Positions 1 through 64,000 of a stretch of 64,000 nucleotides of DNA are shown here, piece by piece (positions within the stretch are counted from its first letter, which is position 1; every line of letters starts with the position of its first letter). Below the pieces are notes generated by a model. That model did not search any database, was not told the origin of the DNA, and worked only from the letters and a program-made list of their open reading frames with translations. The DNA is from Ziziphus jujuba (lineage: Eukaryota > Streptophyta > Magnoliopsida > Rosales > Rhamnaceae): assembly GCF_031755915.1 (NCBI RefSeq), contig NC_083390.1, forward strand, positions 26,671,001 through 26,735,000, read 5' to 3'. Position numbers and translations under genes: made by a program.

Positions 1-202
1 ATCTATGACAAAGATATTTTTTGTCATAATTACATGCTCTTTCGATGACAAATTACATAGTTTACCATTAAACTGCTTTGTGACTGGTCTATCACAGCAA
101 ACACAAGACGATCTAATTTTGCCACCTAAATGTAATAAGGTGACAAAAATGGCCCTTACGTGACAAATTAGTTGTGTAGTTGTTGCCCAAATTTTTTTAT
201 AG
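1..202. mobile_element. C0: terminal fragment of a CACTA-like DNA transposon
   Basis: The stretch ends in TTTTTTTATAGTG. Read on the other strand this is CACTATAAAAAAA, which resembles the CACTA-class terminal inverted repeat. Inside it a short TGACAAA/TTTGTCA motif recurs several times in both orientations, as is usual for subterminal binding repeats of this class. The copia reading frame P1 begins soon after. The opposite end lies before the window, so the element cannot be closed and no target duplication can be confirmed. A MITE derived from the same class is equally possible. Confidence 0.45.
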
Positions 203-299
203 TGTATTTGATAAACTTAATCATAGTGCCATAGATTGCTAGTATAGATTTGATCATTCATATATCAAAGATAACATCCCAAAAACACTAGCAACACTC

Positions 300-1616
300 A
301 ACATTGCAAACAACTCCAATCCACTTCTATGTAGATTCGGGTGCCACTGCACACATGATAAATGACAATGGTAAAATAAGTAATTCTTATCCTTGTGAAG
401 GTAGATAGTATATATGTCGGCAAAGGGAATAGCCTTGCAATATCTCACATTGGTAATGCTAAACTAAAAACTGAAAATGGATGTTTAGATCTTCAAAATG
501 ATCTTGTAGTTACAGAATTGAAAAAGAACCTCTTATGAATTAGTTAACTAATAACAGATAATGATTGTATTTTTGAATTCTCATCTAATGGTTTTATGAT
601 AAAGGACTACAATCAAAGAATCATAGCAATAGGGTATAAGAAGGGAAAGCTGTACATTCTGAATGAAGGAAAGCATCATGCTTTAAGTGCAACAAACCCC
701 TCGACAAATCTTTGGCACCAACGCTTAGGACATCCTAGTTTAAGGGCTTTAAAAAGTTTACATTCCAATAACGTTATTACTGTTTTCAGCTGGATAAATA
801 AGTTTAGTGTTTGTACTAGTTGTTAATTAGGGAAGAGCTGCAAACTTCCTTTTTCTTTATCTAATAAAATTTCATTGTTTCTTGTAGAAAAGATCCATTG
901 TGATATTTGGGAGCCTCAACATTTTCCACATAAAAATACCGTTTCTATGTTGCTTTCATTGATGATTATTCTAGGTACACTTGGCTATTTCCTTTGCATA
1001 AAGAATTAGAATGTTTTGAATGTTTCGAATGTTTCCTTAAATTTCAAAGAATAGAAGAGAACCAATTCGACAAATGAATTAAAATTCTTCAGAGTGATGG
1101 AAGAGGTAAGTTTATATCTTCAGCTTTCAATGAACACTTAGGTAAGCATGGAATTGTTCATCAAATGTCATGTCCAGGAACCTCAGAACAAAATGGGGTT
1201 GCTGAAAGGAAACATAGGCATGTGGTGGAAATGGGTTTAACTATGATGCTCCATGCCAATGTACCCATGAAATTATGGGTGGAAGCTTTCTTAACTACAA
1301 CTTTTCTCATTAATAGATTACATTCATCTGTTTTAAAAACTAAAACCCAATATTTTCTTCTACTTAAAAGGCATCAAGATTATCAATGTTTGAGAGTCTT
1401 TGGTTGCATGTGCTACCCTTATCTTTAGAATTATGCAGTAAATAAATTTTCAAAGAAAACTCTTCCTTGCATCTTCATTGGATACAGCTCCTAACATAAA
1501 GGATTCTGCTGTTTTCATCCAACAACCGATCGGGTTTGCATCAATAGGCATGTTGGTTTTTATGAACAATGTTTTCCATAGTTATCTACCAATATTAACT
1601 CACAAAAACATCTTGA
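300..1616 (+). pseudogene. P1: Ty1/copia polyprotein fragment (protease, integrase zinc domain, integrase core)
   Basis: Decayed copia pol, read in several frames because of indels and stops. Near 335 a retropepsin motif VDSGATAHM carries the catalytic Asp. At 596-826 the GAG-pre-integrase/zinc region shows WHQRLGH and a final CTSC, the HHCC zinc-binding pattern. All three integrase catalytic residues can still be seen: Asp in AFIDDYSRYTW (about 950-985), Asp in LQSDGRGKF (about 1090) and Glu in GVAERKH (about 1200). The frame continues past VFGCMCYPYL to a GFYEQCFP-like stretch near 1555, then is cut by the CACTA element starting at 1617. The gag part, reverse transcriptase and both LTRs are missing. 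Calling it copia rather than gypsy rests on the PR-IN order and motif spellings. Confidence 0.85.
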
Positions 1617-1629
1617 CACTACTAGAAAT
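1617..1629 (+). repeat. CACTA terminal inverted repeat of C1 (left end)
   Basis: CACTACTAGAAAT opens the element. A partner reading ATTTCTAGTAGTG was sought towards 5307 and not found. Confidence 0.65.
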
Positions 1630-1639
1630 GCATTGATAA

Positions 1640-2215
1640 ATGACACAATTAATGCGTTGCACAAAATCAAGATCGATGTATTATGTGGCGTCACCTAATG
1701 TCCTGTCGCTAAATCCATAAGATAACATGCGATGCATTAATAGTGTCGCCTTATCTTAAAAAAATACCGACGATGTAAAACAATGCATCGCTAAACGTTC
1801 AAAGAAAATGCCATGCTACCGAAATGAGTCTCCTATTTTTTGCGTTTTTAGCAATGCATTTAAAATAGTGTAAGATTTAGTAGATGACTTTTAATGATAC
1901 ATTTAACAAATGCATTAGATTTTATATTCGCCTTTTAGCGATGCTTTTAAAAAATGCGTCAAATTTGATGTTCCACTTTTAGAGACGCATTTCTGTAAAG
2001 TCTCACCCTTTATCTTGATCATGTAGCGACGTTGTATGAAACAGTCGCTAAAATATCTTTTAGCAATTGTTTTTTAAAGCGTTGCTAAATATATTTTGCT
2101 AAGGTGTCACTAAAAAAGCCAGTGAAAGGAGACTCTTCGGAAAACGTCATTAAAGGTGGAAAAACAATGTCACCCAATATGTTAGGCGACACTGTTTGTT
2201 TTAATGCATTGCCCT
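1640..2215. repeat. Subterminal repeat region of C1, left
   Basis: Short units carrying variants of GCGACGCATTT and its complement AAATGCGTCGC alternate in direct and inverted orientation, each able to fold into a small hairpin. In CACTA elements such repeats bind the element-encoded DNA-binding protein. They are more mutated here than in the 29-32 kb array. Confidence 0.6.
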
Positions 2216-2759
2216 TTTTTTTTTTAATTTGCTTATTTTTAATTTTTTAAAAATTGATTAAAATAGTAAAAATATTAAAATAATTAAAATACAAAAAAAC
2301 TAAAACTAGCTTCACCCAAAATAATTAGAATACAAAAATTTAAAATAAATATTTCCATAACAAAATAATTATCAAATAAGTTAAATATTATCTCATTGAC
2401 ATATTTTTACATAATTTGGTAAACTATTGTATGTGCAAAAGCAAGTTCAATATTAATTAAACTTCCATGAATGTATACTCGTTCAGATGGAAGTTGACAT
2501 CCTTTTCTTGACGATATTACACCCTTATACTGCATATGAAAAATTAAAAAAGTTAGTAACACTTGTGTGAAATAAATAAATATTAATTATTATTAAATTA
2601 TGTAATTTAGTAAATGAAAAATTAAAGAATATTACCATTGTTCTTAAGATTTGGCGAGACACATTTCTCCTAATTAAAAGTGGAAAACTCACAATGAAGC
2701 GGATTAGAAAATTAATTAAATGAATAATAATAAATGTCATAAATATTACTTAAAACATA

Positions 2760-2990
2760 AGTAATAAATCTACGTATCCCCTCATAGTCATTATGAACAT
2801 AGCCACTCTCACATTCATCCTCATTATCAAATTCATCGACACTTACTGTATGACAAATGGATTGTGAGCCATCGTAGTATCTCCAAGAACATCTTCTTCA
2901 ACAAAAATACGATGTCGTGGTGAAGTTAAAATAAGAGACCATCTCGAATCAAGTTGATCTTCAACATAAAATGCTTGTTAAACTTAGCAA
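2760..2990 (-). pseudogene. CACTA transposase C-terminal remnant (DUF4216 tail)
   Basis: On the minus strand a short stretch reads FYVEDQLDSRWSL followed by an acidic tail. This matches the end of the DUF4216 domain at the C-terminus of TNP2-type CACTA transposases, and the same stretch exists in C2 at about 42350-42420 and in C3 at about 51100-51200. No catalytic domain is present. Indels interrupt the frame. The piece is too short to judge apart from its two better-preserved relatives. Confidence 0.6.
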
Positions 2991-3429
2991 AACAATGTCA
3001 AGCAATATCACAAACAAAATATCTACAAAAGCAAGATTAAGAAAATCCAATGAACCTCACCTGCGGTTAAAATGAAAAAAAAAAAAAAAAAAAACCAACC
3101 CACTACATGTCTTCGCCAACCACAAAGAAAAAAGAAACTCACCTAAACAATGGAGATGAAGAAAGTAGAAACCCAGCTAACCACGAAGGTAACACAGAGA
3201 AACCCAGCTTCCAACGGCAACGTAGGCAAATGAAAAATGAAACCCAAAATATCCCACTCTTCAAATCTCTCTAAGATTGCTTCCAAATCTAATATCTATT
3301 AGGTAGTGTACTTGATGTAGTTTTAGAAAAGAAAATGGATTCAAAGGTGCACGTAAAATTTTTAAAATGCACCAAAAATTTTCAGAAAATAGCAAAAAGG
3401 AAACCCTTCTGAAGATGCTTTTTTAATTT

Positions 3430-5307
3430 TTTTAATTAAGAAAACAGACGACGCATTTACATCTTAAAGTGTCGCCTGTTCCATCAATGTCTTTGTTTAT
3501 TTATTTTAATTAGTTTTTTACTCTTCATTTAAAAATAAATACTGAAAATATTTCTTATATATGTGAAACAAAATTACCAAAGTGAGAGTTTAGTTATTTT
3601 GTTTTCTAAGTACAATTTACTGTAAAATCTTGTAAATTTTATTTATTTATTTTTTAAAAAAGGGAATAAGCGACACATTTACAGCAGACAACATCACCTC
3701 TTTTAAGTTTTTTTTTTTTTTTAGTTCCTTAATTTGATGGAACATGGGATGCATAAAAAGAAAAAAGAGTCGTCAGATACTTTTTATTTTTCCTTTTTTA
3801 ATAGTTATTAATTTGCTTTTGAAGTACAATTTATTTGCTTTTAAAAGTTGCAAGTACTAATTTTTTTTTTTTAAATTAAGAGAACAGGCGACACATTTAC
3901 AATTAAAAGCGTATCATTTTCTGTCAATTTCATTCTTTTTCTTTGATTAATTTTTTTATTTTTCATCTGTAAATAAACACTGAAAATATTTCTTAAAAGT
4001 GTGAAGCAAAATTTCGAAGATTGCTATTTATTTTTCTGTTTTTCAAGTACACCTTTATTCTTTATAAAATTTGCATGTCTTCTAAAATTTTTGTTTTTTT
4101 TTTTAATTGAGAGAATAGGCAATGCATTTTATTTAAGAAGGGTCACCCATTCTTGAATTGTGGGATCAAGTGACGTATTATGGTCGAAAAGCGTTGCCTG
4201 TTCCATTTTTTTATATTTTCTTTATAATCTTTAAATAGTTTTTTACTTGTTCATCTACAAATATATTCATGACCAATCCAATGAACATAAATTCCATTGA
4301 TCTAAAAATAGAAAACAGTTTTGTCAATGCTATTCTCAATTATTCACATATATGTGTATAGATGAGACACAAAATATCTGAAGACTTAATTTGCAATAGG
4401 GTATTGAATAAAGAATTCTAATTCAACAAGAATTTATTGACCAATTTAGCTACATAAGTATGTTAAATGAGCTTTACTTTCATGTATTTATGTTCAATGA
4501 TAGCTTACTTGTTTTTAAAAATTGAAAGTCTATTAAATTGCTTTTTTTAAAAATTAAAAAATTAAAAAATTGAAGGAACATACGATGCAATCCCATCCAA
4601 AAGCGTCGCCTATTCCATGTTTTATTTTTTTAATCTTTAATTATTTTTTTGATTACTCATCTACAAATTAAAAAAAAGCATATTTGAAAAATAAAAAAAA
4701 ATTACTAAAAACAACTTTCAAATTAAAAAAAAGGTAAAAACTGGTTCGGTGAAAAGGCGACGTATTTGTTGAAAAAGGGGTTGCCTATTCCTATATTTGG
4801 TGACCATTTTCTAAAAACGTGTCGCCTATTTTATATTAAACATCCTCCAAAATTTGCAAGTCTCTTAAAGTAAATTGTATTTTTGTATTTTTAAAAAATG
4901 CATCACCTAAAACTATATTAGTTATTTCTTGTTGCGTTATTTACATCCAAGTCATTTGGTCTGGTGGTGTGGTAATTTCTTAATAGTGTAAGAGGTTCTG
5001 GGTTCAATACTTGGCATGGCCCAATCTAATTTTATTTGTTTTATGGGTTTGTACAGGAGTAAATAAAAAAATTAAAAAAAAAAAAGAAAAGGGGATGATG
5101 CGTCGCCTAAAACTATATTAGCTATTTCTTGGTTCAATTCTTGGATGGCCTTATCTGATTTTGTTTTTTTATGGATTTGTACATGTGTAAATAAAAAAAT
5201 TGAAAAAAAAAAAGAAAAAGAAAAGGCGACGCATTTGTTCAAAAATGTGTCGTCTATTCCTTTATTTGACAACTCTTTTTGAAAAAAATGCATCGCCTAA
5301 AACTATA
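3430..5307. repeat. Subterminal repeat region of C1, right
   Basis: Repeated units with GGCGACGCATTT or GCGACACATTT facing their complements, separated by long A and T runs. The last two units (about 4897-5096 and 5097-5296) are a roughly 200-bp tandem duplication. Each begins with CACCTAAAACTATATTA or GCCTAAAACTATATTA and ends in an A-rich run. A third copy of that start lies at 5295-5307 and is cut at the plastid junction. Confidence 0.65.
4940..5092 (+). repeat. Possible SINE remnant (tRNA-like promoter boxes and A-rich tail)
   Basis: GGTCTGGTGGTGTGG followed about 40 bp later by AGGTTCTGGGTTCAATAC resembles RNA polymerase III A and B boxes of a tRNA-derived SINE. The unit ends in an A-rich run. 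The tail half recurs in the neighbouring tandem copy at about 5133-5215. The boxes diverge from consensus and no target duplication was found, so this could also be ordinary CACTA subterminal sequence. Confidence 0.3.
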
Positions 5308-5711
5308 TTATTCACGACTTTCAGTATCTTATCGATGGCTTCTCTTGCATTACCGGGCATGAGCGATTTTGTTATAGAATTGATAGTATTTTTTGGAATA
5401 CTTACTAGCCAAAAATATCTTTTAACTACAAAAATAGTAATTACTTTTGTAATGGCAGTTGGAATGATATTAACTCTTATTTACTCATTATCTATGTTAT
5501 GTCAGATGTTCTATGGATACAAGTTGTTTAATGCTCCAAACTCTTTTTTTTTTTTTTTTTTTTTTATTCTGGGCCATGAATGCTATTTGTTTCACTCACT
5601 ATACTACTACCTATAATAGCTATTGGGATTTATCCGGATTTCATTTTCTCACTATCAGTTGATAAGGTCGAAGCTATTCTATCTAATTTTTTTATTGATA
5701 GTTTTCCTTAG
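5308..5711 (+). pseudogene. ndhD: ndhD 3' fragment (plastid NADH dehydrogenase-like subunit 4), plastid-derived
   Basis: About the last 130 codons of ndhD, a membrane subunit of the thylakoid NDH complex. Recognisable stretches are [18 protein letters not shown]-like [24 protein letters not shown] and, in another frame, [14 protein letters not shown] just before the stop at 5709-5711. A T run at about 5543-5565 has expanded and shifted the frame, and a stop follows in the restored frame. The 5' three quarters of the gene are absent because the NUPT begins inside it. An open frame starting at 5200 in CACTA sequence runs into this fragment by chance. Confidence 0.9.
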
Positions 5712-5861
5712 CAAACAAACCAAAACATCAAACAGAAATCCTATGACTGTGAAAATCGTTCGTTGTAAAATAAAAAAATTCTTTTTTCTTCTTGTAAGTT
5801 TAACTAACAAAAATAAAAAAATGAATTGGAATTCTATTTTAACCAGATATGTACGCCATTG

Positions 5862-5904
5862 AGAAACCTTTGAATCATTTATATTACTTGATTCAAAGGT
5901 TTCT
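5862..5904. terminator. Plastid ndhD-ccsA intergenic stem-loop
   Basis: A 16-bp perfect inverted repeat, AGAAACCTTTGAATCA and its complement, separated by 11 nt, sits between the convergent 3' ends of ndhD and ccsA. Plastid genes commonly carry such 3' hairpins that stabilise and define mRNA ends. Both arms are still identical in the nuclear copy, so the insertion or this part of it has not lost pairing. Confidence 0.7.
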
Positions 5905-5993
5905 TAATGACTTACATGAAGTTTTCTTATATATATGCTTACGTTGTCCTAGGTTTGTATTCGTGAAGCCCTTTCTTCAATTCAATTTGATAT

Positions 5994-6947
5994 TTATGTA
6001 GATGAACCATAATGATGCAACCCTATTCCTAATAGATTAACTCCAAAATAGCATCTCCAAATTACAAGAAATCCCATCGATGCCACAATTGTGGAATTTA
6101 CACTTTTAAAATTTGTTCGAGTATGTAAATAAATCGCAAATATGGTCCAAGTAATAAATGCCCAAGTCTCTTTAGGATCCCAATTCCAATATGATCCCCA
6201 TGCTTCATTACCCCACACCGCTCCCGAAAGGATACCTATGGTTAAAAAGATAAACCCAAGGCCAATAATATGATAGCTTCAAAGATCCAATTGTTGAATC
6301 AATTAAGATCTGTGATAATTCCTAGAAGAAAGAAATGAAGTGGTTTGTAAAACATTGTTTCTTTCGTTGACGTATTGAATCTCACCAAAAGAAAGTCGAT
6401 CATTTACAAAATTGTTGCTTTTACTAGAAGTCCTTATTAATTTTTGAAATGTAACGACTAGAAGAGCTATTGATAATAACAATCCGCATAAAAGAGCTGC
6501 ATAGCCTAATACCATCATATTGATGTGCATCATTAACGAATGGGATTGAAGAGTCAGGACTAATACTGCAGATTGATGCATTTCAGTTAAAAGACCCAAA
6601 GTAACAAAACCTTGGGTAAAAATAGCACTTGGGGCGGTTATTGCGTTTAAATTAAAACGATTTTTTTATTTTTTAAAATAGGGAACCAGATGAATAATGA
6701 AATAACTCCATGAAAGAAAGATTAATGATTCATATAAATTACTTAATGGTAAATGTCCCAAATAAATCCACCGGGTAACTAATAATCTTGTTATACAGAA
6801 AAAAGTAGCTATCATGCCCTTTTATGATGAATCATATAGGCCTACGATTTCATCGACTTAGAAGGTTATTAAATGAATTGTAATTACAATTGAAACGATC
6901 GAAAAGGATGTATGAGGTAATATATGCTCTAAAGTTGAAAATATCAC
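5994..6947 (-). pseudogene. ccsA: ccsA (plastid cytochrome c biogenesis protein), plastid-derived
   Basis: Near full-length copy of the gene whose product is a multi-pass thylakoid protein for haem attachment to c-type cytochromes. The haem-handling WWD-type motif reads [18 protein letters not shown] at about 6130-6200. Upstream the segment [18 protein letters not shown] matches the central membrane region. The expected start codon is GTG at 6945-6947, followed by [15 protein letters not shown], so the usual ATG has mutated. Several stops and frameshifts (around 6220-6300 and 6600-6870) split the frame. The final residues (HHYGSST) end at 5994. Length matches the roughly 320-codon plastid gene. 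Confidence 0.92.
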
Positions 6948-7040
6948 AAATTTTTGAAATTAAAAACGGGGTACCTCAATTATAGGAATGGAAATCGGGA
7001 ATTGATTTCATTATAGGACTTCCTTTTTTAGAAGATGCCA

Positions 7041-7120
7041 TGCCACCACTCGGACTCGAACTGAGATGCTCTAGCACTGTTTCCTAAAAGCAATGTGTCT
7101 ATAGATTTCACCATAACGGC
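7041..7120 (-). tRNA. trnL-UAG: trnL-UAG copy (plastid-derived, probably a tRNA pseudogene)
   Basis: An 80-nt cloverleaf-like sequence in its plastid position between ccsA and rpl32. The anticodon loop CTTTTAGGAA keeps anticodon UAG and the T arm GTTCGAGTC is intact. The D-loop has lost the conserved GG pair (ATTGGTAGAC in plastids reads ATCTATAGAC here), and two acceptor-stem pairs have become G-U wobble. Loss of the D-loop GG makes correct folding doubtful. Numbers of substitutions are judged against the general plastid form and not the donor. Confidence 0.85.
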
Positions 7121-8250
7121 TTGTTCGAAATCATAATAACCTATTTTTATTCAATGGTCGAGATTAAAGGAAACAATTTAATGCAATATATTTTAGGAAA
7201 CATTAAAATTGATGATTAAAAAAAACTTTTTGAAATTTTCAAAATTAGGGATTTGAACGTATCATTTTCAACAAGAATCCTTATTTTTCTCAGTATATCA
7301 TTATATTTAGTATTAGGTTGTCAGTTTTATTTAACTTAACACTGGGTTTTTTTTAGAATTTATTAGTTTATGCTCGATTAAACGGGAACAATTGTACCTA
7401 GATATTTCGGACTTCGATCAAAGGATAAAACTCAAAAATGTTCTTTATCTTTATAATGTGCATTTTTTAATGATTCATTTCTCATTTATGGGAATTTATG
7501 AATCTACAAAAAAATTATCCATGAAGAAAAAATCGGTAGAGTCTTTGTATAATCACCTAAAAAGGGTAAAAGGGTTTTTTATTAATTCGGGTGAAAGTTA
7601 GGGATATAGAGTGATATGAACTTAGAGAAATAAGAATTTAGAAAGTGATAAGACACATTTTAAACTTAATCAATTAGTTTTAATGATCTATTATATTAAA
7701 TGATCTATTGATTTTGACTAAAGATATTATACCTGCTCTTCTATATTCTATAGTATTCTAAATATATTAGAATATAAATATATAGTATAAAAATAATATA
7801 AATAAAAAAGAAAAACTTTTGTTATTATTGAATTATCAAATCGATGGGGAAAATAAGAATCCCCACCTTGAAAATTATAAAACATACTAACAAGAAAGGT
7901 GAAATCTTGTGCTTTCTTTTACTCTTTTTTCACACAAAAAAAAAAAGCATTTTTAGTTTTTCCAATTCAGTCAACATAAAATTCTTTATTCGACTATAAG
8001 AGCAAAACAACTTCAATTTATTTAATATTACTATTGATTGGATCAAACCATTAAAGAATATAAATTATTCCTTTTATAAGTTTAATTATTTTAACTTTGA
8101 TAAATTATCAATTTTTTTTATTTTTATAACTTATAAAGTATAAAATAAAAATCAAACTAAAAAAAATTTAAACAAATTCAAAATAAAAAACTGAAACTAG
8201 ATTACGTTTTGAGTTTAAATCGATTAAGATTTTTCCCAATCTTGGATTGT
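7121..8250. other. Plastid trnL-rpl32 spacer
   Basis: AT-rich non-coding plastid spacer between trnL-UAG and rpl32. No gene, and only unconvincing short open frames such as the one at 7392-7601. Confidence 0.7.
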
Positions 8251-8409
8251 TTATTTGTTGCACAAAAAAAATAATTTTGAATTCCTCGTAGAAAGAGATT
8301 TCGCTAGTGAAAAAGCTTTCAATGCTGCCAAATATCCCTTCCTTTTCCAAATATTTTTCCGAATGCGTTTTTTCCTTTCTATAGAGGTGCACTTTTTTGA
8401 AACTGCCAT
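8251..8409 (-). pseudogene. rpl32: rpl32 (plastid ribosomal protein L32), open 52-codon frame
   Basis: Starts with ATG at 8409 ([10 protein letters not shown]) and continues through [12 protein letters not shown] and [13 protein letters not shown] to a stop at 8251-8253, uninterrupted for 52 codons. The family is about 50-60 residues long. The last few residues (FFLCNK) do not match the usual FFVRQ ending, because one extra T in a run of eight shifts the frame near the end. It is therefore nearly but not fully intact. L32 is a plastid large-subunit protein; in some lineages a functional rpl32 has moved to the nucleus, but no transit-peptide sequence precedes this copy. Confidence 0.85.
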
Positions 8410-9672
8410 TAAAAAATTCTAATAGGTTATTCATTACCAGGGTTGGATGTCAAAGACATCTATTGTTCAAAACCAATTGTTCTTTACTATTAATCATAAT
8501 TATCGATCTATTTATTCTCTAGATTGTACTTCTTTTATAAAAAGATGGATCTAGGAAAATCGCATAAAATATTACTAACAACATAAACAATATGGTGGTT
8601 TTTAAAAATTAAATACAAATTTTTTTATTTTTTTTATTTTTTTCTATTCCATACAATTTGATACAACATCTGGAAGGAAGATTTGTATTTATTTTATTGG
8701 TACTCTTATGTCTTCCTTCAAATTGATATCTTCTATATCTATAGAATCTACTATTCAATAGAACTAGAATTGATTAGAGTTGATATGAGAAAAAAAGAAT
8801 ACAAAGAAAAAAACCTGTGCCTGTCTATCTCTGTCTAGTTTTTTTTTTTTTTTTCCCATCATCCAAAATTTTATACATGGAATAAAATACATCAAAATGT
8901 TTAATAACCTAGCCCCTATCTTTATTAAAAATAAAAACTTTAGTAATTTGTTTCTATTAATTATTCATTTTATTTAATTGGTCAAGCTCGATAAATGAGT
9001 AAATCTAATTAAATTTTAAAAATTAGAATGAGACTAGTAGTTAATCTGCAAAAAGATACAGGATAGATGGTTTTATAAAAGCTATTTTAGGAATTGCTTC
9101 TTTAAATTTTATATAAAGTCATGTGTTGGAGTCATAGTTTCTGTCTCATAACCTTTCCGACAAATGTCTTTTATTGGAATAGAAGACAATCAATCGGTTC
9201 AAATTCGTTACTGATTCTAAATAATCCAACTAAAACTAAAATAAATAACTTTTATTTTATGAGTTAAATTGGGGTTATTTATGCTTCACATATTTATGCT
9301 TCATATCACAATAAAAAATTGTTTTTGGTGAAATTTTTTATCCTTGCTCTATATATATAAATAAATTATTGTAATACGTAATACTAATAAAAAATTAATT
9401 TTTCATTTTTTTATATCTTCATAAAACTTGACTTAATAATTTAATAAAAAAACATATTTTTTTCACTAGTAACTTTGTCATATCGTTTGACCAACTCTAA
9501 CCTCTTGATTTGAAATATTTGAGGCGGTTGAGAAAGATTCAGAATAATTAAAGCTAGAAAATTCTATTTCAGTTTTGTATATCTTAACTTTGTTTAATTA
9601 ACTGACCATTTTCAAAAGAAATAAAAGTCGGTAAATCAGATACAATTAATTAAGATAAAAAGATTATTTTTT
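8410..9672. other. Plastid rpl32-ndhF spacer
   Basis: AT-rich spacer between the divergently transcribed rpl32 and ndhF. Long T and A runs and short AT repeats; no gene seen. Confidence 0.7.
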
Positions 9673-10683
9673 ATGGAATATAAATATCAATATTCATAGA
9701 TCATACCTTTCATTCCCCTTCTAACTCCTATGTTAATAGGAGTAGGACTTCTACTTTTTCCAACGGTAATAAAAAATCTTCGTCATATGTGGGTTTTTCT
9801 TAGTGTTTTACTGTTAAGTATAGTTATGATTTTTTCCGCCCATATATTTATTCAACAAATAAATAACAGTTTTATTTCTCTATCTGTATGGTCTTGGACC
9901 ATCAATAATGATTTTTCTTTAGAATTTGGCTATTTAATTGATCCACTTACTTCTTTTATGTTAGTATTAATCGCTACTATTGGAATTATGGTTCTTATTT
10001 ATAGTGATAATTATATGTCTCATAATCAGGGATATTTGAGATTTTTTGCTTATATGAATTTTTCTAATACCTCAATGTTAGGATTAGTTACTAGTTTAAA
10101 TTTGATACAATTTTTTTTTTTTTTTGGGGAATTAGTTGGAATGTGTTCTTACCTATTAATAGGTTTTTGGTTCACCCGACCTATTGCGGCAACTGCTTGT
10201 CAAAAGGTGTTTGTAACTAATCGTGTAGGGGATTTTAGGTTATTATTAGGAATTTTATGTTCTTGATTGGATAATGGGTAGTTTAGAATTTAGGTATTTG
10301 TTTGAAATATTCAATGCGTGGTTGATAATAATGAAGTTGATTTTTTAGTTGTTACTTTGTGTGCCTGTCTATTATTTGCTGGTGCAGTTGCTAAATCTGC
10401 CCAATTCCCCCTTCATGTATGGTTACTCGATGCTATAGAAGGACCTACCCCTATTTCTGCTTTTATACACACTGCTACTATGGTAGCAACCGGAATTTTT
10501 CTTGTAGCTCAGCTTCCCCCGCTTTACATAGTTATACCTTTCATAATGAATCTAATAGCTTTTATTTTGATAATAACATTACTTTCAGAAGCCACTTTAG
10601 CTTTTGCTCAAAAAGATATTAAGAGGGGTTTAGCTTATTCTACAATGTCTCAATTAGGTTATATGATGTTGGCTTTAGGTATG
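9673..10683 (+). pseudogene. ndhF: ndhF 5' part (plastid NDH subunit 5), split by a retrotransposon
   Basis: Begins at ATG 9673, where a stop occurs after eight codons, and runs as recognisable ndh[57 protein letters not shown], then after a damaged stretch at 10250-10320 [12 protein letters not shown] and [21 protein letters not shown]. The reading breaks exactly at 10683 where gypsy G1 begins. The gene continues at 19109. NdhF is a proton-pumping membrane subunit of the thylakoid NDH complex. The stops at codon 9 and around 10264 show that the copy was inactive whether or not it had been split. Confidence 0.93.
10679..10683. repeat. Target-site duplication GTATG, left
   Basis: GTATG directly precedes TGATACG of the first LTR and is repeated at 19109-19113. 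Five-bp duplication is usual for LTR-retrotransposon integrase. Confidence 0.9.
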
Positions 10684-11539
10684 TGATACGAACCTAGGAC
10701 GATCTGCTCCTAAACCCGTATTATATTAGCCTGGATCTAAATATGTTCAAGCTCTAATGGTCACCTTAACCCCTAACCAACGTGTGATTAGAAACCTTGA
10801 TATATAGTGAAGACACCACAATAAGTGATGGAAGTCCTATTGATAAATCAAACTAAAACACTCACGCTCTAATGGTGTTTTAGGTGTTCAAAAGAACAAA
10901 GAGAAATTCAATCTCACAAAATAAATTTTGAATATTATTAATGGCATGTTCTTCCTAAAAAATAAGCCCCTTTATAGGCTAAGATAAAACAAAATAAAAC
11001 CTAAAACAAAAAGGAAAAACCAGCCATGCAATGAAGAATCCTAATATGGCCGAAAGTCTCCTCCTTTCCTAATCTAATTTGGATGAATTAATTCCTTTAT
11101 TTTGAATTAGGAATTAATTAATTTACAATGAAAATAATAAAATAATAAATTTCCTAAACTTATTTGTCCAGAAAATAAATAAATAAAAATCAAAAGGTAA
11201 TGGTAATTTTCTAAAATAAAAAGTCAGAATCAAATTAGGAAACTAAAATACTAGCTTTTTGACTATGTTGATTTTGACCAATCTTTGACCAATTTGAGCT
11301 CCAAATCAGCTTCAATATGCTTTGTAGGATTCCAAATAAGCTTATTATGGATTCCCACACGTTGCCCTTGCTTGGAAGAAAGAGAAATAGCCAACTCAGC
11401 AAAATACAGTAAAGCCAGCAAGCAATACAGCAATTTTCGGCCAAATTTTGAAATTGTCTGTACAAGTCCGTAAAAGTTGGTTTTACTTCTGCCTTAACTT
11501 GTTTCCATGACATCTTAGTGATATTTATTGAATTCATAA
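10684..11539 (-). repeat. LTR a (3' LTR of G1, truncated)
   Basis: Matches LTR b over its U3-distal, R and U5 parts but stops at ATTGAATTCATAA (11535-11539), where it joins gag. The gag copy in G2 has CATAAGCATCTCC and LTR b has CATAAAGATTTGG, so the deletion used the 5-bp microhomology CATAA. The part missing is the roughly 275 bp carrying the polyprotein tail. Confidence 0.88.
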
Positions 11540-12204
11540 GCATCTCCATCTCCTTGTAATAATCCTCCACGGACCTACTTCCTTGAGATAAAGATTGAAG
11601 CCTGTGGTGCAGGAACCTATGATAGTGTGATGGTACGAATCGCTTCCTCATGGCTCCTTTCATTTGTCGCCATGTAGTAATCAAGTCATCACCAACTCTC
11701 CTTTGGGTGCTTTGCTCATTGGTCCACCATTGGAGTGCATAATGACCAAACTCCATTGCTGCCAACTTCACCTTCTTGGCCTGCGAATAGTTATGACAAT
11801 AAAAAATCATCTCCATTCTCTCCTCCCATTCCAAATATGCCTTCGAATCACTTTTTCCCATGACAGGTGGAATGTTTACCTTGATAGTCCCTAGATCATG
11901 ATCTTCATTCCTTGCTGGTCTCCCATGGATTGGCCTTTCTTGAGGTTCAAAAAATTTCATCAAATGCCTCATCCAAGTCATCTCCAAAGTTACTTCCCCC
12001 GAATTCCTCTCTTGGTCGCCCTTGGAGTCCTCCACCTCTACCTCGTCCTCCATGAGCATCCAATCTTATATTTGGCCCTCTTTGTGATGTTTCTATCATT
12101 TGCTCACCACTCCCCGTAGCTCGAGAACCACCATGGAATCCTACGAACTCTTATTCATTAATTCTTAAAGGTGGATCTCCTCTTCTCACCCTTAAATCTG
12201 CCAT
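11540..12204 (-). pseudogene. Truncated gag of G1
   Basis: Starts at ATG 12204 (MADLRVRRGDPPLRINE then an in-frame stop, as in G2) and covers the N-terminal low-complexity part and the gag capsid-like domain: NIPPVMGKSDSKAYLEWEER, FYCHNYSQAKKVKLAAMEFG and the region before VEDYYKEMEMLM. It ends where the deletion joins it to LTR a. The zinc knuckle, protease and all of pol are absent. Gag packages the element RNA, so this unit would have no enzyme and only half a Gag. The same stop in G1 and G2 fits their origin from one element. Confidence 0.85.
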
Positions 12205-13330
12205 GTTAGTATAAATAACATAAAAATAAAATAAGACCTCACCAAATTCACTCCCTCACGTGTTTCACTCAAACAAGAACTCGATATGCGTGTTTGCACA
12301 CTAATTTTGGCTTTTAACCCTCTTTTGAGCTCACACTCTCTTGCCTTTTTCCTCTCAATGAATTATCTCAAAGTTCTAACTAAAATACCCACAAAACAGC
12401 AATTAGATCACAAGTATGTTTTAATTAAACTTATCAACAAAATAGTAGCAAAAAGCAAGTAATACCAAATGAATTAACAAAACCTAGTTTTCAGCTTTCT
12501 AGGCAAAATAAAGCAAAATAATAAGGAAAATTTTGGAATTAGCAAGAACTGGACCAGATTGTAAGAGATTAAAGATTCAAGAATAGAATTTAGAAAAAAG
12601 AATTTCAAACATGAACAAGAATCAAATCGAACAAAAATATAGGATAGTGTTGGTTGTTGTCCTTGTAATTCAAGTTTTGTATCAAATCTTTCAACTAATT
12701 TTAATCAAATAATTTGACACCCAAATTTAAATATCCAGCAACAAAAATAATTCTTCAGAAATTCAAAATATTGGATAAATAATCAACAAAACAGCAGCTC
12801 CAATAAATTTCCAGCAACAAATTTCAACACCAACAAACTGAAATTTATTTTTTTTATTCGGCTTTTCTTCATCCTTTTTTGTTTCATGCTCACAGATCAT
12901 AAAAAAACTGCAGTAGCAAGAATCAACACCAAAATTGCAATTCCAACACCAAATAATAACCAAACCCGTGACCTCCAACAAAATACAAAAGTGCAGTTTT
13001 TTTTTTTTCTTAATCTGTTTAGCTGTTCTCTTCTTTTTTTTTTTTTTGATATATGAATGTAAATATTTAAGACTAAAATAGCAAAAAAAAATCAACAAAA
13101 GCAAAAATTAACAAGAACAATTGATGAAAAACAACCAACAAACTAGGAAACAAAAATATGATAAAACTAGAAATCCTAATTTAACTAGGAATGAATTTTT
13201 ATTTTTTGTATTTTTAAATATGCAGAACGTGTATGATGATAGAAGCAACCTTAACCTAATGCTAAAGTTGCAGATTAACACAACCAAAAAAGAGAGAAAA
13301 TAAAGATAGATCAAACCTGAACAAAATTCG
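12205..13330 (-). other. Untranslated leader of G1
   Basis: About 1.1 kb between PBS and gag start without coding sequence, with long A and T runs (e.g. 12990-13045). A near-identical leader lies at 16847-17974 in G2. Confidence 0.75.
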
Positions 13331-13342
13331 GCTTTGATACCA
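13331..13342 (-). promoter_or_regulatory. Primer-binding site of G1 (initiator-Met tRNA)
   Basis: On the minus strand TGGTATCAAAGC lies two bases after the LTR end. The plant initiator-Met PBS is TGGTATCAGAGC, so there is one mismatch. Confidence 0.85.
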
Positions 13343-13344
13343 AA

Positions 13345-14475
13345 TGATACGAACCTAGGACGACCTGCTTCTAAACCCGTATTATATTAGCCCGTATCTA
13401 ATTATGTTCAAGTTTTAATGGTCACCTTGACTCCTAACCAACCTGTGATTAGAAACCTTGGCATATAGTGAAGACACCACAATAAGTGAGGGAAGTCCTA
13501 TTGATAAATCAAACTAAAACACTCACGCTCTAATGGTGTTTTAGGTGTTCAAAAGAACAAAGAGAAATCCAATCTCACAAAATAAATTCTGAATATTATT
13601 AATGGTGTGTTCTTCCTAAAAACGAAGCCCTTTCATAGGCTAAGAGAAAAAAAATAAAACCCTAAAACAAAAAGGAAAAATCGACCATGCAATGAAGAAT
13701 CCTAATATGGCCGAAAGTCTCCTCCTTTCCTAATCTAATTTGGATTAATCAATTCCTTTATTTTGAATTAGGAATTAATTAATTTACAATGAAAATAATA
13801 AAATAATAACTTTCCTAAAATTATTTTTCCAGCAAATAAATAAATAAAAATCAAAAGGTAATGGTAATTTTCTAAAACAAAAAGTAGAATCAAATTAGGA
13901 AACTAAAATACTAGCTTTTTAACTATGTTGACTTTGACCAATCTTTGACCAATTTGAGCTCCAAATCAGCTTCAATATGCTTTGTAGGATGCCAAATAAG
14001 CTTATTATGGATTCCCACACGTTGCCCTTGCTTGGATGAAAGAGAAATAGCTAACTCAGCAAAATACAGTAAAGCCAGCAAGCAATACAGCAATTTTCTG
14101 CCAAACTTTGAAATTGTCTGTACAAGTCCGTAAAAGTTGGTTTTACTTCTGCCTTAACTTGTTTCCATGACATCTTAGTGATATTTATTGAATTCATAAA
14201 GATTTGGAACCATTTCTTACTACCCGGACTCCATAAATGCACCAAAACCACTACCTGGGTCTGTATTGGCTTTCACCGATTGTATGTTCAAAACGGGCCT
14301 TGTATCTTTAGGTATGGACAAGCCCTATTGAGAACGAATTACCCCCTAGATAAAGGCAACAAGATTATCCTTAAACATCTTAGCATGAGCCCTAGTGATT
14401 TTCCTTGTCTTCATCCGTATCGGGTCAGCACCCCAGCTCGTTGTCGGTTGTGCGGGTTCGGGCGGATTCGCATCA
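13345..14475 (-). repeat. LTR b (complete, shared by G1 and G2)
   Basis: 1131 bp; minus strand begins TGATGCG and ends CGTATCA. A PPT lies outside one end and a PBS outside the other, so it served as 3' LTR of G2 and as 5' LTR of G1. Its first about 300 bp continue the polyprotein frame (GADPIRMKTRKITRAHAKMF). It contains the inverted repeat GGAATTAATT found in all family LTRs. Confidence 0.9.
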
Positions 14476-14488
14476 TTCCCCTCCTCTT
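14476..14488 (-). promoter_or_regulatory. Polypurine tract of G2
   Basis: AAGAGGAGGGGAA on the minus strand immediately before the LTR b start; it would prime plus-strand DNA synthesis. It also encodes part of the frame (QEEGND) running into the LTR. Confidence 0.88.
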
Positions 14489-14950
14489 GAAAAGGATTTG
14501 TCCTCAAATCAAGATCATCACCTGAAGTAAAAGGAGATAATTCAGCAACATCAAATGTGTCACTAACATTATAGTTACCTAGTAAGTAAAGTTTGTCGGC
14601 ATTTTCATTGATTCGCACCAAAATTTGAAAAGTCCATCCCCTCGAGCCATAAGCTTTGACGTTTGGTACTTCGGAAACCTTTCATTTCTTAAGTGCAACC
14701 AAGTCCAATCTCCTGGGTCAAACACTAACACAACAAAATCTAAAAATACATGCTCATTATGGCAAAATTTACACTTTTTAAAGTTAGCAAATAATCTCTT
14801 CCAAATTTTCAAATTTCCACAAAGTAAAGCTCTCAACAAGGCAGATAAAGTTCTATACAACAAAAACATTTTTAAATAAGCATCTTTACGATTCATGACA
14901 AGAAATGGTTTCTTACTTAAGATAGATTTATTAACATCCCCAAAACTCAA
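14489..14950 (-). pseudogene. Rearranged pol of G2 (integrase piece, RT piece, integrase C-terminus)
   Basis: A compact frame where a complete element has about 3 kb of pol. In order it shows the stretch that normally precedes RT (MSFGDVNKSILSKKPFLVM), an integrase piece (RTLSALLRALLCGNLKIW), the end of the RT palm (RLFANFKKCKFC, VFLDFVV), then the integrase C-terminus (VFDPGDWTWLHLR, ARGDGLFKFW, LLGNYNVSDTFDVAELSPF). Integrase normally follows RT, so the order is scrambled. RT catalytic YxDD, RNase H and the integrase DDE core are missing. The same arrangement occurs in G5 and G9. It could not polymerise or integrate, so spread would need help in trans. Confidence 0.85.
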
Positions 14951-16846
14951 ATAAAAATTTTTATTTTTCCTTTCTCATTCACGGATTCATTGAATTTTGC
15001 ATTACTCTCGACTTTTTCTCCAAGTTTGTCACTCTCGGGTTTGTTAAAATATTTCCACTTAACCTGGGTTTTAGAGGACTTACCTTGGACAGCAAGCTCA
15101 CCTTTTCCCTCTTTAATGGATGGTGGAGCCGTTGGTGACATACTAGCCTTCTCTTTGAGCTTCTTAGCTTCCCTCCTTTGTTGCATTTGTAGTTGATCTC
15201 TAATAGCCTCCTTCGGAGTCAATGGCTCTAGCTTAACCTTCTTTCCTTTAATCTTAAAAACAATAAATTTCCCTCTCCCATAATATATGGCATCTTTATC
15301 ATATTTCCATGGTCTACCAAGTAGAATATATACCGAATGCATAGGCACAACATCACACAAAACCACATCTACATATTTATCAATGCTGAATTTTACTTTG
15401 GCTTGTTTATTAACTTTCATCTCACCACTATTATTAAGCCATTATAATCTATATGGTTCTGAATGTTTAATAGTTGTTAAGCCTAATTTATCAACCACAA
15501 GGTTACTAATTACATTGGTACAACTTCCACTATCAATAATCATGCTACAAATCTTACCTTGGATCTCACATCGGGTGTGGAAGATGTTCTCTCTTTGAAT
15601 TTCATCCTCATCTTTGTATGCAGCCAGCACTCTCCTAGAAACCAAGCTTAATTCAGCATGGGAAGCATTCAAAGTTTCAGCCTCACCTTCAAGCTCTTCC
15701 TCCTCCTCTTGCTCAGTTTCATCACCACTTTCCGATTCGAGCTCACCATTACCCTTCAGCACCATGATCCTTCTATTTAGGCATTGGCTAGTAATCTGTC
15801 CTCGTCCATGGCACTTAGAACAAATAATTTCTCTTGATCTTGAAGGTTTAGGATCAGATTTTACCTCATTTTTATGTGCTTGGACAGATTCGGCTTTAGG
15901 CTCCCTTTTTGGTTGATTAGTGCTTTCTTCTCCCACCTTTGGCTTTGGCTTGTTTCTCCAGCCACTTGGAATTGATCTTCCGCTGTTGGAAACTCCTCCA
16001 AAAGATGAGCCTACACCCCTCCTCTTGAATTGATGCTCTAATTTAATAGCCACATGCAACATCTCCTCCAATTCGACATATTGTTGCAATTCTAGTTGAT
16101 TGGCTATCTCTCGATTCAAACCACCACAGAATCTTGCCATTGTTGCTTCTCTATCCTCATTCATGCTTAACCTCATCATAAGCATCTCCATCTCCTTGTA
16201 ATAATCCTCCACGGACCTACTTCTTTGAGATAAAGATTGAAGCCTGTGGTGCAGGAACCTATGATAGTGTGATGGTACGAATCGCTTCCTCATGGCTCCT
16301 TTCATTTGTCGCAATGTAGTAATCAATTCATCACCAACTCTCCTTCGGGTGCTTTGCTCATTGGTCCACCATTGGAGTGCATAATGACCAAACTCCATTG
16401 CTGCCAACTTCACCTTCTTGGCCTCCGAATAATTATGACAATAAAAAATCATCTCCATTCTCTCCTCCCATTCCACATATGCCTCCGGATCACTTTTTCC
16501 CATGACAGGTGGAATGTTTACCTTGATATTCCCTAGATCTTCATCTTCATTCCTTGCTGGTCTCCCATGGATTGGCCATTCTTGAGGTTCAAAAAATTTC
16601 ATCAAATGCCTCATCCAAGTCATCTCCAAAGTTACTTCCCCCGAATTCCTCTCTTAGTCGCCCTTGGCCTCTTCCACCTCTACCTCGTCCTCCATGAGCA
16701 TCCAATCTTATATTTGGCCCTCTTTGTGATGTTTCTATCATTTGCTCACCACTCCCCGTAGCTCGAGAACCACCATGGAATCCTACGGACTCTTATTCAT
16801 TAATTCTTAAAGGTGGATCTCCTCTTCTCACCCTTAAATCTGCCAT
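14951..16846 (-). pseudogene. gag and protease region of G2
   Basis: From ATG 16846 the frame has an early stop, then is open from about 16629 to 15442 with the gag domain (NIPPVMGKSDPEAYVEWEER, FGHYALQWW, SVEDYYKEMEMLMMRLSM), a basic linker and a zinc knuckle CSKCHGRGQITSQC in which the His is replaced by Gln. After an acidic segment comes the protease motif IIDSGSCTNVIS. A stop at about 15442 is followed by the second protease motif VYILLGRPW and a charged linker (15420-14947). Gag packages RNA and the protease cleaves the polyprotein. The mutated knuckle and stops mean it is inactive. Confidence 0.88.
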
Positions 16847-17974
16847 GTTAGTATAAATAACGTAAAAATAAAATAAGACCTCACCAAATTCACTCCCTCA
16901 CGTGTTTCACTCAAACAAGAACTCGATATGTGTGTTTGCACACTAATTTTGGCTTTTAACCCTCTTTTGAGCTCACACTCTCTTGCCTTTTTCCTCTCAA
17001 TGAATTATCTCAAAGTTTTAATTAAAATACCCACAAAACAGCAATTAGATCACAAGTATGTTTTAATTAAACTTATCAACAAAATAGTATCAAAAAGCAA
17101 GTAATACCAAATGAATTAACAAAACCTAGTTTTCGGCTTTCTAGGCAAAATAAAGCAAAATAAGAAGGAAAATTTTAGAATTAGCAAGAACTGGACCAGA
17201 TTGTAAGAGATTAAAGATTCAAGAATAAAATTTAGAAAAAAGAATTTCAAACATGAACAAGAATCAAATCGAACAAAAATATAGGATAGTGTTGGTTGTT
17301 GTCCTTGTAATTCAAGTTTTGTATCAAATCCTTCAACTAATTTTAATCAAATAATTTGACACCCAAATTCAAATATCCAGCAACAAAAATAATTCTTCAG
17401 AAATTCAAAATATTGGATAAATAATCAACAAAACAGCAGCTCCAATAAATTTCCAGCAACAAATTTCAACACCAACAAACTGAAATTTATTTTTTTTATT
17501 CGGCTTTTCTTCATCCTTTTTTGTTTAATGCTCCCAGATCATAAAAAAACTGCAGTAGCAAGAATCAACACCAAAATTGCAATTCCAACACCAAATAATA
17601 ACCAAACCCGTGACCTCCAACAAAATACAAAAGTGCAGTTTTTTTTTTTTTAATATGTTTAGCTGTTCTCTTCTTTTTTTTTTTTTTTTTGATATATGAA
17701 TGTAAATATTTAAGACTAAAACAGCAAAAAAAAATCAACAAAAGCAAAAATTAACAAGAACAATTGATGAAAAACAACCAACAAACTAGGAAACAAAAAT
17801 ATGATAAAACTAGGAAATCCTAATTTAACTAGGAATGAATTTTTATTTTTTGTATTTTTAAATATGCAGAACGTGTATGATGATAGAAGCAACCTTAACC
17901 TAATGCTAAATTTGCAGATTAACACAACAAAAAAAGAGAGAAAATAAAGATAAATCAAACCTGAACAAAATTCG
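16847..17974 (-). other. Untranslated leader of G2
   Basis: About 1.1 kb between PBS and gag, almost identical to the G1 leader apart from run-length changes in the T and A tracts near 17640-17690. No coding signal. Confidence 0.75.
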
Positions 17975-17986
17975 GCTTTGATACCA
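17975..17986 (-). promoter_or_regulatory. Primer-binding site of G2 (initiator-Met tRNA)
   Basis: TGGTATCAAAGC on the minus strand, two bases from LTR c, with the same single mismatch as the G1 site. Confidence 0.85.
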
Positions 17987-17988
17987 AA

Positions 17989-19108
17989 TGATACGAACCT
18001 AGGATGACCTGCTTCTAAACCCGTATGATATTAGCCCGTATCTAATTATGTTCAAGTGTTAATGGTCACCTTGACCCCTAACCAACCTGTGATTAGAAAC
18101 CTTGGCATATAGTGAAGATGCCACAATAGGTGATGGAAGTCCTATTGATAAGTCAAACTAAAACACTCACTCTCTAATAGTGTTTTAGGTGTTCAAAAGA
18201 ACAAAGAGAAATTCAATCTCATAAAATAAATTCTGAATATTATTAATGGTGTGTTCTTCTTCAAAAAGAAGCCCTTTCATAGGCTAAGAGAAAAAAAATA
18301 AAACCCTAAAACAAAAAGGAAAAATCGACCATGCAATGAAGAATCCTAATATGGCCGAAAGTCTCCTCCTTTCCTAATCTAATTTGGATTAATCAATTTC
18401 TTTATTTTGAATTAGGAATTAATTAATTTACAATGAAAATAATAAAATAATAACTTTCCTAAAATTATTTTTCCAGCAAGTAAGTAAATAAAAATCAAAA
18501 GGTAATGGTAATTTCCTAAAACAAAAAGTAGAATCAATTTAGGAAACTAAAATACTTGCTTTTTGACTAAGTTGACTTTGACCAATTTGAGCTCCAAATC
18601 AGCTTCAATATGCTTTTTAGAATGGTAAATAAGCTTATTATGGAGTCCCACACGTTGCTCTTGCTTGGAAGAAAGAGAAAAACCCAACTCAGCAAAATAC
18701 AGTAAAGCCAGCAAGCAATACAACAATTTTTGGCCAAATTTTGAAACTGTCCATACAAGTCCGTACAATTTGGTTTTACTTCTACCTTGAATTGTTTCCA
18801 TGACCTATTAGTGATATTTATTGAATCCATAAAAATTTGGAACCATTTCTTGCTACCCGAAGTCCATAAATGCACAAAAACCGCTACCCGGATCCGTATC
18901 ATCTTTCACCAATTGTATGCTAAAAAACGGCCTTGTATCTTTGGGTATGGACAAGCACTTTTGAGAATGAATTACCCCCTAGATAAATTCAACAAGGTTG
19001 TCTTTAAACCTCTTAGCTTGAGCCCTAGTGATCAGCCCAGTCTTCATCCATATCGGGTCAACACCCCAACGAGTTGTCGGTTGTGCGGGTTTGGGCAGAT
19101 TCGCATCA
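17989..19108 (-). repeat. LTR c (5' LTR of G2)
   Basis: 1120 bp, minus strand TGATGCG to CGTATCA. More diverged from LTR b than a and b are from each other in the shared part, with several short indels. Ends directly at GTATG and resumed ndhF. Confidence 0.9.
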
Positions 19109-20357
19109 GTATGGGGTCTTATTGAGTGGCTTTATTTCATTTGGTTACTCATGCTTATTCAAAAGCATTGTTGTTTTTAGGATCTAGATCAATTATTCAT
19201 TCCATGGAAACAATTGTTGGATATTCTCTAGATAAAAGCTAGAATATGGTTCTTATGGGTGGTTTATGAAAACATGTACCAATTACAAAAACTGCATTTT
19301 TATTAGGTACACTCTTTCTGTGTGGTATTCCACCCCTTGCATGTTTTTGGTCCAAAAATGAAATTCTTAGTGATAGTTGGTTATATTCACCGATTTTTGC
19401 AATAATCACTTGTTCCACAGCTGGCTTAACTGCATTTTATATGTTTCGAATCTATTTACTTACTTTTGAAGGACATTTAAACCTTCAATTTCAAACTTAC
19501 AATGAAAAAATAAAATAGCTCGTTCTATTCAATATCTCTATGGGGTAAAGAAGGGCAAAAAGTTATTAAAAAAATGTTACTTTATTAACAATGGATAATA
19601 ATGAAAGGGCTTCTTTTTTTTTTTCTAAAAAGGCATATCGATTTGATAGTAATCTAAGAAGCATGATGCGCCCTTTTATTATGATTAGTCATTCTGGAAC
19701 TAAGAACACTTTCTCATATCCGCAGGAATCGGACAATACTATGCTATTTCCTATGCTTGTATTAGTACTATTTACTTTGTTCATTGGATTCATAGGAATT
19801 CCTTTCTTCAATCAATTCAATCAAGAAGCTATGGATTTGGATATATTATCAAAATTGTTAAATCCAGCGATAAACCTTTTACATCCAAATCCAAATACTT
19901 CTGTGGATTTGTATGAATTTATTTCAAACGCAACTTTTTCATTTAGTATGGCTTTTTTTGGAATCCTTATATCATCTTTTTTATATAAGCCATTTTATTC
20001 CTCTTTACAAAATTTGAATTTCTTTAATTCATTTGTTAAAAGTATTCCTAAAAAAAGAAAAATTCTTGGGGAAAAACTATTAAATGGGATATATGATTGG
20101 TCATATAATCATTGTTACATAGATGTTTCTTATGCAATATGCTTAACTAAAGGTGTAAGAGGATTGGCTCAACTAACTCATTTTTTGATAAACGAATAAT
20201 TGATGGAATTACGAATGGTATTGGTATTGCGAGTTTTTTCGTAGGAGAAGGTATCAAATATATGGGGGGAGGTTGAATTTCTTCCTATCTCTTAGACTAT
20301 ATATCTTATGTATTGATCTTTTTATTCATTTACTTTTTATTTTCTTTTAATTTATAA
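19109..20357 (+). pseudogene. ndhF: ndhF 3' part (plastid NDH subunit 5)
   Basis: Resumes with GTATG of the duplication (GSY, then a stop where Arg is usual) and continues: [70 protein letters not shown]. After frameshifts around 19515-19590 it is open from 19591 to 20199, with [20 protein letters not shown] and [17 protein letters not shown] frame then reads [18 protein letters not shown] and reaches a stop at 20355-20357. Together with 9673-10683 it accounts for essentially the whole roughly 740-codon gene. Confidence 0.92.
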
Positions 20358-20447
20358 AAAAATTATTAAAAAAAAGAAAAACTTAAGTCAACTTAAGTTA
20401 ACTCAAGTTAACTCAATCAATTATGTAATTTATAGATTAAAACTAAA

Positions 20448-21268
20448 CTTATAGTCAAAAAGAATATTAACAAGAGGTTTTTCAACCTAGAGTAGATTTT
20501 TTTTTTCTGTAAATATTTCTAACTTTGAATTTTCTTGATTTTCATTCACATCCATATAATAAGTTTCGTAAATGGGTCTATTTTTATAGCGTGTCCCTTT
20601 AAAGTGGAATTCATCTTTTGTTTTTTTCTTTCCATTCACTCATATCTCTTCCACTTCATTGATTTTGTCCGGATCCTCCTTTTCTTCAAAAAAAAGGAAA
20701 GGAGAAGGATCTTCTTCGGTGGATCTCTCTTGTTCCTGTTTAGGCCCCCTCATTTCTGAAGTTGTTTCTATTTCTACATCTGTTTCTTCCTCACTTTTCC
20801 CCCTTTTCTTCCACTTTTGAGGTTTCTTTTAGTTTTTTTGTGACAATGGGTGACGGTATTATGCCTAAATAGTAGACATATGTAATAAATAAAAGAATAT
20901 TAAAGATTCGAGCCATAGAATTTCTCAATTCTGACACAAGGTACTTATTAGATCTAATAAGTACATTAGATCTAATAGAATTATTTTGCTGTATCCAGAC
21001 TAATACCAATCCAACTCATTTCATGAATAAAATGTGATCAATTAACCAACCAACAAAACTACTTATTACAAATAACATCTTGTTGTTTCATCAAAACATA
21101 TAAATGTTGACTAATTTGACTAACATTGAACTTGGTAAAATGAAATGGTTGAATAATTAAAAAATGAGATTATTTAGGAATACACATTGAATGCTAAGAT
21201 TACGCATTGAATTTCTGTTAGTAGATCCATAATCAAAAAAGTGTTTGTGATTGTTCCATAAGAAATGA
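20448..21268 (-). pseudogene. ycf1: ycf1 5' fragment (plastid inner-envelope protein Ycf1), plastid-derived
   Basis: Converges on ndhF as at the IR/SSC border. Minus-strand frames show [80 protein letters not shown] and [17 protein letters not shown], then an acidic stretch ([14 protein letters not shown]) and VEKPLVNILFDYK near 20448, where similarity ends. Several stops interrupt it. The true start codon lies beyond the right edge of the NUPT. Ycf1 is a multi-spanning protein of the chloroplast import machinery; only its membrane region and the first soluble part are present. Confidence 0.88.
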
Positions 21269-22237
21269 AACAAAAGATATAGGATTTTGTTGTTTCCATC
21301 CAACAACAAATTGGGTCTACATCAACAGGCATGTTATGTTTGACGAACAATATTTTCCGTACGTATCTACCATATTAACTCATAAAAACATCTTGAGCTT
21401 GTTAATTTTCTAGAAAACAACTTAGAAGACACACGTCATAATGTTCCTGATTGCCTTTATCCACTTACCACACCATGGAACCCCATATTAGATTCGTCTC
21501 CAAGAAATTCAACTCCCATATGTACAACACATACACATAGTGAACCAATAGACAAATCTAAAAACTCATACCGTGTAACACATGTAAACAAAGAAGACCA
21601 GACCTTTTAAACAACTCCAGCACATGAAAACAGTGAATTAGCACCAACTACATATCATAATATCTCTCAAATAACACCCGAAACATCTTAGAGAAGTTAA
21701 AAGAATACTAAGATATCTCAAGGGTACCATCATGTATGGGTTACATTTTCTATCTCAAAGTTCCTTTAACTTGACAAGATACTGTGATTCAAACTGGATA
21801 GGCTATCCAACCACAAGACGAAGCACGAGTGGCTACTGCATCTTTCTTGGCGCGAATTGCTTCTCCTAGTCTCCAAGAAGTAGCCAACAGTAGCTTGTTC
21901 CAGCATTGAGGCTGAATATCAAGCTATGGCAATAGCAACGATAGAAATAACATGGCTTACCTACCTGCTAAGAGACATTGGCATAGCTCTATACAGACGA
22001 CCTCACCTACTGTGTGACAAACCTTAATCCTATTTTACATGGAGAAATGAAGCACATTCAGATCGATTACCACTTTGTCAGAGAAACAGTAGAAGTTGGA
22101 TAGCTCATCAGTCGCTATATCCTTTCACATTTACAAGTTACAAATATACAAATGAAGCCACTTTCGGGAGCAGTTTTTCAACTATTGAGGAATAAGCTTG
22201 GAGATCATATAGCACCTTCTCCAAGCTTTAGGGGGCA
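21269..22237 (+). pseudogene. P2: Ty1/copia fragment (integrase tail and RNase H, RT deleted)
   Basis: Opens with [13 protein letters not shown] sequence that also ends P1, so the two fragments overlap by about 115 bp at roughly 17 per cent divergence. A variable Ser/Thr-rich stretch follows, then an abrupt step at about 21690 to the RT end/RNase H: KRILRYLKGTIMYGL, RYCDSNWIGYPTTRRSTSGYC, SSIEAEYQAMAIATIEITWLTYLLRDIGI-like sequence and KHIQIDYHFVRETVE. The reverse-transcriptase core is deleted. Many stops. The end is a purine-rich tract (TTTAGGGGGCA) that would border the 3' LTR. Confidence 0.8.
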
Positions 22238-22600
22238 TGATAAAGAAGAAGAGAAGCCAAACACAAACATATCCACTGCATCAACGTCATCCACGACTAC
22301 GATTGCTCAATCATCAAAAAAGCAACATTTACTTTCGAAGTCAAGAGATTTCTCATATGGCAAGACTTGCAAGATTTCCATTGACAAAAAATGCCTTTAA
22401 GACATTAGTTTACCTCTTTTGATATTTTTGAATTTTGTCTAACATTGGAAGATGTTAATTAGCTTCCTTTTTTGCTCAAAACCATACCTTTATAAATTCT
22501 ATCCATTCTGTAAAGCTTAAATACACAAAATAATATACACAGTTAGTTACCTTTTTCAATTTGGGCAGTACTCTCACCACAGTTCAAAAGCAACAACTAG
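22238..22600 (+). repeat. Probable 3' LTR of copia P2
   Basis: Begins TGATAAAG straight after the purine tract AGGGGGCA, as copia LTRs do, and includes a TATA-like TATAAATT at 22491-22498. The right boundary is uncertain because no partner LTR is in the window. Confidence 0.5.
22491..22498 (+). promoter_or_regulatory. TATA-like box in copia LTR
   Basis: TATAAATT about 250 bp into the presumed LTR, at the position expected for U3. Only sequence resemblance supports it. Confidence 0.4.
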
Positions 22601-23993
22601 GTTGCCAGCTAGCACTAATCATATATATATATAAGTAATAATCAAGCATGCATGCATGTATTGTATGTGGAATAATGCCAAGATATGCATATTATCATGG
22701 CCCCTTATGTTATTGTAAGTTGAGGTTGCCTAGCTAATGCAGTCATAATTAATATGTATGTATCTAAGTATGGTGCCATTACAGTTTATGATATGGCAAC
22801 TTTATGTTACTTTTATTAATGCTATGGTCTTTCAAATGAAATATTATTAAATTGTATTATCCTATGGTCTGCAAATATTTTGAGAACCAATTTTTCTTAT
22901 GCATGTAACCAGGGGTGGACCTTTGAGGGCAAAGTTTTTTTTAAAAAAAAAATTAAATAAATAAAAAATTGTAATATACAATGTTAATTGATCATAAGGA
23001 AAAATAAAAATAAAAACCATATATTCTAAATTTAACAAAAGCATATAAAAATACATGCAATAAATATAATCACTTATTTAAAATAACTTTTCGATTTTTC
23101 TTTTAAATTTTACAAACATCTTATCATTTTATTTTTTTATAGATCAAATTTTTTTCTTTTGTTGAATAACAAAGATGTATAATTTATAGTTGCTGAACAA
23201 AGATATGTACATATATAATTGATACTTTAGTAAGAAATATATTATTTTAGTATATTTTTATTTATAGCATGTATGTTTTATTTTTTTTGGTTTAAAAACA
23301 GTGTAAAGTTTATATAAGATACTTTTAGTTGATAAACTACTTACATCTATAATTTAAAAACTCTAACATATTTTCTTGGACACTAATCATCACACCTCAC
23401 ATGCTTGCACTCCGCTGCTCCTCTGGCATGCCATAATTTTTAACATATTCTATTGGGCACTACTCACTACACCTCACATGCATGCACTCCATTGCTCCTC
23501 TGGTACTAATTTTAACATAATTTTTCAATTTAATTAATCTGAGCATCATATTTCATTAGCTAATTTGTCAATGCAACCATCTCAAAAACTTATACAAAAT
23601 AATTAAATTATTTTACCATGCAATGTCACCTCAAAAAGTATTATATCTAATTTTAGATATGAAAAAAAAAAAAAAAGTTATCAAAAAATGAAATATATCT
23701 TCCATACGTTTTTGTAGTTGGTTCTTTGTTAAGAAAGATAGATTTTTTTTTTAATAACAAAGATGTATAATTTATAGTTGCCGAACAACGTACGTATGTA
23801 TATAATTGATATTTTAGTAAAAAATATATTATTTTAGTATACTTTTATTCACCGTATATATAATCTTTATTTAAAAATAATATAAGATACCATGATATGC
23901 ATATTATCATAGCCTTTTATGTCAACTTAAATCATATGTTGAGGCTGCCTAGCTGATGCAGCAATAATGAATATGTATGTATGTATGGTTGGT
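22600..23993. repeat. AT-rich unclassified DNA with degenerate ~600-bp repeats
   Basis: No gene. A unit with AATAACAAAGATGTATAATTTATAG, then AGTTGATAAACTACTTACATC, then CACCTCACATGCATGCACTCC and CTGCTCCTCTGGCA occurs at about 23140-23740 and again in part at 23745-23993; the CTCCTCTGGCA motif alone appears twice about 80 bp apart. The same units recur at 32130-33566. It may be host spacer or an unrecognised non-coding element. It ends TTGGT, where the LTR of G3 begins. Confidence 0.6.
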
Positions 23994-25124
23994 TGATACG
24001 AACCTAGGTCGACTTGCTCCTACACCTGTACTATGCTAGTCCGGCTCGAAATTAAGTTCAGATTCTAATGGTCACCTTGACCCCTAATCAACTTGTAACT
24101 AGAAACCTTGGTATATGATGAAGACCCCACAGTAGGTGATGGATGTCCTATTGATAAGTCAAACTAAAACACTTGATCTCTATTAAGTGTTTTAGGTGTT
24201 CAAAGAGAACAAAGAGAATTCTTCTCACAAATAAGTTTTGAATAATAATCTAAACTGCTTTATCATTGAAAAATAAGCCCTTAAATAGGCTAAGGTTTAC
24301 AAAACAAAAACCTTAAATCACATTAGGAAAACCGGCCATAGGTTCAGGAAACATGATCTGGCCGAATTTCCTTTACTTTACTAATCTAAATTGGATTAAT
24401 GAGTTCCTTTATTTTGAATTAGGAATTAATTAATTTACAACCAAATAATAAAATTCTAACTTTCCTAAAGTAATTTTTCCAGCAAATAAATAAATAAATA
24501 ACCAAAATAAAGACTATTTCCTAAAACAAAAATCAAAGTTTCAAATTAGAAAACTAGTTGACTAGCTTATCAAATAAGCTGTCTTTAACTAATCACCAGC
24601 TAGTTTATGCTCCAAATCAGTTCCAATATGCCATGTAGGATGCCAAATAGGATTAATATAGGTTCCCATACATTTCCCTTGATGGGAATAAGGAAAACTT
24701 GCTTGATTCACAAGAAAGGTCAAAGTCAGTGCCAAAACCATGCATTTTCGGCCAAATTGAACCCCATATGCAAATACCTCATTTGAATAGCTTCAGTTCT
24801 ACCTTGACATAATTCCATTGTCCCTTGGTGATTTTAATAATGTTCACAAGTTAACAAAGTAATCCCTTGCTGCCTGGAACCCTTAGATGCAGCAAAATAG
24901 CTTGTCAGGTCCATTTCTACCTTCATAACTTAGATACATAAGCGGGCTTTGGATCTTCAGGTATTACCATGACCTCTTGAGATTTAATCACACTTTGAAT
25001 GAAGCTAACCAGGTTATCCTTAAATCTCTTTACTTGCACCCTTGTGATCTGCCTCATCTTTAGTTGTATCGGATTAGCTCCTCAATGGGTAGTTGGTTGT
25101 ATGGGTACAGACGGATTCTCATCA
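23994..25124 (-). repeat. 3' LTR of G3
   Basis: 1131 bp; minus strand TGATGAG to CGTATCA. Carries the GGAATTAATT inverted repeat and a coding-frame start continuing pol. Clearly diverged from LTRs a-c and closer to the G4 and G8 LTRs. Confidence 0.88.
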
Positions 25125-25136
25125 TTTTTCTCCTTT
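25125..25136 (-). promoter_or_regulatory. Polypurine tract of G3
   Basis: AAAAGGAGAAAA on the minus strand at the LTR edge; the run of G in the family tract has partly mutated to A. Confidence 0.75.
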
Positions 25137-26150
25137 TGAAAAGGATTTGCCCTCAAATCAAAATCATTACCTGCAGCAAATGGAGATAAATCAGCAACAT
25201 TAAAGGTAGCACTCACATTATATTCACCTAGTAAGTTAATTTTATAAGCATTTCCATCGATCCTCTCCAAGACTTGAAAATGTCCATCCCCTCGAGGCAT
25301 AAGCTTTGACTTTCATTGTTCCAGAAACCTCTCCTTTCTTAAGTGCAACCAAACCCAATCTCCTGGATTAAACACTATCACAACAAATCCGAGAAATACA
25401 AGCTCATTTCGGCAAAAATTACACATTTTGATATCACAAACAATCTTTTGTTCCTAAGTACTTCTAAAACTAACCTAAGATGTCCTACATGATCATTTAA
25501 ATTTCGGCTATATACAAGAATATCATCAAAGTAAACAACCACAAATTTTCCAATGAATGGATGCATGACATGGTTCATTAATCTCATGAAAGTGCTAGGT
25601 GCATTAGTTAAACTAAAAGGCATTACTAACCACTCATACAAACCATACTTAGACTTAAATGCGGCTTTCCATTCATCCCCCTCTTTCATCCTAATTTGAT
25701 GATACCTACTACTAAGATCAATTTTAGAAAACATGCATGCACCATACAATTCATCAAGCATATCATCTAATCTAGGAATAGGATGCCTATACTTAATGGT
25801 TATATTATTAATGGCCCTACAATCAACACACATGCACCATGAATCATCTTTCTTAGGTACTAATAAAATAGGGATAGCACATGGACTCATGCTTTCTCTA
25901 ATGTAACTTTTTTCAAGGAATTCACTGACCTGGCTTTGTAGCTCCTTTGTCTCCTCGGGATTACTTCTATATGCAGGCCTATTAGGAAAAGTAGTTTCAG
26001 GAATAAAATCAATTTGATATTCAACTCCTCGAAGAGGTGGTAAACCACTAGGAATTTCCTCCGAAAAGACATCATTAAATTCCTGCAAAAAAGAAGAAGT
26101 AGAACTTGGCAAGTCAAACGCTTTCAGGGTTAGCTTGATAATTTAGATAA
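25137..26150 (-). pseudogene. Shortened pol of G3 (RT palm fused to integrase C-terminus)
   Basis: The RT part is well preserved: pre-RT segment with FSEEIPSGLPPLRGVEYQID, then [73 protein letters not shown] and the catalytic VVYFDDILVYS. After the RLFVISKC segment the frame shifts and reads ELVFLGFVV directly into VFNPGDWVWLHLRKERF, MPRGDGHFQVLERIDGN and LGEYNVSATFNVADLSPF. So the RT thumb, RNase H and integrase zinc and DDE domains are deleted. The identical joint is found in G2, G4, G5, G8 and G9. RT alone is near complete but interrupted by a frameshift. Confidence 0.88.
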
Positions 26151-28240
26151 ACATCTTTGTAAATCATGACCAGAAATGGTTTATTACTCAAAGTTTCCTT
26201 TTTAACCTCACCTAAACTAAGATTTTTTTTTTCTTTTTCTTCTCTTTTCTTTCTTTTTCTTTACATCTTTCGGCCACCACTATTTTTCCCTCACTCTCGA
26301 CTTTCTCACCATTTTTCTCTCTCTTGGGTTCATCTATCCTTTTCCCCACAAATTCAATTTTTGAAGACTTACCTTGGATGGATGAGTCGGCCTTACCTCC
26401 CTTCACAAATGGTGAAGCCATGGGTGCCATGCTTGCTTTGTCCTTGAGCCGTTTGGCTCCCTTCTTTGTTGCATTTGAAGTTAGTCTCTAAATACTTCTT
26501 TTGGAGTTAATGGCTCTAGCTTAATCTTATTTTCCTTAAATTTAAATACAATAGAATTCTCTCTACCATAATGTATGGTATCTTTACCAAATTTCCATGG
26601 CCTACCCAATAAAATATGGCCAGCATGCATGGGAACAACATCACATAAAACAACATCCACATATTTATCAATGCTGAATTTCACCTTAGCTTATTTGTTT
26701 ACTTTCATCTCACCACTATCATTAAGCCATTATAATCTATATGGTTGGTGATGTTTAATGGTTAGTAACCCTATTTTCTCAACTACAACATTACTAATTA
26801 CATTAGCCCAACTTCCACTATCAATTATCATACTACAAATGCTACCTTGTAGTTCACATCGAGTATAGAAGATGTTTTCTCTTTTGATTTGATCCTCATT
26901 TTTATACATGGTTAGAACCTTCCTTACTACCAAGCTCAGTTCAGCTTTTGAGGCTTTAAGTGTCTCAGGTTCTTCATGTTCTTCATCTCTAATTTCTTCA
27001 TCAACAAATTCGGTCTCTTTCTCCGATTCTTCACTTTCGGACTCCAACTCTCCGTTGCCTTTCAACACCATTATTCTTCGATTCGGACATTGATTGGCAA
27101 TATGTCCTTGACCCCGGCACTTAAAACAAATAATGTCATGAGTTCTAGAAGGTTTAGAATCAAGCTTACTACTCGATTTAGATGCTAGTGGGTGTTCTGC
27201 CAGATTGTCTTTCCTTAGCCGGTTGGAGCTCTCTTCACCATGTTTCAGTTTTGGCTTTGTGTTATATGTGGGATTGCTTCTCCAAACACTTGAATTAGGC
27301 CTCCCGCTGCTGGAAACTACTCCAAACCGTGAGCTTATATCCTTCTTCTTGAATTGGTTCTCAATTTTAATGGCCATATGTAACATCTCTTCCAATTCTA
27401 CATATTGTTGTAATTCCACTTGGTTCGCTATCTCTCGATTTAAACCTCCCAAAAACCTTGCCATGGTTGCCTCACGGTCCTCATTCATGCTCAACCTCAT
27501 CATGAGCATCTCCATCTCCTTGTAGTAGTCCTCCACGGTCCTACTTCCTTGTGATAATGATTGAAGCTTTTGATGCAGCAATCTATGGTAATGAGTCGGC
27601 GTAATCTCTTTCTCGTGGCTCCTTTCATTTGTCACCAAGTTGTAATTAATTCATCACCAACTCTCCTTTGGGTACCTTGTTCATTATTCCATTGTCGGAG
27701 TGCATAATGTCCAAATTCCAAAGCGGCCAATTTAACCTTCTTTGCCTCGGAATAGTTGTGGCAATCAAATATCATCTCTATATGCTCCTCCCACTCTAGG
27801 TAAGCCTTCAGATTGCTCTTTCCCATAAAAGGTGGTATGTTGACCTTAATATTTCTAAGATCATCATCTTCCTTCCAAACTTTTCTCCCATGGGTTTGCC
27901 TCCTTTGGAGTGCAAAAACATCTTCAAACTCCTCCTCTAGGTTATCTCCATAATTACCTTCTTCAAAGTCCTCCCCATAACGTCCGCGGCCTCTTTAACC
28001 TCAACTTCGGCCTCCATGAAATTTTTGCCTTGGGTTCGGTCTTCCTTGTGGTGTTTCTAACCTTCTTTGATCTAGGTGATCAAAGCGAGCATTTATCCTT
28101 TGAAGTTGTTTCAAAACCGCCATTATGTCGGTAGGTGTAACTCCACTTCCTGTAACTCTAGAATCCCCTTTGAATCCCATGGATTCCTCTTCAGTATTTC
28201 TTAATGAATCACCTCCTCTTTTTAATCTTGAATCTATCAT
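26151..28240 (-). pseudogene. gag and protease of G3
   Basis: Starts at ATG 28240 (MIDSRLKRGGDSLR). The gag domain shows NIPPFMGKSNLKAYLEWEEH and FDCHNYSEAKKVKLAALEFG, then after a stop and frameshift near 27635 SRTVEDYYKEMEMLMMRLSM and GGLNREIANQ. The zinc knuckle CFKCRGQGHIANQC is fully conserved (C-x2-C-x4-H-x4-C), the only clean one here. The protease motif IIDSGSWANVIS follows, then HILLGRPWKFG and a Lys/Glu-rich linker. Stops at the protease border (about 26730 and 26690) break the polyprotein. Best-kept Gag nucleocapsid of the window. Confidence 0.88.
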
Positions 28241-29080
28241 GTTTGTAAAAATAATGCAAAAAACCTTGCTAAATTCATTTCCTCATGTGTTTCACTCAAA
28301 CAAGGTCTCGACACTCGTGTTTGCATGCTAATTTTGGCTTTTATCCCTCTTTTAAGCTCACACTCTCTTGCCTTTTTTTCACTCACAAGAATATCTCAAA
28401 GTTCTATTAAAGCACACTTAAAATAGCAACTAAATCACAAATATGCTCTAATTAAACTAATCAACAAAACAACAACTAAAACAAGCAAATACCGAGTGAT
28501 TTGACAAAACCTAGTCTCGGCCAATCTAACCAAAACAACGGTAAAATTAACAAAGTAAATTTTTAGATTTAACAAAAGATAAATTAGAATATTAAGGACC
28601 AATAATTCAAGGATAAAATCTGGAAAAGAGATTTAAACAACGAGCAAGAAATAATTTGAACAAAATATGGAAAAGTTGTTGTTGTAGTTTGTGTAATTTA
28701 AGTCTTTGTCTCAAATCCTATAACAATTTTAATCCAAACAAATTTAGCACTCAAAATTCAAAATCTAGCAACCAAATATTGAACAAATAATCAGCAACCC
28801 AGCAATTACAATTGTGTTTTCCAAAAACAATCAATTTCCTAACAATAATCTACCAAAACCAGCCTTTGCGCATAATTTTTTATTTTTTTTAATCTTCATC
28901 TTTTGTTCCTTTTTTTTTTTTTTTTAAATCACTCCCAGAATATAAAAACCAACTCCAGTAGCAAGAAACAACACCAAAATTGCAATTTCAATGCCAAAAT
29001 ATCACCAAACCTGATCCACTCTCCAAACAAAAACAAATTGTCCAATTTTTAGGTTTTTGATGCAATATGACTTCAAATCT
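28241..29080 (-). other. Untranslated leader of G3 (truncated)
   Basis: Leader sequence matching the G1/G2 leader in layout (repeated CAGCAACAAA-type motifs, A/T runs). It stops short of the PBS at the junction with the hairpin array. Confidence 0.7.
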
Positions 29081-32000
29081 CTCTTTTTATTAATTTAACA
29101 CAATAGGCGACGCTTTTGATGTTAAAAGTGCCGCCTGATGCTTTTCAATTTTCAAATAATTAAAATTGTCACACTTTTTATTAATTTTAAAAATAATTAA
29201 TTTAAAAATGAAACACAAAGAAATTAAATCAATAGATTAGTTATTTTATTTATATTGCTATTTAATATGCTTAATATTTATATACACAGTATTAAAACAT
29301 AAAATTAATTAAAATGCTAGAAGATAACACAATAGGCGACGCTTTTGACCCTAAGAGCTTCACATGCTGCTTCTAAATTTTAAAATAATTAAATTTGTAA
29401 GACTTTTTATTAATTTGAAAAATCGTTAATTTAAAATTGAAAAACGAATTAATTAAATGCATAAATTAATTATTTTGCTTCAAATTATTAATTAATATAT
29501 TTATTATTTTTATACATATGAATTAAACACAAAATTAAATAAAATCTCAAGAATTAAGATAATAGGCAATGTTTTTGATGTTAAAAACATCGCCCGCTAC
29601 TTTTCAATTTTAAAACAATTAAATTTCTCAAACTTTTATTAATTCAAAAAATAATTAGTTTATAATTGAAAGGCAAATAAATTAAATCAATAGATCAATT
29701 ATTTTGCTTCATACTGCTAATTATATATTTAATATTTATATACATAGTAATAAATATAAAAATTAGTTAGAATACCAAAAATTAACATAATAGGCAATGT
29801 TTTTATGCTAAAATGTTCGCCTTATGTTTTTCAATTTTAAAACAATTCAACTTCTCAAACTTGTTATTAGTTTAAAAAAATCATTAATTTAAAATTGATG
29901 CATAAATAAATTAAATGAGATTAACTATCTTACTTCGTATTATTAATTCATATATTGAATAAAATATAAAATTAGTTAAAATACAAAAAATTAACACAGC
30001 AAGCGACGCTTTTGATGTTAAAAATGTTATCTAATGCTTTTTAATTGTAAAATAATTAAATTTCTCCAACTTTTTATTAATCTAAAAAATAATTAACTTA
30101 AAATTGAAACACAAATCAATTAAATCGATAGATTAATTATTTTACTTCCTATTGCTAATTAATTTATTTAATATTTATATACATAATAAGAAAAAGTAAA
30201 TTTAATTAAAATATCAAAAATTAACACAACAGGCAATGCTTTAAATGCTAAAAACGTTGCCTGGTGCCTGGTGCTTTTCAATTTTAAAACAATTAAATTT
30301 ATCAAATATTTTCAGTAATTTAAAAAATTAAATTTATCAAACATAAATAAATTAAATTTATTGATTAACTATTTTGTTTCATATTGCTAATTAATATATT
30401 TAATATTTATATACATAATAATAAAACATAAAAATAATTAAAATACCCAAAATTAACATGATAGGCAACGCTTTTTATGCTAAAAGAATCGCCTAATGCT
30501 TTTCAATTTTAAAACAATTAAACTTGCCAAACTCTTTATTAATTTAAAAAATCATTAATTTAAATTTGAAACACAAATTAATTCAATGCATAGACTAATT
30601 TTTTTTGCTTCATATTGCTAATTAATATATTTAATATATATATATATATATATACAGATGAATAAAACATAAAATTAAATAAAATTCCAAAAATTAAGAC
30701 AACAGACGAAGTTTTTTATGTTAAAAGCATCGATTATTGTTAAAAGTGTTGCGTAATGCTTTTAAAATGTAAAATAATTAATTTTATCAAAATTTTATTT
30801 ATATAAAAAATTATTAATATAGAAATGAAACACAAATAAATTAAATGAATAAATTTATTATGTTACTTCATATTGCTAATTGGTATATTTAATTTTATAC
30901 ACATAATAATGAAACATAAAATTAATTAAAATACCAAACATTAATACAACAGGCAATGCTTTTGATGTTAAAAATGTTGCCTGATGGTTTTTAATTTTTA
31001 AATAATTAAATTTATCAAATTTTTTATTTTTAAAAAACATTAATTTAAAATTGTAATACAAATAATTAAATGCATAGATTAATTTTGTTGCTTGAAATCG
31101 CTAATTAATATATTTAATATTTTTATACATGTGAATAAAATATAAAATTTTGAAAGTGTCGCCTAATTCTTTTAAATTATAAAATATTTAATTTTGTCAA
31201 ACTCTTATTAATTTAAAAAATAATTAATTTAAAATTGAACCACGAATAGATTAATTGTTTTGCTTTATACTACTAATTAATATATTTAATATTTATATAC
31301 ATATGAAGAAAACAAAAAATTAAATAGAATTCCAAAATTTAAGACAAGAGATGAGGCTTTTGATGTTAAAAAAGCATCAGCTAATCCTTTTAAATTATAA
31401 AATAATTAATTTTGTAAAAATTTTTATTAATTTAAAAAATAATTAATTTAAAATCAAAATACAAATAAATTTAATGAATAGATTAATTATTTTACTTCAT
31501 ATTGCTATTAGTATACTTAATATTTATATACATAAAATTCAAATAAAAAATTAATTAAAATACCAAAAGTTAAAAAAATGAAACACGAAAATAAATAAAT
31601 AAATATATTAATTATTTTGTTTCATATTGCAGATTAAAATATTTAATATTATATACATTAAAAAAATTAATTAAAATACAAAAAATTAACTCAACAGATG
31701 ACACCTTTGATGCTAGAAGAGACATCTGATGGTTTTCAATTTTAAAATAATTAAATTTATTAAACCTTTTATTAAATTAAATTCGTAGATTAATTATTTT
31801 GGTTCATATTACTAATTAATATTTAATATTTATATGATACGAATAAAACTTAAAATTAAATAAAATTCCAAGAATTAACACAATAGGAAATGATTTTAAT
31901 GTTAAAAGCATCTTCTAATACTTTTCAATGATAATACATTTAATTTTGTCAAGTTCTTATTAATTTAAGAAATATTTTATTTAAAATTGAAAAATAAATA

Positions 32001-32129
32001 AATTAATTATTTTGCTTCGTATTCCTAATTAATATATTTAATATTTATATACATGTGAATAAAATATAAAATTAATTAAAATTTCAAAAGTTAAGACAAT
32101 TGGCGATGCTTTTGATGTTAAAAGCTAAT
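29081..32129. repeat. C4: tandem array of about 13 hairpin units from a CACTA subterminal region
   Basis: Roughly 230-bp units, each starting near AACACAATAGGCGACGCTTT, then TGATGTTAAAAGCGTCGCC or a variant. GGCGACGCTTTT pairs with AAAAGCGTCGCC around a 6-nt loop. The rest of each unit is AT-rich (CTTTTCAATTTTAAAATAATT, TATTTAATATTTATATAC). Units start near 29104, 29334, 29563, 29790, 29998, 30230, 30464, 30706, 30950 and on to 32095, the last ones more degraded. The same unit ends C3 at 52680-53680 and a related core fills C1. Neither a TIR nor transposase remains, so this is an orphan array. Confidence 0.8.
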
Positions 32130-33566
32130 ATTTTTTTTTTGTTTAAAAACAGTATAAAAGTTTATATGAGATATTTTTAGTTGATAAACTACTTACATCT
32201 ATAACTTAAAAATTATAAATTTAAATTATTGAAAAAAAATATTTTAAATAATTAAAAGAAACTTAGTGTAAGACGGAAGAAAATTATAACTTATTTTCTT
32301 GGACACCTCATAAGTATGCACTTCACTGCTCCTCTGGCACTCCATAACTTAATGCGACATGTATTAAATTTTTCTTCCACATTGTGGATGTCATGTACCA
32401 TGACATCACATACCAATTGGAAATTAAGTTGCTCTAGATAAGAATAAAAGAAAGTACTAGAGAGTCTGCAATGCTCTAGAGCGAACAAATTTTTTTTATT
32501 ATTTAATTAATCTTAGTATCATCTTTTATTAGCTAATTTGTTGATGCAACTATCTCAAAAACTTATACAAAGTACTTAAATTAATTTAAACATGCTATCG
32601 TCAATTGAAAAAGTACTATATCTAGATTTAAATGTGAAAACAAAAAAAAAATCAAAAAATAAAATATATGTATAGATCATTATTTTTTATTTTGAATAAT
32701 AGAAGTGCATAATTTTTAGTTTCTGGACCGCGGTATATATGTATGAAATTGATGTTTCATTAACAAGGATATTATTTTAATATATTTTTATTCATAATAT
32801 CTATATATCTTTTATTTAAAATAGTATAAAATGTTAAATAATCAATTGATAAATTATTTATATTTATAATTTAAAAATTATAAATTTGAAATATGCAAGA
32901 AGGAGAAATTATTGTAAATAATTAAAAGGGACACTCTGAGACGGAAAGAAAAATTCTAACATATTTTGTTGGACATTAATCACCACACCTCACATGCATG
33001 CACTCCACTGCTCCTCTGGCATGCCATAATTTTAACATATTCTGTTGGGCACTACTCACTACACCTCACATGCATGCACTCCATTGCTCCTTTGGTACTA
33101 ATTTTACCATAATTTTTCAATTTAATTAATCTGAGCATCATATTTCAATAACTAATTTGTCGATGCAACCATCTCAAAAACTTATACAAAGTACCTAAAT
33201 TATTTTACCATGCAACGTGACCTCAAGAAGTATTGTATCTAAAAACAAGTTATCAAAAAATGAAATATATCTTCTGTACATTTTTTTAGTTGGTTCTTTG
33301 TTAAGAAAGATAGATTTTTTTCTTTTAATAAAAAAGATGTATAATTTATAGTTGCCGAACAACGAACGTATGTATATAATTGATATTTTAGTAAAAAATA
33401 CATTATTTTAATATACTTTTATTCACTGTATGTATAATCTTTGTTTAAAAATAATATAAGATACCATGATATGCATATTATCATATCCTTTTATGTCAAC
33501 TTAATCATATGTTGAGGATGCCTAGATGATGCAGCAATAATGAACATGTATGTATGTATGGTTGGT
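32130..33566. repeat. Second copy of the AT-rich ~600-bp repeat block
   Basis: Matches 23280-23993 and adds one more degenerate unit. It contains the same AGTTGATAAACTACTTACATC, CCTCACATGCATGCACTCC and GCTCCTCTGGCA motifs and ends in the same GTATGTATGTATGGTTGGT before an LTR. No gene seen. The short minus-strand frame at 32291-32488 has no recognisable features. Confidence 0.65.
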
Positions 33567-34682
33567 TGATACAAACCCGTATTATACTAGTTCGGATAGA
33601 AATTAAGTTCAGATTCTAATGGTCATCTTGACCCCTAATCAACTTATGACTAGAAACCGTGGTATATGATGAAGACACCACAATAGGTGATGGATGTCCT
33701 ATTGATAAGTCAAACTAAAACACTTGATCTCTATTAAGTGTTTTAGGTGTTCAAAGAGAATAAAGAGAATTCTTCTCACAAATAATTTTTGAATAATAAT
33801 CTAAATTGTTTTCTCATTGAAAAATAAGGCTTTAAATAGGCTAAGGTTTACAAAAAAAAAAAAAAAACCCCTAAATCACATTAGGAAAACCGACCATAGC
33901 TTCAGGAAACATGATGTGGGTGAATTTCCTTTACTTTCCTAATCTAATGGATTAATAAGTTCCTTTATTTTGAATTAGGAATTAATTAATTTACAACCAA
34001 AATAATAAAATTCTAGCTTTCCTAAAGTAATTTTTCCAGAAAATAAATAAATAAATAACCAAAATAAAGACTATTTCCTAAAACAAAAGTCAAAGTTTCA
34101 AATTAGGAAACTAGTTGACTAGTTTGTCAAATAAGCTGTTTTTGACTAACCATCAGCTAGTTTATACTCCATATCAGCTCCAATATGCCATGTAGGATGC
34201 CAAATAGGATTAATATAGGTTCCCATACATTTCGCTTGATTGGAATAAGGAAAACTTGCTTGATTCACAAGAAAGGTCAAAGTCAGCGCCAAAACCATGC
34301 ATTTTCGGCCAAATTGAACCCCATATGCAAATGCCTCATTTGAATAGATTCAGTTCTGCCTTGACATAATTCCATGGTCCCTTGGTGAGTTTAATCATGT
34401 TCACAACTTAACAAAGTAATCCTTTGCTGCCTGGAACCCATTGATTCACCAAAACAGCTTGTCAGGTCCATTTCTGCCTTCATAGCTTAGATGCATAAGA
34501 GGGGCTTTGGATCTTCGAGTATTACCATGCTCTCTTGAGATTTAATCACACTTTGAATGAAGCTAACCGGGTTATCCTTAAATCTCTTCACTTGCACCCT
34601 TGCGATTCTCCTCGTCTTCAGTTGTATCGGATCAGCTCCTCAATGGGTAGTTGGTTGTAGGGGTGCAGGCAGATTCTCATCA
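33567..34682 (-). repeat. 3' LTR of G4
   Basis: 1116 bp; minus strand TGATGAG to TGTATCA. Lacks a short stretch near its U5 end (CTAGGTCGACTTGCTCCTA in G3) that G3 keeps. Confidence 0.87.
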
Positions 34683-34695
34683 TTCCCCTCCTTTT
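34683..34695 (-). promoter_or_regulatory. Polypurine tract of G4
   Basis: AAAAGGAGGGGAA on the minus strand adjoining the LTR. Confidence 0.8.
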
Positions 34696-35911
34696 GAAAA
34701 GGATTTGCCCTCAAATCAAAATCATTACCTGCAGCAAATAAAGATAAATCAGCAACATTAAAGGTAGCACTCACATTATATTCACCTAGTAAGTCAAGTT
34801 TATAAGCAATTTCATCGATCCTCTTTAAGACTTGAAAATGTCTATCCCCTCGAGGCATAAGCTTTGACTTTCATTGTTCCACAAACCTTTCCTTTCTTAA
34901 GTGCAACCAAAACCAATCTCCTAGATCAAACACTATCACAACAAATTCTAGAAATACAAGCTCATTTATGCAAAAATTACACATTTTGATATTACAAACA
35001 ATCTTTCGTTCCTAAGTCCTTCTAAAACTAACCTAAGATGTCCTACATGATCATTTAAATTTCGGCTATATACAATAATATCATCAAAGTAAACAACCAC
35101 ATATTTTCCAATGAATGGATGCATGACATGGTTCATTAATCTCATGAAAGTGCTAGATGCATCAGTTAAACTAAAAGGCATTACTAGCCACTCATACAAA
35201 CCATACTTAGACTTAAATGCGGTTTTCCATTCATCCCCATCTTTCATCCTAATTTGATGATACCCACTCCTAAGATCAATTTTAGAAAACACGCATGCAT
35301 CGTACAATTCATCAAGCATATCATCTAATCTAGGAATAGGATGCCTATACTTAATGGTTATATTATTAATGGCCCTACAATCTACACACATGCGCTATGA
35401 ACCATCTTTCTTAGATACTAATAAAACAGGGACAGCACATGGACTCATGCTTTCTCTAATGTAACTTTTTTCAAGCAATTCACTGACCTGGTTTTGTAAC
35501 TCCCTTTTCTCCTCGAGATTACTTCTATATGAACGCCTATTAGAAAATGCAGTTTCAGGAATAAAATCAATTTGATATTCAACCCCTCGAAGAGGTGGTA
35601 AACCAATAGGAATTTCCTCCAAAAAGAAATCATTAAATTCCTATAAAAAAGAAGAAATAGAACTTGGCAATTCAAGCGCTTTCAGGCTTAGCTTGATAAT
35701 TTAGATAAACATCTTTATAAATCATGACCAAAAAATGGTTTATTACTCGAAGTTGCCTTTTTAACCTCACCTAAACTAAGATAATTTTTTTTTCTCTTTC
35801 TCCTCTTTTCTCTCTTTTTCTTTACCTCTCTCGGCCACCACTATTTTTCCCTCACTCTCGACTTTCTCACCATTTTTCGCTCTCTTGGGTTCATCTCTCC
35901 TTTTCCCATTA
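34696..35911 (-). pseudogene. Shortened pol of G4 (RT palm fused to integrase C-terminus)
   Basis: Parallel to G3: IPIGLPPLRGVEYQID, then [70 protein letters not shown], ending RLFVISKC, then joined to the integrase C-terminal region (LGEYNVSATFNVADLS). A stop at about 35393 (Trp-to-stop type change before MCVDC) separates two frames. The region beyond 35690 holds the Lys/Glu-rich linker until the inverted junction. No gag survives on this strand. Confidence 0.86.
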
Positions 35912-36239
35912 ATTTGCTTTATTTTGCCTAGAAAAGCCGAAACTAGGTTTTGTTGAATTCTTTCGGTATTGCCTACTTTTAGCTACTGTTTTATTGATAA
36001 GATTAATTAAAACAAGTTTAATTAAAACATACTTGTAATCTAATTGCTGTTTTGTGGATGTTTTAATTAGAACTTTGAGTTAATTCTTTGAGTCGAAAAA
36101 GGCAAGAGAGTGTGAGCTTAAAAGAGGGTAAAAGCCGAAACTAATGTGCAAACATGAGCGTCGAGACCTTATTTGAGTGAAACACGTGAGGGAGTGAATA
36201 TTGTGAGGATTTATTTTATTTTTGCAGTATTTTACTAAC
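35912..36239 (+). other. Leader of G5 (3' part)
   Basis: Reverse complement of the leader segments at 12205-12545 and 16847-17190; no coding sequence. It runs up to the gag start. Confidence 0.72.
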
Positions 36240-38206
36240 ATGGCAGATTCTAGAATAAGAAGAGGTGACACACCACTAAGAATTAATGAAGAAGAGTTCG
36301 CAGGATTTCATAGTGATCCACGAGCTACCGGGAGTGGTGAGCAAACGGAATTGAAAGCTGTTTTGGAACAATTACAGCGGGTGAGTGCTCAAGTTGAGCA
36401 CATGAATCAAAGGATGGGAAGGCTAGAAGTTTCCCAAGGAATGCCAAACACAAGAAATAGGCAAGAATTCCATGAAGGTCGAGGTCGAGGATGAGGAGGC
36501 TGTGAGAGACCGAGAGAGCAATTTGAGGAGGAGAATTTCGGTGGAGACTTTAAGGAAGGCATGGATGAAACCTTTTCTGTCCAAGAGAGAGCTGGCCGAG
36601 GAAGGTATAGGAGGGAAGAAACAGATGACAATCTTAGCAATATCAAGATCAACATCCCACCATTCATGGGAAAAAGTGATCCCGAGGCATATTTGGAGTG
36701 GGAAGAAAAGATGGAGATGATATTCGACTGCCATAATTATTCGGAGGGTACGAAGGTGAAATTGGCAGCAATGGAGTTTGGCCATTATGCACAAATGAGC
36801 AAGGCACCCGAAGGAGAGTTGGTGATGACTTGATCACAACATGGCGACAAGTGAAAGGAGCCATGAGAAAACGATTTGTGCCATCACATTACCATAGGTT
36901 GCTGCATCAAAGGCTTCAACCTTTGTCTCAAGGAAGTAGGTCTGTGGAGGATTATTACAAAGAGATGAAGATGCTCATAATGAGCCTGAATATGAATGAG
37001 GATAGGGAGGCAACAATGGCGAGATTTCTTGGTGGTTTGAACCGTGACATTAACAACTAGCTTGAATTGCAACAATACTTGGAGTTGGAGGAGATGTTGC
37101 ATGTAGCCATTAAGCTTGAACACCAATTCAAGAGGAGGGATACAAGCTCACGGTATGGAAGGGTTTCATACAGCGAGTGGACGAATTCAACTAGTTGGAG
37201 GAACAATCCAATGTTCGAGCCAAAGATAAAACCGAATCAAAATGAAGGAAGTGTTACTCGGCCAAAGAAAGATAATTAAGCCGACCTTGTTCAAGCACAC
37301 AAATCTGAAGGTAAATCTGATCCTAAGCCTTCAAGGGCTAGAGATATTGCTTGCTTTAAGTGCCAGGGTTGAGGATATATTGCTAACCAATGTCCAAATC
37401 AAAGAATTATGGTGTTGAAGGATAATAACGAGTTGGAATCCAATAGTGATGAAGCTGAAATTGAGGTCGAGCATGAAAAAGAAGAACTTGAAGAAGAAGC
37501 CGAGACACTACATGGAACCAATGCCAAATTAAACTTGGTTTCTAGGAGAGTTCTGGCTACATACAAAGATAAGGATGAAATTCAAAGAGACAACATCTTC
37601 CACACCCGACGTGAAATTCAAGGTAACATATGTAGTATGATCATAGATAGTGGGAGTTGTGCAAATGTAATTAGTAGCATGGTAGTTGAAAAATTAGGCT
37701 TAAAAACTATTAAACATCCAGAACCTTATAGATTACAATGGCTTAATGATAGTGGTGAGATGAAAGTTAATAAACAAGCCAAAGTAAAATTCAGCATAGA
37801 TAAATATGTGGATGATGTGTTGTGTGATGTTGTGTCTATGCATGCTGGTCATATATTGTTGGGGAGGCCATGGCAATTTGATAAAAATGGCACACATTAT
37901 GGGAGAGAGAACTCTATTGTTTTTAAGATTAATGTCAAGAAGGTTAAGTTGGAGTCATTGACCCCGAAGGAGGTTTTTAGAGACCAATTACAAATACAAC
38001 AAATGAGGGAAGCGGAAAGGCTCAAAGAGAAGGCAAGTATGGTACCAAGGGTTCCACCATCCATTCAAGAGGGGAAAGGTGAGCTTGCTGTCCAAGGTAA
38101 GTCCTCTAAAACCCAGGTTGAGTGGAAAAATTTAAACAAATTCGAGAGTAAGAAAATTGGAGCAAAAGCCGAGAGTGATGCAAAATTCAATGAATCCGTG
38201 AGTTAG
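36240..38206 (+). pseudogene. gag and protease of G5
   Basis: Start ATG 36240: MADSRIRRGDTPLRINEEEF, without the early stop seen in G1 and G2. The gag domain reads NIPPFMGKSDPEAYLEWEEK, FDCHNYSEGTKVKLAAMEFG, then after frameshifts SVEDYYKEMKMLIM and GGLNRDINN. The zinc knuckle region ACFKCQG-stop-GYIANQC has a TGA where Arg is usual and His changed to Tyr. From 37409 to 38206 a long open frame carries an acidic stretch, the protease DSGSCANVIS, the second motif HILLGRPWQFD and a Lys-rich linker. Frameshifts at about 36495 and 36830 and the stops block a full polyprotein. Confidence 0.87.
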
Positions 38207-38244
38207 AAAGGAAAAGAAAGAAAAGAGAGGAAAAATAGAAATTT

Positions 38245-38713
38245 TTATCTTAGCTTTGGTGATGTTAATAAATTAATTATGAATATGAAATCATTGCTGA
38301 CCATGAATTTTAAAGATACTTATTTAAAGATGTCTTTATTGCATAGAACTTTATCTGCATTCTTAAAGCTTTACTTAGTGGAAATTTGAAAATTTGGAAA
38401 AGATTATTTGCTAACTTTAAAGAAAGTAATTTTTGCTATAATGAGCATGTATTTTTAGTTGTTGTTGTGATATTGTTTGATCCAGGAGATTTGCACTTAA
38501 GGAAGGAGAGGTTTCCCGAGTAGTGGAATCAAAACTTATGCCACGAGGAGATGGATCTTTTTAAGTTTTGGAAAGGATCAATGAAAACACCTACACGCTT
38601 GATTTACTGGGTTCGTATAACATCAGTGCTGGATTTAATGTTGCTGATTTATTCCCATTTGCTGCAGATGATGATCTCAATTTGAGGACAAATCCTTTTC
38701 AAGAGGAGGGGAA
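38245..38713 (+). pseudogene. Rearranged pol of G5 (integrase-RT-integrase order)
   Basis: Follows the same layout as G2: SFGDVNK, the pre-RT segment (FKDTYLKM), an integrase piece (HRTLSAFLKL), an RT-end piece in a shifted frame around 38395-38460, then the integrase C-terminus with GSYNISAGFNVADLFPF and NPFQEEGND. Several frameshifts. The tail frame, open from 38568, passes through the PPT and runs to 38909 within the LTR. Confidence 0.82.
38701..38713 (+). promoter_or_regulatory. Polypurine tract of G5
   Basis: AAGAGGAGGGGAA immediately before TGATGTG of the LTR. Confidence 0.88.
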
Positions 38714-39843
38714 TGATGTGATTCCTCCCGAACCTGCTCAACCGACAACCCGCTGGGGTGCCGACCAGATACAGATGAAGACCGGGCCGATCACTAGGGC
38801 TCAAGTTAAGAAGTTTAAGGAAAACATTGTTGCTTTTATCCAGGAAATAATTCATACTCAAAAGGGCTTTTCCATATCCGAAGAGCCAAGACCTATCCTA
38901 ACCATATAAGTGGTGGAAGTCGATACGGACCCGGGTAGTAGTTTTGGTGCAAATATGGACAACGGGCAGCATGAAATGGTTCCAACTCTTTATGGATTCA
39001 ATAAATATGTATAAGAGGATTTGAAATCAAGTTAAGGCAGCTTCCAAGGCATTCAAAAAGTGGTTGTACGGACAGCTTCAAATTTGGCCTGTTTTTACTG
39101 TATTTTGTGCTGGCTTTACTGTATTTTGCTAAGTTGGCTTTTTCTCTTTCTTCCAAGCGAGGAAAACGTGTGGGAATTCATATTCAGCTTATTTGGCATC
39201 CTAAAAAGCATATTGAAGCTGATTTGGAGCTCGATTTGGTCAAAGATTGGTCAAAGTCAACTTAGTCAAAAAGCTAGTATTATAGTTTCCTAATTTGATT
39301 CTACTTTTTGTTTTAGGAAATTACCATTACTTTTTAGTTTTTATTTATTTATTTTCTGGAACAATAAGTTTAGGAAATTTATTATTTTATTATTTTCATT
39401 GTAAATTAATTAATTCCTAATTCAAAATAAAGGAATTAATTAATCCAAATTAGATTAGGAAAGGAGTGAGAATTTCGGCCACCATAGGAAACTACTTTGT
39501 ATGGCCGGTTTTCCCTTTGTTTTTAGGGTTTTATTTCATGGCTTTGTAGCCTATTTAAAGGCTTATTTTTCAATAAGAAAAAAGCTGGAATTTTATACAA
39601 AACATTACTTGTGAGATTGAATTCTCTTTGTTCTTTTGAACACCTAAAACACCATTAGAGAGTGAGTGTTTTAGTTTGACTTATCAATAGGACTTCCATC
39701 ACCTGTTGTGGCGTCTTCCTTATATACCAAGTTTTCTAATCACAGGTCGGTTAGGGGTCAAGGTGACCATTAGAACTTGAACATAATTAGATCCGGGCTA
39801 ATATAATACGGGTTCAGGAGCAGGTCATCCTAGGTTCGTATCA
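38714..39843 (+). repeat. 3' LTR of G5
   Basis: 1130 bp, TGATGTG to CGTATCA. The first about 300 bp continue the polyprotein frame (GADQIQMKTGPITRAQVKKF) to GFNKYV and a stop near 39012, with one stop at 38908. An inverted repeat ATTAATTAATTCC/GGAATTAATTAAT lies at 39405-39417 and 39432-39444. A TATA-like TATTTAAA is at 39552-39559. Confidence 0.88.
39552..39559 (+). promoter_or_regulatory. TATA-like box in G5 LTR
   Basis: CTATTTAAAGG at the same LTR position as CCTATAAAAGGG in G9, about 100 bp past the inverted repeat. A likely U3 promoter element by position. Confidence 0.55.
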
Positions 39844-39881
39844 CTATTGATAAGGCATCACCATCACCACATTGATCATCC

Positions 39882-40720
39882 TCAACATGTTTTTTCTTCA
39901 AACTTGCCTACAAATATCAACCAATAAAATGCTAGTATAACAAGAAAAAAAAAATTGTTATTCACACATGCATATAAATTATCATATACAGTTGCATCAA
40001 ACGGTACAACAAGATGTCTAGACCATGCAATAAATGCCTCTTCTACATCACTGACACATCCAATATCATATGATGATATAGATAAAGGGGCAAATTCATC
40101 AATCACCTCACCAGCAGTGACTTTCAAATTTCGATCATCTAGCATAACATCATGGCACACATCCGATGGGATAGAAGGAACCAAAGTACCACGTACTACT
40201 ATATTTTCAACACTGCCTTGTGCAATATTGCATTTAACATCCTGCATTAGAAACAAAGTTAGAATAACTAATTAATATAGATATATATATTTATATACTT
40301 CTTGTAGCAATAATGATAACAAAATCAAACATAAACATAAAAAAATGAATAAAAATATTAGTATTTAGACATATATATATTAAGCCAAATATAAATTTCA
40401 AATTTTTTTTTTATTTTTATAATACCTTTGAAGATGTCAAAGGTGATGGATAAATAGGAGGAGCATCAAGCTTAGCAGTAGATGAGGGTCTTAGATTGGC
40501 AACATCATTGTCATGTACTACATAGTCTCCATGTGGTGACCAAGTATGAGTACAAGAGTGCAATGCCTTTCCATGCGTAGATTGTTGTCTAGGTGTATGA
40601 GGTTGAGACTGTAGGTTAATACCACATGCAGATACTAACTCACTAATCTTTTGAATGTTGCCTTTCTTTTGAATGATCCCCAAAAGACCACTAACAATGA
40701 GTTTTAGCTTGGTAATTCTC
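39882..40720 (-). pseudogene. CACTA second ORF, C-terminal part
   Basis: Two frames. The downstream one (40256-39882) reads NIAQGSVENIVVRGTLV, DDRNLKV, IDEFAPLSI and AFIAWSRHLVV, resembling a conserved domain (I recall it as DUF8039) near the end of CACTA-associated second-ORF proteins. The upstream one (40683-40417) is Ser/His-rich without a domain I know. A spacer at about 40260-40420 may be an intron, because AT-rich sequence separates two coding-like blocks. This protein class is thought to bind subterminal repeats. Assignment is by motif memory only. Confidence 0.55.
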
Positions 40721-41369
40721 TCACTCTTCTTGGACTTATCCTTTTTTTGTGAACTTTACTTAGGTGTGTGAAAAAATTAGTCATTGTATAACATTTTCCT
40801 CTACCCTTAAGATAATCTTCATACTCATCGGTCCCCAAAGCTATGTAACTATATCATCTGAGTTGAAGACTCAATTTCTCCTTCCTTTGCCTTCCTCCTT
40901 AGGACATTCTACAATGTATATTAAATGATTAAATAATTAGAAAATTACAATATTTAACTAAATATTAATATATTATGCATGGCAACAATAATAATAAATT
41001 TAAGCATAATTAAGTGAATGAATAAAAATATAAAATTGAAAACTAAACAAAAATATCTATATTTAAGTCATAACAATATATAGTGGTGCAAAATAATTAA
41101 TTATGCTTACATTATATATTAAATGATTACATGAATATTTAATTACAATATTGAACTAAAAATTAATATATTTTGCATGGCAACAATAATAATAAAATTC
41201 ATCAAAATTATGTAAATGAATAAAAATATCAAGTTAAAAAACTAAACAAAAATATCCATATTTCAATCATAAAAATATATAAACTATAAAATTAATCATA
41301 TTTGATAAAAGGTAATAGTTAAACATTACAATTGTACATTTTTATGTAAATAAATATACTCACAATTTT

Positions 41370-41900
41370 TTTCCCAATAAAATTTCCGTTTCTTCATTTT
41401 CATAGTTTCCATATTTCCCCATTCGTGTCCATATCCATAGATCCTCACGTTCTATGTATTCGTAGGTGCCCCTTTCAATTTGCTGCAAACGTTACATGTA
41501 AATATTAATAATACCATGTGATTAAAATAAAAAGTTCATATATAGTTAAATGGAAGTAAAAATAGAAAATATACCATAGTTTTTTCCAATCTTGCATATC
41601 CCAACAGACCCATTCTATGGGGATGCTTATTCGAATTTCTTCTTTCAGATTGTTGCTCACTTAGTTTCTGCAAAATGATAAACACATATACATATTAGAA
41701 AATTAAATAATTAAGTATATTTTTCAGTAATTAATGACAAAATAATTATATAAGTACTTAACTTCTGTCAATCTCTAATTTAAAAATTCATTCAACATCT
41801 CTGGGACTATGAATTGATACATTTCGGGTGTCTCGTTACTTGATGATGATCTATCATCATTATATGGGAGGGCGTGTTGATCAAACGGGTCCATAAATCT
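41370..41900 (-). pseudogene. CACTA second ORF, transposase_24-like region
   Basis: Short exon-like blocks on the minus strand: FMDPFDQHALPYNDDRSS, then VPEMLNEFL; KLSEQQSERRNSNKHPHRMG; and QIERGTYEYIEREDLWIW. The SEQQSERRNSNKHPHRMG block resembles the NKANRAKxxHxxG stretch of plant En/Spm transposase_24 domains. The blocks are separated by AT-rich sequence suggestive of introns. Start and end cannot be fixed. Confidence 0.5.
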
Positions 41901-42347
41901 ACATCATAAGAATAAGAACAAAAAATAAATTAAAACAATAATAAAAATAAATAAATTCATAAATTAAATAAGCACAACTAAATTTTACACAAATTAATTG
42001 ACAGCAATAACAAAAAAATTAATTAACCAAATTAAGCATTTGTGAATGTAGACATAATTAACAAAAAAATATAATAACAATGGAAAACATATAATGACAA
42101 TGGAACAAAAAATCAAATAAAACAATAATAACAAATATAATTATTTAAATATAAGTCAATGAATCTAATTACGAATTTGTTTAGTAGATGGTATGCTTTT
42201 TATCCATATACCCTCGCAATCATTACAAACATAACCATTATCACATTCTTCCTCATTATCACTTTCAACCACACTTGTCAACTGAAAGACAAATGGTTTT
42301 GAACCGTTGTAGAATCTCTAAGACCATCTTCTGAAACCAATTCATCA

Positions 42348-42780
42348 TCAACAAAAGTACCATGTTGTAGTGGATCTAGAATCAAGTTGATTCTCAACAT
42401 AAACTACTTGTTGAACTTGTGAAGCCATAATGAATGGGTCAGATTTATATCCATTTTTATTTAAGTTAATACATATAAAGCCCATCTCATCAACTTTCAC
42501 ACCACTACTGTCAACCAAATCACACTTGAATACGACAATTCGAAACACAATGTAATTGACATCCCATAATTCTATTATTGCCCCATAGTATGTCATCTCA
42601 GCTAAAATAAGGTTATTGTTATTAGCACTAGCAAAATGCTCACTTTTAGCAACTACCTTTACCCCACAATTCTAGGTGACCCGCTTATTATCCTTATCCA
42701 AAGTGTTGAATCGAACTCCTTTAATCTCATATCCTTCATGTTTCGTTACCAACCATTGCGAACCATGTACATTCTATCTT
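42348..42780 (-). pseudogene. CACTA transposase, DUF4216 domain
   Basis: Minus strand: WLVTKHEGYEIKGVRFNT-like start, KVVAKSEHFASANN, AEMTYYGAIIELWDVNY, KCDLVDSSGVKVDEMGF, LNKNGYKSDPFIMASQVQQV and VYVENQLDSR. This is the C-terminal DUF4216 module of TNP2-type CACTA transposases. One in-frame TAG interrupts it at about 42672-42674 (RVT-stop-NCGVKV), and the very same stop is in C3. The catalytic transposase domain is not in the window. Confidence 0.82.
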
Positions 42781-43227
42781 AATGTTTCGGAAACTATATG
42801 ATTTGGTTGACTTTGCATTTTTTCAATCTAGTAAATCGAAATACAATTATACATTATTTACTCACTAAACCTAAAGTTAAAACCTTGACATTAACAGTTT
42901 ATTTTGAACTTACCTTATCATGTAACCAATATATAAATGTACGTTTGTGTTCATCTAGAAACCATTTTGCTTTTTTTCCTTGATTTTTTTTTCTTAACAT
43001 CAAGGCTTCCAAATGAATTCTAAAACAAAGAAAAGCTTTCTTATTTAATAAATATCTTCAAAATAATTACTAATTTATACTTTAACATGGATATATGTAT
43101 CTCATGTACGGTTCCACCTCTTAGACATTCGATTTGTTCTGAACATAACCTTTCAATACTTTAATATACTTCTCAAATGGGTACATTCACCTGAAATGTA
43201 TTGGTCCACACAATCTAATCTCTGGTA

Positions 43228-43509
43228 CTAAATGCAAGTTAGATGAACCATTACATCAAAAAAGGATGGTAGGAAGAATTTCTCTAGGCGGCACAAAGTT
43301 GTACCAATATCATTTTGGATTATGTCCAATTCAGTAAGAATGATGGGCTTCTTGCAAATGGCATTAAAGCAAAAACAAAGTCTTGCAATTGTATGTCTCA
43401 CATTTATAGGAAGGATTGAGCAAATTGCAAGAGGCAAGAGTTGTTGCATCAGTGTATGACAATCATGAGATTTCAATCCTACCAATTTTAACTCATCCAT
43501 GGAAACCAT
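43228..43509 (-). pseudogene. CACTA transposase, DUF4218 domain (start)
   Basis: Open 93-codon frame with GLKSHDCHTLMQQLLPLAI, NVRHTIARLCFCFNAIC and LEKFFLPSFFDVMVHL, the beginning of DUF4218 that precedes DUF4216 in TNP2-like proteins. The rest of DUF4218 up to 42780 is broken, and the upstream DDE transposase domain has been lost. It lies in the right order and orientation relative to the DUF4216 piece. Confidence 0.85.
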
Positions 43510-44166
43510 TACAACTTAAATTTCCCACGCATATTATAACAACTATAGCTTTAATTTAAAATTATAAACATATAATAAAAATATTCAAAATGAATATTTT
43601 TATCCAATTCAAACTCATATAATAATTGAATTTCATATTATCAACCAATAAAATAAAATTAAGGGTACATTTTTCAATGACGCCAAATCCGACACAATCC
43701 CAACAACCAAACCCAAACACAACTTGAGGCCAAGTTGATCACCCAATGAAGCAAACTTCGGTTGCCGTGCTAACCCAAACCACTGCACAAAGAGTGACCA
43801 AAATCAAAATGAAAACCCAAGCCCAATGCAAAACCGAGAACAAAACTCTAATTCTAAGCAAAATTGCGACAAAAACCCCAATCGCAAGCAAAATCACAAA
43901 CAAAATATCAACCCCAAAAAGTTTTAGAAAAACCTCCAGTTAAATTTGAAAAGAAACCCACGACCTAAGTTTTTTCCACCTACAACCCATACAACACAGC
44001 AATACAGCAAGCAGTAACCTAGCAATCCAGCAAACCAACAACAAACACACCAAGAAAACCCAGCAGTGACAGTAACCCAACCAAAAAAAAAAAAAAAAAA
44101 AAAAACAAAACAAAACAAAACAAAAACGAAAAAACAAAAAATGGCTGAAAAATATAACTCACCAGT

Positions 44167-45288
44167 TGATATGAACCTAAGGCGACTTGCTCTTACACCC
44201 ATATTATATTAGCCCGGATCAAAATTAAGTTCAGATTCTAATGAACACCTTGACCCCTAATCAATATGTGATTAAAGATCTTGGTAATGTCGAAGATGCC
44301 ACAATAGGTTATGGATTGTCCTCTTGATAAGTCAAACTAAAACACTCACTCTCTATTATGTGTTCTAGGTGTTCTAAAGAGAGCAAAGAGAAATATTTTT
44401 CACAGTAATTTTTATGAATGAATAATGTAGTGTCATTTATTGAGAAATAAGCCTTTAAATAAGCTAAAGTGACAAAATCAAAACCCTAAAACAATAGGTA
44501 AAAACCGGCCAATAAAACTTAACAAAAGGTGTAGCTGAATTTTACATGTCTTTTCTAATATAATTTATATTAATTAATTTCTTAACTTTTAAAGAGGAAT
44601 TAATTAATTTACAATCACAAATATTAAAATTCAGCCTTCCTAAATTAATTTGTCCAGCAAATAAAAGACTATATTCTAAAACAAAAGTCAAATTTCATAT
44701 TTGGAAAATAGTTGATTAATTTTCCAAATAAGCTGAACTTGTCCAATCTCCTTCTAATTTAGGCTCCAAATATGATTTGACTAGTTTTCCAAATAAGTTG
44801 TACTTGTCCAATCTCCTTCTAATTTAGGCTCCAAATATGATTTGACTAGTTTTCCAAATAAGCTATACTTGTCAAATCTCCAACTAATTTAGGCTCCAAA
44901 TCTGATTCAACATGCCATGTAGGATGCCTAGTACAATTAGAACTGGTCCCCACACGTTGCCATTGATTGAAATTATCAAAGTTTACTTGGAATGCAAGTG
45001 AGCTCCTTCCCAACGCCAAACTAGCTAAATCCAGCCAATGTGGAAGCACATTCATAGGCTATTTCTACCTGGGTCCATTTCTGCCTTCACAAGTTGGATG
45101 CTCAGCACGGGCTTAGAATCTTCTGATACTAATATGCCCTTTTAAGATTTAGTTACATTTTTTATGAAGCTAACAAGATTGTCCTTAAACCTTTTAGCTT
45201 GAGCCTTAGTAATTGGCCTGGTCTTCAGTTGCACAGGATCAGCACCCCAGCAAGTAGTTGATTGTAGGGTACGGGTGGGTTCTCATCA
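44167..45288 (-). repeat. 3' LTR of G6
   Basis: 1122 bp; minus strand TGATGAG to CATATCA. More diverged than the other LTRs and contains an internal 65-bp triplication. Confidence 0.85.
44720..44903. repeat. 65-bp tandem repeat, about 2.8 copies, in G6 LTR
   Basis: Unit starts at 44720, 44785 and 44850, each with TTTTCCAAATAAG, CTTGTC, AATCTCC, CTAATTTAGGCTCC. The other family LTRs have a single copy here, so it is an expansion private to this LTR or its close relatives. Confidence 0.85.
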
Positions 45289-45301
45289 TTCCCCTCCTAT
45301 T
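45289..45301 (-). promoter_or_regulatory. Polypurine tract of G6
   Basis: AATAGGAGGGGAA on the minus strand next to the LTR. Confidence 0.82.
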
Positions 45302-46480
45302 GAGAATGATTTGCCTTCAAATCAAAATCATCACCTGTAGAAAAAAGAAGATAAATTAGAAACATTAAAAGTAGCACTCACGTTATACTCCACCTGGCAA
45401 ATCATGCTTGTAGGCGTTTTCATTGACCCTCCCTAAAACTTGAAAAGGTCTATCTCCTTGAGGCATAAGCTTTGACTTGCGTTGTTCAATAAATATCTCG
45501 TTTCTTAAATACAATCAAACCCAATCTCCTGGTTTGAATACTACCTTAATCCGACCTTGATTAGCAGCTTTAGCATACTGTTTAGTCCTCCTATCAATGT
45601 TTACTATAGTCTTTTCATGAATTTGCTTAACAAACTCAGTTTTCTATTTACCATCAAGATTAGCATGTTCACGTAAAGGCAAAGGTATTAAATCTAATGG
45701 AGTTAAAGGATTAAAACCATAAAAAAGTTTGAATGGTGAATATTTAGTAGCAGAATGTATGGTTCTATTATAAGCAAACTCAACATTTGGCAAACATTCT
45801 TCTCAAGTTCTCAAATTTCCACTAATTAATGCTCTCAACAATGCAGACAAACTTCTATTCACTCCTTCATTTTATCCATCAGTTTGTGGATGACAAGTAG
45901 TGAAAAATAAAAAATTTTGTACCCAACTTAGCCCATAATATTTTCCAAAAATAACTTAAAAACTTAGCATCCTTATCTGAAACAATAGTCCTACGCATGC
46001 CATGAAGTCTCAGTACTTCCTTAAATAGCAAATTAGCTACATGAGATGCATCATCAATCCTATTACATTCTATGAAATATGCCATCTTAGAAAATCATCA
46101 ACAACCACAAAAATATAGTCCTTACCCATCCTTAACCTAGGTAACCCAAATACAAAATCCATAGATAAATCTACCCAAGGATAAGAACGAATAGGTAATG
46201 GCATATACAAACCATGTGGTTTAAGCTTAGATTTTGACTTTCTACACGTGATATACCTCTCACAAATCCTCCTTACATCTCTCCTCATGTTCGACCAATA
46301 AAAGTATTATTGTAATATGGACAAAGTTTTTGCTACACCAAAGTGTTCCCTTAAACCCCCACCGTGACCTTCTTTAACAAGTAATTCCCTAATGCTACAA
46401 CAAGGCACACAAAGTTGACTTTCCTTAAGCAAGTATCCATCAAATATATCTATAACCATGTTTAGCACAATTTCTATATA
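45302..46480 (-). pseudogene. Integrase of G6
   Basis: Decayed gypsy integrase. Zinc-domain remnant CERYITC at about 46240, then [20 protein letters not shown] with the first catalytic Asp, [14 protein letters not shown] with the second, and after a stop NEGVNRSLSALLRALISGN with the Glu. The C-terminal region reads VVFKPGDWV-like sequence (about 45530) and NVSATFNV-like sequence before the PPT. Integrase joins element DNA to the host. All three catalytic positions can be read, but in different frames with stops in between. Confidence 0.82.
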
Positions 46481-46489
46481 TTTCACCAG

Positions 46490-47660
46490 AGTTTATATCA
46501 TGCTCATAAATTTCCTTACTCGTTCAAAACCAAACAATTTAGCATCTAAGGTTGAAAATAAAACATACCTTCGGGATAAAGCATCGACTACCACATTATC
46601 TTTAACTTTCCTGTAGCGTATGACATAAAGAAAAGTCTCAATGAATTCAATCCACCTTCCATGCCATCGGTTAAGCTTATTTTGGCCTTTAATATGCTTC
46701 AAAGATTCATGATCTGTGTTAATCCCAAATTTCTTTGGCATCAAGTAATGTTGCCATGTCTCCAAAGCTCAAACTAAAGCATACATCTCTTTGTCCTAGG
46801 TTGGATAATTCAATGCTGCCCCATTCATCTTCTCACTAAAGTATGTTATAAGTCTTCCTTCGTGCATCAACACTGCTCCAATACCTACACTTGAAGCATA
46901 CATTCCATCTCAAAAGTCTTAGAAAAATTAGGTAAAACCAATAGAGGAGCATTAGTTAATTTTTCTTTCAACAAGTTAAAAGAATTTTCTTGTGCCTTTC
47001 CCCATTGGAATCCCACACTCTTCTTGATTATTTTGGTCAATGGTGCTGCAATAGTACTAAAGTCCTTGACAAATCTCTTGTAAAAACTAGCCAAACTATG
47101 AAAACTTCTTACTGGGTAATAGTAATAGGTTTCGGCCAATCTTGGATTGCTTTGACCTTGGATTGGTTAACCTTGATTCTTACAACACTCATAACAAATC
47201 TTAGAAACACAAGCTCATCTTGACAAAAATCACACCACTTTTTGAGATTAGTAAGCAATCCTTCTTTCCTAAGTGCTTCTAAAATGAATCTAAGGTGTTC
47301 TACATGTTATCTAAATTCCTACTATATACAAGAATATCATCAAAAATAAACAACCATAAATTTTTCAATGAATTGGTGCATAACATGGTTCATTAATGTC
47401 ATGAATGTACTAGGTGCATTAGTTAATCCAAAGGCATTACTAACCACTCATACAAACCATGTTTTATCTTAAATGCAATCTTCCATTCATCTCCCTCGTT
47501 CATTCTTATTTGATGAGACCCATTCCTAAGGTCAATCTTCAAAAACATGCATGCACCATATAATTCATCAAGCATATCATCTAATCTAGGAATAGGATGC
47601 CTATACTTGACAGTTATGTTGTTAATGGCCCTACAATCTACACACATTCTCCAAGATCAA
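46490..47660 (-). pseudogene. Reverse transcriptase and RNase H of G6
   Basis: RT starts with [27 protein letters not shown] and [15 protein letters not shown]. The catalytic region at about 47330-47370 is damaged. The segment after the palm continues normally ([17 protein letters not shown]), unlike the fused copies. The thumb/connection reads [20 protein letters not shown] and [17 protein letters not shown]. RNase H follows with [20 protein letters not shown] and VVVDALSRR. These enzymes copy RNA to DNA and degrade the template. Numerous frameshifts and stops. Confidence 0.84.
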
Positions 47661-48172
47661 TCTTTCTTAGGCATTAACAATCAAGGTATAGCACATTGAC
47701 TCATGCTTTCTCTAATGTAACCTTTGTTTAGCAATTCACTTACCTTGCATTGAAGCTCCGTTGTCTCCTCGGAATTACTTTTGTATGCAGGCCTATTAGG
47801 AATTATGGCTTTGGGGATGAGATCTATTTGGTGTTCAATTCGTTGAATAGGTAGTAAACCACTAGGAATATCCTCCAGAAAAATGTCATCAAACTCCTGC
47901 AAAAGAGAAGAAATAGAGCTTGGCATTGCAGACTCTTCAGGGTTAGCTAGATGATTTAAAAATGCATCTTTATATATCATGACCAGCATAGGTTTCTTAT
48001 TTAAAAATTCCTTTTTAGCCTCACCTTGACTAAGATAAAAGTTGATCTTTTTCTTCTCTTCCTTTTCTTTCTCCCTCTCGGGTTTAGAAAGCTTACCTAA
48101 GTGATGCGGCTCAGCCTTGCCCTCTTATTTGCTTATTGAAGTTGTGGGTGGTATGATGGTCTTCTCCCTTTG
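47661..48172 (-). pseudogene. Protease-RT linker of G6
   Basis: Reads LVMIYKDAFLNHLANPEESA and EFDDIFLEDIPSGLLPIQRI leading into RT, preceded by a charged linker near 48000-48170. In G2, G5 and G9 this is the segment where the rearranged pol departs from the normal order. Confidence 0.75.
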
Positions 48173-49898
48173 CTATTCGACCTCCCTTCTTTTTTGCATT
48201 TGCACTTGATTTCTAAACACCTCCCTTGGTGTTAATGGCTTAAGCTTAAATTTCTTACTTTTAAATAGGAACACAATGGAATTTTCCCGAGTATAGTGCA
48301 TGGTATTCTTGTCAAATTGCCACGGTCTTCCCAATAAAATATGTCCTACATGCATAAGTACAACATCACATAAAACCACATCCACATAGTTCTCAATACT
48401 AAACTTTATCTTGACTTGTTTATTTATCATCTCTCCACTATCATCAAGCCATTGAAGTCTATATAGTTCTGGATGTTTGATTGTTGTTAACCCTAATTTC
48501 TCCACCACAACAGTGTGTAGAAAATATTTTCCCTTTGCACTTGCTCCTCATCCTTATACATGGTCAAGACTCTACGTGCCAAAAAACTTAACACAACCCT
48601 TGAAGCCCTCTGAGGCATGGGTTCATCATGCTCTTCTTCTTTAGATGTTTCCTCATCATGCTCAATCTCAGCTTTTGACTCCTCATTGTCTGATTTTAAC
48701 TCTCCATTATCCTTCAACACCATAATTCTTCTATTTTGACTTTGGTTGGCAATATGTCCACGGCCGCAACATTTAAAACACACAATATCATGAGCTCTAG
48801 ATGGTTTAGGATCATCCTTACCCTTCGGTTTTGGTGTTTGTACAGGTTCAGCCTGGTTGTGTCTCCTTGGCTAAATGGCACTTCTTTCCTCTTGCTTCGC
48901 CTTTGGTCTTGGCTCGAATGCAGGATTGCTTCTTCAACTAATTGAACCGGTCCTCCAACTACTTGAATCTCCTCCATGCCATGTATTACTACCCTCCTTT
49001 TGAGTTGGTGCTCAATTTTGATCGCTACGTGCAGCATCTCTTCCAACACCATATATTGTTGTAGATTCATTTAGTTTGCAATCTCTCGATTAAGCCCTCC
49101 AAGAAACCTAGCCATTGTTACCTTTCGGTCCTTATTCAAACCCAACCTCATCATGAGCATTTCCATCTCATTGTACTAATCCTCTATCGACCTGCTTCCT
49201 TGAGGTAAAGATTGCAACCTCTAATGCAACATCCTATTATAAAGGCTTGGTACGAATTGTTTCCTCATTGCTCATTTCATTTGTCTCTAAGTTGTTACTA
49301 ACTCATCACCAACTCCCTTTTGGGATATTTTGCTCATTGTTCCACCACTGTAAAGCATAATATCCCAATTCTTAGGCTGTCAACCTAACCTTTTTTGCCT
49401 CTGAATAGTTATGGCAATAAAAAATCATCTCCATGCATTCTTCCCACTTTAAGTAAGCCTCCGGATCACTTTTTCCCAAAAATGGTGGTATACTGACCTT
49501 GATATTACCTAAATCATCATCTTCCTCCTCGTTGTGCCTACCACACATTTTCCTTCCTTGGAGTGCAAATATGTCTTTGGAATCCTCCTCAAAATTGTCT
49601 CTAAAGTCTCCTTCTTCAATTTCCTCCCGATAACGTCCACGGTCTCCTCTTCCTCGACCACGTCCTCCTTGTGGTTCCATCCTAAGGTTTGGCCTTCTCT
49701 GTTGGTTCTCAAACCTGTCCATCCTTTGATCGAATTGATCAAATAGAGCATTCATCCTTTGCAATTGCTCCAACTCGCCTGCATGTCAATAGGTTCTGCG
49801 TAATTCCCTGATGCTCTAAACTCTCCCTTGAACCCCACAGAATCCTCTCCAAGTTCTCTTAAGGAATCACCTCCTCTTTGTAATCATGAATATGTCAT
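48173..49898 (-). pseudogene. gag and protease of G6
   Basis: Gag from ATG 49898 (early stop) through QRMDRFENQQRRPN, an Arg/Gly-rich stretch (GGRGRGRGDRGRYREE), SIPPFLGKSDPEAYLKWEEC and FYCHNYSEAKKVRL. Frameshifts follow at 49080-49370. The zinc knuckle CFKCCGRGHIANQS has lost its last Cys. The protease active-site DSG segment is deleted between TLLWWRN (about 48495) and EKLGLTTIKHPELYRL, while the second motif HILLGRPWQFD remains. So the protease would be dead even without the stops. Confidence 0.84.
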
Positions 49899-50790
49899 GT
49901 TAGTGAAATAATGCAAGAAATCTCACCAAGTTCACTCCTTCATGTGTATCACTCAAATAAGGTCTCGTTCACTTATGTTTCACACTAGTTTTGGCTTTTA
50001 ACCTTGTTATAAGCTCACACTTTCTTGCCTCTTTTCACTCCAAAGATTATCTCAAAGTTCTAATAACACACACTTAAAACCAGCAACTAAATCACAAGTA
50101 TGTCCTAATTAAACCTATCAATAAATAGAAGAAAGAAGCAAGCAAATTCCAAGTGAATTAGAAAACCTAATTTTCGGCTTTACTATCCAAAAACAAGGAA
50201 AAATATTAAAGTAATTTTCATATTCAATAAGGAATCAAACCAGAATATTAAAAGACCATAATTCAAGGATAAAATTTAGAAAAGGGTTGAAAAAATTAAC
50301 AAGAACACAATTCGAACAAAATAGGAGATAGATGTTGGTTGTAGTTCTCATATTTTAGGTTTTTGTTTCAAATCCTTAAGCCAATTTTAATCCAATCAAT
50401 TAGCACCAATATTCCAATATCCAGCAACCAATATTGGATAAACAGCAACTTCAACTATCACAATTGAATTTTTCCCAAATCCGAACAAACTCAAATTTGC
50501 AATTCTCAAAACCGGCCTTTTGTGCAATTTTTTTTTTCAACTTCGGCTTCTTCTTTTTTTATCACAAACCGAATAATATCACACAACTTTCAGCAGCACA
50601 ATCACCACAAGAATGCAACTCCAATGCCTAACAATTTCTCAAATTTGAATACACCTTCCAAACAAAACAAATTGAAAAAATTTAGGGTTTTGCAATATGT
50701 TTTCCGAAATTTCTTTTTTTTTTTTAATATATAAGTGCAACTAATTACAATTAAAAACAGCGAACGAAAATTAACAAAGCAAACGAAAAT
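49899..50790 (-). other. Untranslated leader of G6 (truncated)
   Basis: Leader-type sequence with CAGCAAC motifs and A/T runs; it ends at the junction with C3, before any PBS. Confidence 0.7.
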
Positions 50791-51129
50791 TTGATCAAAT
50801 GGGTCCATAGATCTACATCAAAAAATGAGAACAAAAAATAAATTAAAACAATAATTAAATTTTTTTTCATAAATTAAATAAGCACAACTAAATGTAACAA
50901 ATATAATTATTTAAACGTAAGTTAATGAACCTAATTACCAATTTATTTAGTAGATGATATGTTTTTTCCATCCATATCCCCTCGTAATCATTACGAACAT
51001 AACCATTATCACATTATTCCTTATTATCACTTTCAACCACACTTGCCAACTGAAAGACAAATGATTGTGAACCATCGTAGAATCTCTAAGAACATCTTCT
51101 TTAGCCAATTCATCTTCAACAAAAGTACC

Positions 51130-51560
51130 ATGTTGTAGTGGAGTTAAAACTACAGATCATCTAGAATAAAGTTGGTTCTCAACATAAACTACTTGTTGAA
51201 CTTGTGAAGCCATAATGAATGCGTCATATTTATATCCAATTTTATTTTAGTTAATACATGTAAAACCCATCTCATTTTCTTTCACACGACTACTGTCGAC
51301 CCAATCACACTTGAATACGAGAATTCGAAACACAGTGTAATTAACATCCCAGATTTCTCTTATTACCCCTTAGTATGCCATCTCAGCTAAAATAAGGTTA
51401 TTGTCCTTAGCACTAGCAAAATGCCTACTTTTAGCAACTACCTTCACACCACAATTCTAGGTGACCTGCTTATTATCCCTATCCAAAATGTTGAATCGAA
51501 CTCCTTTAATCTCATTGTGAACCATGTACATTCCATCTTAATGTTTTAGAAACTATATGA
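51130..51560 (-). pseudogene. CACTA transposase, DUF4216 domain (second copy)
   Basis: Same domain as at 42348-42780, with more damage: a frameshift around 51240-51280 and a deletion near 51515. The in-frame TAG in RVT-stop-NCGVKV is shared with C2. The C-terminal YVENQL piece is at about 51185. 51560-52680 beyond it is leader-like sequence with no gene, including a short direct duplication at 51735-51905. Confidence 0.75.
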
Positions 51561-52679
51561 TTTGGTTGACTTTGCTTTTGTTCAATCTAGTAAATGGAAA
51601 TACAATTATACATTGTTTACTCACTAAACCTAAAGTTAAAACATTAATATTAATGGTTTATTTGTAATATACCTTATCACGTAACCAATACATAAATGTA
51701 CGTTTGTGTTCATCTTGAAACCATTTTGCTTTTTTTCCTCAATTTTTTTTCTTGAATTCAAGGCTTTCAAATGAATTCTAAAACAAAGAAAAGTTTTCTT
51801 ATTTAGATTAATGTGCTAACCCATTTTCCTCAATTTTGTTTCATGAATTCAAGGCTTTCAAATGAATTCTAAATCAAAGAAAAGTTTTCTTATTTAGATT
51901 AATGTGCTAACACAAACCACTGCATAACGAGTGACCAAAATCAAAATGAAAACCCAAGCCCAATGCAAAATCAAGAACAAAACTCTAATCCTAAGCAAAA
52001 TCGTGAGAAAAACCCCAATCCCAAGCAAAATCACAGACAATATATTAACCCAAACAAGATTGAGAAATCCCACTAGTTAAATTTAAAAAAAAAAAAAACC
52101 CATAACCTAAGTTTTTTCCACTTACAACCTATGCAACACAGCAAATAGTAACCAAGCAATCTAGCAACAGAGCAACGCAGCAACCTAACAACAAACACAC
52201 CAAGAAACCCAGCAATGACAGCAACCCAACCAAAAAAAAAAAAAAGGCTAAAAAATATAACCCACCAATGAATCTAGTACGGTTGATGATAAAAAATGGA
52301 AGAAAAATAAGTAAATATGTGCTCGCTAACGGTGACAAAGGAGAAAAAAAGAAGAAACCTAGAAACCAGCTAACCCAACTGTTCAACTCTTCTTAGAGCA
52401 CGGCAAAGCTAGGATCTCTTAGAGTTTGTACTTGGTGAAAAGATGGGGATTGAAAATGTGCCTAATATTTTTTTAAATATTAATGATGATTTTAAAGTAT
52501 CAAAGGGTGGGGTTTGAAAAAATTGGAGGCAAATACAAATGATTTAAAAATTTGAAAGGAAAATTAATTTGCTTTATATTTTATTCATTTTCATGTATAT
52601 TACTTCATATCTATAATATTTTTCTGTATTTGATTCATATTCTAAATGGTGCATTTAGTGGGTAAAACAATTAAAAGAA

Positions 52680-53680
52680 ATAATTCAAACAAGCAGGTGA
52701 TGCTTTTATCATAAAAAACGTCATCCAACGTTTGAAAAATAATTAAATTTATCATATTTTTATTAACTATCTATTAACTATGTATATTAACTATCTATTA
52801 AATTATTAAATTTAAATTAATTAAATTTGAAAATGTTTTATTAATTTAAAAAATAGCTACTTTAAAATGAAATACAAATAAATTAAATGAATAGATTAAT
52901 TATTTTACCTCATATCATAAATTAATATATTTATTTTTTATATACATATGAATAAAATATAAAATCAACTAAAATACCAAAAATTAACAAAATAGGCGAC
53001 GAAGCTTTCAATGCTAAAAGCGTCGCCTCATGCTTTTCAATTTTAAAATAATTAAATTTCTCAACATTTTCATCAGTTTAAAAACTAATTAATTTAAAAT
53101 TAAAACACAAATAAATTAATTCAACTGATTAATTATTTTATTTCATATTGCTAATTAATATATTTAATATTTATATACATAATAATAAAATGTAAAATTA
53201 AATAAAAATACCAAAACTTAACACAATAAGCAACGCTTTGAATGTTAAAAGCGTCACATGATGCTTTTCAATTTTAAAATAATTAAACTTCTCAAACTTT
53301 TTATTAATTTAAAAAATCATTAATTTTATATTCAAACAAAAATAAATTAAATGTATAGATTAATTACTTTGCTTCATATTGTAAATTAATATATTTAATA
53401 TTTATATACATATGAATAAAATATAAAATTAAATAAAATTTCAAAAATTAAGACAAAAGGTGACCGAATGCTTTTAAATTATAAAATGTTTAATTTCATC
53501 AAACTTTACTTAATTTTAAAAATAATCAATTCAAAATTGAAACACAAATAAATTACACGAATAGAATAATTATTTTGCTTCATATTGCTAATTAATTAAT
53601 TTAATATTTACATACATGTGAATAAAACATAAAATTAATTAAAATCCCAAAAATTAAGACAATTGGTGGCGCTTTAGATG
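52680..53680. repeat. Hairpin subterminal units of C3
   Basis: About five units like those of C4, with cores near 52695, 52993, 53230, 53460 and 53662 (e.g. GGCGACGAAGCTTTCAATGCTAAAAGCGTCGCC with a small bulge). Same orientation as C4, and both arrays stop in the same unit (AAGACAATTGG...). Confidence 0.78.
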
Positions 53681-54799
53681 TGATACAAACCTAGGTCGAC
53701 TTGCTCCTAAACCCATATTATATTAGCCTAGATCGTAAAATTAAGTTCAAGTTCTTATGGAAACCTTAACCCCTAACCAACCTGTGATTGGAAACCTTGG
53801 TATATCGAAGACGCCACAATACGCGATGTTTGTCCTATTGATAAGTCAAAAATAAAACACTCACTCTCTAATTGTGTTTTAGGTGCTCAAAGAGAACAAA
53901 GAGAATTCTTTCTCACAAATAATTTTCTAAATATTATTAAAGGTTTGTTCTCCTTGAAAAAATAAGCCCTTAAATAGGCTAAAGTCACAAAGCAATAAAC
54001 CCTCAAAAACTAAGACAAAACTGGCCATACATTAACACATTCCTAATGTGGCCGAAATTCCATAGCTTTCCTAATCTAATTTTGATTAATTAATTCCTTT
54101 ATTTTGAATTAGGAATTAATTAATTTACAATTGATATAATAAAATAATAACTTTCCTAAGTTGATTTCCCCAGCAAATAAATAAATAAAAACGAAATAGA
54201 AGACTAATTTTCTAAAACAAAAAGTCAACTCAAATTAGGAAACTAGTTAACTAGTTTGACCACTGAGATATCTTTGATCAATTTTCAGCTTGTAAAGGCT
54301 CCAATCAAATCCCATATGCTACGTAGGATGCCAAATAGGATTATTTATGATTCCCATACATTGCCCTTGATTGGAACAAAGAGAAAATGCCAAATCAACA
54401 AAATACAGTAAAGCCAGCAAGAAAAATAGTAAAATCGGCCAGCAATTTCTTCTATGTACAAATCACCATTTAGTTGCTTTAACTTCTGCCTTATCTTGAT
54501 TTCATCACCTCTTAGTGATATTCATTGATTTCACGAAGTGTTGGATCCATTCCTTGCTGCCCAGAGTCCAAAAAGGCACGAAAACAGCTACGGGCATCCA
54601 CCACTTCGATGCTTAAAACAGACTTGGAATATTCAGGTATGGATAAGCCCTTTTGAGAATTGATAACTACCTATATGAGACAGCCAGGTTTTCCTTAAAT
54701 CTCTTGGCTTGAGCCATAGTGATTGGCCTGGTATTCAACTGTATCGGATCTGCACCTCAGCGGGTTGTCGGTTGTGCAGGTATGGGCAGATTCTCATTA
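53681..54799 (-). repeat. 3' LTR of G7
   Basis: 1119 bp. The terminal dinucleotide on the left is TG as usual; the right end on the plus strand is TCATTA where other copies have TCATCA. Confidence 0.85.
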
Positions 54800-54812
54800 T
54801 TCCCCTCCTCTT
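54800..54812 (-). promoter_or_regulatory. Polypurine tract of G7
   Basis: AAGAGGAGGGGAA on the minus strand. Confidence 0.87.
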
Positions 54813-56730
54813 GAAAAGGATTTAAACTCAAATCAAAATCATCACGTGCAGTAAAAGGAGATAAATCAGTAACTTTAAATGTAGCACTAACATTATACTC
54901 ACCTGATAAGTCAAGATTGTAGGCATTCTCATCAATCTGCTCCAAAACTTGAAAAGGTTCATCCCCACGCGGCATAAGCTGGAATTGTTTTTGCTTATGA
55001 AACCTCTCCTTCCTTAAGTGCAACCAAACCCAATATCCAGGCTCAAAAACAACCTTTATTTGGCCTTGTTTGGCATTCCTAGCATATTGTTCAATCCTCC
55101 TCTCAATATTTGCTTTAGTCTTTTCATGAATTTACTTCACAAAATCAACTTTTTGCTTTCCATCTAGATTAGCACGTTCACTTAAAGATAAAGGTGTAAG
55201 ATCTATTGGAGTCAAAGGATTAAAACCATAAACAATCTCAAATAGTGTAAATTTGGTAGCTGAATACAAAGATTTATTATAGGCAAATTCAACATGTGGC
55301 AAACATTCTTATCGTGTTCTTAAATTTCTACTAATTAAAGCCCTTAACTTAACATGCCTTTGGTTAAGCTTCTCTTTACCTTTAATGTACTTCAAAGATA
55401 CATGATCTGTATGAATCACAAACTACTTCAGCATTAAATAATGCTGCCACATTTTCAAACCTCTCACCAAAGCATACATCTCTTTGTCATAGGTCAGGTA
55501 GTTTAGTGCAGCTTCATTCAATTTCTCACTAAAGTAGGCTATGGGTCTTTCTTCTTGCATTAAAATAGCTCCAATACCTACACCCGAAGCATCACATTCA
55601 ATTTCAACAGTCTTAGAAAAATTTGGCAAAACTAATAAAGGTGCATTAGTTAATTTATCTTTCAACAAATTAAAAGGTTTATCTTGTACTTTCCCCCCAT
55701 TTGAAGCTAACATTCTTCTCAACAACTTTGGTCAAAAGTGCTACGATGGTGCTAAAATCCTTGACAAATATTCGATAAAAACTAGCCAAACCATGAAAGC
55801 TCCTCACTTTGGTAATGAAGGTGGGTTTCGGCCACTCTTTGATTGTTTTCACCTTGGATTGATCAACTTTAATTCCTATAGCACTTACAACAAATCCTAG
55901 AAAAATAAATTCATCTTTACAAAAACCACACTTTTCATATTAGCAAATAACCTTTCGTTCCTAAGAATATTTAAAACTTGCCTAAGATGTCCTACATGCC
56001 CATCAAGGTTTCAACTACATACTAAAATATCATCAAAACATACAATCACAAATTTACCAATAAATGGACGCATGACATGATTCATTAATCTTATGAAAGT
56101 ACTAGTTGCATTAGCTAAACCAAAAGGCATCACTAACCATTCATACAATCCATATTTAGTCTTCAATGCGGTTTTCCATTCATCACCCTCTTTCATTCTA
56201 ATTTGATGATAACCACTACTAAGATCAATTTTTGAAAACATGTAAGCACCATGTAATTCATCAAGCATATCATCTAAACTAGGGATTGGATGTCTATACT
56301 TAATGGTAATATTATTTATGGCTCTACAATTAACACATATGCACCATGATCCATCTTTCTTAGGAACTAATAAAACAGGAGCAGCACATGGACTCATACT
56401 TTCCTTAATATGACCTTTGTCAAGTAAGTCACCTATCTGCCTTTATAGCTCCTTTGCCACCTCGGGATTACTCATATATGTAGGCTTATTAGGAATTGCT
56501 GCTCCTGATAAAAAATCTATTTGATGTTCAATCCCTTGAATAGGTGGTAAACCATTAGGAATCTCCTCCAGAAAGACATCTTTAAAATCCTATAAAAGAG
56601 AAGAGATAGAACTTGGCAATTCAAGTTCTTTGGGATTAGCTTGATCATTTAAATAAACATCTTTATAAAGCATGACCAGTAATGATTTCTTATTCAAAAT
56701 TGCTTTATTAACATCTCCAATGCTAAGATA
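54813..56730 (-). pseudogene. pol of G7 (RT, RNase H, integrase with internal deletion)
   Basis: [71 protein letters not shown] and the catalytic motif CFDDILVCS, where the usual Tyr is Cys. RNase [21 protein letters not shown] and [19 protein letters not shown]. Near 55345 the RNase H end (GKEKLNQRH) is fused to the integrase late core (LRALISRNL), deleting the zinc domain and most of the DDE core. Then the integrase C-terminus: VVFEPGYWVWLHLRKERF, MPRGDEPFQVLEQIDEN and LSGEYNVSATFKVTDLSPF, open from 55023 through the PPT into the LTR. Confidence 0.86.
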
Positions 56731-56875
56731 AAAAATTTTATTTTTCTTTCCCACTCACGGGTTCCACTTTCCCACTCTCACTCTCGGCTTTTTAAATTTT
56801 CCTCACACTCTCAGGTTTTGTTCTCTCTCTCTCTCTCCCTTTGCTTTCTCTCTTTCTTTACATTAACAAAACCTG

Positions 56876-57666
56876 CCATAGGTTCAGGAAAAATGATGTG
56901 GCCGAATTTCCTTTATTTTCCTAATCTAAATTGGATTAATTAATTCATTTATTTTGAATTAGGAATTAATTAATTTACTACCAAATTAATAAAATTCTAA
57001 CTTTCCTAAAGTAATTTGTCCAGCAAATAAATAAATAAATAACCAAAATAAAGACAATTTCGTAAAACAAAAGTCAAAGTTTCAAATTAGGAAACTAGTT
57101 GACTAGTTTGTCAAATAAGCTATCTTTGACTAATCACCAGCTAGTTTATACTTTAAATCAGCTCCAATATGCCATTTAGGATGCCGAATAAGATTAATAT
57201 AGGTTCCCATACATTTCCCTTGATTGGAATAAGGAAAACTTGCTCGATTCACAAGAAAGGTCAAAGTCAGCACCAAAACCATGCATTTTCAGCCAAATTG
57301 AACCCCATATGCAAATGACTCATTTCAATAGCTTCCGTTCTACCTTAACATAATTCCATGGTCCCTTGGTGAGTTTAATCATGTTCACAAGTTAACAAAG
57401 TAATTCCTTGTTGCCTAGAACACGTAGATGCACCAAAATAGCTTGTCAGGTCCATTTCTGCCTTCATAACTTAGATGCATAAAACGAGCTTTCGATCTTC
57501 GGGTATTACCATACCCTCTTAAGATTTAATCACACCTTAAATGAAGCTAACCAGGTTATCCTTAAATATCTTCACTTGCACCCTGGTGATTCGCCTCGTC
57601 TTCAATTGTATCGGATCAGCTCCTCAACGGGTAGTTGGTTGTACGGGTACAGATGGATTCTCATCA
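56876..57666 (-). repeat. Partial 3' LTR of G8
   Basis: Last (plus-strand right) 790 bp of an LTR close to that of G3, with its U5 side removed by the fusion to G7. Keeps the GGAATTAATT inverted repeat and the TCATCA end. Confidence 0.84.
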
Positions 57667-57679
57667 TTCCCCTCCTTTT
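57667..57679 (-). promoter_or_regulatory. Polypurine tract of G8
   Basis: AAAAGGAGGGGAA on the minus strand. Confidence 0.8.
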
Positions 57680-58196
57680 GAAAAGGATTTTCCCTCAAAT
57701 CAAAATCATTACCTGCAGCAAATGGAGATAAATCAGCAACATTAAAGGTAGCACTCACATTATATTCACCTGGTAAGTTAAGTTTATAAGCATTTTCATC
57801 GATCCTCTCCAAGACTTGAAAATGTCCATCCACTAAAGGCATAAGCTTTCACTGTCATTGTTCCGAAAACCTCTCCTTTCTTAAGTGCAACCAAACCCAA
57901 TCTCCTCGATCAAACACCATCAGAACAAATCCTAGAAACACAGGCTCATTTCGTCAAAAAATACATATTTTGATATTACAAACAATCTTTCGTTCCTAAG
58001 TACTTCTAAAACTAACCTAAGATGTCGTACATGATCATTTAAATTTCGGCTATATGCAAAAATATCATCAAAGTAAGTAACCACAAATTTTCCAATGAAT
58101 GGATGCATGACATGGTTCATTAATCTTATGAAAGTGCTAGGTGCATCAGTTAAACTAAAAGGCATTACTAACCACTCATACAAACCATACTTAGAC
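57680..58196 (-). pseudogene. Shortened pol of G8 (RT palm fused to integrase C-terminus)
   Basis: Integrase C-terminus (MPLVDGHFQVLERIDEN, LPGEYNVSATFNVADLSPF) directly after the RT end: [42 protein letters not shown]. Same joint as in G3 and G4. The RT N-terminal half is missing because the sequence flips to plus-strand G9 at 58196; the open frame at 57932-58255 crosses that breakpoint and its first residues are antisense G9. Confidence 0.84.
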
Positions 58197-59286
58197 TCAC
58201 GGTTTGGGGGTGTTTTCAAAAGTGGAAGATCAATTCCAAGTGGCTGGAGAAACAATCCTACCTATGAAAGCAAGCCAAAGCCGAAGGTGGGAGAAGAAAG
58301 CACCAATCGGCTAAAAAGGGCGCCGAAAGCCGAATCTGTCCAAGCGCATAAAAATGAGGTAAAATCTGACCCTAAACCTTCAAGATCAAGAGATATTATT
58401 TGTTTTAAGTGCCAGGGATGAGGACACATCCCTAACCAATGCCCGAATAGAAGGATCATGGTGTTGAAGGGTAATGGTGAGCTAGAATTGGAAAGTGAAG
58501 AAAGTGGTGATGAAACCGAGCAAGAGGAGGAGGAAGAGCTTAAAGGTGAGGTTGAAACTTTGAATGCTTCCCATGCTGAATTAAGCTTGGTTTCTAGGAG
58601 AGTGCTGGCTGCATAAAAAGATGAGGATGAAATTCAAAGAGAGAACATCTTCCACACCTGATGTGAAATCCAAGGTAAGATTTGTAATAGGATTATTGAT
58701 AGTGGAAGTTGTACAAATGTAATTAGTAACATTGTGGTTGATAAATTAGGCTTAACAACTATTAAACATATAGAACCATATAGGTGAGATGAAAGTTAAT
58801 AAATAAGCCAAAGTAAAATTCAGCATTGATAGATATGTGGATGTGGTTTTGTTTGATGTTGTGCCTATGCATGCGAGACATATTTTACTTGGTAGGCCTT
58901 GGCAAGATGATAGAGATGTTGTTTATTATGGTAGAAAGAATAGTATTGCTTTTAGATTTAAAGGTAAAAAGGTCAATATGGAGGCATTAACTCCTAAAGA
59001 GGTGTACAAAGATCAAATATAAATATAACAAAGGAGGGTGGCTGAACAACTAAAGGAGAGAACTAGAATGGCCCCCACAACAACAACACCCATCCAAGGA
59101 GTCCAAGCCGTGCAAGACCAACTAGGTAAGTGCTCTAAGACTCAAATTGAGTGGAAAAATCATGAGAAAGCTGAATGTGGAGTGAAAAAAATGGAGAAAC
59201 ACGAGAGCCATTATGAGAAACCTGAGAGAAAAGGAAGTTGTGTAGTGGCCGAGAGAGAGAAAGGAAAAGAAAGAAAAGAAAGGTAA
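58197..59286 (+). pseudogene. gag nucleocapsid and protease of G9
   Basis: Basic linker (SGRSIPSGWRNNPTYESKPK), zinc knuckle CFKCQG-stop-GHIPNQC with the same TGA as G5, an acidic segment, the protease DSGSCTNVISN, then after a deletion VPMHARHILLGRPWQDD and a Lys/Glu-rich linker ending near 59286. Additional stops at about 58614 and 58660. The start of gag is absent. Similarity to G2 is high (VGEESTNRLKR, ESVQAHKNEVKSDPKPSRSR). Confidence 0.86.
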
Positions 59287-59301
59287 AATAAAAATTTTTA
59301 T

Positions 59302-59970
59302 TTGAGTTTTGGTGATGTTAATAAAGCAATTTTGAATAAGAAATCATTGCTGATTATAATTTATAAAGATGTTTATTTAAAGATGTTTTTATTGTATATA
59401 ATTTTATCTGCATTGTTGAAAGCTTTACTTAGTGGAAATTTGAAAATTTGGGAAAGATTGTTTGCTACTATTAAGTGTGATTTTTGCCAAAATGAGCTTG
59501 TGTTTCTAGTATTTGTTGTGATAGTGTTTAACCCAAGAGAATTTGTTTGGTTGCATTTAAGAAAGGAGAGATTTCCCAAGCAATTAATGTCCAAGCTTAT
59601 GCCATGTAGGGATGGTACTTTCCAAGTCTTGGAGCGGACTAATGAAAATACCTTTCAAGAGGAGGGGAATGATGTGAATAAGCCCGTGCCCGCACAACCG
59701 ACAACCCGCTGGGGTGCTGATCCGATACGGATGAAGACGGGGCTGATCACTAGGGCTCAAGCTAAGAGTTTTAGGGAAAACCTTGCTGAATTTATCCAGG
59801 GAGTAATTCATACTCAAGAGGGCTTGTCCACACCTAAAGATCCAAGACTTGTTTTGAGCATACAGGTGGTGGAAGCCGATACGAACCCGCATAGCGGTTT
59901 TGGTGCATTTATGGAGTTTAAGCAGCATGGAATGATTCCAATGCTTCATGAATTCAATACATATGTCTAA
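59302..59970 (+). pseudogene. Rearranged pol of G9: open 222-codon frame running into the LTR
   Basis: Uninterrupted frame. Residues 1-35 are the pre-RT segment (MSFGDVNKAILNKKS, YKDVYLKM). Residues 36-55 are an integrase piece (LSALLKALLSGNLKIW). Residues 56-75 are the RT end (RLFATIKCDFCQNELVFL, FVV). From about 76 comes the integrase C-terminus (VFNPREFVWLHLRKERFPKQ, FQVLERTNENT), shortened by about 35 residues relative to G5. QEEGND is encoded over the PPT. About 100 more residues lie in the LTR: GADPIRMKTGLITRAQAKSF, DPRLVLSIQVVEADT, MIPMLHEFNTYV, stop at 59968-59970. No catalytic site is present. The frame may be open by chance or recent origin. Confidence 0.82.
59657..59669 (+). promoter_or_regulatory. 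Polypurine tract of G9
   Basis: AAGAGGAGGGGAA directly before TGATGTG. Confidence 0.88.
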
Positions 59971-60793
59971 GAGGTCATAGAATCAAGTCAAGGCAGAATC
60001 AAAGGAATCCAAAAAGGACTTGTATGGACAGCATCTCAATTTGGCCGAAAATGTGTTGTTTAGCCGCTGACTTTGACTTTTCTTCTTGTTTGACTTATTC
60101 CAATCAAGGGGCAACGTGTGGGGATCATTATTAATCATATTTTTCATCCTAAATGGCATATGGAAGCTGATTTGGAGCCGAAACAAGCTGGAGATTGGTC
60201 AAAGATACCTTAGTAGTCAAACTAGTCAACTAGTTTCCTAATTTGATTTTGACTTTTTGTTTTAGGAAATTAGTCTTTTATTTGGTTTCAATTTATTTAT
60301 TTTCTGGACAAATCAACTTAGGAAAGTTATTATTTTATTATTTTCATTGTAAATTAATTAATTCCTAATTCAAAATAAAGGAATTAATTAATCCAAATTA
60401 GATTAGGGAAGGAGGTGAATTTCGGCCAAGCTAGGTTTCCTATTCTTTGGTAGCTGGTTTTACCTATTGTAATTAGGGTTTAATTTGTTTTCTTTTAGCC
60501 TATAAAAGGGTTGTTTTTCAAGAAGAACACACCATTAATAATATTCAAAATTTATTTTGTGAGATTGAATTTCTTCTTGTTCTTTTGAACACCTAAAACA
60601 CCATTAGAGAGTGAGTGTTTTTGTTTTAACTTATCAATAGGACTTCCATCACATATTGCGGCATCTTCATTATACACCAAGGCTTCTAATCACAGGTTGG
60701 TAAGGGTTCAAGGTAACCATTAGTACTTGAACAGAATTTGATCCAATCTAATATAATACGGGTTTAGGAGCAGGTCGTCCTAGGTTCGTATCA
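59670..60793 (+). repeat. 3' LTR of G9
   Basis: 1124 bp, TGATGTG to CGTATCA. The coding tail covers its first 300 bp. The inverted repeat GGAATTAATT and a good TATA box follow. Confidence 0.88.
60501..60508 (+). promoter_or_regulatory. TATA box in G9 LTR
   Basis: TATAAAAG in CCTATAAAAGGG, the best match among the LTRs; transcription would start about 30 bp on, marking the U3/R border. Confidence 0.6.
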
Positions 60794-60870
60794 ATGATTT
60801 TTCTATCTATCAATAACTGCATGCATTGCACGGTGGATGTGAAGAAGTAGACCATTATCTTGGCAATAAT
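60794..60870 (-). pseudogene. rbcL: rbcL internal fragment (Rubisco large subunit), plastid-derived
   Basis: On the minus strand [19 protein letters not shown] then IDR and a stop where Gln is usual (CAG to TAG), then KNH. This is the well-known Rubisco large-subunit stretch upstream of the active-site loop region. Only about 25 codons. It is fused in frame to ycf2 at 60862-60871. Confidence 0.9.
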
Positions 60871-62187
60871 GGTCTAAAAAAGTATCTAAAAATATCAAAT
60901 TTAAATATTTGTATGCTGTCGAAGTAAGGAACCATGGCATATATGTCTGGAATATATTCCATTTTGAGAGAGTTGAAAAAGCACTATCTCGTTGAAAGGT
61001 TCTATACATCCGCCCTTTCTCAAGGAATTTCTTTAGACAAAGACCCCGTTTTTTCCTCTTTTTGGATGGTAAATATTTCTCAGAACATGGAGTGTGACTC
61101 AAACCCATGTTTGAATTGAAATTGAGATACTGATGCAAGTTTTTCCATTCTGAATTAGACAGATTCATATGTAAAAGAGGTTGCCAATAAGTTCGTTTAA
61201 AATTGACTATTTGTCCCTCTGTTATAAGTGTTCCAGAAATGTTTTCGATCTAGTAAATACCTCTATGAACGAATGGATCGGATCAAATTGGAAAATGGAA
61301 TGAGTCAATCATCCACTTTGGTATCTTATTGAACAAAAATGGTGATATTGTTCCTCCATTGATCAAGAATTTCGCTTTTTGGGAAGTATCATGATCATCC
61401 AATATGAAGGGTTTCCATTTTTTCAAATGAACGATTTGAAGACCTATTGATTCTAATAATTGATTGCAGAGTTGATCATTCGAACCTTTCAATTCATAGA
61501 TGTGGATCTCCGACCTATGGATGGGGATACTCCCAAAACTCACAAAGAAAAAAGGAAGTGAGTTAGACAAAAAGAGAAGAAACCTAAACAAAAAAAAGAA
61601 GTAACTTGGACAAAAAGAAATGAAGTGACTTAGTCAAATCTTTTTTGTCGATAATCTTAGACCAATTAATCAAATATTGATTAATACGTAATTGATTGAA
61701 CACTACTTGAAAATGAAAATGGCTCTGCTGCTCAAAAATGAAATGTTCCAAATGTTCTTGTAAATTCTTGCTCTCATTGGACCATTTTTATCTATATGCA
61801 TTAGGATCCTGATTCATGGATCTCTTAGTTTGAGAAATAAAAATAAGAGGATCGAACCATTTCTTCTAACTCTTGTTCAAATTTGATAAATGTTGGTTGA
61901 TCTTATATTTCCTTATAGTTCTACGATTCAGAGTATCATTTCCTATTTGATCCATTTGATTTCCATATTTGAAGTTGCGATTGGATCTATTCATTAAAAA
62001 GAATCGATTCAATACATTTCTTATGTAACCATAGGTGCTATATTGGATTTGAATCAGATTTCGGAACAATCTATATTGATTGACTGCCTCCATTATGTTA
62101 TTGCTAGCAAATACCACTATTTTTGGTTTTGTATCTTCCAAATCATTCCCGTATGAGGTCAGAACTCATTGTTTTCTGATCTTTCAA
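60871..62187 (-). pseudogene. ycf2: ycf2 fragment (plastid Ycf2 ATPase-like protein), plastid-derived
   Basis: Minus strand, several frames: [57 protein letters not shown], then [51 protein letters not shown], then [40 protein letters not shown] and LIFLDTFLD, where it switches to rbcL. Ycf2 is a very large chloroplast protein of the import-motor complex; this is about one fifth of it. Stops near 61865 and 61250 and a T-run frameshift show decay, though less than in NUPT 1. Confidence 0.9.
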
Positions 62188-63329
62188 TGATGCGAATCCA
62201 CCCGAGACTGCTCGACCAACAACCCGCTGGGGTGCTGATCCAATACAAATGAAGGTGGGGCCGATCACTAGGGCCCAAGCCAAGAGGTTCAAGGACAATC
62301 TTGCTGTCTTCATACAAGGAATAAGTCATAGCCAAGAGGGGTTGCCCTTATCTAAAGAACAAAGGCCTGTGTTACTCATACAAGCAATAGAAGCCAAAAC
62401 GGGGTCGGGTGACGTTTTTGGTAACAATAAAGAGGCCGGGTTGTATGAATTGGAACCCCATCTTTATGGATTCAATTCATATGGAGGATGAGTCATAGAA
62501 ACCAGCCAAAGCAGCTTCAATGCTGACCAACAAGGTGGTTTGCGCACAAAGGGAAGGAAAGGCCGGATTTGCTATTTTTCTTCGCGGGTTTTACTGTATT
62601 TTACTGTATTAACCTTTTCTCATACTTCCAAGCAAGGGCAACGTGGGGAACTTCACAATAAGCTTATTTGGCATCCTACAAAGCATATTGAAGCTGATTT
62701 GGAGATCAATTTGGTCAAAGAATAGTCAAACTCAAATTAGTCAAAAAGCTAGTATTATAGTTTCCTAATTTTATTCTACTTTTTGTTTTAGGAAACTACC
62801 TTTACTTTTTAAGTTTTATTTATTTATTTTCTGGATAAATAAGTTTAGGAAAGTTTTTATTTTATTATTTTCATTGTAAATTAATTAATTCCTAAATTCA
62901 AAATAAAGGAATTAATTAATCCAAATTAGTTTAGGAATATGAAAGTTTCGGCCAAGGTAGGATTCTCCATTGTGTGGCTGGTTTTTCCTAGGGTTTTTAG
63001 GGTTTATGTTGTTTCTTTCAAAGCCTATTTAAAGGCTTATTTTTCATTAATAAGATAACTTTAAACTTTGATTTGATTAAGAAAATACTTGTGAGATTAA
63101 TTATCTCTTTGTTCTTTGAGAACACCTAAAAAACCATTAGAGAATTGGTTGTTTTAGCTTGACTTATCAATAGGTTTTCCATCCCCTATTGTGGCGTCTA
63201 CATTATACCAAGGTTTCTAACCACAGGTTGGTTAGGGGTTGAGGTCCATTCCATTAGAACTTGAACTTAATTAAAGATCCGGGCTAATATAATACGGGTT
63301 TAGGAGTAGGTCGTCCTAGGTTCGTATCA
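62188..63329 (+). repeat. 5' LTR of G10
   Basis: 1142 bp, TGATGCG to CGTATCA, the least damaged LTR. It carries the polyprotein-tail frame (GADPIQMKVGPITRAQAKRF to LYGFNSYGG, stop at 62489-62491) although a 5' LTR is never translated as such, the GGAATTAATT inverted repeat near 62880-62920 and a TATA-like TATTTAAA at 63026-63033. Confidence 0.9.
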
Positions 63330-63331
63330 TT

Positions 63332-63343
63332 TGGTATCAGAGC
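63332..63343 (+). promoter_or_regulatory. Primer-binding site of G10 (initiator-Met tRNA)
   Basis: TGGTATCAGAGC, a perfect 12-nt complement of the plant initiator-Met tRNA 3' end, two bases after the LTR. Confidence 0.93.
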
Positions 63344-64000
63344 TAAATTTTGTTCAGGTTTGATCTATCTTTATTTGCTTTATTTGTTTTTTGTGTTATT
63401 CTGCAATTTTAGCATTAGGTTAAGGTTGCATCCATCCCATACACGTTCAGCATCTTAAAAAAAAAAAAAAAAAAAATTAATTCCTAGTTGAATTAGGATT
63501 TCCTAGTTTTATCGTATTTTTGTTTCCTAGTTTGTTGGTTGTCTTTTATCATTGTTCTTGTTAATTTGGTTTTTGTTGATTTTTCTTTGCTGTTTTAGTC
63601 TTAAATATTTGCATTCATATATTCAAAAAAAAAAAAAAAAAGTTTGCGGCAACATTTAAAAAAAAAAAAAAAAAAACTGCACATTTTGTTTATTTGGAGG
63701 TCACGGGTTTGGTGTTTGTTTTGGAGTTGGAATTGCAATTTTGGTAATTGTTCTTGCTACTGCAGTTGTTTATGTTCTGTGAGTGAAAAAAAAAAAAAAA
63801 AAAAAGAAGGTAAAGCCGAATAAAAAATTAAAAAAAAAAGAAGAAAAACAAATATTTCGGTTTGTTGGAGTTTGATTTGTTTGCTGAAAATTTGTTGGAG
63901 CTGCTGGTTTTTTATTATTTATTCAATATTTGAGTTGCTGGAGAATTATTTTTGCTGCTGGATATTTGGATTTTGGGTGCTTAAATTATTTGGATTAAAA
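63344..64000 (+). other. Untranslated leader of G10
   Basis: Non-coding, with four long A runs (about 63457, 63625, 63658 and 63788) and GTTGCTGGAG-type motifs complementary to the CAGCAAC motifs of minus-strand leaders. Gag start not reached. Confidence 0.75.

Follow-up and report, generated by a model that had tools for sequence, protein, structure and literature searches.

The window, by which we mean the whole 64-kb stretch of DNA that was analysed, contains about ten LTR matches that belong to one Ty3/gypsy family with LTRs of 1.1 kb. The individual copies are referred to here as G1 to G9, and further loci of the genome carry the prefix L. Typical hallmarks of LTR retrotransposons are present, namely LTRs of the form TG...CA, a primer site beside the 5′ LTR and a purine tract before the 3′ LTR. 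Pfam searches of the window found gag, protease and RT, with several of the matches below the curated cut-off. In the gag-protease region of G2, both Ty3_capsid and Asp_protease_2 stayed under their cut-offs (the latter with 18.6 bits in G2, compared with 25.5 bits in G5, at a cut-off of 24.3), and no Pfam family was found in the scrambled frame of this copy. The domain order PR-RT-RH-IN of Ty3/gypsy elements could be pieced together from the loci L050 (PR, then RT, then RNase H), L042 (RT, then RNase H) and L018 (RNase H, then integrase core). Among the three copies on which we focus, G2, G5 and G9, only G2 has two LTRs in the window, while G5 and G9 lack their 5′ parts. The coordinates of the relevant features are compiled in Table 1.

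Several further arrangements were noticed in the window. G1 carries an internal deletion that reaches from the middle of gag into the 3′ LTR; six bases overlap where the ends are joined (11534-11539). Together, G1 and G2 (10684-19108) have one LTR in common and a single GTATG target repeat around both. Locus L011 on contig C6 possesses the flanks of G1-G2 save one base, yet it is a single element, and therefore G1-G2 looks like the product of an unequal exchange after segmental duplication. An interpretation of G1-G2 as a template-switching complex of the type described for Triticeae (PMC1950507) was considered and rejected: the shared LTR and the GTATG repeat are present, but the outer LTRs are 91% alike, compared with 95% between the G1 and the middle LTR and 92% between the middle and the G2 LTR. 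G3 (23356-26346) and G4 (32949-35907) have ~640 bp of flank plus element sequence in common, at 92% identity, which suggests a segmental duplication and not separate insertions. Head-to-head inverted pairs, their LTRs pointing outward, occur twice and are formed by G4 (-) and G5 (+) at 33573-39843, meeting at ~35901-35907, and by G8 (-) and G9 (+) at 56860-60793, meeting at ~58192-58197; each join has an overlap of 6-7 bp and no LTR in between. Tandem repeats of ~230 bp, all of one family, form arrays at 29062-32190 and 52808-53681.

Table 1 Positions of the element features discussed in the text; coordinates refer to the window.
Feature	Position	Strand	Remarks
Target-site repeat GTATG, left of G1-G2	10679..10683	.	
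LTR common to G2 (as 3′ LTR) and G1 (as 5′ LTR)	13345..14475	(-)	
G2 integrase C-terminal piece	14579..14729	(-)	continues to 3′ LTR; 81-82% to G3 and L012, 75% to G6
G2 RT-end piece (RLFANFKKC...FLDFVV)	14730..14798	(-)	matches RT ends of G3 (E 1.2e-10) and L042 (E 4e-10)
G2 integrase piece	14799..14857	(-)	reads RTLSALLRALLCGNLKIW; 84% over 64 nt to G6 integrase 45798-45861, E 1.4e-15
G2 pre-RT joint, composite	~14858-14872	(-)	TTTAAA plus scrap of later FKDVF region
G2 pre-RT piece	14873..15010	(-)	alignment with G6, G3, G4 and G7
G2 gag and start of protease	15442..16629	(-)	Retrotrans_gag 62.9 bits (cut-off 24.1)
G2 5′ LTR	17989..19108	(-)	K80 to the LTR shared by G1 and G2 0.084
Target-site repeat GTATG, right of G1-G2	19109..19113	.	
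RT to integrase C-terminus joint in G3	25371..25377	(-)	
RT to integrase C-terminus joint in G4	near 34929-34935		
G5 integrase piece	38340..38414	(+)	RT end to ~38475, then integrase C-terminus
G6 integrase piece, usual place	45787..45861	(-)	
G6 RT end, usual place	47184..47262	(-)	upstream of integrase
RT to integrase C-terminus joint in G8	near 57906-57913		
G9 integrase piece	59393..59465	(+)	RT end to ~59525, then integrase C-terminus

Order of the pol pieces and their joints

An earlier, sequence-only reading had held that in G2, G5 and G9 a piece of integrase precedes the RT piece. We compared the pieces one by one by BLAST with the pol region of G6 in sense orientation, and this order was confirmed at the nucleotide level: in the three copies, pre-RT is followed by ~60 nt of integrase, then by ~70 nt of the RT end and by the integrase C-terminus, whereas G6 reads RT, integrase and integrase C-terminus. 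The integrase pieces of G2, G5 and G9 match positions 2230-2301 of G6 pol (E 1e-15, 7e-14 and 1e-17, respectively), the RT piece of G9 matches positions 856-902 and the integrase C-terminus of G2 positions 2548-2683, with E values from 7e-14 to 5e-20 for this group of matches. For the RT-end piece of G2, the piecewise BLAST gave no match in G6 pol; the stretch of L042 that it matches lies within the RVT_1 match of that locus, which identifies the piece as the C-terminal end of the region covered by RVT_1. The integrase piece comes from immediately beyond the stretch of integrase that rve matches in L018, and the integrase C-terminal piece of G9 reached 26.9 bits with SH3_Tf2-1, below the cut-off of 30. 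The scrambled pieces are short fragments, not domains. That the supposed integrase piece might be diverged RT or linker does not hold, as the pieces match integrase and, among five targets, the three integrase-bearing ones alone, save one 19-nt match with an E value of 0.004. G6, which had been called complete, does show the usual pol order with RT before integrase, but no 5′ LTR was seen for it.

The joints lie in one frame, with G2 and G9 open across them and G5 carrying a frameshift. At the pre-RT joint, TATTTAAA is followed by bases resembling GATGTCTTT, which agree with the later FKDVF region of G7, and then by integrase; the scrap from the FKDVF region measures ~15 nt and is joined at TTTAAA, a motif present at both parent places in G7. 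Where integrase passes into RT, GAA-GAA of the integrase (in most copies seen) meets GAA-AGA of the RT, a 3-base match, with an additional near-match downstream. The joint from RT to the integrase C-terminus, which had been described as shared with copies of the G3 type, is indeed found at the same place in G2, G5, G9, G3, G4 and G8; it is absent from G6 and G7. Short microhomologies alone do not tell strand transfer from end joining.

Genome-wide spread, age and coding potential

The 394-Mb genome, comprising 14 contigs, was searched with the G2 block of 372 bases as the query. The best 40 of 3383 first-look candidates all matched over at least 366 of the 372 bases with 90-100% identity. A genome-wide look for the integrase-to-RT joint, as the sequence-only reading had proposed, was carried out with an exact pattern consisting of the integrase start and the joint, and returned 103 places (55 and 48 on the two strands) compared with 0 for the reversed control. 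Twenty of the 39 other matches were read, and all 20 loci had identical joints; together with G2, G5 and G9, this makes 23 rows out of 23 with the same joints. At 12 of the 20 loci, both LTRs are present along with gag and protease, over ~5.8 kb and without a usable RT or integrase, and one of these two-LTR loci, L029, has an internal deletion in its 3′ LTR. Exact 5-bp target repeats surround G1-G2 (GTATG) and three of the 12 loci (L016, L027 and L028), four of five bases agree at L011 and L021, and the repeat has 7 bp at L019; at the other six loci none was seen, with several LTR ends being worn. Since all copies that were read have one set of joints and some complete copies are set in target-site repeats, the scrambled structure was formed once and multiplied as a whole thereafter. 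It is thus an inherited trait of a successful, genome-wide non-autonomous family and does not represent three odd copies.

Among deposited proteins from short contigs, integrase precedes RT in P0001-P0004; P0001, P0002 and P0004 extend across the last joint, and the first joint is present in P0001, P0003, P0004 and P0005. The viral and prokaryote sequence collections contained no relative of the scrambled block. An apparently better conservation of the scrambled block than of gag or LTR in L011-L030 was set aside, as these loci had been ranked by that very block; among G2, G5 and G9, the block shows no better conservation than the LTR does.

For the age of the family, we used 13 LTR pairs (the 12 loci and G2), leaving out the pair of G1 (K80 0.052), one LTR of which is common to G1 and G2. 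The K80 distances range from 0.084 to 0.124 with a mean of 0.099, and their standard deviation of 0.0105 compares with ~0.0086 expected from sampling. Judged by these distances, the LTR pairs appear to record one period of amplification. At assumed rates, this amplification would date to roughly 4-11 Myr ago. Two scrambled pairs, L026/L030 and L015/L017, share ~97-99% of their LTR and protease bases, more than the age of the burst would give, and appear to be later duplicates or late copies.

The common frame of the joints, together with 12 of 23 rows that show neither a stop nor a net frameshift to just past the last joint, raises the question of whether selection maintains the scrambled tail as a coding module joined in frame to gag-protease. 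P0001-P0004, with integrase before RT in an open frame, would fit such a module, but they were found as open frames, so their openness was selected by the search. Over the whole 372-nt stretch, an excess of third-position changes exists in the comparisons G2-G5 and G2-G9 (p 0.009 and 0.008) and was not found in G5-G9 (p 0.21), but this excess sits in the pre-RT and C-terminal parts, whereas the IN+RT block has it in 0 of 9 pairs (p 0.25-0.80, at low power). Within the burst, there is no third-position excess either (singletons 53/36/50, shared 24/16/24 for the three codon positions), whereas the excess is clear for gag. The codon-position test gives no support to coding selection on the IN+RT block, and we regard a selected coding module as very improbable.

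Exchange with RT-bearing relatives and origin of the scramble

To avoid choosing on the scrambled block, a second search was performed with the protease region. Of 4203 candidates, the best 40 were scored and 30 of these were read, yielding 17 scrambled loci (including the window and the near-duplicate L032, with some others being loci of the first set), 11 with RT and 2 with neither. Sequence from the RNase H-integrase stretch of G6 follows the RT at 10 of the 11 RT-bearing loci, while L059 is cut in RT. In the protease tree, scrambled and RT-bearing loci are intermixed. For a set of 43 rows chosen by similarity to G2 (30 scrambled vs 13, leaving out the undecided loci L039 and L045), with groups that were named after the tree had been seen, a single clade of scrambled copies is rejected with p-AU 5.5e-8 and a single clade of RT-bearing copies with p-AU 2.6e-5, and the tree contains at least seven changes of pol state. 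A close set of 12 of the 30 scrambled and 9 of the 11 RT rows was picked from the tree cluster that holds RT-bearing rows; the rows left out were L050 and L059, both with RT, and all scrambled ones from other parts of the tree. This choice favours seeing mixture, as deeper scrambled clades have no RT-bearing partner in the sample; in this set, one scrambled clade is again rejected (p-AU 2.3e-4), with at least five changes of state.

Within the close set, the ratio of between-kind to within-kind distance is 0.98-1.06 over the ~2.3 kb of leader end, gag, protease and linker, an alignment that is partly uncertain upstream owing to nested gag insertions and the purine-rich linker and for which protease is the clean part; it rises to 1.37 only in the last interval compared. 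All four combinations of SNP and pol state occur at 336 of 364 sites with a minor count of at least 4, and likewise at 36 of 41 protease SNPs. This picture changes in the last ~20 bp before the first joint (sites 2438-2457), where none of five SNPs has the four combinations, while the next site upstream, 2430, again has all of them; the last 11 sites include none with four combinations, 7 of these 11 lying past the first joint, where the two kinds are not homologous. One linker haplotype is common to L060 and L025 (scrambled) and L048 and L051 (RT), and a second one to L028 and L024 (scrambled) and L047 and L056 (RT). Because the scrambled copies that were read carry one set of joints, recombination between linker and pol block is needed. 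In the LTR tree, which includes three intact-integrase LTRs from outside the window, two of them near-identical, the LTR of the intact-integrase element L012b is nested within the scrambled ones (support 83/80), and a single clade of scrambled LTRs is rejected with p-AU 1.8e-4.

The sequence-only reading had suggested template switching between packaged RNAs, and recombination between scrambled and RT-bearing elements is borne out by the SNP combinations and the rejected clades, both in the close set and in the protease tree. In the close cluster, gag-protease is shared freely, and linkage to the pol state persists only within the final ~20 bp ahead of the first joint. Ectopic gene conversion among chromosomal copies, rather than recombination of packaged RNAs, could also mix gag-protease; it is possible at high copy number, and sequence patterns alone look alike for both routes. 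However, the 21 loci of the close set are spread over 10 contigs, the 13 LTR pairs agree with one age and recombination of co-packaged transcripts is documented for Onsen (PMC5668417), and we hold the conversion route to be unlikely.

We think it probable, on balance, that the scrambled copies constitute a non-autonomous Ty3/gypsy family that keeps gag-protease, carries scrambled scraps of RT and integrase, is supplied in trans and exchanges gag-protease with RT-bearing relatives by template switching. The family keeps the LTRs, primer site, leader, gag and protease. Since RT and integrase domains are absent, RT-bearing relatives of the same genome would provide both activities in trans, and the exchange of gag-protease would proceed through template switching when RNAs of both kinds are co-packaged. 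With less certainty, the founding scramble may itself go back to strand transfer of this type, occurring at short microhomologies and on already deleted templates: minus-strand synthesis would leave the RT end carrying the RT-integrase joint, next copy ~60 nt of integrase and then return to pre-RT.

A scramble at the DNA level, by deletion and end joining with a 60-nt integrase filler, followed by transcription and amplification of that copy, is possible rather than probable. End joining is generally known to give short templated filler with microhomology as well, and DNA-level rearrangements do occur here, as in the head-to-head joins of G4/G5 and G8/G9 with their short overlaps, but the order of the pieces needs several jumps, and recombination of packaged RNA, documented in another plant family, Onsen (PMC5668417), fits the exchange of gag-protease. 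Returning to template switching, the earlier reading had placed it on a parent of the G3 type as a second event. Recombination between scrambled and RT-bearing elements is supported, but for the scramble itself, template switching on such a parent would be a conjecture, with neither LTRs nor sequence identity pointing specifically to the G3 type. A G3-type parent appears plausible because the RT-integrase joint, when immediately preceded by RT sequence (a few codons in the pattern), has four exact places in the genome, one of them being G4 of the window; a looser pattern gives six places and may admit scrambled copies too. In LTR comparisons, the scrambled copies cluster with G7 and with elements whose integrase is intact, and not with G3, G4 and G8. 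The C-terminal piece is 80.7% identical to G3-type vs 75.3% to intact elements, with the intact L012b at 81.5%, as near as G3-type copies (79-82%). The RT-end piece is likewise only slightly nearer to the G3 type (74.7%) than to the intact elements (72.4%), and identity does not single out one donor for either piece. Two exact-pattern genome searches for intermediates gave 0 places each; the first used the same 20-base word that returns 103 places with the scrambled continuation, and the second was run without such a control, so its 0 says less.

Going further, and tentatively, enzyme-bearing and scrambled elements might be viewed as alternative alleles at a single pol locus, within an RNA population or quasispecies that recombines freely, with the defect spreading as a cassette through changing autonomous backgrounds, a view that we consider possible but less likely than not. 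If true, linkage would have been broken down by recombination to a distance of tens of bases from the defective block. Families of retrotransposons are commonly depicted as clonal trees. Here, the scrambled block serves as a unique marker with which recombination between enzyme-bearing and defective elements becomes measurable like population linkage, from one genome, and it cautions that elements may be misplaced when judged solely by domain order or by a gag-protease tree. A defective derivative has reached high copy number without a usable RT or integrase of its own.

Comparison with known systems

In soybean, Du et al. reportedly described, in 2010, a partnership of an autonomous and a non-autonomous element with LTR swapping. 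That pair likewise involves exchange between autonomous and defective partners; it swaps LTRs, whereas in the present family gag-protease mixes up to the pol block. As for LTR exchange, the one intact-integrase LTR found among scrambled LTRs is L012b, out of the three intact LTRs from outside the window that were compared.

The TR-GAG elements (PMC10025401) likewise keep LTRs and gag, have lost RT and integrase and are presumed to be mobilised in trans, with LARD and BARE-2 being neighbouring non-autonomous LTR retrotransposons of this kind. Like them, the scrambled family has kept gag and has no RT or integrase domain; unlike them, it retains protease and scrambled pol scraps, so that gag is not its sole coding domain. 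For Onsen bursts, frequent pairwise recombination of co-packaged transcripts is described (PMC5668417), in a text in which the word 'non-autonomous' does not occur. Recombination among transcripts would be common to both systems, with one partner here lacking RT and integrase. A wheat study, which treats families as mostly clonal, also names template switching as a route by which LTRs pass between sub-populations (PMC9744471). For Triticeae elements, aberrant template switching has been invoked for building new elements; the resulting complexes are LTR-int-LTR-int-LTR fusions, whereas the scrambled family shows a small shuffle inside pol (PMC1950507).

An integrase upstream of RT is known from Gmr1-like Ty3/gypsy elements, where the order concerns whole domains (PMC8220671). 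The copies studied here contain fragments of 60-70 nt and no whole integrase domain upstream of a whole RT domain. Among the titles and abstract openings covered by our literature search, no high-copy plant family with a scrambled pol block was found. The family is of a known kind, a non-autonomous LTR element with gag and protease, here with a scrambled pol block.
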